Assembly (NCBI GenBank): GCA_036874045.1
Contig: CM072337.1
Coordinates: 7,564,001-7,628,000 of the forward strand
Reading direction: 5' to 3'
Length of the DNA: 64,000 bases
From: Cymodocea nodosa
Lineage: Eukaryota; Streptophyta; Magnoliopsida; Alismatales; Cymodoceaceae
The translations under genes and the position numbers were made by a program. Numbering within the stretch: the first letter of the stretch is position 1; each line of letters begins with the position of its first letter. The notes under the pieces are model-generated. The model searched no databases, was not told the origin of the DNA, and saw only the letters and a list, made by a program, of their open reading frames with translations. Positions 1-64,000 of the stretch are shown here, piece by piece.

Positions 1-689
1 AATTTACAAATATAGACAAATAATTTTGATGATGAAAATTTACCATTTTGTCGCACAAGAGATCCCTATGGTATCAATTTGCATAAAAGAAATTCCTGGT
101 TCATTAGAATCATTAAATTTGCCAATATTAGATATATTAGCGACTGTTAGTCACTTGACAGTGGAAACTTTAAAAGGAGCATACGTATAAATCAGTGGTG
201 GCAAACACGTTAATAAATTATACAAAGCATTCATACCATTAGCGACCATCTTTGCAGGTTTGTACGGTCCTTGCTTGAGTAAGAGCCTTTGCGTTGTGAT
301 GGTGTACTACTACTAAACAGGTGCTCTTCTCCATGACATAAAGATTAGCACCAGAAGAAGGCACACTCGTATTATAATAACAAAGATAACTATTACAGTA
401 ACGAATAAGAAGCCTAATACATATCACTATAACAATCAGTCCATCAACCACAGATTAGTTAATGAGTACGAAAATCACAAAATAGAAATAGCAGAAGAAT
501 CATCCCATTTACATCCCAACGAAGACGGGCCAATCCAATTTTTTTTGTTGAAGCAAAATGGATGGCATGGCACACACTAGTTCGACAAAAAACAGATGCG
601 ATGACCAAGTCGCAATCTTTACGAAATAAACGAACAGAACAAGTAAGCAGAAAAGAAAAGCACCAAGCCGTGCATGAATCGCAACATAC
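1..689 (-). other. Probable first intron of GCH1 (left part of window)
   Basis: This lies downstream of the GTP cyclohydrolase exon 1 donor. A 70-codon minus-strand reading frame (239-451) has no family I recognise. No GTP cyclohydrolase exon 2 motif is visible. I infer intronic sequence from position alone. Confidence 0.4.
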
Positions 690-918
690 CTCTGGTTCCA
701 TCACGGAAGGCCATGGCAACGCGGTGTGGTGTCTTGCGGAGCCCCTCCCTGTTGCAATCCTCCCCCAAGCCCATGAGAAGCACCTCCACAGCCTCCTCAA
801 TAGTGCCCAATCCCTTAGACCCCGAGCCGAACACACCCTCCACCTCCTCCTGTTCGTCGTCATCGAAGCAGCAACAGCTGTGGACGGCGCCATTGATCTC
901 CAGCTCGAAAGCTCCCAT
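690..918 (-). CDS. GCH1: GTP cyclohydrolase I, first exon (partial gene)
   Basis: This is the N-terminal exon of a plant-type GTP cyclohydrolase I, the enzyme that converts GTP to dihydroneopterin triphosphate in the first step of folate synthesis. The ATG is at 918-916 and opens with MGAFE, like plant homologues. Residues 37-76 carry the family signature: an AVEVLL helix, then GLGEDCNREGLRKTPHRVA and the GTRG end. The frame runs into a clean splice donor, AG then GTATGT, with the exon ending at 690, so reading on past it gives a false ORF. The next expected exon (YRQKV-type start) is not in bases 1-689 on this strand, so the rest of the gene must lie left of the window. No stop interrupts the exon and its GC content is far above the surroundings, as expected for a functional gene. 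I am confident of the family and less sure that the locus is complete. Confidence 0.85.
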
Positions 919-1235
919 TCCTCGCTAGCCCACGCGTCAGGGAACTCGGTGTCAACCCTAGAACCCCCAAATGCTGGAGGCCGGAATGGAATTGGCAAAA
1001 CCACCCGTTCAAATATTAACTGAAACGTAATACGTGTGGTGTGTACGTTGCCCGACGCTGACAGTGCTCAGACTCCAATGATGGGGCTAACAAGGCCAAT
1101 CAATGAAGCTGATGGGCTGAAAAAAAATTTAATTTTTTAAATTCGTTTGACCTGTAGTTCCAATCGATATGCATCGAACTTAAGTTAATGCGCGGGTCGC
1201 CTACGTATCAACCCACAAGTTACCGTGGGGCTAAC
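919..1235 (-). promoter_or_regulatory. 5' leader and proximal promoter region of GCH1
   Basis: These 317 bases separate the GCH1 start codon from the first repeat element. The part up to about 1,110 is GC-richer, and AT-rich sequence follows. No convincing TATA box is seen. The promoter role is inferred only from position. Confidence 0.3.
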
Positions 1236-1946
1236 TAGAGGTGTCAATGAGACGAGTTAAAGTTGGCTTAAAAAGTAACAGACCGTATGGGCTATGGGAC
1301 AGGTTGGGTTACGTTAAAAAAATTTTAAATTTTTTTTTGACAATTTAGTTAAAATATTTTTGAAACAACTTGACTCAATTTGATCAAAGTTGAAGTTTTT
1401 TTTTCTTTTATTTTTTTATTTAATAAAATCGAAACTCAACTTTAATTTGATTAGTAGAAGTTCTTTTTTTATTTTTTTCTTTAATCAGATTGAAGTTGGC
1501 CTAAACTCAACTTTAATCTGATTGGTAGAAGTTCTTCTTTTTTCAATTATACCGAAGCTCAACTTCGATCTTATCGAAGTTTTTATTTTTATTTTTATCA
1601 AATTGTATCTTACCATCGATCAATATCAAAACATCATCAACAAATTATTCATAATTCATCATCCATTATTAACATACTTTTTTTTTTACCATTGAAATAA
1701 TGAACTTTTTTTACGAACGTTGAAAACAACGTTTATAACGTTCATTTTTAAGTTTTAACTTAATACAAGTTAGGCCTAAATCGACCCACGTGCCATCCTA
1801 ATCTGATCCAAATCGACTTACGAGCTGATTTTCTAATATATTATAGCCTAGCTCGACGTAATTTTTTAAATTGAGTCAAGCCAAGTTAGCCCATAACAAG
1901 TCAAGCTAAGTTGGCCTACAATGGTTTGACCTAATTAACACCTCTA
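1236..1946. mobile_element. Small non-autonomous DNA element with inverted ends (hAT-like)
   Basis: The segment begins TAGAGGTGTCAAT and ends ATTAACACCTCTA, a near-perfect terminal inverted repeat. The similarity continues inward on both sides (AGTTGGC, and GGCCAACTT read in reverse). It has no coding capacity. The interior (1,370-1,590) holds several short palindromes built on CTTCGAT and ATCGAAG. Ends of the TAGAGGTGTCAA type are common in plant hAT-derived MITEs. No 8-bp target duplication is visible (GGGCTAAC on the left, AATTGAAG on the right), so family assignment is tentative. Confidence 0.5.
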
Positions 1947-1984
1947 AATTGAAGGGTCCAATTGAAGGTTTCGTTAGTAAAATA

Positions 1985-3250
1985 CATAAAAACATATTAA
2001 ATACTTCTAAAGTATAAACTATTTATATATAAAAAAGAAAATAAGATATATTAAATACTCCTAGATAAGAGTAGAAATTGTCTATAAAATTTATATTCTG
2101 GTTTAATACCAAAATATGTAAAACATGTTAAATACTTCTAAACAAAATTATAAACTATTTATACATATATATATATATAAGATATTAAATACTCCCACAT
2201 AAGAATATAAATTGTCTATAAAATTTATATTTCGATTTAATGTTAAAATATATAAAGCATATTAACTACTCTTAGATAAGAATATAAACTATCTACAAAA
2301 TTTGTATTTTGGTATAAATAAAAATATGATAAGGCCAAAATATATTAAATACTCTCAAACAAGAGTATAAAGGGAAAAAATATAAAATATATCAAATACT
2401 CCTAGATAAGAGTATAAACTATTTACAAAATTTATATTTTAGCTTAAACAAAACATGATAATGACAAAATATATGAAAGACATTAAATACTCCTAGATAT
2501 AAGTATAAACTATCTATAAAAATTTATATTTTGACATGAACAAAATATAAGATGTCAAAATATATAAAATAAAAAACTATATTAAATACTCCTAAATAAG
2601 AGTATAAATTGTCTATAAAATTTATATTTTAGTTTAATACCAAAATATGTAAAACATATTAAATACTCCTAAACAAGAGTATAAACTATTTATAAAAAAA
2701 GAAAATATATAAAAGATATTAAATACTCCTAGATAAGAGTATAAACTATTTACCAAATTTATATTTTGGCTTAAAAAAAAATTATACTACTAAAATATAT
2801 AAAAGACATCAAATACTCCTAAATAAGAGTATAAATTGTTTACATATAAAAGATATTAAATACTCTTGGATATGAGTATAAACCATTTGTAAAAATTTAT
2901 ATTTTGGTACAAACAAAATATAAGATGTCAAGATATATAAAAATATATTAAATACTCTTAGAGGATAGTATGAACTATCTATAAAATTATTTTTTGGCCT
3001 AACCAAAACATGATAATGTCAATATATATATAAATATATTAAATACTTCTACACAAAAGTATAAACTATCTACAAAATTTATATTTTAGCTTAAACAAAA
3101 AGTGATAATGCCAAAATATATGAAAAACATTAAATACTTCTAGATATAAATATAAGCTATTTATAAAAATTTATATTTTAACTTAAAAGAAATATAAGAC
3201 GTCAAAATATATAAAAGATAAGATACAAAAATATCAAATACTTAAAATAT
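1985..3250. repeat. AT-rich tandem repeat array, about 16 units
   Basis: The unit, roughly 50-95 bases, contains AAATACTCCTAGATAAGAGT followed by ATAAACTAT and an AAATTTATATTTTGG stretch. Copies begin near 1,994, 2,053, 2,133, 2,187, 2,262, 2,347, 2,394, 2,484, 2,584, 2,660, 2,720, 2,810, 2,858, 2,948, 3,038 and 3,132. Within many copies ATACTC and GAGTAT are complementary arms of a small hairpin with an 8-base loop. Spacing is irregular because parts of units were lost. No gene is present. Confidence 0.8.
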
Positions 3251-4867
3251 TAAATATTCCTTGGTAGGAGTCTAAGTCAAGTAGAGTCTCCTTATAATAG
3301 CACAAAAAGTCCAACGACAGATTTAAAATATTTTTTGCCATTTTTCTTTATTTACAAGAGTTATATTATACAACATTAATTTGTACTTTATTTGCAAATG
3401 ATAATAAAATTTGATTTATTCAATGAAATTGATATGATATACGAGACATCCTTGAGAAAATATAAGATGTAAAATTAATTGTTAATCCTTGGGGGATCCC
3501 TTGACGCATATATGTAATATATGTATACCAAGTTGCACTCTAAAAATACATACATAATAAGAGGGCATTCAAAATTCCAAGAAAAACTCACGTTCAATGC
3601 TATAATAACATTAAACTTATTTTATTATCAAATATTAAAAAGGAGGTTACACATACATTTTTCATAAGAACGTGGATTTTTTTATGCTTCGTCAACAATC
3701 GTCGATGACATTGATCGATGGGTGAACTTTTGATCTACAAATATTGATGTCCCTTCCAAAAATGCCGATGGTTTATAAGGTAATAATTAGCATTCAAGTG
3801 CTCTTATCAGTTACCTTAGTGGCTGTTCATGAACTGTCTATTATCGAACTTTGTGTGTGAAACATTGGATGCTTTCGATATGAATGTCGACTGTTGTACT
3901 GTCATAATGATTGTCAACGTTCCCATTAAAATTGTGTTAGGTTACGATTACTTCATGGTGAATCATTTATCGATCTAAAACAAGTTAGTTAATAATCGGC
4001 TATGTTAAAATTCGGACTGGCTAATGATTAACCTTTTGTATATCAACCTGGTTAAATTTTATCTAATGCATGATCTGGTTGACAACTTGATCCCGTTAGT
4101 AAGACTTCAAAAAAAAAATTGATTTGGTTAATTGCTAGACTTTTACATGTTTTCCCCTTTAATTCACGCAACACATTTTTATCTGTACATTTTTAAATTA
4201 TTTGTATCTGTTCTATTCTTTTACATCTCAATATAGAAGTCAAATATGTTAAATAACTAAGTAATTGATCGGAATATTCGATTCAAAATATTCAGTTAAT
4301 GACTAGAAACTTTTTCCAGCTCTTGTATCAATACGTAATTTTGATCCTTGACATGTAAGATTTAAGGATCGATATGTCATTAGGAAAAATGGGATGCCAC
4401 TTCTAAATAACTTAGAACTTTGTATCAAAATTGATATTCGGATTAATCAAATTAATATGTTGCTTTATTTTAGCTACACTTTTAATCTAAAAAATGGTGC
4501 ACTGATGTAAAAGATTAGCATGCTTTTTTTTCAGATTGAAGTTACACTTTTAGCCTTCTAAATAGTATTTAATGATTTAACAACTTTTACACTTTTTTTA
4601 TAGTATCTAAAGTAAATATTAACACTTTTTTTTACCACCGTGTTACACTTTTTTTCAGATTGATATTACACTTTTTGCCTTCTAAATCATCGTTAATTTG
4701 TTAAATTAAATGAAAAGTTAACATATGTAATTACTACATGCATTTACTAATTTAATAAATTATATATTATTTGTAAATTATAAATTATTTATAAGATTTT
4801 ATAAATCATATCTACAGATTGTATCAAGCCAGCCTAGCTTACTTAACTTGTAGGTTGACTTGACCTA
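3251..4867. other. AT-rich intergenic sequence without genes
   Basis: No coding region is recognised. A short internal duplication is visible: CAGATTGAAGTTACACTTTT near 4,532 and a diverged copy near 4,653, each followed by GCCTTCTAAAT. Nothing else is supported. Confidence 0.5.
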
Positions 4868-6134
4868 GGCTGCGTTTGGTAGAGGAGTTGAAGCGCACCT
4901 CTACATTAGAACATGTGTTAGGAGCATGTTTTAAACAAGCAGTCAAGCACTTCATCGACGCTAGAAGCGTTGGAGGTGCAGCGATGACCAACAAAGCATA
5001 TTTTTGGGCGTTGTATTTTCCCAACTCTAGCAAGGCATCGCCGATTGAGAGTCTAGAATACCCTCGTCACCTCCACAGCCCTAAATAGCACCTTCGCAAC
5101 TTTCACCCTAAACAGCACCTCCATTGATCTGCAATGGAATAAGCTCCTCTTTTACCTTCATCGATCTGGTTTTTTCTTTTTTTGATCTGCGACCATCGTA
5201 TATTTTAACTTTCTCCTATTAAGTGGGTTCATGTAGTTTTATCGTTGTTGTTATTTTTCTATTTTTTCCTGCAATTATAGTTCATGATTAAAATCAATTT
5301 TAGTGCATTGTTTTCATATGTTTTCTTTGTAGGGGTTAGTAGAGGATTTAATATACAATTGATCGTGTATGATTGCTGTTAATTTTAATGATTTCTTCAA
5401 TGTTTTTAGCAACATATTTATTAGCAAATGTAAATATTCATTTACTATCATAAAAGTATCTAAAAATAGTATAGAATCGAATTATGATTTTCAATTTATG
5501 AAATTTTCTCAAAAGATCAACCAAATATCTATTAGTAGCCATTGGTTTTGTTGGATTTCACTTAATATTGAGGGAGTTATGAAGATTTCAAATTAGAGGT
5601 GTTTTAATGTTTTTATTGGAACAACCATGTTGCCACCCTCTGATATTTGTGTTATCGCTTGTGAATGATTAAGTGATTTACTTAAAAAATATTTTTCCTA
5701 GTTAGAGGACTTTCTCCTAGTATGATCTGTGATCATTGTATATGATTGCTATTAATTTTAGTGATTTCTTTTGTCTTTTGTGCAACCCTGATCTTTTTTT
5801 TTAGCTCTTTCTCCTTTGCCTAAGAGGAGAAATATTTTAGATAATAAGAAGAAGAAATAGTAGTGTTAGTAGTAGTATAAAAAAAAGTCTATGAACTGGA
5901 TAAGAAATCTCTGCAACTTGTAAAATTTTGAGTTATGTTGTTTCCTTATTTTTATTAAATGAATATGGAAACTATATTTTTATTGATGGGAGTCATATGA
6001 CTCATACTTATTTTTATTTGAATGTTTTCAATCACTAGTTTATTTGAATAGTTTTTAATTGAAATCATTTTGTTTTTGTTTCATGCAATTATATCTGAAC
6101 TTATACTATCCTATTTTCACATTTGTTCAGTACA
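4868..6134 (+). other. 5' non-coding part of the Harbinger element
   Basis: This sequence lies between the candidate left end and the transposase start. It contains an inverted pair near the end (GCGCACCTCT at 4,892 and AGAGGTGC-like sequence near 4,970) and a diverged duplication around GTATATGATTGCTATTAATT (5,362 and 5,737). No ORF of recognisable family is present. Confidence 0.4.
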
Positions 6135-6768
6135 ATGGAGAAATTTTTAGAAACTGGTGATTTGATGGATCTTGAAGTTGAGGAAATTTTTGAGTTACTT
6201 CTACTGTTTTATGCGTACATAATACAATTGTTGCAAACTTATAATTCAACCAACAAGCAACGAGTGCATAGCATGCCTTATTCTGGAAAAGATGTTATTG
6301 ATAGCATGTTAGGAGGACATGTGTCGTATGATCCCATCCACTTTTATCACTTTGTGTCAAATATTGAGGGGAAAAAACCTTTTGGAGAATGGGAGGTGGG
6401 TTACTGTTGAAGAGCAAGTGAAGATTTTTTTGCAAATAATTGGGCATTGACATAAAAATAGAGTACTACAGAACTACCAACAACATTCTAGGGAAATAAT
6501 TAGTAAATATGTTCATAAAGTTTTAGATGCGTTACTATTATGGGCACCTAAGGTTATTCGGCCTAAGGAATCTTTCAATGAAACACCACAATTTCTTAAG
6601 GATAACTCTAGATTTATGCCATATTTCGAAGATACAATAGGAGTGCTTGATGGTACACATGATCATTGTATTGTTAGGAAAAATAAACAAATCTCATTTA
6701 GATGTGGTAGATATGGCAAGCAGACAACTTAAAATGTATTGGGCGTATGTGACTTCAACATGCAATTC
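6135..6768 (+). pseudogene. Harbinger transposase, N-terminal part (broken)
   Basis: This is the first piece of a PIF/Harbinger DDE transposase, the nuclease and strand transferase of the element. ATG 6,135 opens with MEKFLETGD. About 90 codons later a frameshift near 6,395 moves the reading to VEEQVKIFLQIIGH. A TGA stop follows, then HKNRV, VIRPKES, FMPYFEDTIGVLDGTH (containing the first catalytic Asp) and, after a TAA stop, VLGVCDFNMQF. At 6,768 the frame is cut by the A1 LTR and it resumes at 18,021. The motifs match plant Harbinger transposases in order. Three disabling lesions before the insertion site show that it is a relic. Confidence in the family is high. Confidence 0.85.
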
Positions 6769-8469
6769 TGTAGGATAGTATGGCTACACAAGAGGGGGGG
6801 TGAATTGTGTATTTTTAATATTTTCTGAAATATAATTGAAACTTTAAAACTCAAAAACAAGTCGAGACATTATTTTCATAAAATCATTTTTATTCAAGGT
6901 TTCAATTACAATATACAATTCAATTCTCCTTAGAAATTGTAGATGCAATTATAACTCGATACCATGTATCATCTAAACAATTTCATAACTACAAACAGAG
7001 AAAACTAATTTGCGGAATTTAAAACATTTCTCCCTATTTGAGATCTTTCTTCTTCTTCTTCTTTCTTCTTCAATGACGAATATCTTGTCTTTCTCTACTT
7101 CACCGAATTTGTTTTCACTTGATAATTCAAATCTTTAGCGACATAAATTTAACCTTTTCTGCTTCACTGAATTTTCTTCCACTTGAGAGATTTTGCCCGA
7201 AGAGGTGTTTTTGATCCTTGAAAAAGATTTTTCTTTTGGTGTGTAGGGATAGTTTGATCAACGAAAATTCTATGCCTTTTATATTGTATCTTCATTTCAT
7301 GCATATCCTTCACGTTTAACCACTACCAATTTTCCACTTCTCCACGTCTTTTCTTTTTCCTTCATCGAAACACACACGTTCTAACCCATGTTTATATTTC
7401 GAATTTTCTTTAATCATCAGTCCTGGATCTTTGAAAAATTTCCTACAAAATAAACTTTCTCGTCCAAAAATTTTTCATCAGTGTAATAAGAAGTCGTTAC
7501 TTTAATGCTAACTAAACGAGTAACACAAGTATATATATATAACTTAACATTTCTAACTTAACGAGTTCCTCATGTGCCATTTCACGTGATAAGTACTGTA
7601 GCAAACTCAATGAACTAAGTCTGTGGTGTTATGCTAACTCAACGAACCAACTTAACCTTTCTTTTGGAAGGTTAAATGATAACTCACCAAAAATAGTTTA
7701 AGTTTCGGATAGTTACGGTTGTAAGTCACTAAAAAACTCTTTATATTATATAACTAGTGAGACACGTGTCAAGATCTGAAAACATGACTTAAGTTACCTT
7801 TCGGATAGTTAAGACTATAAGTCTTCGAAAAAACTTTAACTCACCGATTCAGTAATAAACAAATGTTTTTATAAGAAGAATTTTACCACGTGCAAAAATA
7901 ACAACGTAAGTTTATAACGCTAACCTAACGCGTTGCCTTAGTGTTCAATATAGCAACTCAACGTGTTTAGTTATGTTAACTTAATGAGTTAAACATGTGC
8001 ACCTCACGTGATACAATATAACATTTGTAACTTATAGTTTCATCATGTGTATAACACTAACTTAACGAGATCATCTCTTCTTTTACTCACTAACTTAACG
8101 AGTTATCACGTGACCTATTTTAACCTTTAAGCCTCTAACTTAACGAGTTCTCACGTGACATCTATACAAACAAAACTCTAACTTAATGAGTTGTCTAAAC
8201 GTGCACTGTTCATGATACAGAAGATATGACTTTAAAACATATCATGCTTTTCATTAAAAACACATGCTAACTTAACGTTTAGCTAAATGAGAAATTAATG
8301 CAACGAAACGATTAGTTATTAACTTCAGATCCAATATAGATAAGTATTTATATCAGTAAGCTTTTTCTATATTAATTGATGGTTTTAATTTCTTTTCACA
8401 AGTAATAGTAATTGAGCAAATATGATTATTTTCATTCAGCACACATTATCAAAACAAAAATACTCAACA
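6769..8469 (-). repeat. 3' LTR of Copia A1 (1,701 bp)
   Basis: It is a near-identical direct copy of 16,312-18,015. It carries six CACGTG boxes (7,583, 7,763, 7,887, 8,005, 8,107 and 8,152) set among repeated TAACTTAACGAG and TTTCGGATAGTTA motifs, and a TATA-like CCTTTTATAT near 7,277 (opposite strand). The terminal dinucleotides are TG and CA on the element strand. Confidence 0.93.
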
Positions 8470-8484
8470 ATCTCCCCCTTTTTG
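8470..8484 (-). other. Polypurine tract of Copia A1
   Basis: On the element strand CAAAAAGGGGGAGAT directly abuts the 3' LTR, the normal primer for plus-strand DNA synthesis. A second copy of the motif (GACAAAAAGGGGGAG) lies near 8,779-8,795. Multiplied polypurine tracts are a known Sirevirus feature. Confidence 0.85.
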
Positions 8485-8816
8485 ATGATGACAAAACCAT
8501 ATTAAATCAATTATGAAATATGTTTAATTCAACAAAGCACCTTCGTTGGGTTAACTTTTAATTCAACAAACTTGTTTGTTGACTTAAGTTCACTTAAGCT
8601 TATTTCTATTGTTTGTGTAAATTTTACCTTTTAGAACTAAAACTCTCAGATGTCAATAATTATATAAGTATCAATTTTCTAATTATTATCTATCAGATTA
8701 CAATAACCATTTAAATAACATCTCCTTTTATAATATATATATGCAATTAAGATCATAATCATCTTTTTATAATATTTCTCCCCCTTTTTGTCATTAATCA
8801 AAAAGATAATTACAGA

Positions 8817-8853
<37 letters not shown>

Positions 8854-8982
8854 AGAATTACAACAACGATTTCTGTAAACAAGAATAATAATTGAACACA
8901 TTTACAGAAAAATGTATTGTTTAATGAATCAAACAAGTAATACAAACATTACATTTTGTATTTAGAAACAAACAAAAATAGT
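8485..8982 (-). other. A1 3' untranslated region with a TA microsatellite
   Basis: This is non-coding sequence between the ORF3 stop and the polypurine tract. It contains an uninterrupted TA dinucleotide run at about 8,818-8,851 and the second polypurine-like motif. Confidence 0.6.
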
Positions 8983-11251
8983 TATCGACCCCTCCTAAGT
9001 ATATCACTTATAACATTACATATTTTATCTCCTAGATGCCTAATATCATTTCTGATGTCGTTAAACACTGCATCTAAGTCAAGAGGTAGCTAGGTTTGTT
9101 GTTCTTCTTGAATTGAATAACTTTTTTGTTGTTGTTGTATATGGTTTGTATCAGGTTGTTGTTGTTGTTGTCGTTGAGGTTTATGCATAGCCTAGAATTT
9201 TTGCAAATCTTTGACACTAAATGCTCTCATGCCTTTAGTTTTAGAAGGCCAATCGGATAAAGTCAATTGGCTTGCAAGGATTCTACATATAGCATCACCA
9301 TAAAATAACTTTGAACTCATATGATGTAGTTGAGACATAAAAACATCAAACCAATTTACTTGAATTCTATTCAGTAGGCCATAAGTTGCATATAAACAGC
9401 TTCTGCTGACTTCCAAATTGTGTCCAACTCTCTTAAATAAATTTGCATGCAATATATTTGCAATAAACCTTGCCTCTGCATTTAGATTTTCCATTAATCT
9501 CATTTTAGAATATACATCTGGAATTTTTGATAAAGACTGAATATTCCATTCCAGTTGTCTTATCATGTCAAATCTGTTGGTAACAACAACACCTTCATTC
9601 TTTAATCCTAAAACTTCAAAAATTAACTCAGGAGACAATATAAACTCTTGTTCATTTATTTGAGCTTTCAGAAAATTTCCATTCTTGACTAGATTGCTAT
9701 AAAAAGATGCAATAAGCTCTATGTATTGCTTCTATTTCGTTCCTATTGACAAGAATTGAATGAGGCCTTGAAACTCAAATAGATCTCTCATTCCCATCAA
9801 ATTTCTGAACTTTATTGGACGAGCATGCAGAATCTGACATGTAATCAAATTATTGTATTTCTACAATGCTTCTTCAGATCTAAAATGAATTGTATTACCT
9901 TGAATTTTTAATATTGTACACAAAGAAGGTGATACCTGAAGCCGTGATTCAGAGTTTAATTCATCTTCAAGAACCTCTTCTTCAAAATGAATGTCATGTT
10001 GTTCCTCTTCCAAAATATTATCTTGAAGCTGCTTAGGTAAGCTTGATTCTTCAGCTTCAATAGTGTTAGGAACATTCTCAATATGCTCAACATTCATCTG
10101 TTCAGTCTCTATAGAATGTTCAGAGTTCAATTTTTCCACAAATTCTACAACTGGTGTATTTGTCTGTAATTGTTCATTTTGTTCAACAAATAATTCCATT
10201 GATTCATGCTGTGAATTCTTAGATTCTGCTTCTATAGATTTTGTAGAAGGTTGGTTAACTTTTAGCTCTTCTAGAGTTTTAACATTTCCAATATCTACTA
10301 CTCCAGACAATTCAGCATGTGAACTAGTTACTGCTTCAACATTGTCAATTATATCTGCAATAACTTGTTCAATGTCAGGTGCCTGATGCTTTGATTTGTC
10401 AATTTCTACATCATCAGGACTTGTACTAATAGAAAAACTTGAGCTCATATTTGACTTGTATTTCTTCTCAAGCTTTCTAGTAAGGGAAAATAAAGTCTCA
10501 TTATCTTCATCAATTTCAGTGTGTTCGGAACTAATGAGTTTATCAGATGCACAATAAGGTACAATGTCTAGACATACATTGTCCTTTGGAAATAAATTTT
10601 CATCTGAGTTTCCTTAGACATAATTTTTCTGACTTTCCTTCTTCTATAACATTTCTGTTTCTCCTTTTCAAGTATTGCTGTTTTCTTTTCAAATTGATCC
10701 ATAAAAGTTTTCTACTTTAATTCTTCTAAGGCACTTTCTATTGCAACAGCCTTTCAAAGACTATCAACTTTTGTTTTGTCTACAGCAATATCTGATTCTA
10801 CTTGTTTTGAATATAAAGGAGTAGGGATAGCTGATTCATGCTCTTCCTCAAATGCATGTAGTCTTGTACCGTTTATAGGAGTTTGAGGAGTTCTATTTGA
10901 TGAACCTACACTTTTTTCCAAATATTTTGCATACTGTTCCAAAAATGCAATCTCAGCACATTTCATTATGTATTCTCTATCAAATTTACTTTGAATCCCC
11001 ATATATGTAATACTAGCATTAGTATTTTAGAGTTCTTGTCTAACTTCATTTAGTATACTTTCAGGAAAGAAATATTCACTATAAATTTCTGCTAACCTTT
11101 TGTCCACTCGAAATATTTTCTTAAACCAAGTACGTGGAACTTCATCATTCTCTATTTCTTTTCCTTTTGCATCTCCTCTACTTTTGCCTTTTCCTCTGCC
11201 ACGACCTTTGTAGAACTTGGAGACCATCATCGCAGGTTGTAACAGCAACAA
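8983..11251 (-). pseudogene. A1 third ORF: putative plant transposon-protein domain
   Basis: This accessory gene lies between pol and the 3' LTR, where Sireviruses carry their env-like ORF. The start at 11,251 (or 11,227) gives a basic N-terminus (KGRGRGKGKSRG), then acidic and glutamine-rich low-complexity sequence (about 9,861-10,448), then a globular C-terminal part (about 9,860-9,192). The globular part contains RPIKF, ELIFEVLGLKNEG, ANILHANLFKRVGH, ATYGLLNRIQVNW and MRAFSVKDLQKF. This pattern resembles the domain annotated in databases as putative plant transposon protein. The tail ends SDILRRGR near 8,983. Several stops break the frame. The same C-terminal part occurs in X (39,836-40,690), and a clear homologue occurs in the Gypsy D elements (28,831-31,077). 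The function is unknown; no signal peptide or obvious membrane segment is visible. Confidence 0.7.
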
Positions 11252-11299
11252 GCGGGAAAGATTTTCTTGACAAAGTTTACAAATAACCTAAGTGCCTGT

Positions 11300-11520
11300 G
11301 TAATAAGTGTTTAAATAGGGTTTTTAGGCGTATAACTCAACGTGAAGAGAAGTCGGGTTTAGAAATTAAATAAATATTGAATAAAGCTTATTCAATCAAG
11401 GTACCCGAAATATTCAAGTATAACTCGTTGAGTTAACTAACCTAACGAGTAAAACACTGTCTAGAGGCAGTTTTACACGTTATCTTATCTAACATAACGT
11501 CTAGTTAGTACACTTAAAAC
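11300..11520 (-). promoter_or_regulatory. Putative internal promoter ahead of A1 ORF3
   Basis: Reading toward ORF3, an array of the shared motif (AACTCGTTGAGTTAACTAAC and relatives, 11,330-11,500) is followed by a TATA-like CCCTATTTAA (11,320-11,311) and then ORF3 about 60 bases on. The same order (array, TATA, ORF3) occurs in Gypsy D1. The promoter role is inferred. Confidence 0.45.
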
Positions 11521-12813
11521 AATTTTCGGATGCTTCCAACTGAAACATTTCGAAAACAACACACATGTTTAACATTATCTTGAGAACATTGTAAACTATT
11601 TGAACATTTTGTCCTTTGAATCTAAAATAGTTTATTTGTCTTTTTAAATTATTTAATCAAGATTTAAAGAGGACATTAATTAAGATTAACTAAGATTTGT
11701 ATTCTAAAATATATTAATCTGTTTTCGACATTGTTAATCCTCCCCCTACAAATATACTTCAAATATATTCAATCAAAATATAAAATATACTTCTAGTGAC
11801 AATAGATGTTAAGTATAACTATACTTTTAAATTTTCTTTTCAAAGACTTCTGTTATTCTGACATCATCAAAAATGATTTCCAGAATCAATTCCTACTGTA
11901 TATGAATCAAAACACAAGTTTGAATTTAATGTGATTAATTCAAGGAGAATAAAAAAATGTATCTCAAATAAACATTTTCAAAAGTACTAATGTTGATTCA
12001 ATAAATCAGTAGTCATATTGGTAGAAACTATATGCGATTCAAAGATATCTGTAATTAATGAAACAACATTTTTTTTTTTTCAAAATAGTGAATATTGATA
12101 ATTTTCTTTAAAAATTAGTTTGAAAAGCTTGAATCATATAAGAGCTTTCTAATGTACCCATGTAATGAGCTTTCAGTCAACAATCCCATATCTGATTAGG
12201 ACCTTAGGTTGCCAGATTTAAAGAATCCTTTTTCAGGACAACAATCCTTACATACCTATCTGCTCAAGTACAAAAGGCTCGTGATCAAACTGATCAATAA
12301 ACTCTCAAAGATTTTCACTTTGTAAGTACTTTTTATTTTAAGCATAGTATATATGTATTCCATTAATACAGATGCAATAAAACACAAATCTCATACAATT
12401 TTTACTTCTATGATTGTATTGAGAATATGAATCAATTTCAATAAGCTTACACTTTTGATTAACAGTTTAAGATGAGTTACATATAACTTATTCTACAAGT
12501 TTAATCAATTAAGTCAAATTTATGCATGATCATATGCATTTTCCTTGATTCAAAGAAAACATTTAATCAAAATTTCAGAATGTCAGAAGTATTTAATGTT
12601 TTTCATTTATACTTCCACTTAAAATCGTAAAAACCATTAAAATTGATAAACTACTTAAAATTAATAAGATACTACTATGATTTTACAGTAAATAGATAGT
12701 ATCTTAAGTAGCAGTTTAGATATTACTTTAGATATTTATGATAAGTATATAATATCTATAAGGTGAACAACATCATCAATAATATTTATCTTTTTATGTG
12801 GAGTTTAAGCATT
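11521..12813 (-). other. A1 non-coding spacer between pol and ORF3
   Basis: This is AT-rich with no ORF. The segment at about 12,135-12,180 (element strand TACATGGGTACATTAGAAAG) also occurs at 62,905-62,960, inside Gypsy element D3, so it is a module shared by two superfamilies. Confidence 0.6.
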
Positions 12814-13850
12814 TTACACATCACATAGCCTACAAATACCTAAATTTAATCTAATGTTGTAGAATGTATTTTCGTCTAGAGGTTTTGTAAATATATCAGC
12901 TAATTGATTTTTACTAGACACAAATTCTAATTTAATTTTTCCTTTAATTACGTTATCTCTTAGAAAATGATGTCTAACCTCTATATGCTTTGCTCTTTAC
13001 AATAGTTATCCATTTGATCATTATTAAATCCAGTTCCATGATCATTCCTAAGTTTTTGAATAGAGACACTCTACTCATTTTGAACAAAATTGCAAAACAT
13101 TTTAAATTTTTCAAAAACTTCTGTCTTAGATGCTAGAAAATATACCCAAGTGTATCTAGAGAAGTCATCTACTAAAACAAATACATACCGTTTACCACCA
13201 AGACTCATGATTCTTGTTGGTCCAAATAGATCCATATGTATAAGTTCTAAGACTCTCTTGCTTGAAATATTAGTTTTAGATTTAAAAGAGTTTTTGTGAA
13301 GTTTACCTAACTCACATGCATCACACATAAAGTCCTTTGAGTATTTAATCTTTGGTAAACCACTCACTAAATGTTTTCTAGATAGTTTATGTAACAGTTT
13401 CATATTTATATGCCCAATCCTTCTATGCCATAGATATGCATCTCTAGTTTCAGCTAGCAAACATGAATTTAAATCAACTACACTAGAAGGTAAAGATAAA
13501 ATACATACAGAACCTTTTCTTTTAGCAATAAACTTAATTTCATTTGTATTTTTATCAATTATTTTGCATACATTATCTTCAAACACTACATGATATCCAT
13601 TTTTAGTTAGTTTTATGACACTCAGCAAATTAAATCCTAGGTTTTCTACATATAGTACATTCGAAATAACATAAGTATGAGTTATTTGAACATTGCACAT
13701 ACCTATGATTTTATCTTTGCTTTTGTTTCCAAATGTTACACTTCCTTTCATGGTATTTGTAAAATTTTGTAATAGACTTTTCTGTCTGGTCATGTGACTT
13801 GACGCTCCACTGTCCAAGATCCATTTTGATGTTGTTTCCTCCTGCAACAC
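12814..13850 (-). pseudogene. A1 protease, truncated integrase and RNase H tail (RT deleted)
   Basis: The protease site reads WILDSGASSHMT (near 13,820). It is followed by the GAG-pre-integrase zinc motif (WHRRIGH, then CDACELGK), an integrase core with first catalytic Asp at HMDLFGP and second at RNDHG. Just past YCKEQSI the sequence jumps to the very end of RNase H: AKHIEVRHHFLRDN, NQLADIFTKPLDE, then the stop at 12,814. The rest of integrase, all of reverse transcriptase and most of RNase H, about 2 kb in C1, are missing. Both sides of the join share GCAAAGCATA, so the deletion probably ran through a 10-bp repeat. A TAG after QNE is a second lesion. The element cannot copy itself. Confidence 0.88.
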
Positions 13851-13853
13851 AAA

Positions 13854-16111
13854 TTAAGAAAAACTTTTTCTTGGTACCCAATGTTGTTGAGGACCAAGTT
13901 CATTGAACACATATTTCTTCTTGTTGTTTAAAAATAGTTTAACATTATCATTTATATTCTTATTAGTTGTAAGTACTATTAATTTATCATTAACTTCATA
14001 CTCACATATAGCATTATCGCTTTTACAATCATTCTTTTTGTTTTCAGATGTAGTATAATCAAGACCAAACAGATTTTTATCAGATGTTAATTTATTTTGG
14101 TCATGCCTGTACATTTCAGTAAGTTCATACCAAGATTTTGTACTTGTATTAACATTTTCCGTACATACAAAATCTTTTTCTGCACAAGAATTTTTAGTTT
14201 TATCATATGCAGAATGAGTAATTGGTCTAATACTAGTGTATTGAATTACATGCTTAGGTTTTTGAATTTTCAGTTTACTACAATTGTCTGAAATTTTAGA
14301 AACATTAGAAACTGAATTTCCAGAACAAGAAACAAGATTTTTAGAAACATTAATAGTCATGTTAGAAGTACAATTTTACAAATCACATTGATTTATATTA
14401 TTACTACATGATTCATCCCTTAAGTACCTACTTCTACATATTTATTACATTGTTTCATAATAAAAGGAATTTTAGTCTTAGATTTACTTGAACTGCAACT
14501 AATAAATCCTTTATTGGCTTGAGATTCAGGATATTCAGGATAATCAAATCCTAAGCCAAATTTATAAGACACCGCAGGGGTACTAGTTAGTTTGTCTAAC
14601 TTAGTTTAACTTAAATTCCATTTCTCAATGGTACAATTTAAATCTTGCTCTCTCAGTTTTAATTTATCTATCTCTAATTCAAGTTCATTTATATTGTTTC
14701 TTAACATTTCATTTTCAGATTCTATCTTTAATTTTTTAGCATTTATATTCTGTATTTGTTCATGCAAGATACATTCATTAAATCTAAATTTTTGCAAATC
14801 TCTAGCATGATTTTCATTATCACATTTAAACTTTTCTAAAGTAGTGGACAGGAAACAATTTTCTTCTTCCATAATGGATGAAGATTTTCTAATATTCTTA
14901 TTTTCCAGTTTACATACTTTAAGTTTTTGTAATAATGCATGATAAGCACATAATAATTCATAAAAGTTGAAATCTGAATGACTTTCAGGATCAGATATTA
15001 CCTCAGACTCATCTGCCATGAAGCACACATGAGCTACGTCTTCTAACTCTTGTTCTCCTTCTAAATGTGAAGATTTTGTTGTTGATTCCTCAGATTCAGA
15101 CTCGTCAGACATGTCATCCCAAGTGACCTTCAAAGCTTTTTTCTTGTAAAACTTTTTCTGAGTTTTCTGAGCCGTCTTCTTTTGATTTGTCCTACTTTGC
15201 TTTTCATTTTTCCTCATAGCACAATCTGGAGAAAGATGTCCAGGTTTCTTACAGTTGTAACATACATACTTTCTAGATGAAGAATTCTTGTCATTTAGTG
15301 ATTTTGATGTTGAGGGTTTATCATTTTTGTTCCTTTGCTGTTTCCTAGCTTTTCATGCTTTCTTGAATTTCCTAGTCAGCAAAATCAAATCCTCATCAGA
15401 ATCAGTAGATATATCAGAATCTGAATTAATTTCGAAGGTTATTTCTTTCTTCATTTTTAGTTTGTTGTGACTCAGTGATTCATTTAATTGAACTTCATAA
15501 GCTGTTAAATTTCTTATAAGTTCATTCATAGTATAAACATTTAAATCTCGTGATTCCTCAATTGATGTTACTTTCTGAGACCATTTAGAACTTAGGGATT
15601 TGAGAATTTTCCTCACCAAATCCTTCTGTTCAAAATTCTTTCCTAAACATTTTAAGGAGTTTATGATATCGAGAAATCTGGAAAGCATCTTAGAAACATT
15701 TTTGTCTTCATGCATCTTAAAGAGTTCAAACTTATGAATCAACATGTTTATTTTAGTCTCTTTAACTTGAGAAGTACCTTCATGTGAAACTTCTAATGCA
15801 TGCCACACCTCATAAGCAGATTTATATGCCGACACTTTACTGAACTGTTCATAACTCAATGCACAAAATAAAATATTTAAGCCCTTAGCATTCAAAGTTT
15901 CATTTTCTTTTTCAGTAATTGTCCAAGTATTATAAGGAGTAGTTAACGAAGTATATGGTTTAGAAATTATGAACCACAACTTATGATCTATACTTTAAAG
16001 AAAAATAGTCATCCTATATTTCCAATATTCAAAATGTATTCCATCAAATAAAGGAGGATGATTAAGATTTTTGCCTTCATATAAAAAAAAATTACCATTT
16101 CTAGTAGCCAT
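13854..16111 (-). pseudogene. A1 gag polyprotein, Sirevirus type (broken)
   Basis: This is the structural protein that would form the virus-like particle. ATG 16,111 opens MATRNGNF, about 190 bases after the primer site. The capsid-like region contains FDGIHFEYWKYRM, EVWHALEVSHEGTSQVKE and FLDIINSLKCLGK (UBN2-type gag). A CCHC knuckle CYNCKKPGHLSPDC lies just before 15,217. Next come ALKVTWDDMSDESE, the TWDD motif common in Sirevirus gag, and a long coiled-coil-like stretch (14,606-14,950). The frame has stops after TIFL (about 15,990), after RKFKKA (15,353) and at 14,606, and a degraded linker (13,854-14,360) leads to protease. Confidence 0.85.
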
Positions 16112-16297
16112 CTTACCTTAAAATTTTCAACCTATTTGATTTTAAATAGTCTAAAAACTTTAAAACAACTTGAGCCTTAAATCAAGAGAATTAAATGTAT
16201 GCTCAGATATTAATTTTTGTTTAAAAACAAGGAAGGTAGAATAAGCAATGATATTAAATAAGTTGGTATCGATTTTATATCAAAGATTATTAACAAA

Positions 16298-16309
16298 GCT
16301 CTGATACCA
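16298..16309 (-). other. Primer binding site of Copia A1 (tRNA-iMet type)
   Basis: On the element strand TGGTATCAGAGC begins two bases after the 5' LTR end (CCTACA). It is complementary to the 3' end of plant initiator methionine tRNA and fixes the orientation of the element. Confidence 0.93.
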
Positions 16310-16311
16310 CT

Positions 16312-18015
16312 TGTAGGATCGTATGGCCATACAAGAGGAGGGGTGAATTGTGTATTTTTAATATTTTCTGAAATATAATTGAAACTTTAAAACTCAAAAA
16401 CAAGTTGAGACATTGTTTTCATAAAATCATTTTTATTCAAGGTTTCAATTATAATATACAATTCAATTCTCCTTAGAAATTGTAGATGCAATTATAACTC
16501 GATACCATGTATCATCTAAACAATTTCATAACTACAAACAGAGAAAACTAATTTACGGAATTTAAAACATTTCTCCCTGTTTGAGATCTTTCTTCTTCTT
16601 CTTCTTCTTTCTTCTTTAGTGACGAATATCTTGTCTTTCTCTACTTCACCGAATTTGCTTTCACTTGATACTTCAAATCTTCAGCGACATAAATTTAACC
16701 TTTTCTACTTCACTGAATTTTCTTCCACTTGAGAGATTTTGCCCAAAGAGGTGTTTTTGATCCTTGAAAAAGATTTTTCTTTTGGTGTGCAGGGATAGTT
16801 TGATCAACGAAAATTCTATGCCTTTTATACTATATCTTCATTTCATGCATATCCTTCACGTTTAACCACTACCAATTTTCCACTTCTCCACGTCTTTACT
16901 TTTTCCTTCATCGAAACACACACGTTCTAACCCACGTTTATATTTCAAATTTTCTTTAATCATCAGTCCTGGATCTCTGAAAAATTTCCTGCAAAATAAA
17001 CTTTCTCGTCCAAAAATTTTTCATCAGTGTAATAAGAAGTCGTTACTTTAATGTTAACTAAACGAGTAACACAAGTATATATATATAACTTAATGTTTCT
17101 AACTTAATTAGTTCCTCATGTGCCATTTCACGTGACAAGTACTGTAGCTAACTCAACGAACTGAGTTCGTGGTGTTATACTAACTCAACGAACCATCTTA
17201 ACCTTTCTTTCGGAAGGTTAAACGATAACTCACCGAAAACAATTTAAGTTTTGGATAGTTACAATTGTAAGTCACTAAAAAACTCTTTATATTATAAAAC
17301 TAGTGAGACACGTGTCAAGACCTGAAAACATGACTTAAGTTACCTTTCGGATAGTTAGGACTGTAAGTCTCCGAAAAAACTTTAACTCACTGATTTAGTA
17401 ATAAACAAATGTTTTTATAAGAAGAATTTTACCACGTGCAAAAATAACAACTTAAGTTTATAACGCTAACCTAACACGTTGCCTTAGTGTTCAATATAGC
17501 AACTCAACGTGTTTAGTTATGTTAACTTAATGAGTTAAACATGTGCACCTCACGTGATACAATATAACATTTGTAACTTATAGTTTTACCATGTGTATAA
17601 CACTAACTTAACGAGTTCGTCTCTTCTTTTACTCACTAACTTAACGAGTTATCACGTGACCTATTTTAACCTTTAAGCCTCTAACTTAACGAGTTCTCTC
17701 ATGACCTCTATACAAACAAAACTCTAACTTAACGAGTTGTCTAAACGTGCACTGTTCATGATATAGAAGATGTGACTTTAAAACATATCATGCTTTTCAT
17801 TAAAAACACACATTAACTTAACATTTAGCTAAATGAGAAATTAATGCAACGAAACGACTAGTTATTAACTTCAGATCCAATACAGACAAGTATTTATATC
17901 AGTAAGCTTTTTCTATATTAATTGATGATTTTAATTTCTTTTCACAAGCAATAGTAATTGAGCAAATATGATTATTTTCATTCAGCACACATCATCAAAA
18001 CAAAAATACTTAACA
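16312..18015 (-). repeat. 5' LTR of Copia A1 (1,704 bp)
   Basis: It matches 6,769-8,469 along its length with scattered substitutions. A TATA box GTATAAAAGG lies at 16,830-16,821 on the element strand. Upstream of it (17,040-17,830) is the array of TAACTTAACGAG, TTTCGGATAGTTA and CACGTG motifs. It ends next to the ATTTC target duplication. Confidence 0.93.
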
Positions 18016-18020
18016 ATTTC

Positions 18021-18238
18021 ATTTTTGCATCAACCGGGTGGGAGGGCATTGCACATGATTGTCGAGTACTTAAGCATGCAATGTTTGATCCATGTCACAA
18101 ATTTCCTAATCCACCTGTAGGTACTATATTTTCAATTTATTAATAACATTGTAAGTTTACCTTGAACATATTTTTGAACTAATATTGTTGTCAAATTTAT
18201 AGGTAAGTACTACTTGGTTGACTTTGGCTATCCAAATG
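18021..18238 (+). pseudogene. Harbinger transposase, middle part with intron
   Basis: The reading resumes on the far side of A1 with FASTGWEGIAHDCRVL, containing the second catalytic Asp of the DDE triad. An 82-bp intron (18,121-18,202) begins GTACTA, ends TTATAG and keeps the frame. The exon after it reads KYYLVDFGYPN and is cut at 18,238 by the solo LTR E. The flanks on each side of both insertions join in frame once the duplicated bases are discounted. Confidence 0.88.
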
Positions 18239-19445
18239 TGTTAGGTTTTTAATTTTGATGATATATGCTTTATTAACGTATTGAAATAAGTTTACATAAT
18301 ATTCTTTAAGTATAATAGTTAACAGATCATCGGAAAGTTTCATTTTTACGTCGGATAAATTAAAGATTTCCGAATAGTTAGATTTGCAATAGTTAAACTT
18401 TCAGATAGTTAACATTTCATTTTTGTCGAATACTTTATGTTAAAAACTTGTATAGTTAAGTTATCTGCACGTTTGTTTTTAATGTTTTAAGTTGTCACGT
18501 GTTTTCCATGTGCGTTCGGTAATGAAAAATCGAATAGTTAGATAATTGTTCGAGTTTTTTATATGCATGGATAGGTAACTGTTCGAGTTTTATAAAAGGA
18601 CTAACGAACAGATAAGTTTCCTTGTTTAGTCACATGTTTTGTAGGTGCAAAAACTTGAAGAGTTAAAGGATAAGTGTTTGAGTTTTGACAGGAGTTAAAG
18701 GATAAATGTTCGACTAAATCGAAGACTTAGAAGATATTCTATAAGACTCTAGGAAGATAAAGTTTCGATGTATCTACGAGTGGAGATCGTGGAAACTCAA
18801 AATGTTAGTGAAGAAAGTGGAAATTTAAATAGAAAGTAATTTGGATTAAAGAGAAAATTAGTACGTGGATTATGAATTATAGATTGTGGATCAAGTGGAT
18901 GAACATGCTAAACGTGAAAGACAACAGAGTTCGACTACTAATAGAGAGTATGAGCTACATTACAACAAAGGATCTCAATCTCAAAAACCAAGTCTGAATA
19001 TTCAATCTAGATCCCTAACTGAAAAGTTAAGTTTGAATATTCATATTCTGAAAAGTTCTCCAACATCAAAAGAAGTTCAAAATTCCAAGCAATTTTAGAA
19101 AAGGAGCTGCAAACGTAAGAAGTCTGGAAATTTGACAACTAGAGAAGAAGGGATACAGAAGCTGAGCAAAGAGAAATAAAAGAGCTGTGTGCATAAAGAT
19201 CAGGTTTTATACAATTCAAAATTAGTTTTGAAAAAGAGCTTTGTTTTCCTATTTGAATTGTATATCAAAAATTACTGTATCAAAACCGTCAAGAAGGGAA
19301 TTGAGCTGAAAAGATATTGTAAATTCTGTCTTGAAATAAAAGAATAGAATTTCATTTACAAGTGTTTTGTGCTCTTGTTTTATCCGCTAGTTTAATTACT
19401 AAAGATACAATTCACCCCCCCTCTTGTGATACAGACGATCCTACA
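18239..19445 (+). mobile_element. Solo LTR E of a Copia-type element (1,207 bp)
   Basis: It starts TGTTAGG and ends GATCCTACA, flanked by a perfect target duplication AAATG (18,234-18,238 and 19,446-19,450). There is no internal region, so this is the scar of LTR-LTR recombination. The 3' end (CACCCCCCCTCTTGTG, then GATCCTACA) resembles family A LTRs. Interior motifs at 18,320-18,720 (GTTCGAGTTTT, AAAGGATAAGTG, TTGTCACGTG) closely resemble the D2 LTR at 51,650-52,060. Confidence 0.9.
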
Positions 19446-19450
19446 AAATG

Positions 19451-19881
19451 CAATTGGTTTTCTTGCACCATACAAGACCACTAGGTATCACTTACTAGAA
19501 TTTCAATCCTCACAACCACACGGTGCAGAGGAGCATTTCAATTATTTACATTCTTCTTTGAAGAATGTTGTTGAGCGTGCATTTGGAGTATTGAAGAGGA
19601 GGTGGCACATTTTGAATCATATGCCACCATTTCCATACACTACTCAAGTAAAGTTAGTGGTTGCTTACATGGTCTTACACAACTTCATAATTGATCAAAA
19701 GTCTATAATGGATCAAGAAACATTATCAATCAATCAAGATGAAGAACCTATTGAAGTTCATGATCAAGAAATGTTAACAAGTACCAACTATGAAGTTCCT
19801 CTTATGTTAGACGAGTTGGACATGGGTACTATGCATGACAACATTAGGGATCTAATAATGCAAAATGAATGCTTTGTTTGA
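19451..19881 (+). pseudogene. Harbinger transposase, C-terminal part
   Basis: After the solo LTR the reading continues AIGFLAPYKTTRYHL, then LKNVVERAFGVLKRRW with the catalytic Glu of the DDE triad, HMPPFPYTTQVKLVVA and MVLHNFII, which are all hallmark Harbinger transposase blocks. It ends at the stop at 19,879-19,881 after an acidic tail. This part has no internal stop. Taken with the other pieces, all three catalytic residues are still present although the frame is broken upstream. Confidence 0.9.
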
Positions 19882-20085
19882 TAACTCAAATTTCAAACAT
19901 TTTATTCCATTGTTTTGTTATTTCTATTGTTTAAATGTTATCTTTATTGTTCAAATATGATTTGTAGTATAAATTGGTCTGTATTGTTATTATTCCATTA
20001 TTGAATGTCATTTGTATTGCTTAAATATTTCTAGTGTTTGAATGTTATTTGTTATTATTGGACTTCTCTAATGTTTGCTAACAAA

Positions 20086-20879
20086 ATGTACATGAATCTC
20101 TTAAGGGGAGAACAAGCATCGAAACGTGTCCCAAAGATAAGCGCTCCTAGAGTAGCATGGGAAGATGATCTAGTTACTACATTGCTAGATATTTGCATAG
20201 AGCTTGCTGACTTGGGACACAAATCTAGCACACACTTGGATGCAAAAGGATATGACTTATGCAAACAAAAATTATTAGAGAGGGTAGGAACGAGGCGAAC
20301 AAGATCGCACTTAAAGAATAAATTGGAAAAATTGAGGAAGGATTGACAATTGTGGAAAACAATTGGCTCCCAAACAAGTATCAAATGAAATCCTACAACT
20401 AAGACTTGGGAAGGTGTAGATGACATATGGTGGGAAAATTTTCAAAAGGTATGTAATTGTTCTATAATAATTTTGTTTGATAATTTTATTTCATTTCATT
20501 ATTCACCAACTTATTTGATAATTTTGTTTGATACATGTAGATTGAACCAAATTGTGAGAAATTTCGCTATTGAGGTATAAAATTTGCTGACAAGTTGGAG
20601 AGACTTTTTGATGGCACTATTATAGTAGGTGAGTCTGTTTATATCCCAAGCTCCAAAGTAAATCCATCCCAAAGTAGTGAGCAGATATTTATAGAGGATT
20701 TGAACGTGGAAGCGAACATCGACACACCCATTGTTAGAAGTACACCAACGTCGACATCCAGTACATCTTCTATAGGTAAAAGACGTCAACATGTTGCAAG
20801 CCTAAATAATCAGATTGATTCATTAGAGTTAATCATATTGAAATTTGAAGAACATAAACAGATGTATGATTATCCTTAA
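20086..20879 (+). pseudogene. Harbinger second ORF: Myb/SANT-like DNA-binding protein
   Basis: Harbinger elements encode a Myb/SANT-like partner that helps the transposase enter the nucleus and bind DNA. Here VAWEDDLVTTLLDICIE, SSTHLDAKGYDLC and RTRSHLKNKLEKLRKD are the typical trihelix-like blocks, followed by TKTWEGVDDIWWENFQK. A 92-bp intron (20,449-20,540; GTATGT to TGTAG) then leads to IEPNCEKFRY and a tail to 20,879. Two TGG codons have become TGA (after LRKD and after TSIK), and a third stop follows KFRY. The exact start is uncertain (ATG 20,086 or earlier). Confidence 0.8.
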
Positions 20880-21290
20880 TGGATCATGAAGCTTAAAGAG
20901 ATTGGATTTATAGAAGGCATAGAAATATGAGTGTATTGCATGTTGAAGTTTGAGAAACAAGTCACTCGAGAAAGCTTTCTAAAGGTAGAACCAGATTAAG
21001 TGAAGGTCCAATGACTAGAAATGACCTTCATGAATTGGAAGAGAACGTGGATGATATGAAGACTTTTAGTTACATGTATGAATATCTAAAAATTAGAAGA
21101 CTTCAATATTTTCAAGACATTTCTATTATTAGAAGACTTTAATGTTTTAACTTTAATTATTTTAACTTTATTACTTGTGTTTGAATGATTCATGAATGAA
21201 GACTTATGTTTGATGTTCATATATTTATAAATTTATTAATGTGTTTGAATGATGAATTGATTATTGAATAACGTTGTAATTTTTTTATTT
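20880..21290 (+). other. 3' flank of the Harbinger ORFs
   Basis: No coding region is seen. A short sequence ATTAGAAGACTT recurs near 21,092, 21,127 and 22,378. Confidence 0.4.
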
Positions 21291-22760
21291 TAATTTAAAA
21301 TAGAAAATGTAAAAAATAAAAAATGTCAGTCCAATCGAATTTAAGCTTCGATCAAACTAAAGGAAAAAATACCAAAAATAAAAAACATTGCTCTAATTGA
21401 AGCCTATATTTTCGATCAAACCAATGACACAATAAAAAATAAAAAAAACTTCAGTCAGGTCTAACTAGAGTTGAGATACGATTAGATTGACGACTAAAAT
21501 ACAAAATGTAAAAAATAAAAAACTTCGGTCCAACCGAATTTAAGCTTTGGTCAAATCGAAGGAAAAAATACCAAGAATAAAAAATATCGATCTGACCGAA
21601 GGTGAGATTAGATCAAACCAATAAAAAATAAAAAAAACTTTGGTCTGACCGAAGTTGAGATATGGTTAGACAGACGAATAAAATAAAAAAATAATAAATT
21701 TTGATTAGACCGAAGTTGGGTCAGACTGAAGAAAAATAATAATAAAATGTTAAAAAAAATCAAAAACTTCGATCAGACCGAAGTTGGGTCAGATTGAAGA
21801 AAAATAATAATAAAATGTTTAAAAAAATCAAAAATTTCGATCGGACCCAACTTCGATCCGACCAAATTGTTTTTAGTTTTTTATTTTTTTAATGGTATGA
21901 TTGTAACTTAACTTAGCTCCAACTTAAATTTTAATTTATTTCTTTCTTTCTTGGTCTAACTAAAACTCAACTTCGGTCCAACCGAAGTTTATGATTTTTT
22001 AAAATATTTTATTATTATTTTTCTTCGATTTGACAGAAGATAATCTTTGGTCCAACCGAAGTGTTTTATTTTCTTTATTTTTTCTTCGATTGGACCGAAT
22101 CTTAACTTCGGTCTAATCAAAGTTTATTATTTTTTATATTTATTTTTTTGATTTTAAATTAAAGTAAAAAATTAAAAATTTAACTTTTTCAACTCTCTCA
22201 CAAATCTTTAGATATGTTTTATCTAAATACATTTGACGTAATTTCACATATACAGTTGTCATTCTTGTTTAGATTCATTCTTTCACTATTATTTATTTAA
22301 CATTATGATCATTGATTCTTGTCATTATATTACATTAATTATTTTCATTCTTCTATGATTATAATAAGTTATTATTTATTAGAAGACTTTAATGTATTTA
22401 TATTTATTAATAATTATATTTATTATACATTATGATTATTTGTTATGTTATTATAACGTTAACTTATAACGCATTTATTACTGTTAACATTGATACAACT
22501 TATAATTATACTGTATTATTTATTTATTTAATGTTAATGTATTATAAATAAATAATGTATTATTGATTAAATGTTTATATAATAAATTATAAATTTTTAT
22601 TAGTATGTATCATCGATTTAAACTTACATATTGAAACCTTAATCTTATTATGTGTTACATTACCATAATCTTATAAATAATGATCACTGTGTATTAAAAA
22701 ATTGGGTCGAACCAGGCTAGCCTGTAATGGCCCAACCCAATTAACACTTTTAGACCGAAG
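21291..22760. repeat. AT-rich block of CTTCGGTC/GACCGAAG palindromes
   Basis: From 21,320 to 22,140 the sequence alternates A-rich spacers with motifs such as CTTCGGTCCAACCGAA, ATCGATCTGACCGAAGG and CTTCGATCAGACCGAAG, first in one orientation and then inverted (after 21,840), making a large imperfect inverted repeat. The right edge (22,735-22,755, CCAATTAACACTTTTAGA) resembles the end of the element at 1,236-1,946. The same palindromes occur inside Gypsy D1 (31,430-31,760) and D2 (48,400-48,620). No gene is present. Confidence 0.6.
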
Positions 22761-23880
22761 TCAAATTTCAGGCCGAGCAAGACTACCTCAAAAAAGTTAT
22801 TTACACAATATTTTGATGTTTTGATATACCATATTTATTAATTACAAATAGTAAGGGTATAATCGTCAAAAGATATAACATTAGTTAAAAATAAATAAAA
22901 ATAAAATCTATGGCATTAGTAGTCCTAACTAAAAAATTATTGGAAGTTCCTCAAAAGTTAGAGTTGGAACCAACACGTCTTCTAAAGTTAAGCATCTCCA
23001 ACTGGCACTACAAAATGCAGTCCTAGTTTATTAGTTGAAATCTTTAAATTTATTGGCCCAACTTAATTTGACTTTTCAAACAAGGTCAAGACAATATATT
23101 ATGAGCTAGTTCGATCCGGTCCATGCCAACCTAACTCATTTGACATGTATAGGTCATGTATGGCCTTTTGTCTTGATTTGTATATCGTATTTTATAATGT
23201 ATTTTTATATTCAAATATTATTATACTTTCTTAATATAATAAAAGTAAAATCAATTTTTATTTATTATTTAAAGTTAAATTAAATATAGTTAAGTTATAA
23301 GTTGACCTAATGACCAACCTTGAAATGTAATTTTATTAACAGGTCATGCTAAATTTACGTACAACTCCATTGATCGATAATTCTAATATTTTATTTAAAG
23401 ATTTTAAAATATCAAATCGTATCAACCAATTTTTTTATGTCGATGACCCTATGGCACAACAGCCGAACAAGGGACTAAAAGTTCCGTCATCGCTCCAATT
23501 CATCTTCTCCGTTCGTTCATTCCTTGTGGATCGTAGATTTTTCATATTTAAATTATACGTTTGCATGGCCTTGTAATGGACATGGTATGAGCTAATAGAA
23601 GATACGTCAAGTAATACTCGACTGCGTTAGCATGTGGGCACATCACAATGATAATTTATTTTTTATAATGGGTGTAATTTTGATATACTCTTCTATATCT
23701 TTTCCATCGTTTAAATATTTATATATTATTATATTATTTAATACAATTATTAATATGACACAAATATCATAATATTATAATTTTAATGATTCTATTAATT
23801 TTAGCGAAGTATGGTTATAATGTTGTCATTATACTAAAGGATAAATATTATGTGTTATAATTAATACTAACCAATAAAAT
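22761..23880. other. Harbinger right end and AT-rich flank
   Basis: This contains the candidate right terminal inverted repeat (23,004-23,023) and then sequence without recognisable genes. Confidence 0.35.
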
Positions 23881-25339
23881 AATTAATACAGAAAAAGCTT
23901 ACTGATATAAATACTTATCTGTATTAGATCTGAAATTATACTAATTTAAATAACTAGTCATTTCGTTGCATTAATTTCTCATTTAATAAAACGTTAAGAT
24001 AATAAGTGTTTTTATTGAAAAGCATGATATGCTTTAAAGTTATATCTTATGTATCGTGAACAGTGCACGTTTAGACAACTTGTTAAGTTAGAGTGTTATT
24101 TGTATAGAGGTCACGTGAGAACTCGTTAAGTTAGAGGCTAAAAGATTAAAATAGGTCACATGAGAATTCGTTAAGTTAGTAAGTAAAAGAAGAGACGAAC
24201 TCGTTAAGTTAGTGTTGTACATATAGAAAAATTAAAGGTTACGAATGTTATATTGTATCACGTGAAGTGTACATGTTTAACTCGTTAAGTTAACATAACT
24301 AAATGCATTGAGTTGCTATATTGAACACTAAGGCAACGCGTTAGGTTAGCGTTATAAACTTAAATTGTTATTTTTGCATGTGGTAAAATTCTTATTATAA
24401 AAACATTTGTTTATTACTGGTTCGTTGACTTATCTGTAACACAACGGAGTTGGTTCATTGTATTATCGTAACATCACGAAGCTGGTTCGTTGAGTTAGCG
24501 TAACACCACAGACTTAGTTCGTTGAGTTAGCTACAGTACTTGTCACGTGAGTTGGCACATGAGGAACTCGTTAAGTTAGAAATGTTAAGTTATATATCTA
24601 CTTGTGTTACTTGTTTAGTTAACATTAAAGTAATGACTTATTATTACACTTGATGAAAAATTTTGGACGAGAAAGTTTATTTTGTAGGAAATTTTTTAGA
24701 GATCTAAGATTGATGATTAAAGAAAATTTGAAATGTAAATGTGGGTCAGAATGTGTGTATTTCGATGAAGGAAAAAGAGAAGATGTGAAGAAGTGGAAAA
24801 CTGGCAGTGATTAAATGTGGAGGATATGCATGAAATGAAGATATAGTATAAAAGGCATAGAATTCTCGTTGATCAACCATCCCTACACACCAAACGAAAA
24901 ATCTTTTTAGGGATCAAAAACACCTCTACGGGGAAAAGCTCTCAGGTGGAAGAAGATTCAGTGAAGATCTGAAGTATTAACAGAAAGCAAATTCGGTGAA
25001 GCAGAGAAAGACAAGATATTCGTCATTGAAGAATTGCTGAAGAAGAAAAAGAAGAAGAAGAAGAAAGATCTCAAACAGGGAAAAATGTTTTAAATTCCGC
25101 AAATTAGTTTTCTTTGTTTGTAGTTATGAAATTGTATAGATGAAACATGGTATCGATATATAATTGCATCTACAATTTCTAAGGAGAATTGAATTGTATA
25201 TTGTAATTGAAACCTTAAATAAAAATAATTTTATGAAAATAGTGTCTCTACTTGTTTTTGAGTTTTGAAGTTTCACTTATAATTGAAAATGTTTAAAAAC
25301 ATAATTCACTCCCCTCTTGTGTAGCCATACGATCCTACA
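23881..25339 (+). repeat. Family A LTR copy A2, 5'-truncated
   Basis: It aligns to A1 LTRs in inverse orientation from AATTAATACAGAAAAAGC to the canonical end GATCCTACA at 25,339. About the first 120 bases are missing. It keeps the motif array (24,060-24,610) and a TATA box GTATAAAAGGC near 24,848. No primer binding site follows, so it is not the 5' LTR of an intact element. It directly abuts an ORF3 fragment. Confidence 0.85.
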
Positions 25340-25992
25340 ACATGAATAACATTAAAGAATTATTTGAGTTCTAGGGTCTACTACAATTTATTTCTCAATA
25401 GAGAGGGCATGCAATATATGAAAATTTAGTGCCTTGTTTTTATGCAAACTTGAGAGAGGAAGAAGGAAATTTAATTTCTAGCATAGAGCAAGCTAATGTA
25501 TAGATAACACTAGAGCTTCTTCACAACATTTTTGGATTGAAAAATGAAGGATTGGAAATCTTGGAAAAAACAATAGCAGTTGAGTGGACAGAATAGGAAA
25601 TTAAAGACTATTTAGCTATCAATCCTGGTGTGCCACTATTAAACAGATTGAAGTACTTAAATGGTAAAGCACACAAGGTAGCTAACATTTTGATTAAAAA
25701 TGTCTACCAATGACAAGGCCATGATATAGAATTAAGTTAGTTTGTTAAATGGGCCACATATGCAGTTGTGAATAAGATTAAAGTAAACTGGTCTTCAGTT
25801 TTTATTTCCAAGTTGAGAGCAGCATAGAAAAAATTATTTTATGGAGATCGGATTCCACTACTGATGGTGGACAATATTGACTTCACGAGATGGACATCCA
25901 AAATGATAAGATCTAGAGTCATTTCAGTGAAGGAATATAGAAATTACAATGTTGCAGTTGTTGAGATTGTTGGACATCCCCATAATATGATC
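25340..25992 (+). pseudogene. D-type ORF3 fragment on the plus strand
   Basis: This is homologous to the C-terminal half of D1 ORF3 (28,831-29,650). It reads IKELFEF, YENLVPCFYANL, LLHNIFGLKNEG, LLNRLKYLNGKA, WATYAVVNKIKVNW and ISVKEYRNY, and stops resembling it at about 25,992. Seven or more in-frame stops show long decay. The left edge is the A2 LTR end, and the right edge is head-to-head with the minus-strand F-box ORF, so a rearrangement boundary lies there. Confidence 0.8.
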
Positions 25993-26256
25993 TGTTCCTT
26001 CTAATGTATTGGGTGGAATTCCAGTAATTTCTTCCATATTTAGGTATTCATAGCTGATTGAACTACGATTAAATGACTTCCATAAAAATCCATCTCTAAT
26101 CTTAGTCATTTTTGTAGTTTGTAGTCCATGAAAATATTTTTCTCTGATATAGTCTTTAATTTCCTTTGACACACAACACAATCTGCACAGATCTTTAGTT
26201 GACAAGTTACTCAATACTTCCCTTAGTGCATCTAGTGGTAATTTCATCAATTCCAT
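25992..26256 (-). CDS. F-box domain ORF (3' end lost), within Gypsy D1 context
   Basis: ATG 26,256 opens a frame whose residues 6-38 fit the F-box consensus: LPLDALREVLSNLSTKDL, then RLCCVSKEIKDYI. F-box proteins recruit targets to SCF ubiquitin ligases through Skp1. Past the F-box the sequence (GFLWKSFNRSSISYEYLNM) has no family I know. The frame formally runs to 25,924, but its last codons are the inverted ORF3 fragment, so the C-terminal target-binding part is lost. Just upstream on the same strand a donor-like GAGG then GTAAGTAAG (26,325) and acceptors at 26,268 or 26,257 suggest a short leader intron, and before that lies one copy of the shared inverted-repeat array. It follows the capsid ORF on the same strand. 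A host-gene capture is the main alternative to an element gene. Confidence 0.6.
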
Positions 26257-26324
26257 CTGTTGTGATTCTATATAAACAAAAATAAAAATTTAACAGAGAC
26301 AAAATTAACATAGCTACTTACTTA

Positions 26325-26480
26325 CCCTCGTGGAGTCAAGTCATAACTCAACGAACTTAGTCCGTTGAGTTAAGTAATAACTCTACGATATTACTAACTA
26401 TAATTAAACTTATATATATATATATTTTATATATTTTTATATTTAATGTATATATATTATACATAATTGTTTCAATTATA
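26325..26480 (-). promoter_or_regulatory. Inverted-repeat array before the F-box ORF
   Basis: On the minus strand ACTTAACTCAACGGAC and GTTCGTTGAGTTATGAC form complementary arms (26,340-26,390), the same motif class seen in the LTRs, preceded by a TA-rich tract (26,400-26,460). A splice-donor-like GGTAAGTAAG ends the block. Confidence 0.45.
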
Positions 26481-27835
26481 CTACTTCATTCAGCTTCCCT
26501 CCCATAGGAGGTATCAATTTTATTAACAATCTTGTTGATAGGGTTAAGTACTGTTTGCATTGGCAATCCTTCAATAAGTCTAACTTCTATTGATTTCTTC
26601 TATCTAGGGGGGTATATTTCTATTCATATTTTGATTTTGAATGGTAGCATTTCCAAATATAAGATCTAGACGATTGTTTAATTATTGAATTATCTTTTCT
26701 AACTTCTCTATTCTAGATTCTTGTTCAATTAATGATTCATAACTTATATTTTTGTCATTTATATTTTCTCCTCCTTGGAAATTGTTGTTTCTCCAAGATA
26801 GATTCGGGTGATTTATCCAATTAGGGTTATAAGAATTTCTAAAGTTATCTTTCTAGTTTCTAGCATAAATAATATCTAAATCATTAACGTTTGCATTTTT
26901 TTCTGCTAGCTTTTGATTTAATGATAACTCTTCTATTTTCTTTGTTAATTCAGTTAATTTAACTTCAAGCATAGTGCTTGAATCTATTTCATGCATTCCC
27001 CTTGGCAATATTCTTTTATCTGTAATAGCTTTAGCCGAGTTTTCCCATAGTGCAGTTCTTTTTGCAAAGTTTTCTAAGTATGCCCATGCTTCTTCACTAC
27101 AAAGTTTTAAAAATCCATTCTGACAAGTAGATTCTAATAAAAATTTCGTAGAAACATCTATGCCTTCATAAATTATACCTATTAATTGTGCTTTACTCAT
27201 TGCATGATGTGAACATTGAATTAGTAAATCTTTAAATCTTTCAAAATATTTCCAGAATGATTCTCCTTATTTTTGGTTACACATTAATATTTCCTTTTTC
27301 ATTTTAATCATTTGATGTGCTGGATAATATTTTTCCAGAAAAACAGAGCAAAATTCAGTCCATGCAGAAATTGAATTAGGCGATAGAATATATAACCATC
27401 TCTTAGCTGTATCTTTTAAAGCAAAAGGGATATATCTAAGTTTAATAGCATCAATACTCATGTTCGACATTTTCATCATTTGACAAACTTCGTTAAATTC
27501 TCTAAGGAAATAATAGGCATCTTCTCTCTCTAATCCATGAAAGTGTGGCAATTGACTAATATAATTAGATTTTAGTTTAAACCGATCTCCCTCAAAGTTT
27601 GGCAATCAAATACATGAAGGTTCATCAACTAGTTCAGGATATAGAATTTCCCTTAATGGTTTTTCTAGTGGAGCAGTCATATCTTCGTTCTCTTTTAAAG
27701 AAAGGTTAGCTACACCCTTAAGGATTTCATTTAAGTCCAATTTAAAAAATATTTCAGTACGCCTCTATGTTGAATAATCCTATGTAGGTATTCTTACTAA
27801 TCGCTTAGTGCTAGGAGAACGAATCCATGTGCTCA
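26481..27835 (-). pseudogene. Athila-type capsid gag ORF lacking a zinc knuckle
   Basis: ATG near 27,835 (MSTWIRSPSTKRL) leads into an Athila-like Gypsy gag: LKSNYISQLPHFHGL, YYFLREFNEVCQMMKM, TAKRWLYILSPNSISAW and FLEKYYPAHQMIKMKKEI (27,605-27,267), a stop, then FWKYFERF, GIIYEGIDVSTK and a coiled-coil-like EVKLTELTKKIEELSLNQ (27,200-26,853), then NPNWINHPNLSWRNNNF, the conserved block that normally follows the nucleocapsid. The usual CCHC knuckle before that block is absent. Several stops are present. No LTR or primer site is visible between this ORF and D1 ORF3 upstream on the same strand. It is therefore either a displaced part of D1 or a truncated separate element. Confidence 0.8.
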
Positions 27836-27989
27836 TAAGCTCTTAACATAAAGTAAAATAGCAAAATATTAATTACATACCAGTCTGATGCTTTATTCTC
27901 AGTAAATAGTTGTTGATGGATGAAGTTGAATCAGCTGCTTCTCCTTCCAGTTTCCTAATGAATTTTCTTTTCTTTCCTCAAGTGCTAGT

Positions 27990-28390
27990 AACTCGTAAAT
28001 AACATTCTGTTTTATATTTATAATGCACATCTATAAAGCAAATGAATCTCGTTGCAAGAACGTATCTTGTAACATGTAGTATGGTTCCTATATTTATGGA
28101 TACGTGTTTCACTTCTAATTTCAAATTTTAGTAACCGTTGAACCCAAGAAGTTTTGTTAGTAGCTAAAAGAATAGCTGTTCAGCTTAATCCACAAACTAA
28201 CCTTGTTAAGTTACAGTTAACTCAACGGACTAGCTTCGGTTACTATTTTGCTAACTCCACGGACTAACTTTGTTGAGTTATAGTTAACTTAACGAAGTGA
28301 CCTTATATTTTATTATTGACCTCATGGAGTTAAGGTTAACTTAACGGACTTACTTTGTTGAGTTAACACTTAGCAAATTTCTAAAACTCA
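27990..28390 (-). promoter_or_regulatory. Motif array and TATA box ahead of the capsid ORF
   Basis: Toward the gag ORF, inverted-repeat motifs (GTCCGTTAAGTTAACC, GTCCGTTGAGTTAACTGTAA and others, 28,180-28,380) are followed by ATTATAAATATAAAAC (28,024-28,009), a good TATA box, about 180 bases before the ATG. The promoter function is inferred. Confidence 0.45.
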
Positions 28391-28830
28391 CTCCTCGTAT
28401 TAACTTATATATATATTTTCTCTCTTTCATTTTGTCAACTTAAATAAAGTTAAATACATGTCATTAATGCAATGTTCTAAATAAAACTCATTTAAATCTA
28501 AACATTATATGCATATTTAACTTATAGTTCATTTCTTGTTATGCAGAATTTACATTTTACTTTGCAGCATGCAGATATATTTAGGCATTAACCAATTATC
28601 ATGCATTTAACCATGTCATTCAAAAAATTTGTAAAACTTTTAAATAGTCTTGCACATTGTTTAAACAGTTATATAATATTCAATACAGTTCTCAATTATA
28701 TCATTCATTCTCAAACACAAATGCAAAAACATTTGAATTTCAAACATTCATTTATATGAATAATTACATTTACATTCAGTTAGATATTTTTCAGTACAAA
28801 TATAAGTATAAGTAGACGAATAATACAATT
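28391..28830 (-). other. AT-rich spacer after D1 ORF3
   Basis: No ORF, LTR end, primer site or polypurine tract is visible on the minus strand here. It is the only sequence between D1 ORF3 and the promoter-like block of the capsid ORF. Confidence 0.5.
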
Positions 28831-31077
28831 TAATCTTTCTTCCTAAGTTCATCTACTTCCTTCTAAAGCTTTTCTAATTGTTGCTTTAATTAATTTATCC
28901 ATTCAACAACCCTTATAATGTCTCTAGAAGGTCCAGATATTTCAGCAACAGCATAATTTCTGTATTCTTTCACTGAAATGGCTCTAGATATTATCCTTTT
29001 AGATGTCCATTTTGTGAAATCAATATTGTCCACCATCAGCAGTGGAATCAAATCTTCATAAAATAATTTCTTCTTTACTGCTTTCAGTTTGGAGATAAAA
29101 ACTGTAGACCAATTAACTTGAATCTTGTTCACAATTGCATATGTGGCCCACTTGACAAATTGACTAAGTTCAATGTCGTGGCCTTGTCTTTGATAAATAG
29201 TTTTTACCAGTATGGTTGCAACCATGCGTGCCTTTCCATTTAAGTACTTCAGTCTGTTCAGTAATGGCACACTAAGGTCGATGGCTATGCAATGTTTAAT
29301 TTCCTATTCAACCCCTTCCACTTTAGTTGTTTCTTCTAGAATTTCAATTCCTTCATTTCTCAGTCTGAAAATATTGTGGAGAAGCTCTGGTGTTATCTGT
29401 ACATCAGCTTGCTCCACATTGGAAATTAATCCACTTTCTCCTTCTCTCAAATTGGCATAAAAGCAAGGCACTAAATTTTCATATACTACATGCGTTCTCT
29501 ACTAAGAAATAAATTGTAGTAGACCTTGGAACTCAAATAAGTCCTTAATTTCTTGTATACCATCCCAGTTTACTGGCTTACTGTAAATAATATCATACCC
29601 CTTTATCTCTTGATATTTATTATAAGCTTCCTAACTCCAAAAGTGTACTTCATTTAGAATGGTAGCTTCAAACGTGTTAGGAATTTGTATTTGTTGCTTT
29701 AGAGGGGTTTGTTCTTGAATTTCCTCTTCCATGTGCTGAATTTGACTTTGTTGGAAATGATCCGGAGATTCTAGCCTTTTTGCTTCCACTTCTATCTGTG
29801 GTGGAGAGCTGGCAGAACTCTCCACTCTATCTTGAATTCTTTCAAAAATTTGCTGAAAAGTCTTTTGCTCTTCAATGGAATCTTTTGAGATATTTCTTTC
29901 TTGTTCAATATGCTCTTGTTCAGCTTCTTGTTTAGTTTCTTCTCTTTCTTCTTCCTCTTGACTACCAATTTGCATTGTCATTGTTCTTTCTGATTCTATG
30001 GCAGATTGGGATGAAGTTACGGGCAAATCAGCTTCTACCCTAATTTCTGTATCTTCTGTTTGTACAGGCTACAGATTAGTTTCAGCCTGTTTTTCTTCTT
30101 CTCTTTGCTCTTGCGCTGCTACTCCTGCTCCTCAGATTCAGATAGTAGGTCTACAAAAATTGGCTCTGTAGGCCCTACTGATATTGCTGGCTCAGGTTTA
30201 ATCTCTTCTTGATGTTCAGGCACTATCTCTTTTTCCTTCTTCTAATTAGCTGTGCCTGATCTTCCTCTTCTTCTTTTGAGATTAAATCTACAAAAATTGG
30301 CTCTACAGGCCCTTGAGCCACAAGTACTAGCTCTTCCTATTTTACTTTTTCTATAATTGCTGGCCTTGAAGGACTAGCTTCAATTTCTTTTGCAGCCATT
30401 GATCTAGCTACTTCTTGATATTGCTCTACTTTAATTTTATATTGGGCTTTCAACTTTTCTTCGACTCTTTTCCTATAGAGTGCATCATATAGTAAATGTG
30501 TTTTTGCCACAACTATATCCTTAGAATTTCCTTGGCTCTTGGCAACTTTAACTAGCTCTACAAATTCTTTCCATTCCTCTAGCGTAGATGGCCCCAGAAA
30601 TGTTGCTCTTTCTAACGGCCTTGGCGGTGGAATGGATGGTCCTAGCTGTTGTTCCTCAGAGACAGGTCTTTCAACAGTCGGTTCCTATTGTTCTGTAGTT
30701 GCATGTTCTTCATTTCCTTTCCTTTATTACTCCCAAATTTCCCATCGAGCATGTCCACCTATGCGTCTTTTGAACCATAGTCGGGACTTACGTTGGATCA
30801 ATTCTAGGGCAACTTCATTATTTGGTCTGATTTTTCTCTCTCTATTTAATGCAACTTCTATAGCTACTTTGATTCTTATTTCCATAATCTAAGGTATTTT
30901 TATGTCTAAATCTACTAAAACTTTCCTCTAGTAGAAAAGGTCAGATTCTACCTTTTGTAGCTCTTTTTCTCATGTTGTATTTCTGATCTTCTACCTCGTG
31001 TGCCATTCTTCCAATTCTTTGAGAAATCTTGTCATGTCAACTACGTCCTTCTAGAATTTTGGTGTCATTTTTGTCAT
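28831..31077 (-). pseudogene. Gypsy D1 third ORF (putative plant transposon-protein domain)
   Basis: This accessory gene lies downstream of pol. ATG 31,077 starts a basic, helical N-terminal part (RERKIRPNNEVALELIQRKS near 30,850). Then come blocks EPIFVDLISKEEEEDQ (twice), long Glu/Gln-rich sequence (29,631-30,030) and a globular C-terminal domain: VYENLVPCFYANLREGE, LLHNIFRLRNEG, LLNRLKYLNGKARM, ATYAIVNKIQVNWSTVF, KKLFYEDLIPLLM and ISVKEYRNY, ending in a coiled-coil-like tail QLEKL-KEVDELRKKD. The C-terminal domain is homologous to ORF3 of Copia A1 and X. Stops and at least one frameshift (about 30,100) break it. It occupies the position of the env-like ORF of Athila elements but shows no clear membrane segment. 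Confidence 0.72.
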
Positions 31078-31089
31078 TGTGGAGTAATG

Positions 31090-31425
31090 GAACAGAATGG
31101 AATTGCTTTGATCTCTACTATTCTAAATTCTAAATGAGTCTGCGGATAATGCCCCCAAATCCTAAGTTTTAGTATAAATAAACCCTAAGTTTAGGTAGGT
31201 AATCGGGTCATTTTCCTGCGCAACTCTTGCTCTCTCATCTACCTCTCTATGGAGTTACAGTTAACTCCACAGACTAAGTCCGTGGACTTAACTACAGTAC
31301 TCTGTTGAGTTATAGTTAACTCAACGGGGTAAGTTCGTTAACTTATCCTAGACTCAATGGAGTAAGTTTGTTGAGTTAAGCGTAACTCAACAAACTTTCC
31401 GTAAAGTTATAACTAATAAAAATAC
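31090..31425 (-). promoter_or_regulatory. Putative internal promoter of Gypsy D1 ORF3
   Basis: Toward ORF3, six or more arms of the GTTGAGTTA/TAACTCAAC type (31,250-31,410; for example GTTGAGTTA-ACTA-TAACTCAAC) are followed by TATTTATACT (31,180-31,171) and the ORF3 ATG 94 bases on. D2 keeps the same layout at 48,641-48,979. Confidence 0.5.
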
Positions 31426-31794
31426 TTATAATAATAATAATTACTTCGGTCTAGACTGAAGAATTTCCGGTCTAACCAACTCTTAATTTTTTCAATATTT
31501 TAGCATTTCGGTCAAATCGTTATATTCCTCGGTTGAACCGAAATTAAATATTGTGTTTTTTTTTTCTTTTTCGATAGAACCGATATTATACTTCTGTAAC
31601 ATCGACATTTTTACTTAATACAATATATAGATTTTTTCTATGTTTTATGTTTCGATTAGACCGATGGATCTTGTCGATTGAATCGCAACAATTTTTTTCT
31701 TTTAATATATGTTTCGGTAAAATCGATAATTTCTTTTGGTTGAACCGTGATTATTTTTTTTTTTATATATAACACAAACTTAGGTAATTTCTTA
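31426..31794 (-). repeat. Palindrome-rich spacer after D1 pol
   Basis: T-rich sequence with repeated CGGTTNAACCGAA and CTTCGGTC-like palindromes (for example 31,444-31,462 and 31,535-31,550). It is homologous in position and motif to 48,400-48,620 of D2 and similar to the block at 21,300-22,140. Confidence 0.6.
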
Positions 31795-34057
31795 CTAAGT
31801 AAAGCTTAAGTAGTCCTCTACTCTTACTTCTTCTACAATTCCAAAGGAACTTTTTGGTATCTTCAGAATAGGTTTAAGTCTTTGTTCATTTACTTTAAAT
31901 ATATTTTGATTTTTAGGATTTTCAATTTCAATAGCACCATAGGGATAAATATTTCGAATTATATAAGGTCTTGTCCATCTAGATCATAATTTTCCTAGAT
32001 GGTTATGGAGTCTAGTCATGTAAAGATATACTTCTTGTCCTATTTCAAAGGTTTTTGGAATAATTTTCTTATCATGCTAGAACTTCATTTTCTCTTTTTC
32101 TTTTACAGTTTTCGAATAAGCTTCATTCCTAAATTCTTCTAATTCAATCAATTGCATTTTCCTATTTTCAGTAGCTTGATTTAAATTAGTGTTCAAAGTT
32201 TTTAATGCCCAATAAGCTTTATGTTCAATTTCAACTAGTAAATGACAACTTTTTCCATATACTAGCCTAAAAGGTGACATACCTAAGCTAGTCTTATAAG
32301 TAGTTCTATAAGCCCAAAGTGCATCTATTAATTAATTAGCCCAATCTTTTCTAGTAGGATTTACTACTTTTTCTAAGATCAACTTAATTTGTTTGTTTGC
32401 ACTTTCTACTTGTCCACTTGTTTGCAGATGATATGATGTTGCAATTTTGTGATTTACTCTATATTTCTTCATTAAGGCTTCAAAACTTCTATTATAGAAA
32501 TGTGTTACTTTATCACTGATGATAGCTTTAGGTATTCTAAATCTAGCAATTATATTAGTTCTTATAAAATGTATTACCACTTTGTTGTCATTAGTTTTTG
32601 TAGTAATAGCTTCTATCTATTTAGATACATAATCCACCCCCAATAATATATAATTAAATTGATTAGATGTAGGAAATAGACCCATAAAATCTATTCCCCA
32701 CACATCAAAGATTTCAACCTCAACAATAGGATTAAGATGCATCATATTCCTCTTTGATATTCTTCCTATTTGTTGACATCTTAAACAATTTAAGCAATAT
32801 TTATGAGCATCTTTGAATAGTGTTGGCCAATAAAATCCACATTGCAGAATTTTGGTAGTAGTTTTCCCGAAACCAAAATACAATATGCTTTGATATTCAG
32901 TTTCTAGAACGCACCTCCTTAAAACCAAATTAGGACATTTCTTAAATAAGTATGGGCCTTCCCAATAGTAATATTTTACTTTTGGAAAGAACAATTTCTT
33001 ATTCTATCTATTCCAATCTTTAGGTGTTAAACCAGTAACTAAGTAATTAACTATGTTTGCATACCAAGACATTGTGTTGATGGTCATTAATTGTTCATTA
33101 GGAAAATTATCCTTAATTTCAATATTTGATTTTTTTATTTGTAACCTTGATAAATGATTTGCTTCTACATTCTCACAAACTTTTTTATCTTTAATTTCTA
33201 AATCAAATTCTTGTAATAATAATATCCATCGGATCAATCTAGGTTTAGTCTCTTTCTTTGCTATTAGGTGTTTTAAAGCTGAATGATCTGTGTATACTAT
33301 CACTTTAGCTCTGATCAGATATGATCTAAGCTTTTCTAAGGCAAACACAATAACTAACAGTTCTTTTTCAGTAGTTGTATAATTAACTTGAGCATCATTT
33401 AAGGTTTTGCTTGCATAATGAATCGCTCTAAGAGATTTCTTTATCTTCTGTCTCAACACTACGCCTACAGCAAAATTAGATGCATCACACATTAATTCAA
33501 ATGGATGGCTTCAATCAGGTGCTTGAATTATAGGAGTTGAAATTAAGCTAGTTTTAAGCTTAAAAAATGCTTCTTTGCAATTTTTATCAAAGTTGAATGG
33601 GACATCTTTTAATAGATTAGTTAAAGGTTTAGCTATTTTGCTAAACTCTTTAATGAATCTTCTATAAAATCCAGCATGTCCTAGAAATGATCTAATATCT
33701 TTTACTAATTTAGGTTCTAGTAGATTGGAAATTACTTCTATTTTAGCTTTATCTACTTCCAACCCTTTCTTTGAAACAACATGACCTAAGACTATTCCTT
33801 GTTTAACCATGAAGTGACATTTTTTCCAATTTAGAACCAGACTTTTTTCCACACAACGTTTTAATACTTGGGCTAAATTGTTTAAACATACTTCATACGA
33901 AGTTCCATAAATAGTAAAATCATCCATAAATATTTCTAAAAAATCTTCAATCATTCTAGTGAATATGCCCTCCCTACATACACCTATGAAAGGTGGCTGG
34001 TGCATTGCATAATCTGAATAACATTCTTTTAAAAGCATAAGTTCCATTAGGACAAGT
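31795..34057 (-). pseudogene. Gypsy D1 pol, 3' part: RT end, RNase H and integrase
   Basis: This continues the D1 pol frame beyond insertion X. It begins at the RT block around TYAFKRM, has the catalytic FMDDFTIYG (about 33,920), then connection and RNase H ([36 protein letters not shown]), then integrase with CGFYWPTLFKDAHKYC, CLRCQQIG, first Asp at DVWGIDFMG and catalytic Glu in SGQVESANKQIKLILEK. The C-terminus ends VEDYLSFT at the stop at 31,795. The N-terminal His pair of the integrase zinc site seems lost (YQSILYFGFGKTTTK). Scattered stops (33,510, 33,000, 32,610 and 32,330 regions) disable it. The lineage is Athila-like Ty3/Gypsy. Confidence 0.9.
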
Positions 34058-34062
34058 GAAAG
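34058..34062. repeat. Target-site duplication GAAAG, left of element X
   Basis: It is identical to 42,797-42,801 on the other side of X. The reading of D1 RT continues across when one copy is discounted. Confidence 0.95.
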
Positions 34063-36650
34063 TGTTGAATATTTTGTTTTGATGATATGTGATAAATGGA
34101 TATAATCATATTTACTCAATTACTGTTGTTTGTGAAAGTAATTTAAGAACATCAATTAATACAGAAAAAGTTTATTGATATAAATACTTGTCTATAATGG
34201 ATCTGAAATTATACTATTAAATAACTAGTTGTTATGTTACACTAACTTATCATTTAACTAAACGTTAAGTTAACGTGTGTTATTTAGAATGAAAAAGTGC
34301 ATATTATTAATGGTTAAATGATGGTTAATTGCATAATATTTAGCTTATCATATAAGAATTAAGTCATTATGTTATAGTTGCACTGTTATATGCTTTAATT
34401 GAAGAATCTACTTAATTTTGGGGAATTAATGTTAATTTAGTACATTTCTGAACTGTTGGTAAGTTGCAGGCTGTGAAATTCTTAAGTATCCGAATTTTCT
34501 GATAATTCAGACAGTTATGTTTAATAGATCGAACATGTCGGATAGTTATGTTTAAATTGCCGAGCAATTATGTTTTGAAAGTTTCCTGAAGTTAATAACT
34601 AGTCGTTTCGTTGCATTAATTTCTCATTTAGCTAAACGTTAAGTTAACGTGTGTTTTTATTGAAAAACATGATATATTTTAAAGTTATATCTTTTGTATC
34701 ACGTGAGGTGCACATGTTTAACTCGTTAAGTTAACATAACTAAACGCGTTGTGTTGCTATATTGAACACTAAGGCAACGCGTTAGGTTAGCGTTATAAAC
34801 TTAAGTTGTTATTTTTGCACATGGTAAAATTCTTATTATAAAAACATTTGTTTATTACTGAATCGGTGAGTTATCTATAACTATCCAAAATTGCAGTTGG
34901 GCATCGAACATTTATATGTATAACTCTCCGAAATCTCTTTTTATTTATAAAATAGTTGAGGACACGTGTCATGTTCTGGGAAAGTGACTTAAGTGGATTT
35001 TTGGTGAGTTATCTCTAACTATCCGAAATGCATTTGGGCATCAGATAGTTAGCTCCGTAACTCTTCGAAATGTTATTTTATAATTAAACTACTGTTGAGA
35101 TGTGTCGAGATCTGGTAGATTTACTTAAGTTATATATCAGTGAGTTATTTGTAATTATCCGAAATGCATCTAAGCATCAGATAGTTAAGTTTATAAGTAT
35201 CCGAAATGCACCTGAGCATCGGATAGTTAAATTTATGCACCTGTTTTATAGTTAAATCAACGAAGAAAGTCCATTGAGTTATCTGTAACTCCACAGACTA
35301 TTTATTTTCTAATATGCCACTGTAGCGGTTGCAGGAACAGATAGTTGGAAGAGAAAAACCACATTTGCATATATCACGCAAGGAGAAGAAATCATCGCCG
35401 TTGATACGAATGAAGGAAATCCAATCGACCATTCAAGCAGAAGTAGTTACTACTGAAGAAATATAAAACAAAAGAGGAAAAAGAAGAAAGTGGGTGATCG
35501 ATGGACGACTAGTGTATACAGAGGAGGAGCATCAAGCTTTCTGCAAACAGTATCGATGATTCTCTGAAGTATTACACCAACCATCGTTACCACCACCACA
35601 ATCACCAACCATCGGAGGTCTGTGAGAATACTTTCTTGATGACGGGTTGATTCCGAGCCAAACACAGTGCTTGACAACCATTGTGAGGAGTGATCGCGTT
35701 GCGGGAAGGGAAGCCATTTTCACCAGGCGCCGACTCATTTTTTAGGAGATCGTAAAGCTTTTAGCCTTGGCTTCGGGTTGATGCCTGTATGCTGAAGAGA
35801 AGATTATCTTGCAATTCTGGACTCACGATTCTATAGGGAGAGAAGACAGAATTGTAAGTAGTTTAATTTTCAGTGGTGTAATTTTCAGTATTTACTGTCG
35901 AGTGAGATTACTTTACATTTCACATTTCGCCCATTTCCATGTTCATATTAAGCCAAAAAATACCAAAAACAACTTATCTACTATTGTATGTTGTATTTGA
36001 GTGTTGTATTATTTGTGTTGTATCGTGATTAATGTTATCTTTATCAGTGCTATGATTGTTTTATGTTTATTTTAGTTTTACAGTTTACTGAAATTGGTTC
36101 GTTCAAAAGACTTAAAGATTTTAATGGTTACTATTTGAATTATCTGAATGTTAGTATTGCTTAATGATAAATCCAATGTTAACTGACATTAAAGAGCTTA
36201 ATTGATGTTATTTACAATCTATGGAATCGCCCAATGGTTGGTCGAATTCCTTTGTAAATAGCAGTATTAAAAAGAAAAGACAGGCTCGTGGAGTTAACTT
36301 AAGTCCACGAGGTTAGTCCGTTGAATTAGCCATAATTCAACAAACTTTGTCCATTGAGTTAACTGTAATTCAACGGAGAGCTTATTGAATATATAAATTT
36401 GATTGTTAACAAACGAACAGTTCTCAAGTTCTTCAGCAATTTCCTGTGGGATCGACCTGTACTTGCACACTGATACAATAGACACTATGCACTTGCAATT
36501 AAAGTACAAATTGGAATTAATATCTAAATTGTATTAAAGGTTGTTTGTTTACTTCTAAAAGAAAGAATAGGCATAAAGATAAATTAACTAAGTAAAAATA
36601 GAAGTAACAAATCCAAGTTTTTCTAGTGTAGTGCTGGGAAAACACAAACA
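34063..36650 (+). repeat. Mosaic 5' LTR of X (A-D-A-D segments)
   Basis: Bases 34,063-34,280 match the family A LTR start (compare 41,219). Bases 34,281 to about 34,590 match the family D LTR start (compare 61,152 and 63,457: TTTAGAATGAAAAAGTGC). From about 34,586 to 34,873 it matches family A again (compare A1), then it matches D to about 36,650 (compare 61,560-62,904 and the inverse of 45,329-46,960). The joins fall in shared short motifs: CTGAAG/TTGAAG at 34,586-34,591 and GGTGAGTTA at 34,865-34,873. The LTR 3' end is placed at ACA, seven bases before the primer site. Confidence 0.8.
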
Positions 36651-36657
36651 AGTTTTA

Positions 36658-36675
36658 TGGCGCCGTTGCCGGGGA
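36658..36675 (+). other. Primer binding site of X (tRNA-Asp type)
   Basis: TGGCGCCGTTGCCGGGGA is the primer site usual for Athila-type Gypsy elements and is taken as complementary to tRNA-Asp. It differs from the tRNA-iMet site of Copia families A and C, so the 5' half of X is Gypsy. Confidence 0.85.
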
Positions 36676-36769
36676 ATTGACTTGAATTGAATTGAATTAA
36701 TATAAGCAACTATTAGAGCTGTTTCGTTTTAATAGCCAGAGTTGTGTGTTTTCTTTTGTAATTGAGAAT

Positions 36770-37981
36770 ATGGCATATGCTTATGCTCAAAGATTTCTGA
36801 AACCTGTAATTAGCATATGTGAATTCTGCAATTCTGAAGGACACGACATTTCTGACTGTTTGAAATTGAGACATTTACAGATGGTTAGATCCCATGAACA
36901 ACAAATGAATTATCCTTAGTATAATAGATCCGAGTATGAGAATCCTATAGTTTACCCAACTGATGGTTAGTATAGAATGTGTAATATGTTGAGAGACACT
37001 GAAGTTTGGGATATGTATGACAGATTGGAGCGTAGTATAGAGCAAAATTTGGACAAACTGGAATACTTTATGTGTCAACAACAAGAAGTCAACCAATTAA
37101 ACTATAAGGAAGCATATTCAGAACCTAAAAAGGATATAATTTACGAAACTGAGAAAACCATAATGAAAATTGATCAAAAATTGAATGCAATGAAATTAGA
37201 TGATCTGTAAAGAAAATTAAAAGCATTAAACGAATATACAATGAAAATACAAGTTATGCAACAGGACAATGAAAATTATAATGTTATAAACCTACATAGT
37301 TTGCAAAATATACAGCAAACAGAAAATACTAATGCAAGAGAATTTAAAGAATGCACTTTAAAACTAAAAATAATTGAAGATCATAATTACGAAAATGATA
37401 TACAAAAACATCATGAGAGTAACGAAAATCTGGAAGATGTATGTATAACATTAAGATCTGGAATTGATATACCACTAAGAACTTAAAATGAAAATAATAT
37501 GAAGGTGGATAAGAGTAAAAATCAAAATGATAATAAAAATGTAATAGTTGAAAATCTAGAAATCACTAAAGAACAATTTGAATATGCTAATGAAGCTAAA
37601 AATGATCAAACAAATCAACTGAAAGAAAAAGAGTCTTTGAAATCAAAATCTTTAGCACCCTATCTTAAAAGATTACAACAAACAATACCTGAAAAACAAG
37701 AAAAAATTAGAGAAATTTTTGAAAAAGTACAAGTTAACATTCCTTTGTTAGATCTATTGCAGAAAATGCCACCTTGTGCTAAATTTCTGAAGGATTGATG
37801 TTCTAGGAAAAGAGAGCGAAAAGTTCTTAGAAAGGTATTTTTAGTTGAGCAAAGTAGTTCTCTATTTCTGTCACAAATTCCTAAAAAGTTATTTGATCCT
37901 GAAATCCGTGTTATATCATGCACCATAGGAAATACCATTCTAGAAAGAACCTTAATAGACTTAGGTGCAGGTATAAATGTT
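36770..37981 (+). pseudogene. X nucleocapsid knuckle and linker ORF (no capsid)
   Basis: ATG 36,770 (MAYAYAQRFLKP) lies only 95 bases after the primer site. The protein starts directly with a CCHC knuckle, CEFCNSEGHDISDC. It continues with coiled-coil-like sequence, VCITLRSGIDIP (the LRSG block of Athila gag-pol), APYLKRLQQTIPEKQ, and VNIPLLDLLQKMPPCAKFLKD ahead of protease. The capsid domain that should precede the knuckle is missing, and there is no room for it. Stops at about 36,916, 36,967, 37,207, 37,484 and 37,796 are mostly CAG/CAA-to-TAG/TAA or TGG-to-TGA changes. Confidence 0.8.
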
Positions 37982-39835
37982 ATGCCAAGTGATATATTTG
38001 CATCCTTAGGATTAGAAGGCTTAACTCCTACTAGTACGGTTATTCAACTAGCTGATAGAAGTATAAGATACCCTAGAGGAAAAATAGAGGATGTCTTAAT
38101 TAAAATCAAAAATTTTATATATCTTATTGATATTGTAATTTTGGATTCCCAACAAATTAAGCATAAAAATAGTGATACATCTTTAATTTTGGGAAGGCCA
38201 TTTTTAGCAACATCAAGGGATGTTATAAATTGTAAAACTGGAGTAATGAAATTAGCATATGGTAATGAGGATACTCAATTAAATATTTTCAAACCAGAAA
38301 GGTTTGAGGAGTTAGAAATGTCCTTACATACCATAGACTTTTTAGAGGATGAAGGAGATATGTTAGATGATGTGATTCAAGAAGAATTAAATAGGCAAAT
38401 CAATTTTTAAATTTTAGAAGAAAGTGAAAGCATAAATATAGAAGGAGATCAGGAAGAAACTTATTTAGAAAATGATGATGTTCAATTGGGAGCTCTAGCT
38501 TCTAATGGGCAGCATTTAGAATTAAAACATTTACCTCCTGAATTAACCTATATATTTCTGGAAGATAAACGAACCTGTCCAATCATTATTGCTTCAAATT
38601 TAAAAGAGGATCAAATAGCTAAATTAAAAGATGTAGTAAAAAGTTATAAAGAAGCAATAGGATGGACTATGACTGATATAAAAGGGTTAAGTTCAACTTT
38701 ATGCTATCACCACATATATTTAGAAGAGAATGCTAAACTTGTTAGAATTCCTGAGAGAAGATTAAATCCAAACCTTAAAGAAGTAGTCAGGAAGGAAATA
38801 GTTAAATGGTTAGATAATGACATAATTTATCCGATTTCTGATAGCTCATGGGTTAGCCCAATCCATGTAGTTCCCAAGAAATCAGGATTAACAGTTATTA
38901 GGAATGAAAGTCAAGACTTGATACCTACTAGAATTCAATCAGGTTGGAGAGTATGTATAGACTATAGAAAGCTGAATGCTGTGACTAGGAAAGATCATTT
39001 TCCCTTACCTTTTATAGATCAAATGTTGGAAAGATTAGCAGGGCAAGAATATTTTTGTTTCCTAGACGAGTATTCAGGGTATAATCAAATTCCAGTAGCA
39101 TTAGAGGATCAAGAGAAAACAACTTTCACCTGTCCTAATGGAACTTATGCTTTTAAGAGAATGCCATTCGGATTATGCAATGCACCAGCTACCTTTCAAA
39201 GATGTATGCAAGGCATGTTTACTGGAATGACTGAAGATTTCTTAGAAATATTTATGGATGATTTTACTGTATATGGCAACTCATATGAAGTCTGTTTAAA
39301 AAATTTAGACCTAATATTAAAACGTTGTGTGGAAAAAAATCTGGTTTTAAATTGGGAAAAATGTCACTTCATGGTTAAACAAGGAATAGTCTTAGGGCAT
39401 GTTGTTTCTAAGAAAGGGTTGGAAGTAGATAAAGTTAAAATTAAAGTAATTTCTAATCTACCTGAACCTAAATCAGTAAAAGATATTAGATCATTTCTAA
39501 GACATGCTGGTTTTTATAGAAGATTTATTAAAGACTTTAGCAAGATAGCTAGACCTTTAACTAATCTATTAAAAGATGTTCCATTTAACTTTGATAAAAA
39601 TTGTAAGGAAACATTTTTCAGACTTAAGACTAGCTTAATTTCAACTCTTATAATTCAAGCACCTGATTGGAACTATCCATTTGAATTAATGTGCGATGCT
39701 TCTGATTTTGCTGTAGGAGCAGTGTTGGGACAGAAGATTGAAAAATTTCCTAGAGTGATTCATTATGCAAGCAAAACCTTAAATGATGCTCAAGTTAATT
39801 ACACAACTACTGAAAAAGAATTATTAGTTGTTGTG
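37900..39835 (+). pseudogene. X protease, reverse transcriptase and RNase H start (Gypsy)
   Basis: The protease block reads LIDLGAGINVMPSDIFASLGL-like sequence (the DLGA active-site motif typical of Athila). After GRPFLAT and a stop at about 38,408, a long open frame (38,486-39,835) holds RT: WLDNDIIYPISDSSWVSP, WRVCIDYRKLNAVTRKDH, TYAFKRMPFGLCNAPATF and the intact catalytic FMDDFTVYG. Then comes the start of RNase H ([28 protein letters not shown]). At about 39,835 the Gypsy reading ends and Copia ORF3 begins, so most of RNase H and all of integrase are missing. X could not integrate on its own. Confidence 0.9.
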
Positions 39836-40690
39836 CATGCTCGTCCAATAAAATTCAAAAATTTGATGTAAATAAGAGATTTTTTTGAGTTTCAAGGCTT
39901 AATTCAGTTCTTACCAGTTGGAACAAAATGGAAACAATACAAAGAACTTATTGCAGCTTTTTATAGCAATCTAGTCAAGAATGACAATATACTGCAAATT
40001 CAAATAAATCAACAAGAGTTCACATTGTCTCTTGAATTAATTTTTGAAGTTTTAGGATTGAAAAATGAAGGTGTTGTTGTTACTAATAGATTTGACATGG
40101 TTAGACAATTGGAATGGGACATTTAGTCTTTATCAAAGATTCCAGATGTATATAGTGAAATGAGATTAATGGAAAATCTGAATATAGAGGCAAAGTTTAT
40201 TGCAAATATATTGCATGCCAATTTATTTCAGAGAGTCGGACACAATATGGAAGTCAGTAGAAGCTGTTTATATGCAACTTATGGTCTATTGAATAGAATT
40301 CAAATCAATTGGTTTGATGTTTTCATTTCTCAACTACAGCATATGAGTTCAAAGTTATTTTTTGGTGATGCTGTATGTAGAATCCTTGCAAACCAATTGA
40401 ATTTATCTAACTGGCCTTCTGAAACTAAAGGCATGAGAGCTTTTAGTGTAAAAGATTTGCAAACATTCCAGGCCATGCATCAACCTCAACCTCATCATCA
40501 ACAACAACAACCAACAGAATGTACAAAACACATACAACCACAACAGCCAAGTTATTCAGATCAAGCACAACAGCATCCCCAACTACCTCCTTCCTTAGAT
40601 GTAGTGCTTAACGACATTAGAAATGATATTAGGCATCTAGGAGATAAAATCTGTAATGCTATAAGTGATATTCTTAGGAGGAATAGATAA
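39836..40690 (+). pseudogene. X third ORF, of Copia A origin
   Basis: This continues from the join at 39,833-39,835 with ARPIKFKNLM and aligns with A1 ORF3 to its end. It contains LIFEVLGLKNEGVVV, MENLNIEAKFIANILHANLF, ATYGLLNRIQINW, MRAFSVKDLQTF, a glutamine- and histidine-rich linker (QPHHQQQQP), and the C-terminal helix IRNDIRHLGDKIC-NAISDILRRNR. The last 176 codons (40,160-40,690) are open; upstream of them TAA and TAG stops occur. The putative plant transposon-protein domain is therefore shared by both Copia copies and by the Gypsy D elements. The function is unknown. Confidence 0.75.
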
Positions 40691-41218
40691 ATGTCAAGTC
40701 ATTTGTCTATTTGTTTGTTTCTGAATACAAAATGTATTATTTGTATTTATTGTTTGATTCATTGAACAATATATTTTTATGTAAATAGTTCAATTCTTAT
40801 TTATATTTGCAGAAAGTTGAGTTGTATACACTTATCTCTTAATTTATATACTATGTAATCATCTTTTTTGATTAATGACAAAAAGGGGGAGAAATGTTAT
40901 AAATTCAAAAGAAGAAGATGATTATGATTTTAATTATATATGTTATAAAGGGAGATGATATTTAAGTGGTTATGACAGATGATAATGTAATCTGAAAGAA
41001 AATTATGTGGTTATTAAAATCTAAAGATACTTATGTAATTATTGACATCTGAAAGTTTTATTTCTGAGAGGTGAATTTTACACAAACAATAGAAATAAGC
41101 TTAAGTCAACAAACTTGTTTGTTGAATTAAAAGTTAACCCAACGAAGGTGCTTTGTTGAGTTAAATATATTTCATAATTGATTTAATATGGTTTTGTCAT
41201 CATCAAAAAGAGGGAGAT
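40691..41218 (+). other. X 3' untranslated region with two polypurine tracts
   Basis: ACAAAAAGGGGGAGAAAT at about 40,878 and AAAAAGAGGGAGAT at 41,205-41,218, the latter directly before the LTR. This matches the arrangement in A1 and is Sirevirus-like. Confidence 0.8.
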
Positions 41219-42796
41219 TGTTGAGTATTTTGTTTTGATGATATGTGATAAATGGATATAATCATATTTACTCAATTACTATTATTTGTGAAAGTAATTT
41301 AAGAACATCAATTAATACAGAAAAGTTTACTGATATAAATACTTGTCTGTAATGGATCTGAAATTATACTATTAAATAACTAGTCGTTACGTTATACTAA
41401 CTTGTCATTTAACTAAACGTTAAGTTAACGTGTGTTTTTATCATAAAGCATGATATATTTTAAAGTTATTTCTTCTATATCATGAGCAATGCACGTTTAA
41501 AAAACTCGTTAAGTTAGAGTGTTATTTGTATAGAGGTCACGCGAGAACTCGTTGAGTTATAGGCTTAAAGGTTAAAATAGGTCACGTGAGAACTTGTTAA
41601 GTTAGTGAGTAAAAGAAGAGATGAACTCGTTAAGTTAGTGTTATACATGTGGTGAAATTAATGGTTACGAATGTTATATTGTATCATGTGAGTTGCACAT
41701 GTTTAACTCGTTAAATTAACATAACTAAACGCGTTGAGTTGCTATATTGAACACTAAGGCAATGCATTAGGTTAGCGTTATAAACTTAAGTTGTTATTTT
41801 TTGCACATGGTAAAATTCTTATTATAAAAATATTTATTTATTATTGGTTCATTGAGTTATCTGTAACACAACGGAGTTGGTTCGTTGAGTTATCGTAACA
41901 CCACAGAGTTGGTTTGTTGAGTTAGGGTAACACCACAGACTTAGTTCGTTGAGTTAGCTACAATACTTGTCATGTGAGTTGGCACATGAGGAACTCGTTA
42001 AATTAGAAACGTTAAGTTATATATTTACTTGTGTTACTCATTTAGTTAACATTAAAGTAATGACTTATTATTACACTTGATGAAAAATTTTGGACGAGAA
42101 AGTTTATTTTGCAGGAGATTTTTCAGAGATCCAGGATTGATGATTAAAGAAAATTCGAAATGTAAACGTGGGTTAGAACATGTGTATTTTGATGAAGGAA
42201 AAAGAGAAGACATGAAGAAGTGGAAAACTGGTAGTGATTAAACGTGGAGGATATGTATGAAATGAAGATACAATATAAAAGGCATAGAATTCTCGTTGAT
42301 CAACCATCCCTACATACCAAACGAAAAATCTTTTTAGGGATCAAAAACACCTCTTCGGGGAAAAGCTCTTAAGTGGAAGAAAATTCAGTGAAGTAGAAAA
42401 GGTCAGATTTATGTCACTAAAGATTTGAAGTATCAGAAGAAAGAAAATTTGGTGAAGTAGAGAATGACAAGATATTCATCACTGAAGAATTGCTGAAGAA
42501 GAAAAAGAAGAAGAAGAAGAAAGATCTCAAACAGGGAGAAACGTTTTAAATTTCGCACATTAGTTTTCTCTATTTGTAGTTATGAAATTGTATAGATGAA
42601 ACATGGTATCGATATATAATTGCATCTACAATTTCTTAGGAGAATTGAATTGTATATTGTAATTGAAACCTTGAATAAAGATGATTTTATGAAAATAGTG
42701 TCTCGACTTGTTTTTGAGTTTTGAAATTTCAATTATAATTGGAAAAAGTTGAAAAACACAATTCACCCCCCTCTTGTGTAGCCATACGATCCTACA
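41219..42796 (+). repeat. 3' LTR of X, pure Copia family A (1,578 bp)
   Basis: It runs from TGTTGAGTATTTTG to GATCCTACA. It aligns end to end with A1 LTRs (inverse orientation) and A2. The motif array lies at 41,490-42,020 and the TATA-like ATATAAAAGGC near 42,272. Unlike the 5' LTR it contains no family D segment. Confidence 0.9.
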
Positions 42797-42801
42797 GAAA
42801 G
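42797..42801. repeat. Target-site duplication GAAAG, right of element X
   Basis: A perfect copy of 34,058-34,062. Confidence 0.95.
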
Positions 42802-45143
42802 TTATTTTTTCTTGATCCTCTAATGCTACTGGCACTTGGTTTTACCCTGAATATCCATCTAAGAAACAAAAATATTCTTGCCCTATTAATTTCTCTAGCA
42901 TTTGATCTACGAGAGGTAAGGGAAAATGATCTTTCCTAGTCACAACATTCAACTTTCTATAGTCTATATACACTCTCCAGCCTGATTTAATTCTAGTAGG
43001 TATCAAGTCTTGACTTTTATTCCTAATAACTGTTAATACTGATTTCTTGGGAACTACATGGATTGGACTAACCCATGGGCTATTAGAAATCGGATAAATT
43101 GTGTCATTATCTAACCATTTCACTATTTCCTTCTTGACTACTTCTTTAAGGTTTGGATTTAATCTCCTCTTAGGAATTCTAATAGGTTTAGCATTCTCTT
43201 CTAAATATATGTGGTGATAGCATAAAGTTGCACTTAACCCTTTTATATCAGTCATAGTCCATCCTATTGCTTCTTTATAAGTTTTTACTATATCTTTTAA
43301 TTTAGCAATTTGATCCTCTTTTAAATTTGAAGCAATAATGATTGGACATGTTTGTTTTTCTTCCAAAAATATATAGGTTAATTCAGGAGGTAAAGGTTTT
43401 AAATCTAAATGTTGACCATTAGAAGCTAGAGCTTCTAATTGAACATTTTCATTTTCTATATTACTCTCTTCTTGATCTCCTTCTATATTTATGCTTTCAC
43501 TTTCTCCTAAATTTTTAAAATTTAATTGCTTATTTAATTCTTCTTGAATCACATCATCTAGCATATCTCCTTCATCCTCTAAAAAGTCTATAGTATGTAA
43601 GGACATTTCTAACTTCTCAAACTTTTTTGGTTTGAAAATGTTTAATTGAATCTCCTCATTACCATATGCTAACTTCATTACTCGAGTTTTACAGTTTATA
43701 ACAGCCTCTGATGTTGCTAAGAATGGTCATCTCAAAATTAAAGATGTGTCATGATTCTGATGCCTAATTTGTTGGGAATCCAAAATCACAATATCAATAG
43801 GATATATGAAGCTTTTGATTTTAATTAGGACATCCTCTATTTTACCTCTAGGGTATCTTATACTTCTATCTGCTAATTGAATAATAGTCCTAGTAGGGAT
43901 TAAGCCTTCTAATCCTAAGGATGCAAATATATCACTTGGCATAACATTTATAGCTGCACCTAGGTCTATTAAGGTTCTTTCTAGAATAATGTTTCCTATT
44001 GTGCATGATATAATAGGGATTCCAAGATCAGATAACTTTTTAGGAATTTGTGGTAGAAATAGGGAACTACTTTGCTCAGCTAAAAAGACTTTCCTTAAAA
44101 CTTTTCGCTCTCTTTTCTTGGTACACCAATCCTTAAGAAATTTAGCACAAGGTGGCATTTTTTACAATAAGTCTAACAAAGGAATGCTAACTTGTATTGT
44201 TTCAAAAGTTTCTCTAATTTTTTCTTGTTTTTTAGGAAATGTTTGTTGTAATCTTTCAGGATAGGGTGCTAATGATTGTAATTTAAAAGATTCTTTTTCT
44301 TTCAATTGATTTGGTTGAGCATTTTTAGTCTCATTTTTCGATTAAGATTTTTCTTCATTGATTTCTAAATTTTCAAACATTACATTTTCATTATCATTTT
44401 GATTTTTGTTCTTATCCACCTTCATGTTACTTTCTTTTTGAATTCTTGGTGGTATATTAGTTCCAGATCTTAATGTTATACATACATCTTCTAGATTTTC
44501 ATTACTTTCATGATGTTCTTGTATTTCATTTTCGTGATTATGATCTTCAACTATTTTTAGTTTTAAATTGCATTCTTTGAATTCTATTGCATTGGTACTT
44601 TCTTTTTTCTGTATATCTTGCAAATTATGCAAATCTATAACATTAAAGTTTTCATTTTTGTTTTCCTGTTGCATAACTTGTAATTTCATTGTAAATTCGT
44701 CCAATGCTTTTAATTTTCTTTCTAGATCATCTAATCTCATTGCATTCTGTCCATGTTTTTTCAATTTCATAAATGATATCAATTTTAGGTTCTGTATATT
44801 CTTCTTTATAGTTTAATTGGTTGACTTCTTGTTGCTGACACATATATTGTTCTATTCTGTCCATGTTCTGCTCTAAGCTATGCTCCAATTTGTTATATCT
44901 ATCCCAAACTTCCTTGTCTCTTAACATATTACACATTTTAAGCTGATCATCAGTTGGGTAAACTATAGGATTCTCGTACTCAGCTCTATTATATTGAATA
45001 TAATTCATTTGTTGTTCATGTGATCTAACCATCTACAATCATCTTAGTTTCAAACAATCAGAGATATCGTGACCTTCCAAATTGCAGAATTCACATATGC
45101 TAATTACAGGTTTCAAAAATCTTTGAGCATAAGCATATGCCAT
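42802..45143 (-). pseudogene. Gypsy D1 nucleocapsid, protease and RT, 5' part of pol
   Basis: ATG 45,143 (MAYAYAQRFLKP) opens about 160 bases from the primer site. As in X, the first domain is a CCHC knuckle (CEFCNLEGHDISDC) with no capsid before it. Then come MVRSHEQQMNY, VCITLRSGTNIPPRIQ, MPPCAKFLKDWCTKKRERK, the protease block LIDLGAAINVMPSDIF and RT (WLDNDTIYPISNSPWVSP, WRVYIDYRKLNVVTRKDH, FCFLDGYSG). The frame reaches the X insertion at the EKITF codons and resumes at 34,057. Stops after LKLR and around 44,345 and 43,680 disable it. Together with 31,795-34,057 it forms a complete Athila-type pol. Confidence 0.88.
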
Positions 45144-45225
45144 ATTCTCAATTATAAAATAAAATACACAACACTCCTCCTACTATTAAAACAAAACAGC
45201 ACTCACAGTTGCTTAGCTTCTCAAT

Positions 45226-45321
45226 CCTCGGCAATGACGCCAGAAAACTTGTATTGATTTGTTAACTTCTATTTGTTAGGTGGCACTAGAGAACTTGATT
45301 AGTTCCCCGGCAACGGCGCTA
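45226..45321 (-). other. D1 primer binding site, partly duplicated
   Basis: On the minus strand TAGCGCCGTTGCCGGGGA (45,321-45,304) is the tRNA-Asp-type site with G-to-A at position 2. About 75 bases further a second copy TGGCGTCATTGCCGAGGA (near 45,242-45,225) is preceded, as the first is, by ACAAGTTTTC-like sequence. This implies a short tandem duplication of the LTR-leader junction. Confidence 0.75.
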
Positions 45322-45328
45322 GAAAACT

Positions 45329-47303
45329 TGTATTGTTTGTGAAAAGTTAAATCTTAAACTTACTTATATCAATAATTTCTTTTAGAAGTAAACAAGCAAC
45401 CTTTTACACAAATTAAACATTAATTCCAATTTGTATTTTAACTGCAAGTGCACAGTGTATATTGTATTTGTATGCAAGTACAGGTTGATCCTACAGAGAT
45501 TGAGTAAGAATTGTGTACTGTTCCGATTTTTATATTGGAGTTTATATGCATTTAGTTAAGTACTCTGTTGACTTAAGGTTAACATAACGGACTTAGTTCG
45601 TGGAGTTATGGCTAACTCAATGGACAAACCTCGTGGACTTAAGTTAACTCCACGAGCCTATTTTTCCAGTTGAATATTGTTAATTACAAAGGAATTCGGC
45701 CAACCATTGGGCAGTTCCATAGATTGTAAATAACATCAATTAAGCTCTTTAATGTTAGTTAATATTAGATTTATCATTAAGCAATACTAAGATTCAGATA
45801 TTTCAAACAATAACTATTAAAATCTTTAAATATCTGGAATGAATCAATTTCAGTAAACAATAAAACTATTTTCTATTTTCTGAATCAAATAAACATGAAA
45901 CATTCACAATACTGACAATGATAACATTAATCACGATACAAAACAAACAATACAACACTTTAATACTAAATGTAAACACAGATAATTTGTTGTTTTTGGT
46001 ATTTTTGTTTTGATATGTTCCTGAAGATGAATGAAAGTTGAAATGTAAAATTCTCCATCGATAGTAAAAACTTTCGACACTACATGGGACGCGATTACAC
46101 CATTGAAAACTTAATCACTTACAATCCTGCCTCCTCTCCCTATAGAATCGTGAATCCAAAATTGTAAGATGATCTCCTCTTCAACATACTGGCATCAACC
46201 CGAAACCAATGCTAGAAGCTTTATGATCTCCTGAGATATGAGTCGGTGCTTGGTGAAAATGGCTTCCCTTCCCGCGATGCGATCACTCCTCACAGTGGTT
46301 GTCAAGCATCGTGTTTGGTTTGGAATCGACTCGACATAAAGAAAGTATCCTCACAGACCTCCGATGGTTGGTGATTTTGGTGGTGGTGTGGAGCTTCTAG
46401 GAACTTCCAACATTTCCTGCAATTAGCGTGGTTCTCCACCTTTACACACACTTTCTTCGTCTTTTTTTCTTCTTTTATATTTCTTTCAGTAATAACTGCT
46501 TCTACTTAAATGATCAGTTGAATTTCCTTCATTCATATCAACGATGGTGATTTTTTCTTCATTCCATGAGTGAATTCCTGCGTAATATGTGCAATCGTGG
46601 TTTTCCTTCGAATTTCCTGTTTCTAAAACTACTACAGTGGCATATTAGAAAATAAATGGTTTGTGGAGTTATAGATAACTCAATGGACTTACTTCGTTGA
46701 TTTAACTATAAAACACGTGCAATAAAGAAATAACTCATAAGCTTACTAACATAATATGTTACGTTAATGTATATTCAAGTAACTCAACGCGTATAGTTAT
46801 GCTAACTTAACGAGTTGTACATGTGCAACTTACGTGACATAATAAAGTATTTAAATTCAACACGTGCATAATTCTAATTTAACGAGTTCAGATATTTTAG
46901 ATACTTACGAACCTAACTATCCGATGCCTAGATGCATTTCGGATAGTTACCAGATAACTTACTGAAAATTCACTTAAGTCATGCATTATGGTTACAACAC
47001 GTGTACTCTAAGAAATAATAAAATATTCTTTAAGCATTTAAAACATAACTATCTGATACATGCAATATAACTCTCTAAAATAACAAAAAATTCGAATACT
47101 TAAGAATTAAAAATTTGCAATTCACTGACAGTTCAAAAATGTACTTAATTAACGTTAATTCCTTGAAATTATGCAGATTCTTTTATTAAAGCGTATAACA
47201 ATGCAATTATAACATAATGGCTTAATTCTCATATGATAAGCTAAATATTCTGTAATTAACCATCATTTAACTGTTAATATTATGAACTTTTTCATTCTAG
47301 ACA
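45329..47303 (-). repeat. 5' LTR of Gypsy D1 (about 1,975 bp)
   Basis: The element strand starts TGTCTAGAATGAAAAAG at 47,303 and ends ACA seven bases before the primer site. It is homologous to D segments of X and to the LTRs at 61,152 and 63,457. It carries shared inverted-repeat motifs at 46,660-46,960 and 45,560-45,660. The neighbouring base 47,304 begins plus-strand Gypsy integrase, so the LTR end sits exactly at an insertion junction. Confidence 0.82.
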
Positions 47304-48269
47304 AATATCAAAGAAGAATATGATGTCTCTGAATCCTATTGTTGAGGTTGAAATCTTTGATGTGTGGGGAATAGATTTTATGGGTCCATTTCCTATGTCT
47401 AATCAATTTAATTATATATTGTTGGGGGTGGATTATGTATCTAAATGGATAGAAGCTATTCCTACAAACACTATTAACAATAAAGTGGTAATACATTTTA
47501 TAAGAACTAATATAATTGCTAGATTTGGAATACCTAAAGCTATTATCAATGGTAGAGGAACTCATTTTTGTAATAGAAGTTTTGAAGCCTTAATGAAGAA
47601 ATATGGAGTAAATTACAAAATAGCAACATCATATCATCCGCAAACAAGTAGATAAGTAGAAAGTGCAACCAAACAAATTAAGTTAATCTTAGAATAAGTT
47701 GTAAATCCTACTAGAAAAGATTGGGCTAATAGATTAATAGATGCACTTTGGGCTAATAGAACTACTTATAAAATAAGCTTAGGTATGTCATCTTTTAGGG
47801 TAGTATATGGAAAAAGTTGCCACCAGCTGAAATTGAACATAAAGCTTATTGGGCGTTAAAAACTCTAAACACTAATTTAAATCAAGCTACTGACAATAGA
47901 AAAATGTAATTGATTGAGTTAGAAGAATTTAGGAATGAAGCTTATTTGAAAACTGTAAAAGAAAAAGAGAAAATGAAGTTTTAGCATGACAAGAAAATTA
48001 TTCCAAAAACTTTTGAAATAGGATAAGAAGTATATTTTTACATGACTAGACTTCATAACCATCTAGGAAAATTAAGATCTAGATGGGCATGACCTTATAT
48101 AGTTCGAAATATTTATTCTTATGGAGCTATTGAAATTGAAAATCTTAAGAATCAGAAAATATTTAAAGTAAATGGACAAAGACTTAGACCTATTTTGAAA
48201 TTTCCAAAAAGTTCATTCGGAATTATAGAACAAGTAAGAGTAGAGGACTACTTGAGTTCTATTAAGTAA
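47304..48269 (+). pseudogene. Gypsy D2 integrase fragment and pol C-terminus
   Basis: Plus-strand homologue of D1 integrase beginning mid-domain at the codons before [17 protein letters not shown] (first catalytic Asp nearby in IDFMGPF). It continues [33 protein letters not shown] with the second Asp replaced (D1 reads ISDK), and the region of catalytic Glu (VESATKQIK) after a stop. Frameshifts follow. The C-terminal frame ends VRVEDYLSSIK at the stop at 48,267-48,269. Pol upstream of this point is missing because the D1 LTR abuts 47,304. Confidence 0.85.
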
Positions 48270-48978
48270 AAGAATATATGTAAAAAAATTATTATTATTA
48301 TTATTTTATTATAGCAACAATCTAACTGAAAGAAATTATTAGTTTTACCAAAGTAGGAAATTAAAAGAAAAATTTTGTTACGATCACATCAAAAGGATCC
48401 ATCGGTCTAATCGAAACTAAAAAAAGAAAAAAATATATTATATTAAGTAAAAGTTGTGGTTTGACTGAAACATGATCGGTTCAATCAAATATAAAAAAAA
48501 GAAAGAGAGTGTAATTTTAGTTCAATCGAGGAAGTACAATGGTCTGACCGAAGTTAAGAAAATAGTAAAATTAAGAGTCGGTTAGATCGGAGATTCTTCG
48601 GTTTGGACCGAATATAAATTATTATTATAAGTTATAACTTTATGGGAAGTCCATTGAGTTAAGTTTAACTCAAAGAACTTACTCCGTTGAGTCTAGGATA
48701 AGTTAACGAAGTTACTCTGTTGAGTTAACTGTAACTCAATGGAGTACTTAAGGTAAGTCCACAGATTTAGTCCATGGAGTTAACTGTAACTCCACGGAGT
48801 AGTATGTGTCAGTAGCGATAGATTGTGCGAGAAATGACCCGATTACCTGCCAAAAACTTAAGGTTTATTTAGACTAAAACTTAGGATTTGGGGGCATTAT
48901 TCGCAAAAATCATTTAGAACTTAGAACAGTAAAGATTAGAGTTGTTCCGTTCTGTTCAATAACACAACAAAGACCAAG
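48270..48978 (+). promoter_or_regulatory. D2 palindromic spacer, motif array and degenerate TATA
   Basis: CGGTTCAATC and GGTCTGACCGAAG palindromes (48,400-48,620), then GTCCATTGAGTTAAG, TCCGTTGAGTC, GTTGAGTTA-ACTG-TAACTCAA and similar arms (48,650-48,800), then GGTTTATTTAGAC (about 48,871) in place of the TATA of D1. The same order as 31,090-31,794 shows that this is a family feature. Confidence 0.55.
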
Positions 48979-50085
48979 ATGGAGCAAAACTTCTAAGATC
49001 GGATTGACACTACTAGATTTCTCAAAGAGTCGGAGGAATGACATTCGAGGCAAAAAATCAGAAATACGACTAGAGAGAAGCAATTAGAAAAGGTAGAGGA
49101 TGACCTCTCTTTTTTTACAAAAGTTTTAGTAGATTTGAATGTCAGAATACTTGCATTATTGGAGACAAGAATACAAGTAGCTATTGAGATTGCTATGAAT
49201 AGAGAAAGAAAAATCAGACCAAATAATGAAGTTGCCCTAGAACTTATTAGAAGGAAATCTCAATTGTTGTTTATAAGGGAGATAGTTGCATATGTAAGAA
49301 TGCAACACATAGAGCAATAAAGAAAAGAACAAGTTGAACTGCAAGAAGAACAAGAGCAGCAGTCGGAACCTTCATATCGATAACAACAAAGAGAGCAAGT
49401 TGAAATGTCGACTGTAGCAATAGAACAATCAAGACCTTCAATTCGACCATTTGAACTACTAGAAAGGGTGGTAGTTATGGGTCCATCTACTAAAGAGGAG
49501 TTGAGAGAATTTGAAGAATTGGTTTGATTTGGAAAAGGCCAAGGAGAATCAGAAGATATGGTAGTAGTAAAAGCACATTTGGTGTTTGATGCACTTCAGA
49601 AGAGAAGGGCTGTAGAAAAGTTGAAGGCTCAATACAAAATTAAAGTGGAAAAGCATCAAGAAGCAACTTCTATACCTATTACAAGAGAATATGAGGTTGG
49701 ACCTTCGAGACCAACAATTATAGAGGAAGTGAAACAGGAAGAGTTAGTACCTATGGCTCGAGGGCCTGAAGAGCCCATTTTTGTTGATTTAGTATCTAAA
49801 GAAGAAGAAGAAGATCAAACATAACTATTTAGAAGAAGAAAAGGAAAAGGAAAAGTGCTTGAGATTGTAGAGGAAAATATAAAAGCTGAACCTATAGTAC
49901 CAGTAGTAGGGCATAAAGAGCCCATTTTTGTAGATTTATTATCAAAAGAAGAAGAGCAAGAGCAAGAGCAAGAGCAAAGAAGAGAAGAAAAATAGGTTGA
50001 TAAAGAGCTACAGCCTAAAGAAACTAAAGTTAGGGCAAAATATGTTGTGCCCGAGACTCTATCCCAATTTGCCAATGAATCATAA
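48979..50085 (+). pseudogene. Gypsy D2 third ORF, C-terminal domain lost
   Basis: Aligned with D1 ORF3 from its start: TRFLKE, RERKIRPNNEVALELIRRKS (49,198-49,260), GPSTKEELREFEELV, KRRAVEKLKAQYKIKVE, SRPTIIEEVKQEELVPMA, EPIFVDLVSKEEEEDQ and a second EPIFVDLLSKEEE. It stops matching near 50,085 (LSQFANES). The globular C-terminal domain present in D1 is absent. Stops near 48,993, 49,318, 49,381, 49,526, 49,822 and 49,993 disable it. Confidence 0.72.
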
Positions 50086-51290
50086 GTTCATCCATGAATG
50101 AATCAATTAGTAACATGTATTTAAAATCATTCATAACCAATATCACATTATTGCATTTAATGTCCACAAGTTCATAACCATAGTGTGTAAAATATGTGGC
50201 CATATCAAATATTTTATATGTCAAAGCTTTGTTTTTGTTGAATGTTTTAAATGTTATATGTAAAGAATTTTATATATTTTCTTTCCATGATATATAATTG
50301 TGTATGTTATTTATAGGCTAGGAATTTTATGTTCCAAAAGCTTTGTTTTCCATTATATATTTTCTTTCCTAGTCTATGTTCCTGTTATGTATGTTATAGT
50401 ATTGATACATTGGGGACAATGTATAAATTAAGTATGGGGGGGAGTTATTGTTATTGTTAATGTTGAAATGTTTACAGTAGTATGTTTTGTTTAGGAGGCA
50501 TATTTAAAAATTTTCTTTTATTGATAAACTTCTCTAACAATTATTGTAGTTCAAGCCTTTCAGTGGACTTAATATGATAGGATCTATGAACCTCTGAGTT
50601 GAAGAATTGGGTATGCAATTGATTTTAACTATATTTTATTTATAAAAAGATATTACACTAATGCACAAATACCCTTAATTAGAATGATCTATTAGTTCAC
50701 TTTTCTTGAAGGGACATTTGTTGAATAACCTTAGATTTTGTTTAATGGGTTGTCCTATGATAAAGGTAGAAATAAAGGGATTTAAGGTTAACAATTGCTT
50801 GTTCTCATACAATGATATGAGAGGCACCTTTAAAGGTAGAGGGCTAGGTTGTGTGTTGTGAAAAAGTGTGAAAAAAAAGAGAGAAAAAGAAAGAAAGTAA
50901 AAAAAAAAAATGGGGCAATGGACTTGAAGATAAAATTATAGGAGATTCTTCAGATGTCTTAAATTGAGCTAAAGAGAGCTACTAGTGATTTATGATTTTG
51001 GAGTCTTTCCACTTACACTTATTAGTAGGTACTTAATTTTCTTAAGTTGGGATTTGATTGTAAAACCCCAATTCCTAAACTTTGTAGGGAAGTAGAGAAT
51101 TGAGTAGAGAAGAAACTAAGGCAAGAATTCTAAATTCTTGTAAGAGTTGAATTATCAATATTTGGAATTTTTTGGATATGTTTCACTTATATTAGTTTTC
51201 CAAAAGTTTTGTAAGATTCTTCTTCTTAATCGTTATTTATGTGATATTCAAATTTTGCTAAGGGACTAGCAAATCTTAGGTATGGGTTTG
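50086..51290 (+). other. Gypsy D2 3' region up to the LTR
   Basis: The first 150 bases read well only on the minus strand (YKIFDMATYFTHYGYELVD, no family recognised), as if inverted. Then TTGGGGACAATGTATAAATT and TATGGGGGGGAGT (50,410-50,450), an A/G-rich run (50,870-50,910) and AGGGACTAGCAAATCTTAGG before the LTR at 51,291. These landmarks are typical of Athila-like 3' ends. Confidence 0.6.
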
Positions 51291-52108
51291 TGTTTAGACT
51301 TCAAAGTTTACATTTTTTATATGATAATTTATGCATTTTATAGATTATAATTGCAATTATATGTGATTTAAAGAAGAATGTATGATAATTGTGATTTTTA
51401 CAATTTTATATATTTTAAATGATTAAATAATGCATAAATTGATATATGATAATTATTATATAAAATATGCTTCATGGAAAGATATCTTATATGATTTTAT
51501 AGGAAGAATTGAAGACATTTCAAATTTCATTCTTAAAGTAGAGTTCAAGAAAGAAGAAAGACGAGAAGAATTAATTTCAAAGGTTAAATGAAAAGTCGTA
51601 TAGTTAAGATTAAGTGTCTAAAAAGTCGAAGAGTTATTGTTAAAAAACTCGTATAATTTGATTTATGCATGTGTGTTTTAAAAGTTATAAGTTTTCATGT
51701 GTTTTTCATGTGCAGCTTTGAAAAACTAGATAATTGATAAATGTTTGAGTTTTATGTATAATAATGGATAACTATTCGAGTTTTGTAAAGAGACTAATGT
51801 TTTAAATCATGTATTTTGCAAGTGACAAAACTAGAAGAGTTATGATAACTATTCAAGTTTTATGTATAGTAATGGATAACTATTTGAGTTTTGTAAAGGG
51901 ACTAATATTTTAAATCACGTGTTTTGTAGGTGACAAAACTAGAAGGGTTATAAGATAACTGTTCAAGTTTTCATAAGTGTTACAGGATAACTATTCTACA
52001 AAGATGGCAAGTTATGGAAAAAAATCAAAGACATCTCTAGAAGATTATTTCGTTAGATCTTCAATTAAGAGAAGAAGAAAGATTACATGAGACAACGTGA
52101 AAATATAC
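51291..52108 (+). repeat. Gypsy D2 3' LTR, first part
   Basis: Begins TGTTTAGACTTC right after the AGGGACTAGCAAA...TATGGG landmark. It holds a tandem duplication of about 112 bases (51,728-51,843 and 51,844-51,953; shared ACAAAACTAGAAG). It is cut at 52,108 by C1 and resumes at 60,729. Only its first bases match LTR D of D1, so it represents a different subfamily. Part of it resembles the solo LTR E. Confidence 0.65.
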
Positions 52109-53898
52109 TATTAGTACCCGAGTATTTTGATAATGCAAAACCTATGTGAGGAAACATATTGTATTTCACAGTTAAGTCTTACTGCATTAGATTAGAAGGC
52201 TGTTAGAACTATTTCCAGGCAGATGAAAAGATCAAGAAGGTTCCAGATGAACAGATCAAGAAGAATCAACAAAATCGAACAGTTACAGGTCTAAGTATCT
52301 GAAAAGCAAGTTTAAAGCAGCAACAATGCTATCAGACAGTTAAAAGAATAACTATCTGATTTTACAAAGCCTTCAGAGAGTTATTTAATCAGATAGTTAA
52401 AGGGATTGAATGATCAGATAGCTAAGGAGATAACTATCCGAAAGCTTAAAGGACTTTTCGGAGAGTTACAGGTATAACTATCTGAAAGTTAAGTCATTCA
52501 ATAAACCACGTGCAGAAATACAGAATGGAAGCTTAAAAGACTTGTCGGAGAGTTAGATAACTATCCGAGTTTTCTTTTCGGAGAGTTAGATAACTATTCA
52601 AGTTTTTCGGTAAGTTACAGGCATAACTTTCCAGAACTTAAGTCATTTTATTACGCACGTGCAAAATGGAGAAAGCCGGCAGTTGAAAGTTTAAATGGGA
52701 AAATCGGAGAGTTAGATAACTATCCGAAATTTAAAAGAGAGTTTCGGTAAGTTATAGTTTAACTATCCGAAACTTAAGTCAGTGAATTTCCCATGTGTAG
52801 AAATCCAGACAGATGCTCAAATAGGTTTTCGGAGAGTTAGAAGGATAATTATCCGAAATTTCAAAAGAGTTTCGGTGAGTTACAGTTTAACCATCCGAAA
52901 CTTAAGTCATTGAATTTCCCACGTGTAGAATTCTACACAGTGGCTCAAATAAGTTTTCGGAGAGTTAGAAAAATAACTATCTGAAATCCTGAAGAATTTC
53001 GGTGAGTTACAGGATAACCTTCCGAAACTTAAGTCAGTCTTCTATGCACGTGCTAAATTAAAATCAGAAAGTTGACAGAGTCAAGTATATAACTGTTCGG
53101 TGAGTTACAGTTATAAGTATCCGATTGGATGACAGCTTACATTTAAATATTCTAGAATTCTACCTGGCAGTAAAGGATAAGTAATCTTTCGGTGAGTTAC
53201 AGTTACTCTTCGGAGAGTTACATAGCTAACTATCTGAAAGAATAGGGAAATCGGTAAGTTGACTTGAAATGTTTTTCTGAACAGTCACTTGCCGTATTGG
53301 GACTTGATACTAATCAAGTACAGTAGAATACATCTGTTGGAGGAAAATATGATCGTTGTACATATCAAGTATATATTCAAAATACAGACAACGAATATAT
53401 AGTAGAGATATACAGTGAGCTACACTCGAATTCCATTCATACTCAAGTCTTCAAACAATAAAGAATATTCAGAAGATCCATTGCAGAAAAAAGCTCTTGC
53501 GCCAAAACTCTAATTGAAGGTTTAAAGCTGTTGGTTCGTGGCTTCAACCTGAAAGCTACATACAGTGTTGGTTTGAGTTTCGACTTAAAAACTCTAAAGG
53601 TTGGTTTACTGAAGTTTTTACCTGAAAACTTCAGTGTAGTTGGTTCTTGCTTTGACCTGAAAGCAAGTGTGTAAGTGTTGAAACACTTAGTGAAGCCCAA
53701 GTGAACCTTGGGGGTGGACTAGCCAAATTGGTGAACCACCTAAAAATTTGTTGTGTTTCTTATCTCTGTTAATTTGGATTATATTAGTTTCATCTCATTT
53801 CAATTTTTGTTGAATTATTCGATTCAACATTAAAAGAATTTTAAAAATACACACTTTCACCATTCACCCCCCCTCTGGTGAGCCTATCGATCTTAACA
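52109..53898 (+). repeat. 5' LTR of Copia C1 (1,790 bp)
   Basis: Between 52,300 and 53,240 about six units of roughly 125 bases each carry TTTTCGGAGAGTTA, TAACTATCCGAAA, a second pair GGTGAGTTACAG with AACTATCCGAAACTTAAGTCA-like sequence, and a CACGTG box (near 52,505, 52,655, 52,923 and 53,045; a CATGTG variant near 52,792). Neighbouring arms are complementary and could fold as hairpins. Confidence 0.93.
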
Positions 53899-53900
53899 AT

Positions 53901-53912
53901 TGGTATCAGAGC
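53901..53912 (+). other. Primer binding site of Copia C1 (tRNA-iMet type)
   Basis: TGGTATCAGAGC two bases after the LTR end, identical to the site of A1. Confidence 0.95.
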
Positions 53913-53949
53913 AAGGTTAATCCTTCATAAGATTTAACCATCTGGATTT

Positions 53950-55258
53950 ATGGTTCAATTTGTTGAGGGACAAAATATCCACAGACCTCCTCTATTCGAT
54001 GGTTCCAATTATAAATATTGGAAGAATAGAATGGAGTGCTTCCTTAGGAGTTCAGATGTTAAACTCTAGAAGACTATTGTTCTTGGAACTACACTTCCAA
54101 CCAGTGATATTTCGAACTGGTCAAAGGAGGATGAGAAGATCATCTAGCTGGATGCTAGAGGGCTGAATGCTATTTATTGTGCACTAACTGCTGATCAATA
54201 TAATAAAGTATCTGCAGGTAAATCTGCTCATGAGGCGTGGAAAATCCTTCAAGTTACTCATGAAGGTACAAGCCAGGTTAAGGATACAAAAATCAGTATT
54301 CTTTTAAGAAAACTTGAACTGTTTAAAATGAATGATAATGAAAACATAACTGAAATATTTTCTAGATTTACTGAAATCACTAACAGTCTGAAAGGCTTGG
54401 GAAATGAGTTCTCTTCACGTGAACAGGTATAGAAGATCCTGAGGAGCTTAACTATTGAGTGGAAATAGAAGTCCACATCTATTCAAGATTCCAAGGATCT
54501 TAACAACTATACAGTTGAAGAATTGTTGGGCAATCTTCTAGCCCACGAAGCTTAGATGAAGGACTGGAAAGAGCAAGAAGGAACTGTTGAAAAGAAAGCT
54601 GAAAAGAAAAAGGAAGTAACATTTCCATCAACAGAAGAAGTTCCTAGCTCAGATGATGATGAGATCATGTTGCTGGCAAGAAATTTCAAAAAATTCATGA
54701 AAAAAAAGAACTATTCCTACATGTTTCAAATATAAAAGGCAAGGGCACATATAGACCTTCTGTCCATTTCAGACAGAAGAGGATCAAGGAGATAAGAAGA
54801 AGAGATTGAAAGACAAAAAGAAGATGGCTCTTAAAGCTACATGGGATGACAATAGCTCTCTAAGCCGTTCATCAGAGTCTGAAGAAGAAGCTGCAGCAAA
54901 TGTTTGTTTTGCAGCACAAGAGGTATGCTCTACTTCCTCTAGTTCAGAAAATGAGCATGATGATCTAGACATAAATAGTCTTTTATCTACTGTAGATAAT
55001 TTATATGTGAAGTGTAGAGATTTTAAGACAGAAATTAAAAGATTAAATCAGTGCTTAGAAAATTCATTTGCTGAATTAGAATCAACTATAGTTGAAAATA
55101 GGAATCTAAAATCAAATTTAGATAAGTATAGTTGTGATAACTGTAAATTAAAAGATGAAAATAAAATTCTATCAACTACTATATCAGATTTGAAAAATAC
55201 TGTATGTAAATTTACTCAAGGACAAAAAGGATTAAATAAAATAATAGGATCTCAATGA
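53950..55258 (+). pseudogene. C1 gag, Sirevirus type (broken)
   Basis: ATG 53,950 (MVQFVEGQNIHRPPLFDGS) starts 38 bases after the primer site. UBN2-type gag blocks follow: NYKYWKNRMECFL, AWKILQVTHEGTSQVKD and ITNSLKGLGNEF. The nucleocapsid knuckle (54,719-54,764) reads CFKY where CxxC is expected, so the second Cys has become Tyr, and it also holds a stop. ALKATWDDNSS with the TWDD motif and a Ser/Glu-rich run follow (54,824-54,900). A coiled-coil-like tail (54,960-55,258) ends at TGA 55,256-55,258. Stops at about 54,069, 54,147, 54,430, 54,467 and 54,555, many at former CAG/TGG codons, disable it. Confidence 0.88.
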
Positions 55259-56777
55259 TCAAATGGGAATAAATATGGCCTAGGGTATGCTACACCACAA
55301 GAAATACCTTATTGTGGTGGAGTGATTCGATCTTATAGAGATGGCACCATTGTGTTTTCCATCAAACGAAGATCAGGTCATATGTGGTTGCCAAGAGGCA
55401 ATAGATTTAATGTTTTAAGGACTAACTCCTCTGGACCCAAGAAGATTTGGGTATCAAAAGCTTTAATTTCAGTATGATTTGTAGGGTGACAAGGAGTTTC
55501 AAGCACGTTCAACTAAATGGATTGTGGACAGTGGATGCTCAAAGCACATGACAGGTAAGAAAAGCTTTCTTGACTCTGTTAAAAACTTAAGTTTAGGATC
55601 TGTTAAGTTTGGAAATAATGAAAAATGTAAAATAACTGCAATAGGGAATATTACATCTGAAAATGGTATAATTGAGAATGTCTTGCATGTAAATGGATTA
55701 AAACAAAATTTGTTAAGTGTAGGACAATTATGTGATAAAGGCTATACTGTTTCTTTTAATGCTAAAAACTGCTACATTATTGATCCTACCACAAATGAAA
55801 CAAAATTTACTAGTATTAGAAATTGCTCAATATATACATTAAACTTTCCATGTGAAAATTCTACAAGCAATTCCTGTTTGGTAGCAATTGGTGAAGACGA
55901 TTGGGTGTGGCATAGAAGACTTGGTCACATCAGCATGAAGAATATCAGAAAGCTATCTACGGGTGATCTTGTTAGGGGTCTGCCTAAACTCACTTTTAAG
56001 AAGTATAGAGTGTGCTGTGAGTGTATGCTAGGGAAGCAGAAGAGAACTGCTCATCATAGCAAAAGTGTTGTTTCCACCAAAAGGCCATTAGAACTGCTAC
56101 ATCTAGATTTGTTTGGTCCTTCTCAAGTATCAAGTCTTGGGGGTCGAAAATATACCTTTGTTATTGTTGATGACTTCTCTAGATTAACTTGGGTAATATT
56201 TTTGACACATAAAAATGAAACTTGCAATGAGTTTAGGAATTTCTGCATAAGAGTTCAGAATCAGAAGGAACTAATAGTGAAGAAAATTAGAAGTGATCAT
56301 GGAGGTGAATTTGAAAACTATGAATTTGAAAACCTCTTCAATTCATTTGGAATTTTGCATGAATTCTCTTGTCCTAGAACTCCTGCTCAAAATGGAGTTG
56401 TGGAAAGAAAAAATAGGACATTATAAGAAATGGCTAGAACTATGTTAAGTGCCACGAATCTACCTAAATTTCTCTGAGCAGAAGCTGTAGGAACAACTTG
56501 TTACATTTCCAACAAAACTCACATTAGATCCATATTGAATAAGACACCCTTTGAAATTTGGTTCGATAAAACTCCAAATGTGGGCTATTTTAAGACATTT
56601 GGATGCAAATGTTATGTCTTAAATACAGGAAATGCTAAAGACAAGTTTAATGCTAAGTTTGAACCTACCATACTTGTTGGTTACTCCTCGAGAAGTAAAG
56701 CTTACAGAGTATATTTTGCTGAAGATAGAAGAGTAGAGGAAAGTATAAATGTTCAGTTTGATGAAGATCTGTTCTAG
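55259..56777 (+). pseudogene. C1 protease and integrase
   Basis: The protease motif WIVDSGCSKHMT lies at about 55,518. The GAG-pre-integrase block WHRRLGHISM then CECMLGK (zinc ligands) leads to the integrase core: first Asp in LLHLDLFGP, second in KIRSDHGGEF, Glu in NGVVERKNR, so all three catalytic residues remain. A stop follows RTL (56,426) and another comes before AEAVG. The C-terminal part FEIWFDKTPNVGYFKTFGCKC is open to 56,777. A frameshift near 55,480 separates gag from protease. Confidence 0.9.
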
Positions 56778-58553
56778 AATTTCAAAAAGCTGAAGATTAA
56801 TGATGATAGTAAAAATGAAGACTTTGAAGATGATAAAAGCAAGCAGAATACCAATTCACAAGTGTTAGACCAGAATCTCAACCTTAGATATTAGAATCAT
56901 AATAGTTGGAAGTTTAGATCTGATCATCCCGAGGAACAAATTATTGGAAATATATCCAAAGGGGTACAAACCAGAAGCAAAGCGCAAGATATCTGTAATT
57001 TTTGTGCATTTGTGTCAGAAATAGAGCCAAAATCAGTAAATGAAGCCTGTAAGGATACCTACTAGACAATGACCATGCAAGAAGAATTAAATCAGTTCCA
57101 GAAAAATAATGTGTGGGAACTAATAGAAAAACCTGTAGGAAAATCCATCATTGGAACTAAATGGATTTTCAAAAACAAATTAGATGAAGATGGTAACATT
57201 CTCAAAAATAAAGCTCGATTAGTTGCACAAGGCTACAATCAGCAGGAAGGTATTGACTATGAAGAAACTTTTGCTCCTGTAGCCAGGATTGAAGCTATCA
57301 GAATGTTGCTTGCCTTTGCAAGTAGTATGAAGATAAGATTGTTTCAAATAGATGTGAAAAGTGCCTTCTTAAATGGAGAAATTCAAGAAGAAGTGTTTGT
57401 TAAACAACCTCTTGGATTTGAAGATGAACTCAAGCTGGATCATGTTTACAAATTGAGAAAGGCTCTATATGGTTTGAAACAGGCACTTAGAGCTTGGTAT
57501 GAGAAATTGAAAAGATTTTTAATTGAAAACAATTTTTTTATAGGCAAAGTGGACAACACTTTGTTTATCAAAACTTTTGATGTGCACATATTGATTGTAC
57601 AGATATATGTTGATATAGTCTTTGGAGCCATTTCAGAAGATCTTTGTCATGAATTTCAGAATTTGATGAAAAATAAATTCAAAATGAGCATGATGGGAGA
57701 ATTGAAGTTTTTCTTGGGATTACAGATTTATCAAATACATAATGGTATCTTTGTCAACCAAGAAAAATACTGCAAAGAGATGTTGAAGAAATTTGGTTAT
57801 GAAAACATCAAATCCGCATATACTCCAATGAGCTCAAGCATTAAAATAGAAATGGATGATTCAAGTGTTGCAATGGATCAAAGGCAATATAGAGGTATGA
57901 TTGGATCCCTGTTATACCTTTCAGCTAGCAGGTCAGATATTATGTTTAGTGTATGCTTGTGTGCTAGATTTCAAGCATCACCAAAGGAATCACATTTGAA
58001 ATCAGTCAAACGAATCTTTAGATATCTACAAGGAACAAAAGATTTCGAATTATTCTACTCAGTTGACAGTAGTTTAATTTTAACAGGCTATAGTGATGTA
58101 GATTATGCAGGGAGCAGATCTGATAGAAAAAGCACCAGTGGTACTTGTCAATTACTTGGATGTTCTTTAATCTCATGGTTCAGTAGGAAACAAAATTGTA
58201 TAGCTTTATCTACTACTGAAGCCGAGTATATTGTAGTTGGATTGTGTTGTGCACAAATCCTTTGGATGCAGCAAACTCTAGCAGATTATAGACTGAAAAT
58301 TCAGAATTCAATCATATTTTGTGATAACAGCAGTGCAATCAGTCTATCTAAGAATACAGTACTTCATTCCAGAGCCAAGCATATCGAGATCAGACATCAT
58401 TTTCTGAGAGATCATGTGGAGAAAGAGAACATTTCACTTAAGTTTGTGCCAACAGAAAATCAACTTGAAGATATTTTCACCAAACCTTTAAATGAATTAA
58501 TTTTTAATCATATTAAACGAAATCTAGGAATATGTTCTTTACAAGATCTTTAA
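56778..58553 (+). pseudogene. C1 reverse transcriptase and RNase H (Copia)
   Basis: The frame 57,069-58,553 (494 codons) is fully open. RT blocks: MTMQEELNQFQKNNVWELI, GTKWIFKNKLDEDG, ARLVAQGYNQQEGIDYEETF, FQIDVKSAFLNGE and LYGLKQALRAWYEKL. The catalytic box reads IYVDIVFGA where Copia RTs have YVDD followed by a hydrophobic pair, so one Asp codon has been lost in frame. RNase H: LTGYSDVDYAGSRSDRKST, LSTTEAEYI, DNSSAISLSKN, AKHIEIRHHFLRDH and a C-terminus ending LGICSLQDL. An open frame of this length with a damaged active site suggests slow decay after loss of activity. Stops at about 56,776 and 57,063 precede it. Confidence 0.92.
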
Positions 58554-58937
58554 ATGTTTTATTCATCAAGCTCACAATATGGGAGCTTATTTTTCTGCTA
58601 ACCTACTCGTGCAGGTTATATCAGTTTTATAGAAAAATCAGTTTTACAGTCCTCACCTTTTTATATAATGACAAAAGAGGGAGAAGGATTTGGAAATTTG
58701 TCATGTATATGGTCACTCACAGTATTTCCAGCAAGAATTAAAAGAGAAAAACTCAGTACATAGATAGGGGGAGAAGTCTACTCAAAGTCAGGGAGAGGAA
58801 TCCCTCCTTGTCAGTATAGTTTTGTTAAATTCCTATTTTATGTTTCTCTGTGTGACTAAATGTATAGAAATACACTAGGGAGTGAAATACATGTAAATAA
58901 TTGTAAAGGTTTTTGTCATTATCAAAAAGGGGGAGAT
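58554..58937 (+). other. C1 3' untranslated region with repeated polypurine tracts
   Basis: GACAAAAGAGGGAGAAGG (about 58,670), AGATAGGGGGAGAAG (about 58,763) and AAAAAGGGGGAGAT (58,924-58,937), the last directly before the LTR. Sireviruses are known for multiplied polypurine tracts here. No ORF3. Confidence 0.85.
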
Positions 58938-60723
58938 TGTTAATACTCGAATATTTTGATAATGCAAAACCTATGTGAGGAAACATATTGTATTTCACAG
59001 TTGAGTCTTACTGCATTAGATCAGAAGGCTGTTAGAACTATTTCCAGGCAGATGAAAAGATCAAGAAGGTTCCAAATGAACAGATCAAGAAGAATCAACA
59101 AAATCGGACAGTTACAGGTCTAAGTATCCGAAGAGCAAGTTTAAAGTAGCAGCAATGCTATCAGACAGTTAAAAGAATAACTATCCGATTTTACAAAGCC
59201 TTCAGAGAGTTATTTAATCAAACAGTTAATGGGATTGAATGATCGGATAGTTAAGGAGATAACTATCCAGAAACTTAAAGGACTTTTCGGAGAGTTACAT
59301 GTATAACTATCCGAAAGTTAAGTCATTCAATAAACCACGTGTAGAAATAGAGAATGGAAGCTTAAAAGACTTGTCGGAGAGTTAGATAACTATTCGAGAT
59401 TTCTTTTCGGAGAGTTAGATAACTATTCGAGTTTTTCGGTAAGTTACAGGCATAATTTTCCAAAACTTAAGTCATTTTATTACGCACGTGCAAAATGGAG
59501 AAAGCTGGCAGTTGAAAGTTTAAATGGGAAAATCAGAGAGTTAGATAACTATCAGAAATTTAAAAGAGAGTTTCAGTAAGTTACAGTTTAACTATCCGAA
59601 ACTTAAGTTAGTGAATTTTTCACATGCAGAAATCCAGATAGATGCTCAAATAGGTTTTCAGAGAGTTGGAAGGATAACTATCCAAAATTTCAAAAGAGTT
59701 TTAGTGAGTTACAATTTAACCATCTAAAACTTAAGTTATTGAATTTCCCATGTGTAGAATTCCAAACAGTGACTCAAATAAGTTTTCGGAGAGTTAGAAA
59801 AATAACTATCCGAAATCCTGAAGAATTTCGGTGAGTTACAGGAAAACCTTCCAAAACTTAAGTAAGTCTTCTATGCACGTGCTAAATTAAAATCGGAAAG
59901 TTGACAGAGTCAAGTATATAATTGTTTAGTGAGTTACAGTTATAAGTATCCGATTGGATGACAGCTCAGATTTAAATATTCTGGAATTCTACCTGACAGT
60001 AAAGGATAAGTGATCTTTCGGTGAGTTACAGTTACTCTTCGGAGTGTTACATAGCTAACTATCCGAAAGAACAGGAAAATCGGTAAGTTGACTTGAAACG
60101 TTTTTCTGAATGGTCACTTGCCATATTGGGACTTGATCCTAATCAAGTACAGTAGAATACATCCGTTGGAGGAAAATATGATCGTTGTACATATCAAGTA
60201 TATATTCAAAATACAGACAACGAATATACAGTAGAGATATACAGTGCACTCGAATTCCATTCATACTCAAGTCTGCAAACAGTAAAGAATATTCAGAAGA
60301 TCCATTGCAGAAAAAAGCTCTTGAGCCAAAACTCTGATTGAAGGTTTAAAGCTGTTGGTTCGTGGCTTCAACCTGAAAGCTACATATAGTGTTGGTTTGA
60401 GTTTTCAACCTAAAAACTCTAGAGGTTGGTTTATTGAAGTTTTTACCTGAAAACTTCAGTGTAGTTGGTTCTTGCTTTGACCTGAAAGCAAGTGTGTAAG
60501 TGTTGAAACACTTAGTGAAGCCCAAGTGAACCTTGGGGGTGGATTAGTCAAATTGGTGAACCACCTAAAAATTTGCTGTGTTTCTTATCTCTGTTAATTT
60601 GCATTATATTAGTTTCAGCTCATTTCAATTTTTGTTGAATCATTCGATTCAACATTAAAAGAATTTTAAAAATACACACTTTCACCATTCACCCCCCGTC
60701 TGGTGAGCCTATCGATCCTAACG
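58938..60723 (+). repeat. 3' LTR of Copia C1 (1,786 bp)
   Basis: Starts TGTTAATACTCG and copies 52,109-53,898 with scattered transitions. Ends CCTAACG before the TATAC target duplication. Confidence 0.95.
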
Positions 60724-60728
60724 TATAC

Positions 60729-61151
60729 ATGATGACAGTTTCTAAGAAGGAATGACATTAAAAGACGTATTCCCATTCCAAAGGATGCAATGAATGACAT
60801 GGCAAAGATTGTGGGCTGAAATGGAGAAATACAATAGGTTGATTAAGAAATTTGGTTGCGAGGCATCCGTACGAGACATCTGTTCATTATAAATATAGCT
60901 TTATCTTCTTCTACCAGTCTCTCTCCCTCAATTTTGTACTCTCCATTCCACTCCATTCTCCTCTCCTTCTCCACACACACACACTCATTTCTTCCCAAGA
61001 GAGAAGTGATGCCCCTCTTTTCTTCTTCCTCCTCCCTTTTTCTTCCTTACAAAGCCTTCTCTACCTAAGCGAATTCTTGAAGGGAAGTAGTTCTTGAAGT
61101 CGGCTGCTCCTCAACTACAATCCTTGGAGGATGTTTGATGTGATGACAAGC
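60729..61151 (+). repeat. Gypsy D2 3' LTR, second part, with TATA box
   Basis: Continuation of the LTR interrupted by C1. CATTATAAATATAGC near 60,886 is a good TATA box, followed by a pyrimidine-rich leader (CTCTCTCCCTCAATTTTG, CACACACACACTC). It is cut at 61,151 by D3. Reading frames over the pyrimidine-rich part are composition artefacts. Confidence 0.55.
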
Positions 61152-62904
61152 TATTTAGAATGAAAAAGTGCATATTATTAACGGTTAAAGGATGGTTAAT
61201 TGCATAATATTTAGCTTATCATATAAGAATTAAGCCATTATGTTATAATTACACTATTATATGCTTTAATTGAAGAATTTACTTAATTTTGGGGAATTAA
61301 TGTTAATTTAGTACATTTTTGAACTGTCAGTAAGTTGCAAGTTGTGAAATTCTTAAGTATCCGAATTTTCTGATAATTCGAATAGTTATGTTTAACATAC
61401 CGAACATAATTCAGACAATTATGTTTAATAGACTGAACATTTATCGGATAGTTATGTTTAAATTGCCGAATAGTTATGTTTTGAAAGAATATTTTATTAT
61501 TTCTTGAAGTACACATGTCGAAACCATAATGCATAACTTAAGTGAACTTTCAATGAGTTATCTATAACTATCCGAAATGCATTTGAGCATCGAATAGTTA
61601 AGTTTATAAATATTCGAAATGCACCTGAGCATCGAATAGTTAAATTTATGCACGTGTTTTATTGTTAAATCAACAAAGAAAGTCCGTTGAGTTATCTGTA
61701 ACTCCATGGACTATTTATTTTCTAATATGCCACTGTAGCGGTTGCAGAAACAGGACAGTTGAAAGAAAAACCACGACTGCACGTATCGCATAGGGAGAAG
61801 AAAGCATTACCGTCGATATGAATGAAGGAAATCCAACCGACCATTGAAGTAGAAGCAGTTATTACTGAAGAAATATAAAAGAAATAAAGAAAAAGAAGAA
61901 GGGTGTGATCGATGGACAACTAGTGTATACAGAGGAGCACCGAGCTTTCTGCAGATAGTATCGGCGATTCTCCGAAGTATCACACCAACCATTGTTACCA
62001 CCACCACAATCACCAACCATCGGAGGTCTATGAGAATACTTTCTTGATGTCGGGTCAATTCCGAGCCAAACGCAGTGCCTGACAACCATTGTGAGGAGTG
62101 ATCGCGTCTCGGGAAGGGAAGCCATTTTCACCAAGCGCCAACTCATATTTCAGGAGATCGTAAAGCTTTTAGCCTTGGCTTCGGGTTGATGCCTATATGC
62201 TGAAGAGGAGATTATCTTGCAATTCTGGACTCGCGATTCTATAGGGAGAGGAGACAGAATTGTAAGTGGTTTAATTTTCAGTGGTGTAATCGCGTTGCAA
62301 GTAGTGTCAGAAGTATTTACTATCGAGTGAGATTACTTTACATTTCACTTTTTGCCCATTTCCATGTTCATATTAAAACAAAAATACCAAAAACAATTTA
62401 TCTATGTTTGTATGTTGTATTTGAGTGTTGTATTGTTTGTGTTGTATCGTGATTAATGTTATCTTTGTCAGTGTTGTGATTGTTTTATGTTGTTTTAGTT
62501 TTACAGTTTACTGAAATTGGTTCGTTCAAAAGACTTAAAGATTTTAATGGTTACTGTTTGAATTATCTGAATGTTAGTATTGCTTAATGATAAATCCAAT
62601 GTTAACTAACATTAAAGAGCTTAATTGATGTTATTTACAATCTATGGAATTGCCCAATGGTTGGCCGAATTTCTCTGTAAAAAAGAAAAGACAAGCTCGT
62701 GGAGTTAACTAAAGTCCACAAGGTTAGTCCGTTAAGTTAGCCATAACTCAACGAACTTTGTCTATTGAGTTAACTGTAATTCAATAGAGAGCTTATTGAA
62801 TATATAAATTTGATTATTAACAAACGAGCAGTTCTCAAGTTCTTCTTCAGCAATTCCCTGTGGGATCAACCTGTACTTGCACACTAATACAATAGACACT
62901 ATGC
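61152..62904 (+). repeat. LTR D of D3, left copy, 3' end missing
   Basis: TATTTAGAATGAAAAAGTGC start (TG changed to TA), homologous to the D parts of the X 5' LTR and to the inverse of 45,329-47,303. Contains TAACTATCCGAAATGC and related motifs (61,340-61,720) and GTCCGTTAAGTTAGCC-type arms (62,690-62,790). Breaks off after GACACTATGC. Confidence 0.85.
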
Positions 62905-63456
62905 TCGTTACATGGGTACATTAGAAAGCTCTTGTATGATTCAAGCTTGTCAAATTAACTTTTAAAGTACAAAAATACATATATTGTTCTGAAAAGATAC
63001 AAATGTTTTGTGAAATATAGATATCTTATGAATCGAGTATATTTTCTGTTATCTAGAATTGCTGTAATATGAATCTAGAATTGACTTTTGAAGTTATTTA
63101 ATGGAGATACAATTCTTTATTCTACTTGTCTTAATCATATTGAATTAGATTGTATTTTGATTCGTATGTTGTTGAAATTTCTTCTAGAAATCTTATTGGA
63201 AAATTCAGGATGGTAGATGATAAAAAGAACAAACGATAATATAATTAACACCTATGTGATGATGATATACTTTGTATGTAATTAACATATATTCTAAGTA
63301 TATTTGCAGGTTGATTACTGAAACATACAGAATATATTTTTATGCTAAACAGAAGAAAAAAAGAAAGAAGAAGAATTAGTTCTAGCACTTTTTGAAAGAC
63401 TAATTAATTAGATCTTAGTTTGCTGAGGGACTAGCAAAATTTAGATATGGGGGAAG
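62905..63456 (+). other. D3 internal remnant with a Copia A-like module
   Basis: TCGTTACATGGGTACATTAG and the following AAGCTCTT-TATGATTCAAGC stretch match the non-coding spacer of Copia A1 (inverse of 12,110-12,180). The right end is the Gypsy polypurine tract ATATGGGGGAAG (63,445-63,456). No ORF. Confidence 0.65.
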
Positions 63457-64000
63457 TGTTTAGAATGAAAAAGTGCATATTATTAACGGTTAAATGATGG
63501 TTAATTGCATAATATTTAGCTTATCATATAAGAATTAAGCCATTATGTTATAATTGCACTGTTATATGCTTTAATTGAAGAATCTGCTTAATTTTGGGGA
63601 ATTAATCTTAATTTAGTACATTTCTGAACTGTCGGTAAGTTGGAGGCTGTGAAATTCTTAAGTATCCGAATTTTCTGATAATTCGGACAGTTATGTTTAA
63701 CATACCGTACATAATTCAGACAGTTATGTTTAATAGACTGAACATGTATCAGGTAGTTATATTTAAATTGCTAAACAGTTATGTTTTGAAAGAATATTTT
63801 ATTATTTCTTGAAGTACACGTGTCGAAACCATAATGCATGACTTAAGTGAACTTTTGGTGAGTTATCTATAACTATCCGAAATTGCAGTTGGGCATCAGA
63901 CAGTTATATGTATAACTCTTCGAAATCTCTTTTTATTTATAAAATAGTTGAGGACACTTGTCTTGTTCTAGGAAAGTGACTTAAGTGGATTTTTGGTGAG
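63457..64000 (+). repeat. LTR D of D3, right copy, cut by window edge
   Basis: TGTTTAGAATGAAAAAGTGC start, canonical TG. Matches 61,152 onward and the D segments of X. It contains the GGTGAGTTATCTATAACTAT motif (about 63,858) that marks one mosaic join in X. Confidence 0.9.

Follow-up and report, generated by a model that had tools for sequence, protein, structure and literature searches.

The 8.7-kb unit at positions 34,063-42,796 of the analysed window, a 64,000-nucleotide stretch of the Cymodocea nodosa genome, is very probably a nested insertion shortened by deletion, which would have been built in four events, a Gypsy D subfamily with a chimeric long terminal repeat (LTR) having come earlier. 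It is accordingly a relic of nesting and deletion and no mobile hybrid. As the initial annotation had reported, Gypsy and Copia parts are joined in it and all four internal junctions exist; those placed near 34,280, 34,590 and 34,870 are real and were refined to 34,280/34,281, 34,588-34,594 and 34,865-34,874. The features of the region are the following.

34,058-34,062, no strand: GAAAG, target-site duplication on the left side of the outer Copia insertion
34,063-34,280, plus strand: left Copia A LTR, initial 218 bp (K2P 0.043 to the right LTR)
34,276-34,280, plus strand: TGTGT, presumed to be the 5-bp target of the nested D3 insertion, its partner presumably deleted
34,281-36,650, plus strand: mosaic 5' LTR of D3 (TATTTAGAATG...ACACAAACA), starting as D61, D63 and D1 and ending as L041 and L042
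34,588-34,593 and 34,865-34,873, plus strand: shared joints of P1, TGAAGT and GGTGAGTTA
34,594-34,864, plus strand: Copia A U3 segment P1, short form, inside the D3 LTR (91.5% to the unit's right LTR, 95.2% to the 3' LTR of the full copy)
36,658-36,675, plus strand: D3 primer-binding site TGGCGCCGTTGCCGGGGA, exact
37,799-38,410, plus strand: reading frame of the D3 aspartic protease (Pfam match under the cut-off)
38,411-39,835, plus strand: D3 reverse transcriptase (RT) followed by the start of RNase H, which the deletion joint cuts off (D1 match stops at 39,835)
39,834-39,835, plus strand: deletion joint between D3 pol and Copia linker, TG (2 bp) common to both parents
39,836-41,218, plus strand: linker of Copia A, containing ORF3 as well as polypurine tracts
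41,219-42,796, plus strand: right Copia A LTR, complete
42,797-42,801, no strand: right target-site duplication GAAAG

The pol order RT-RNase H-integrase of the D elements fits Ty3/Gypsy, with RVT_1 and RNase H in D3, the copy inside the unit, and RNase H in D1, the copy that hosts it; on the integrase side of D1, Integrase_H2C2 scored above the cut-off and rve below it. Named matches in the protein search with D3 and D1 were mostly plant proteins, and scans of viral contigs gave no matches. The motif TGGCGCCGTTGCCGGGGA, which we take to be a tRNA-Asp primer-binding site (PBS), was found in D3 at 36,658, shortly after the LTR end at 36,650, in agreement with the tRNA-Asp-type site of the initial annotation; sites of this type matched three times in the window at up to three mismatches and never in 100 shuffles. 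By its features, Gypsy D appears to be of the Athila type, and the tRNA-Asp assignment is consistent with passages of PMC1142308, in which the Diaspora/Calypso/Athila lineage likewise has a tRNA-Asp PBS a few bases past the LTR. The LTR is near 2.4 kb in both cases (2,524 bp in Diaspora, 2,370 bp in D3), whereas a Copia segment in U3, as carried by D3, is not mentioned for Diaspora, Calypso or Athila in those passages. In agreement with a Ty1/Copia element, the full copy of Copia A contained Retrotran_gag_2, Pol_BBD and gag_pre-integrs, with rve below cut-off and the RT not located. Its 5' LTR is followed by TGGTATCAGAGC, presumably an iMet PBS. Copia A resembles the Sirevirus elements of PMC2829016 in carrying AGGGGGAG in a long linker preceding the 3' LTR, in a reading frame after pol and in an LTR near 1.6 kb; one exact tract lies in the linker of the unit (at 40,884) and two in the full copy, against an average of about four given there for Sirevirus.

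The first event would have taken place earlier and elsewhere, a short U3 stretch of a Gypsy D LTR being replaced by a Copia A U3 segment of several hundred bp. TATA candidates were located at 36,390 (D3) and 42,274 (Copia); both exchanged segments lie upstream of the candidate of their own element and so probably in U3. The joints of the segment, P1, share 6 and 9 bp. An own-genome search for the mosaic LTR, in which the best 40 of 6,030 candidates were scored, returned the Gypsy-Copia-Gypsy arrangement in 33 of the 39 other scored places; both joints were identical in all 21 D loci giving both anchors (23 tried), and exact 5-bp target duplications occurred at 8 of the 18 places or pairs examined. 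The common joints, the many copies and the target duplications thus indicate that a Gypsy subfamily acquired Copia U3 sequence and then amplified it, with a chimeric LTR that worked. Since the patch is common to many other D LTRs, P1 is older than the landing of D3 at this site. The putative direction of the exchange, from Copia to Gypsy, rests on the D LTRs without the patch (D61, D63, L012, L014 and L015), together with the Copia context and about 80 bp absent from the copies of P1.

Diversity within P1, taken over 245 columns in 23 sequences from D and 10 from Copia, was 0.044 among D sequences, 0.085 among Copia sequences and 0.072 between the two. A first P1 tree grouped the short D forms with Copia L053 and L054, a result that was attributed to misaligned deletion edges; once the deletion-edge columns were removed, support was low and D formed no clean clade. 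Copia L053 (in both of its LTRs) and L054 share the edges of the short-form deletion with D3, L020 and L021, and some deletion in this region was present in 5 of the 10 aligned Copia LTRs. We read the short form as a recurrent deletion at TGTATCA repeats; a second exchange is a possible source of the common edges, contrary to a single origin. P1 was also considered as a leftover of the unit's own left LTR and rejected on its identities of 91.5% to the unit's right LTR versus 95.2% to the 3' LTR of the full copy.

As for the route by which the patch entered the D LTR, we favour RT template switching, which would have occurred between co-packaged RNAs. A competing explanation, to which we give serious weight although somewhat short of an even prospect, is that gene conversion or templated repair acted at the DNA level, for example once a D element had become nested within a Copia LTR, with ordinary retrotransposition spreading the product. 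D and Copia A do adjoin in this unit and in L009, and the short homologies at both P1 joints suit templated repair equally; however, reverse transcription puts U3 in both LTRs at each round whereas conversion alters one LTR, and the three different Copia-like placements seen in D LTRs suggest a repeated route. These placements include Copia-like U3 segments at other positions (P2, P3), and a D-like stretch is found in some Copia LTRs. Extending the favoured template switching, we consider tentatively, and as rather doubtful, that in this plant U3 promoter modules pass repeatedly between Ty3/Gypsy and Ty1/Copia elements in mixed virus-like particles, guided by short common motifs such as GGTGAGTTA and GCACGTG, the amplified LTR of at least one Gypsy subfamily being Copia-donated and P2, P3 and the D-like stretch being further exchanges, in both directions. 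The BARE-2 and Veju_L chimeras are not known to extend beyond one superfamily, and the D LTR differs from them in joining Ty3/Gypsy and Ty1/Copia sequence. Both were described as recombinant LTR retrotransposons and attributed to template switching (PMC1950507).

In the second event, Copia A inserted into the RT of D1, generating the GAAAG duplication that brackets the unit and that agrees with the single integration between perfect duplications originally claimed. D1 aligns from 33,346 to 34,063 with 39,835-39,122 and from 42,797 onwards with 39,127 back to 35,232, so that its RT is continuous across the unit, as had also been noted; by eye, the D1 flanks joined through a single GAAAG agreed with the uninterrupted D sequence near 39,110-39,130. 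The K2P distance of 0.043 between the left 218-bp piece and the right LTR (9 transitions and no transversions over 218 sites) compares with values of 0.14-0.24 for three other LTRs, both LTRs of the full copy standing at 0.17-0.18 and a solo LTR at 0.24. This pairing identifies the outer unit as a Copia A insertion. The ORF3, a AGGGGGAG polypurine tract and the Copia LTR that the initial annotation had placed after 39,835 were all recovered, and no Copia PBS was detected in the unit at up to two mismatches, an exact one being present in the full copy.

The Gypsy D LTR begins at 34,281 exactly at its terminus, the same as in D61, D63, D1 and other copies. It is hence from the 5' terminus of D3, whose second target duplication is absent, that we infer the 34,280 junction to be a nested insertion, the third event, in which the chimeric-LTR element would have entered the left LTR of Copia A. 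The RT and the initial RNase H part of D3 lie in a frame at 38,411-39,871.

Copia sequence sets in at 39,834-39,836, and at 39,834-39,835 the D3 RNase H is joined to the Copia linker. The fourth event would be a deletion, presumably a single end-joining event, that removed the 3' half of D3 and what remained of the left LTR of Copia, along with its PBS and gag-pol. Further copies spanning this junction, for which the initial annotation had proposed a search, did not emerge: with the best 40 of 4,094 candidates in the genome scored, the joint was present once and in none of the 39 other places, and in the ten of these that were fetched further (L009-L018) Gypsy sequence continues beyond the joint position. 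A long microhomology, TGCATGCT, was rejected. These ten D copies all read TGTTTG (seven TGTTTGCT, two TGTTTGCC and one TGTTTGAT) and the histidine encoded by the unit at the joint was found in none of the 53 protein matches with a readable motif (120 matches read), so that only TG is exact; two or more shared bases occur at 19% of random LTR-LTR junctions. That the joint is an assembly artefact within a longer intact nest seems very unlikely: the region is dense in repeats and the joint is known here from the assembly sequence alone, but assemblers misjoin at long identical overlaps, whereas the two sides share exactly 2 bp and no more, and the stretch contains no N. The deletion reading matches nested LTR retrotransposons with later deletion, in which an element lies within an element, the target duplication is on the outside only and the joint has little homology, with no essential difference from the 8.7-kb unit. 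Devos et al. reportedly described in 2002 deletions in LTR retrotransposons by illegitimate recombination. Nests of such elements are described in PMC1950507.

The RNA of LTR retrotransposons starts at R, so the complete U3 of D would not be acquired by switching to D RNA as template. A very unlikely account makes the unit a hybrid cDNA that formed when RT switched template between Copia A and Gypsy D RNAs packaged together, and whose single integration gave GAAAG. This account would suit the one target duplication around a unit that ends in Copia at either side and has parallels reported within Copia families (PMC1950507), but it was rejected because the left LTR is no copy of the right one, 218 bp of Copia being followed by a complete D LTR including its U3, a part missing from the 5' end of the genomic RNA of D, because 34,281 is the D LTR terminus, and because the 39,835 joint, with its 2 bp of exact sharing, was seen only here among the scored places. 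The same terminus and joint speak against a Copia A insertion overwritten by a D template, the other origin offered by the initial annotation, whose remark that the unequal LTRs exclude simple retrotransposition of the hybrid was correct. In the Triticeae template-switching complexes (Sabot and Schulman 2007, PMC1950507), related elements are joined between similar complete outer LTRs with an internal third LTR. The unit is like them in the 5-bp duplication flanking a complex structure, and chimeric LTRs are discussed in that work too; unlike them, its left outer LTR is broken at the Gypsy terminus after 218 bp, so it has no pair of complete, highly similar outer LTRs, and instead of two complete cores with an internal LTR it has two cores truncated at 39,835.

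Recombination of LTRs is known within families, and the LTR of this widespread D subfamily, with a piece from an unrelated Copia element, is a seldom documented case in which two distant kinds of retrotransposon are mixed. A literature search covering mainly titles and the openings of abstracts, with few subscription papers, found no description of a mosaic Gypsy-Copia LTR that had been amplified. The mosaic LTR is a warning that LTR-based classification may mix superfamilies. If a Gypsy subfamily was indeed amplified with a Copia-derived U3, control regions would cross between both superfamilies of LTR retrotransposons, which would bear on how retrotransposons alter regulation and evade silencing, and also on the question whether RNA is packaged across Gag particles of unrelated elements.

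The unit at 34,063-42,796, an outer Copia A insertion within the Gypsy copy D1 that the initial annotation had described as a Gypsy/Copia hybrid, is a relic of an ordinary nest followed by a deletion. It starts with TGTTGA, as Copia A LTRs do, ends with CTACA, and is flanked by the RT of D1 on the minus strand. The border features first reported were confirmed: GAAAG is present on either side, and the D1 RT resumes across the unit, as compared with D3, the Gypsy copy nested in the unit's left Copia LTR (33,346-34,063 against D3 39,835-39,122, 89%; 42,797 onward against D3 39,127 back to 35,232, 82%). By eye, the flanks with a single GAAAG form uninterrupted D sequence. The duplication and the continuity of the flanks thus show that the outer borders stem from a single insertion.

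The left Copia piece (34,063-34,280) differed from the right LTR (41,219-42,796) by nine transitions and no transversions over 218 sites (K2P 0.043); against the left piece, three other Copia A LTRs gave distances of 0.17-0.24, and against the right LTR 0.14-0.20. Judging by these distances, the two are a pair. The gag and integrase-side domains of the full copy (6,769-18,020), together with an exact TGGTATCAGAGC 3' of its 5' LTR, identify Copia A as Copia, its RT not having been located. TGGTATCAGAGC was not found in the unit with up to two mismatches allowed. The Copia A linker carries Sirevirus-type polypurine tracts, below the usual four.

The D LTR starts with T(G/A)TTTAGAATG, as seen in the window copies D63, D1 and D61 and in copies fetched from the genome. 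This start lies at 63,457 in D63, 3' of the polypurine tract, and the D1 end at 47,303 carries the terminus, reading TGTCTAGAATG. In the unit the terminus occurs at 34,281, and the Copia LTR runs right up to it without a break, a hallmark of integration. D3 then comprises:

to 36,650, LTR
36,658, PBS
reaching 39,835, RT and RNase H

The D1 5' LTR terminus (47,303/47,304) adjoins another D copy midway through that copy's 3' region (47,304-50,085), and no D1 3' LTR was found at D1's left end in the window.

At the 39,835 junction the exact bases common to D3 and Copia are TG only (39,834-39,835); as a yardstick, 19% of junctions drawn at random between the two LTRs have at least two bases in common. 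The unit and Copia read TGCATGCT, and all ten D copies fetched further (L009-L018) read TGTTTG, followed by CT in seven, CC in two and AT in one. The genome (374.6 Mb, 28 contigs) was searched for other copies across this joint, and the window alone spans it among the best 40 of 4,094 candidate places. At those ten of the 39 other scored places, Gypsy sequence goes on past the joint (L002-L008 are pieces cut from seven of them). One deletion between the D3 pol and the Copia linker would account for the missing parts. The proposed origin of the unit as a template-switching hybrid was not borne out: it departs from the template-switching complexes (PMC1950507) in its incomplete outer LTRs and truncated cores.

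Within the D3 LTR, D sequence is replaced by Copia U3 at 34,594-34,864 (patch P1), and this patch is not local. A genome search with 34,500-34,960 gave 6,030 candidate places, of which the best 40 were scored. Among the 39 outside the window, Copia and both D flanks matched in one piece at 19 and in two pieces at 14; one had the left D flank only and five were Copia LTRs without D flanks. These counts are LTR places, not elements, several being both LTRs of one element. The unit's left Copia piece preceded the D LTR start in none of 19 loci (L020-L038). Joint alignment was tried for 23 loci, two of which (L037, L038) lacked an anchor pair; in all 21 others both joints recurred, as did a 12-bp deletion of D sequence next to the left one, point changes aside. 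The patch has three length forms (about 400, 319 and 284 bp between anchors), all lacking about 80 bp that are retained in the five Copia LTRs where the region is complete. The Copia LTRs L053 (1,483-1,770; 6,081-6,368) and L054 (1,556-1,843) carry an internal deletion whose edges coincide with those of the short-form patch, reflecting either a deletion that recurred at TGTATCA repeats or another exchange.

The chimeric LTR has transposed: 18 places or pairs were inspected (six LTR pairs plus two single LTRs, and a further ten LTRs), and eight of them have exact 5-bp target duplications:

L041/L042, ACACA
L047/L048, GTGCC
L051/L052, CTGTT, if the LTR start is read as TATTTAG
L050, solo, ATGTG
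L070/L071, AGCTC
L074/L075, GCACA
L076/L077, ATCCC
L078/L079, ACAAC

The denominator takes in nine places without testable flanks, namely two with truncated 3' LTRs (L039/L040, L045/L046), four single LTRs of elements (L049, L060/L061, L064/L065, L066/L067) and three that did not resolve (L062/L063, L068/L069, L072/L073); at L043/L044, 4/5 bases agree. The primer site follows L041 with two changes, and the D polypurine tract precedes L042, L044, L048 and L052. LTR pairs are 90-94% identical over aligned parts, so these elements are not fresh.

D61, D63, L012, L014 and L015 lack the patch, the last three aligning through the unpatched site, and in Copia A LTRs the P1 segment sits in continuous Copia sequence. 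Mean P1 distances were 0.085 (Copia-Copia), 0.044 (D-D) and 0.072 (Copia-D) over 245 aligned columns in 23 D and 10 Copia sequences, whose tree was poorly supported. The unpatched LTRs, the continuity in Copia and the distances point to transfer from Copia to D.

The patch joints common to the full copy's 3' LTR and D63 are TGAAGT (6 bp) and GGTGAGTTA (9 bp); at random positions of the full copy and D61, at least 6 bp are shared in 0.29% and at least 9 bp in 0.019%. In D3 and in the unit's Copia alike, the P1 segment is upstream of a TATA candidate (36,390 and 42,274, respectively) and thus probably lies in U3; a further TATA-like word occurs within the patch (34,837). U3 is copied into both LTRs by reverse transcription. 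We lean slightly towards two template switches in the course of reverse transcription, with putative co-packaging of Gypsy and Copia RNAs; DNA-level conversion would be a serious, somewhat less probable, alternative source of the patch.

Further Copia-like and D-like modules were observed:

46,714-46,890, minus, P2, Copia-like U3 stretch in the D1 LTR, about 72% to the Copia A LTR, more diverged and placed elsewhere than P1
about 2,438-2,542 of L010, P3, ~100 bp within a D LTR that closely resemble Copia A U3 and stop at GCACGTG, where D resumes
7,655-7,834 and 17,200-17,380, minus, D-like stretch in Copia A LTRs

P2 also occurs by matches in 8 of the 19 loci L020-L038 (six of the eight aligned), and P3 in L011. 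The D-like stretch, in LTRs of the full-copy type, spans ~180 bp beside the P1 border with motifs TAACTATCCGAAA and GACACGTGTC, partly inverted. These modules suggest more than one exchange, common ancestry or a third source being the alternative.

Another D/Copia composite occupies 61,152-64,000: a D LTR is cut at 62,904, 62,903-63,310 is 72% to Copia A internal sequence, and next come the polypurine tract of D and, at 63,457, another D LTR. A ~90-bp palindrome-like motif, TTGAGTTAACTGTAATTCAACGG, is common to D LTRs, D internal regions and Copia A LTRs (28,205-28,296; 31,300-31,397; 36,286-36,384; 48,650-48,750; 62,693-62,795; 41,850-41,924). The window also holds:

1,979-3,275, AT-rich tandem array (GC 22% in 2,001-4,000)
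19,396-19,881, DDE_Tnp_4 (plant DNA transposon) gene fragment
52,111-60,722, second Copia element (LTRs 94.3% identical, internal short repeats, PBS 53,901, RT frame 495 aa)

No report of an amplified Gypsy-Copia LTR mosaic was found in the literature searched, whose coverage was limited. For the specialist, the surprise is the patched Gypsy subfamily, not the nest.
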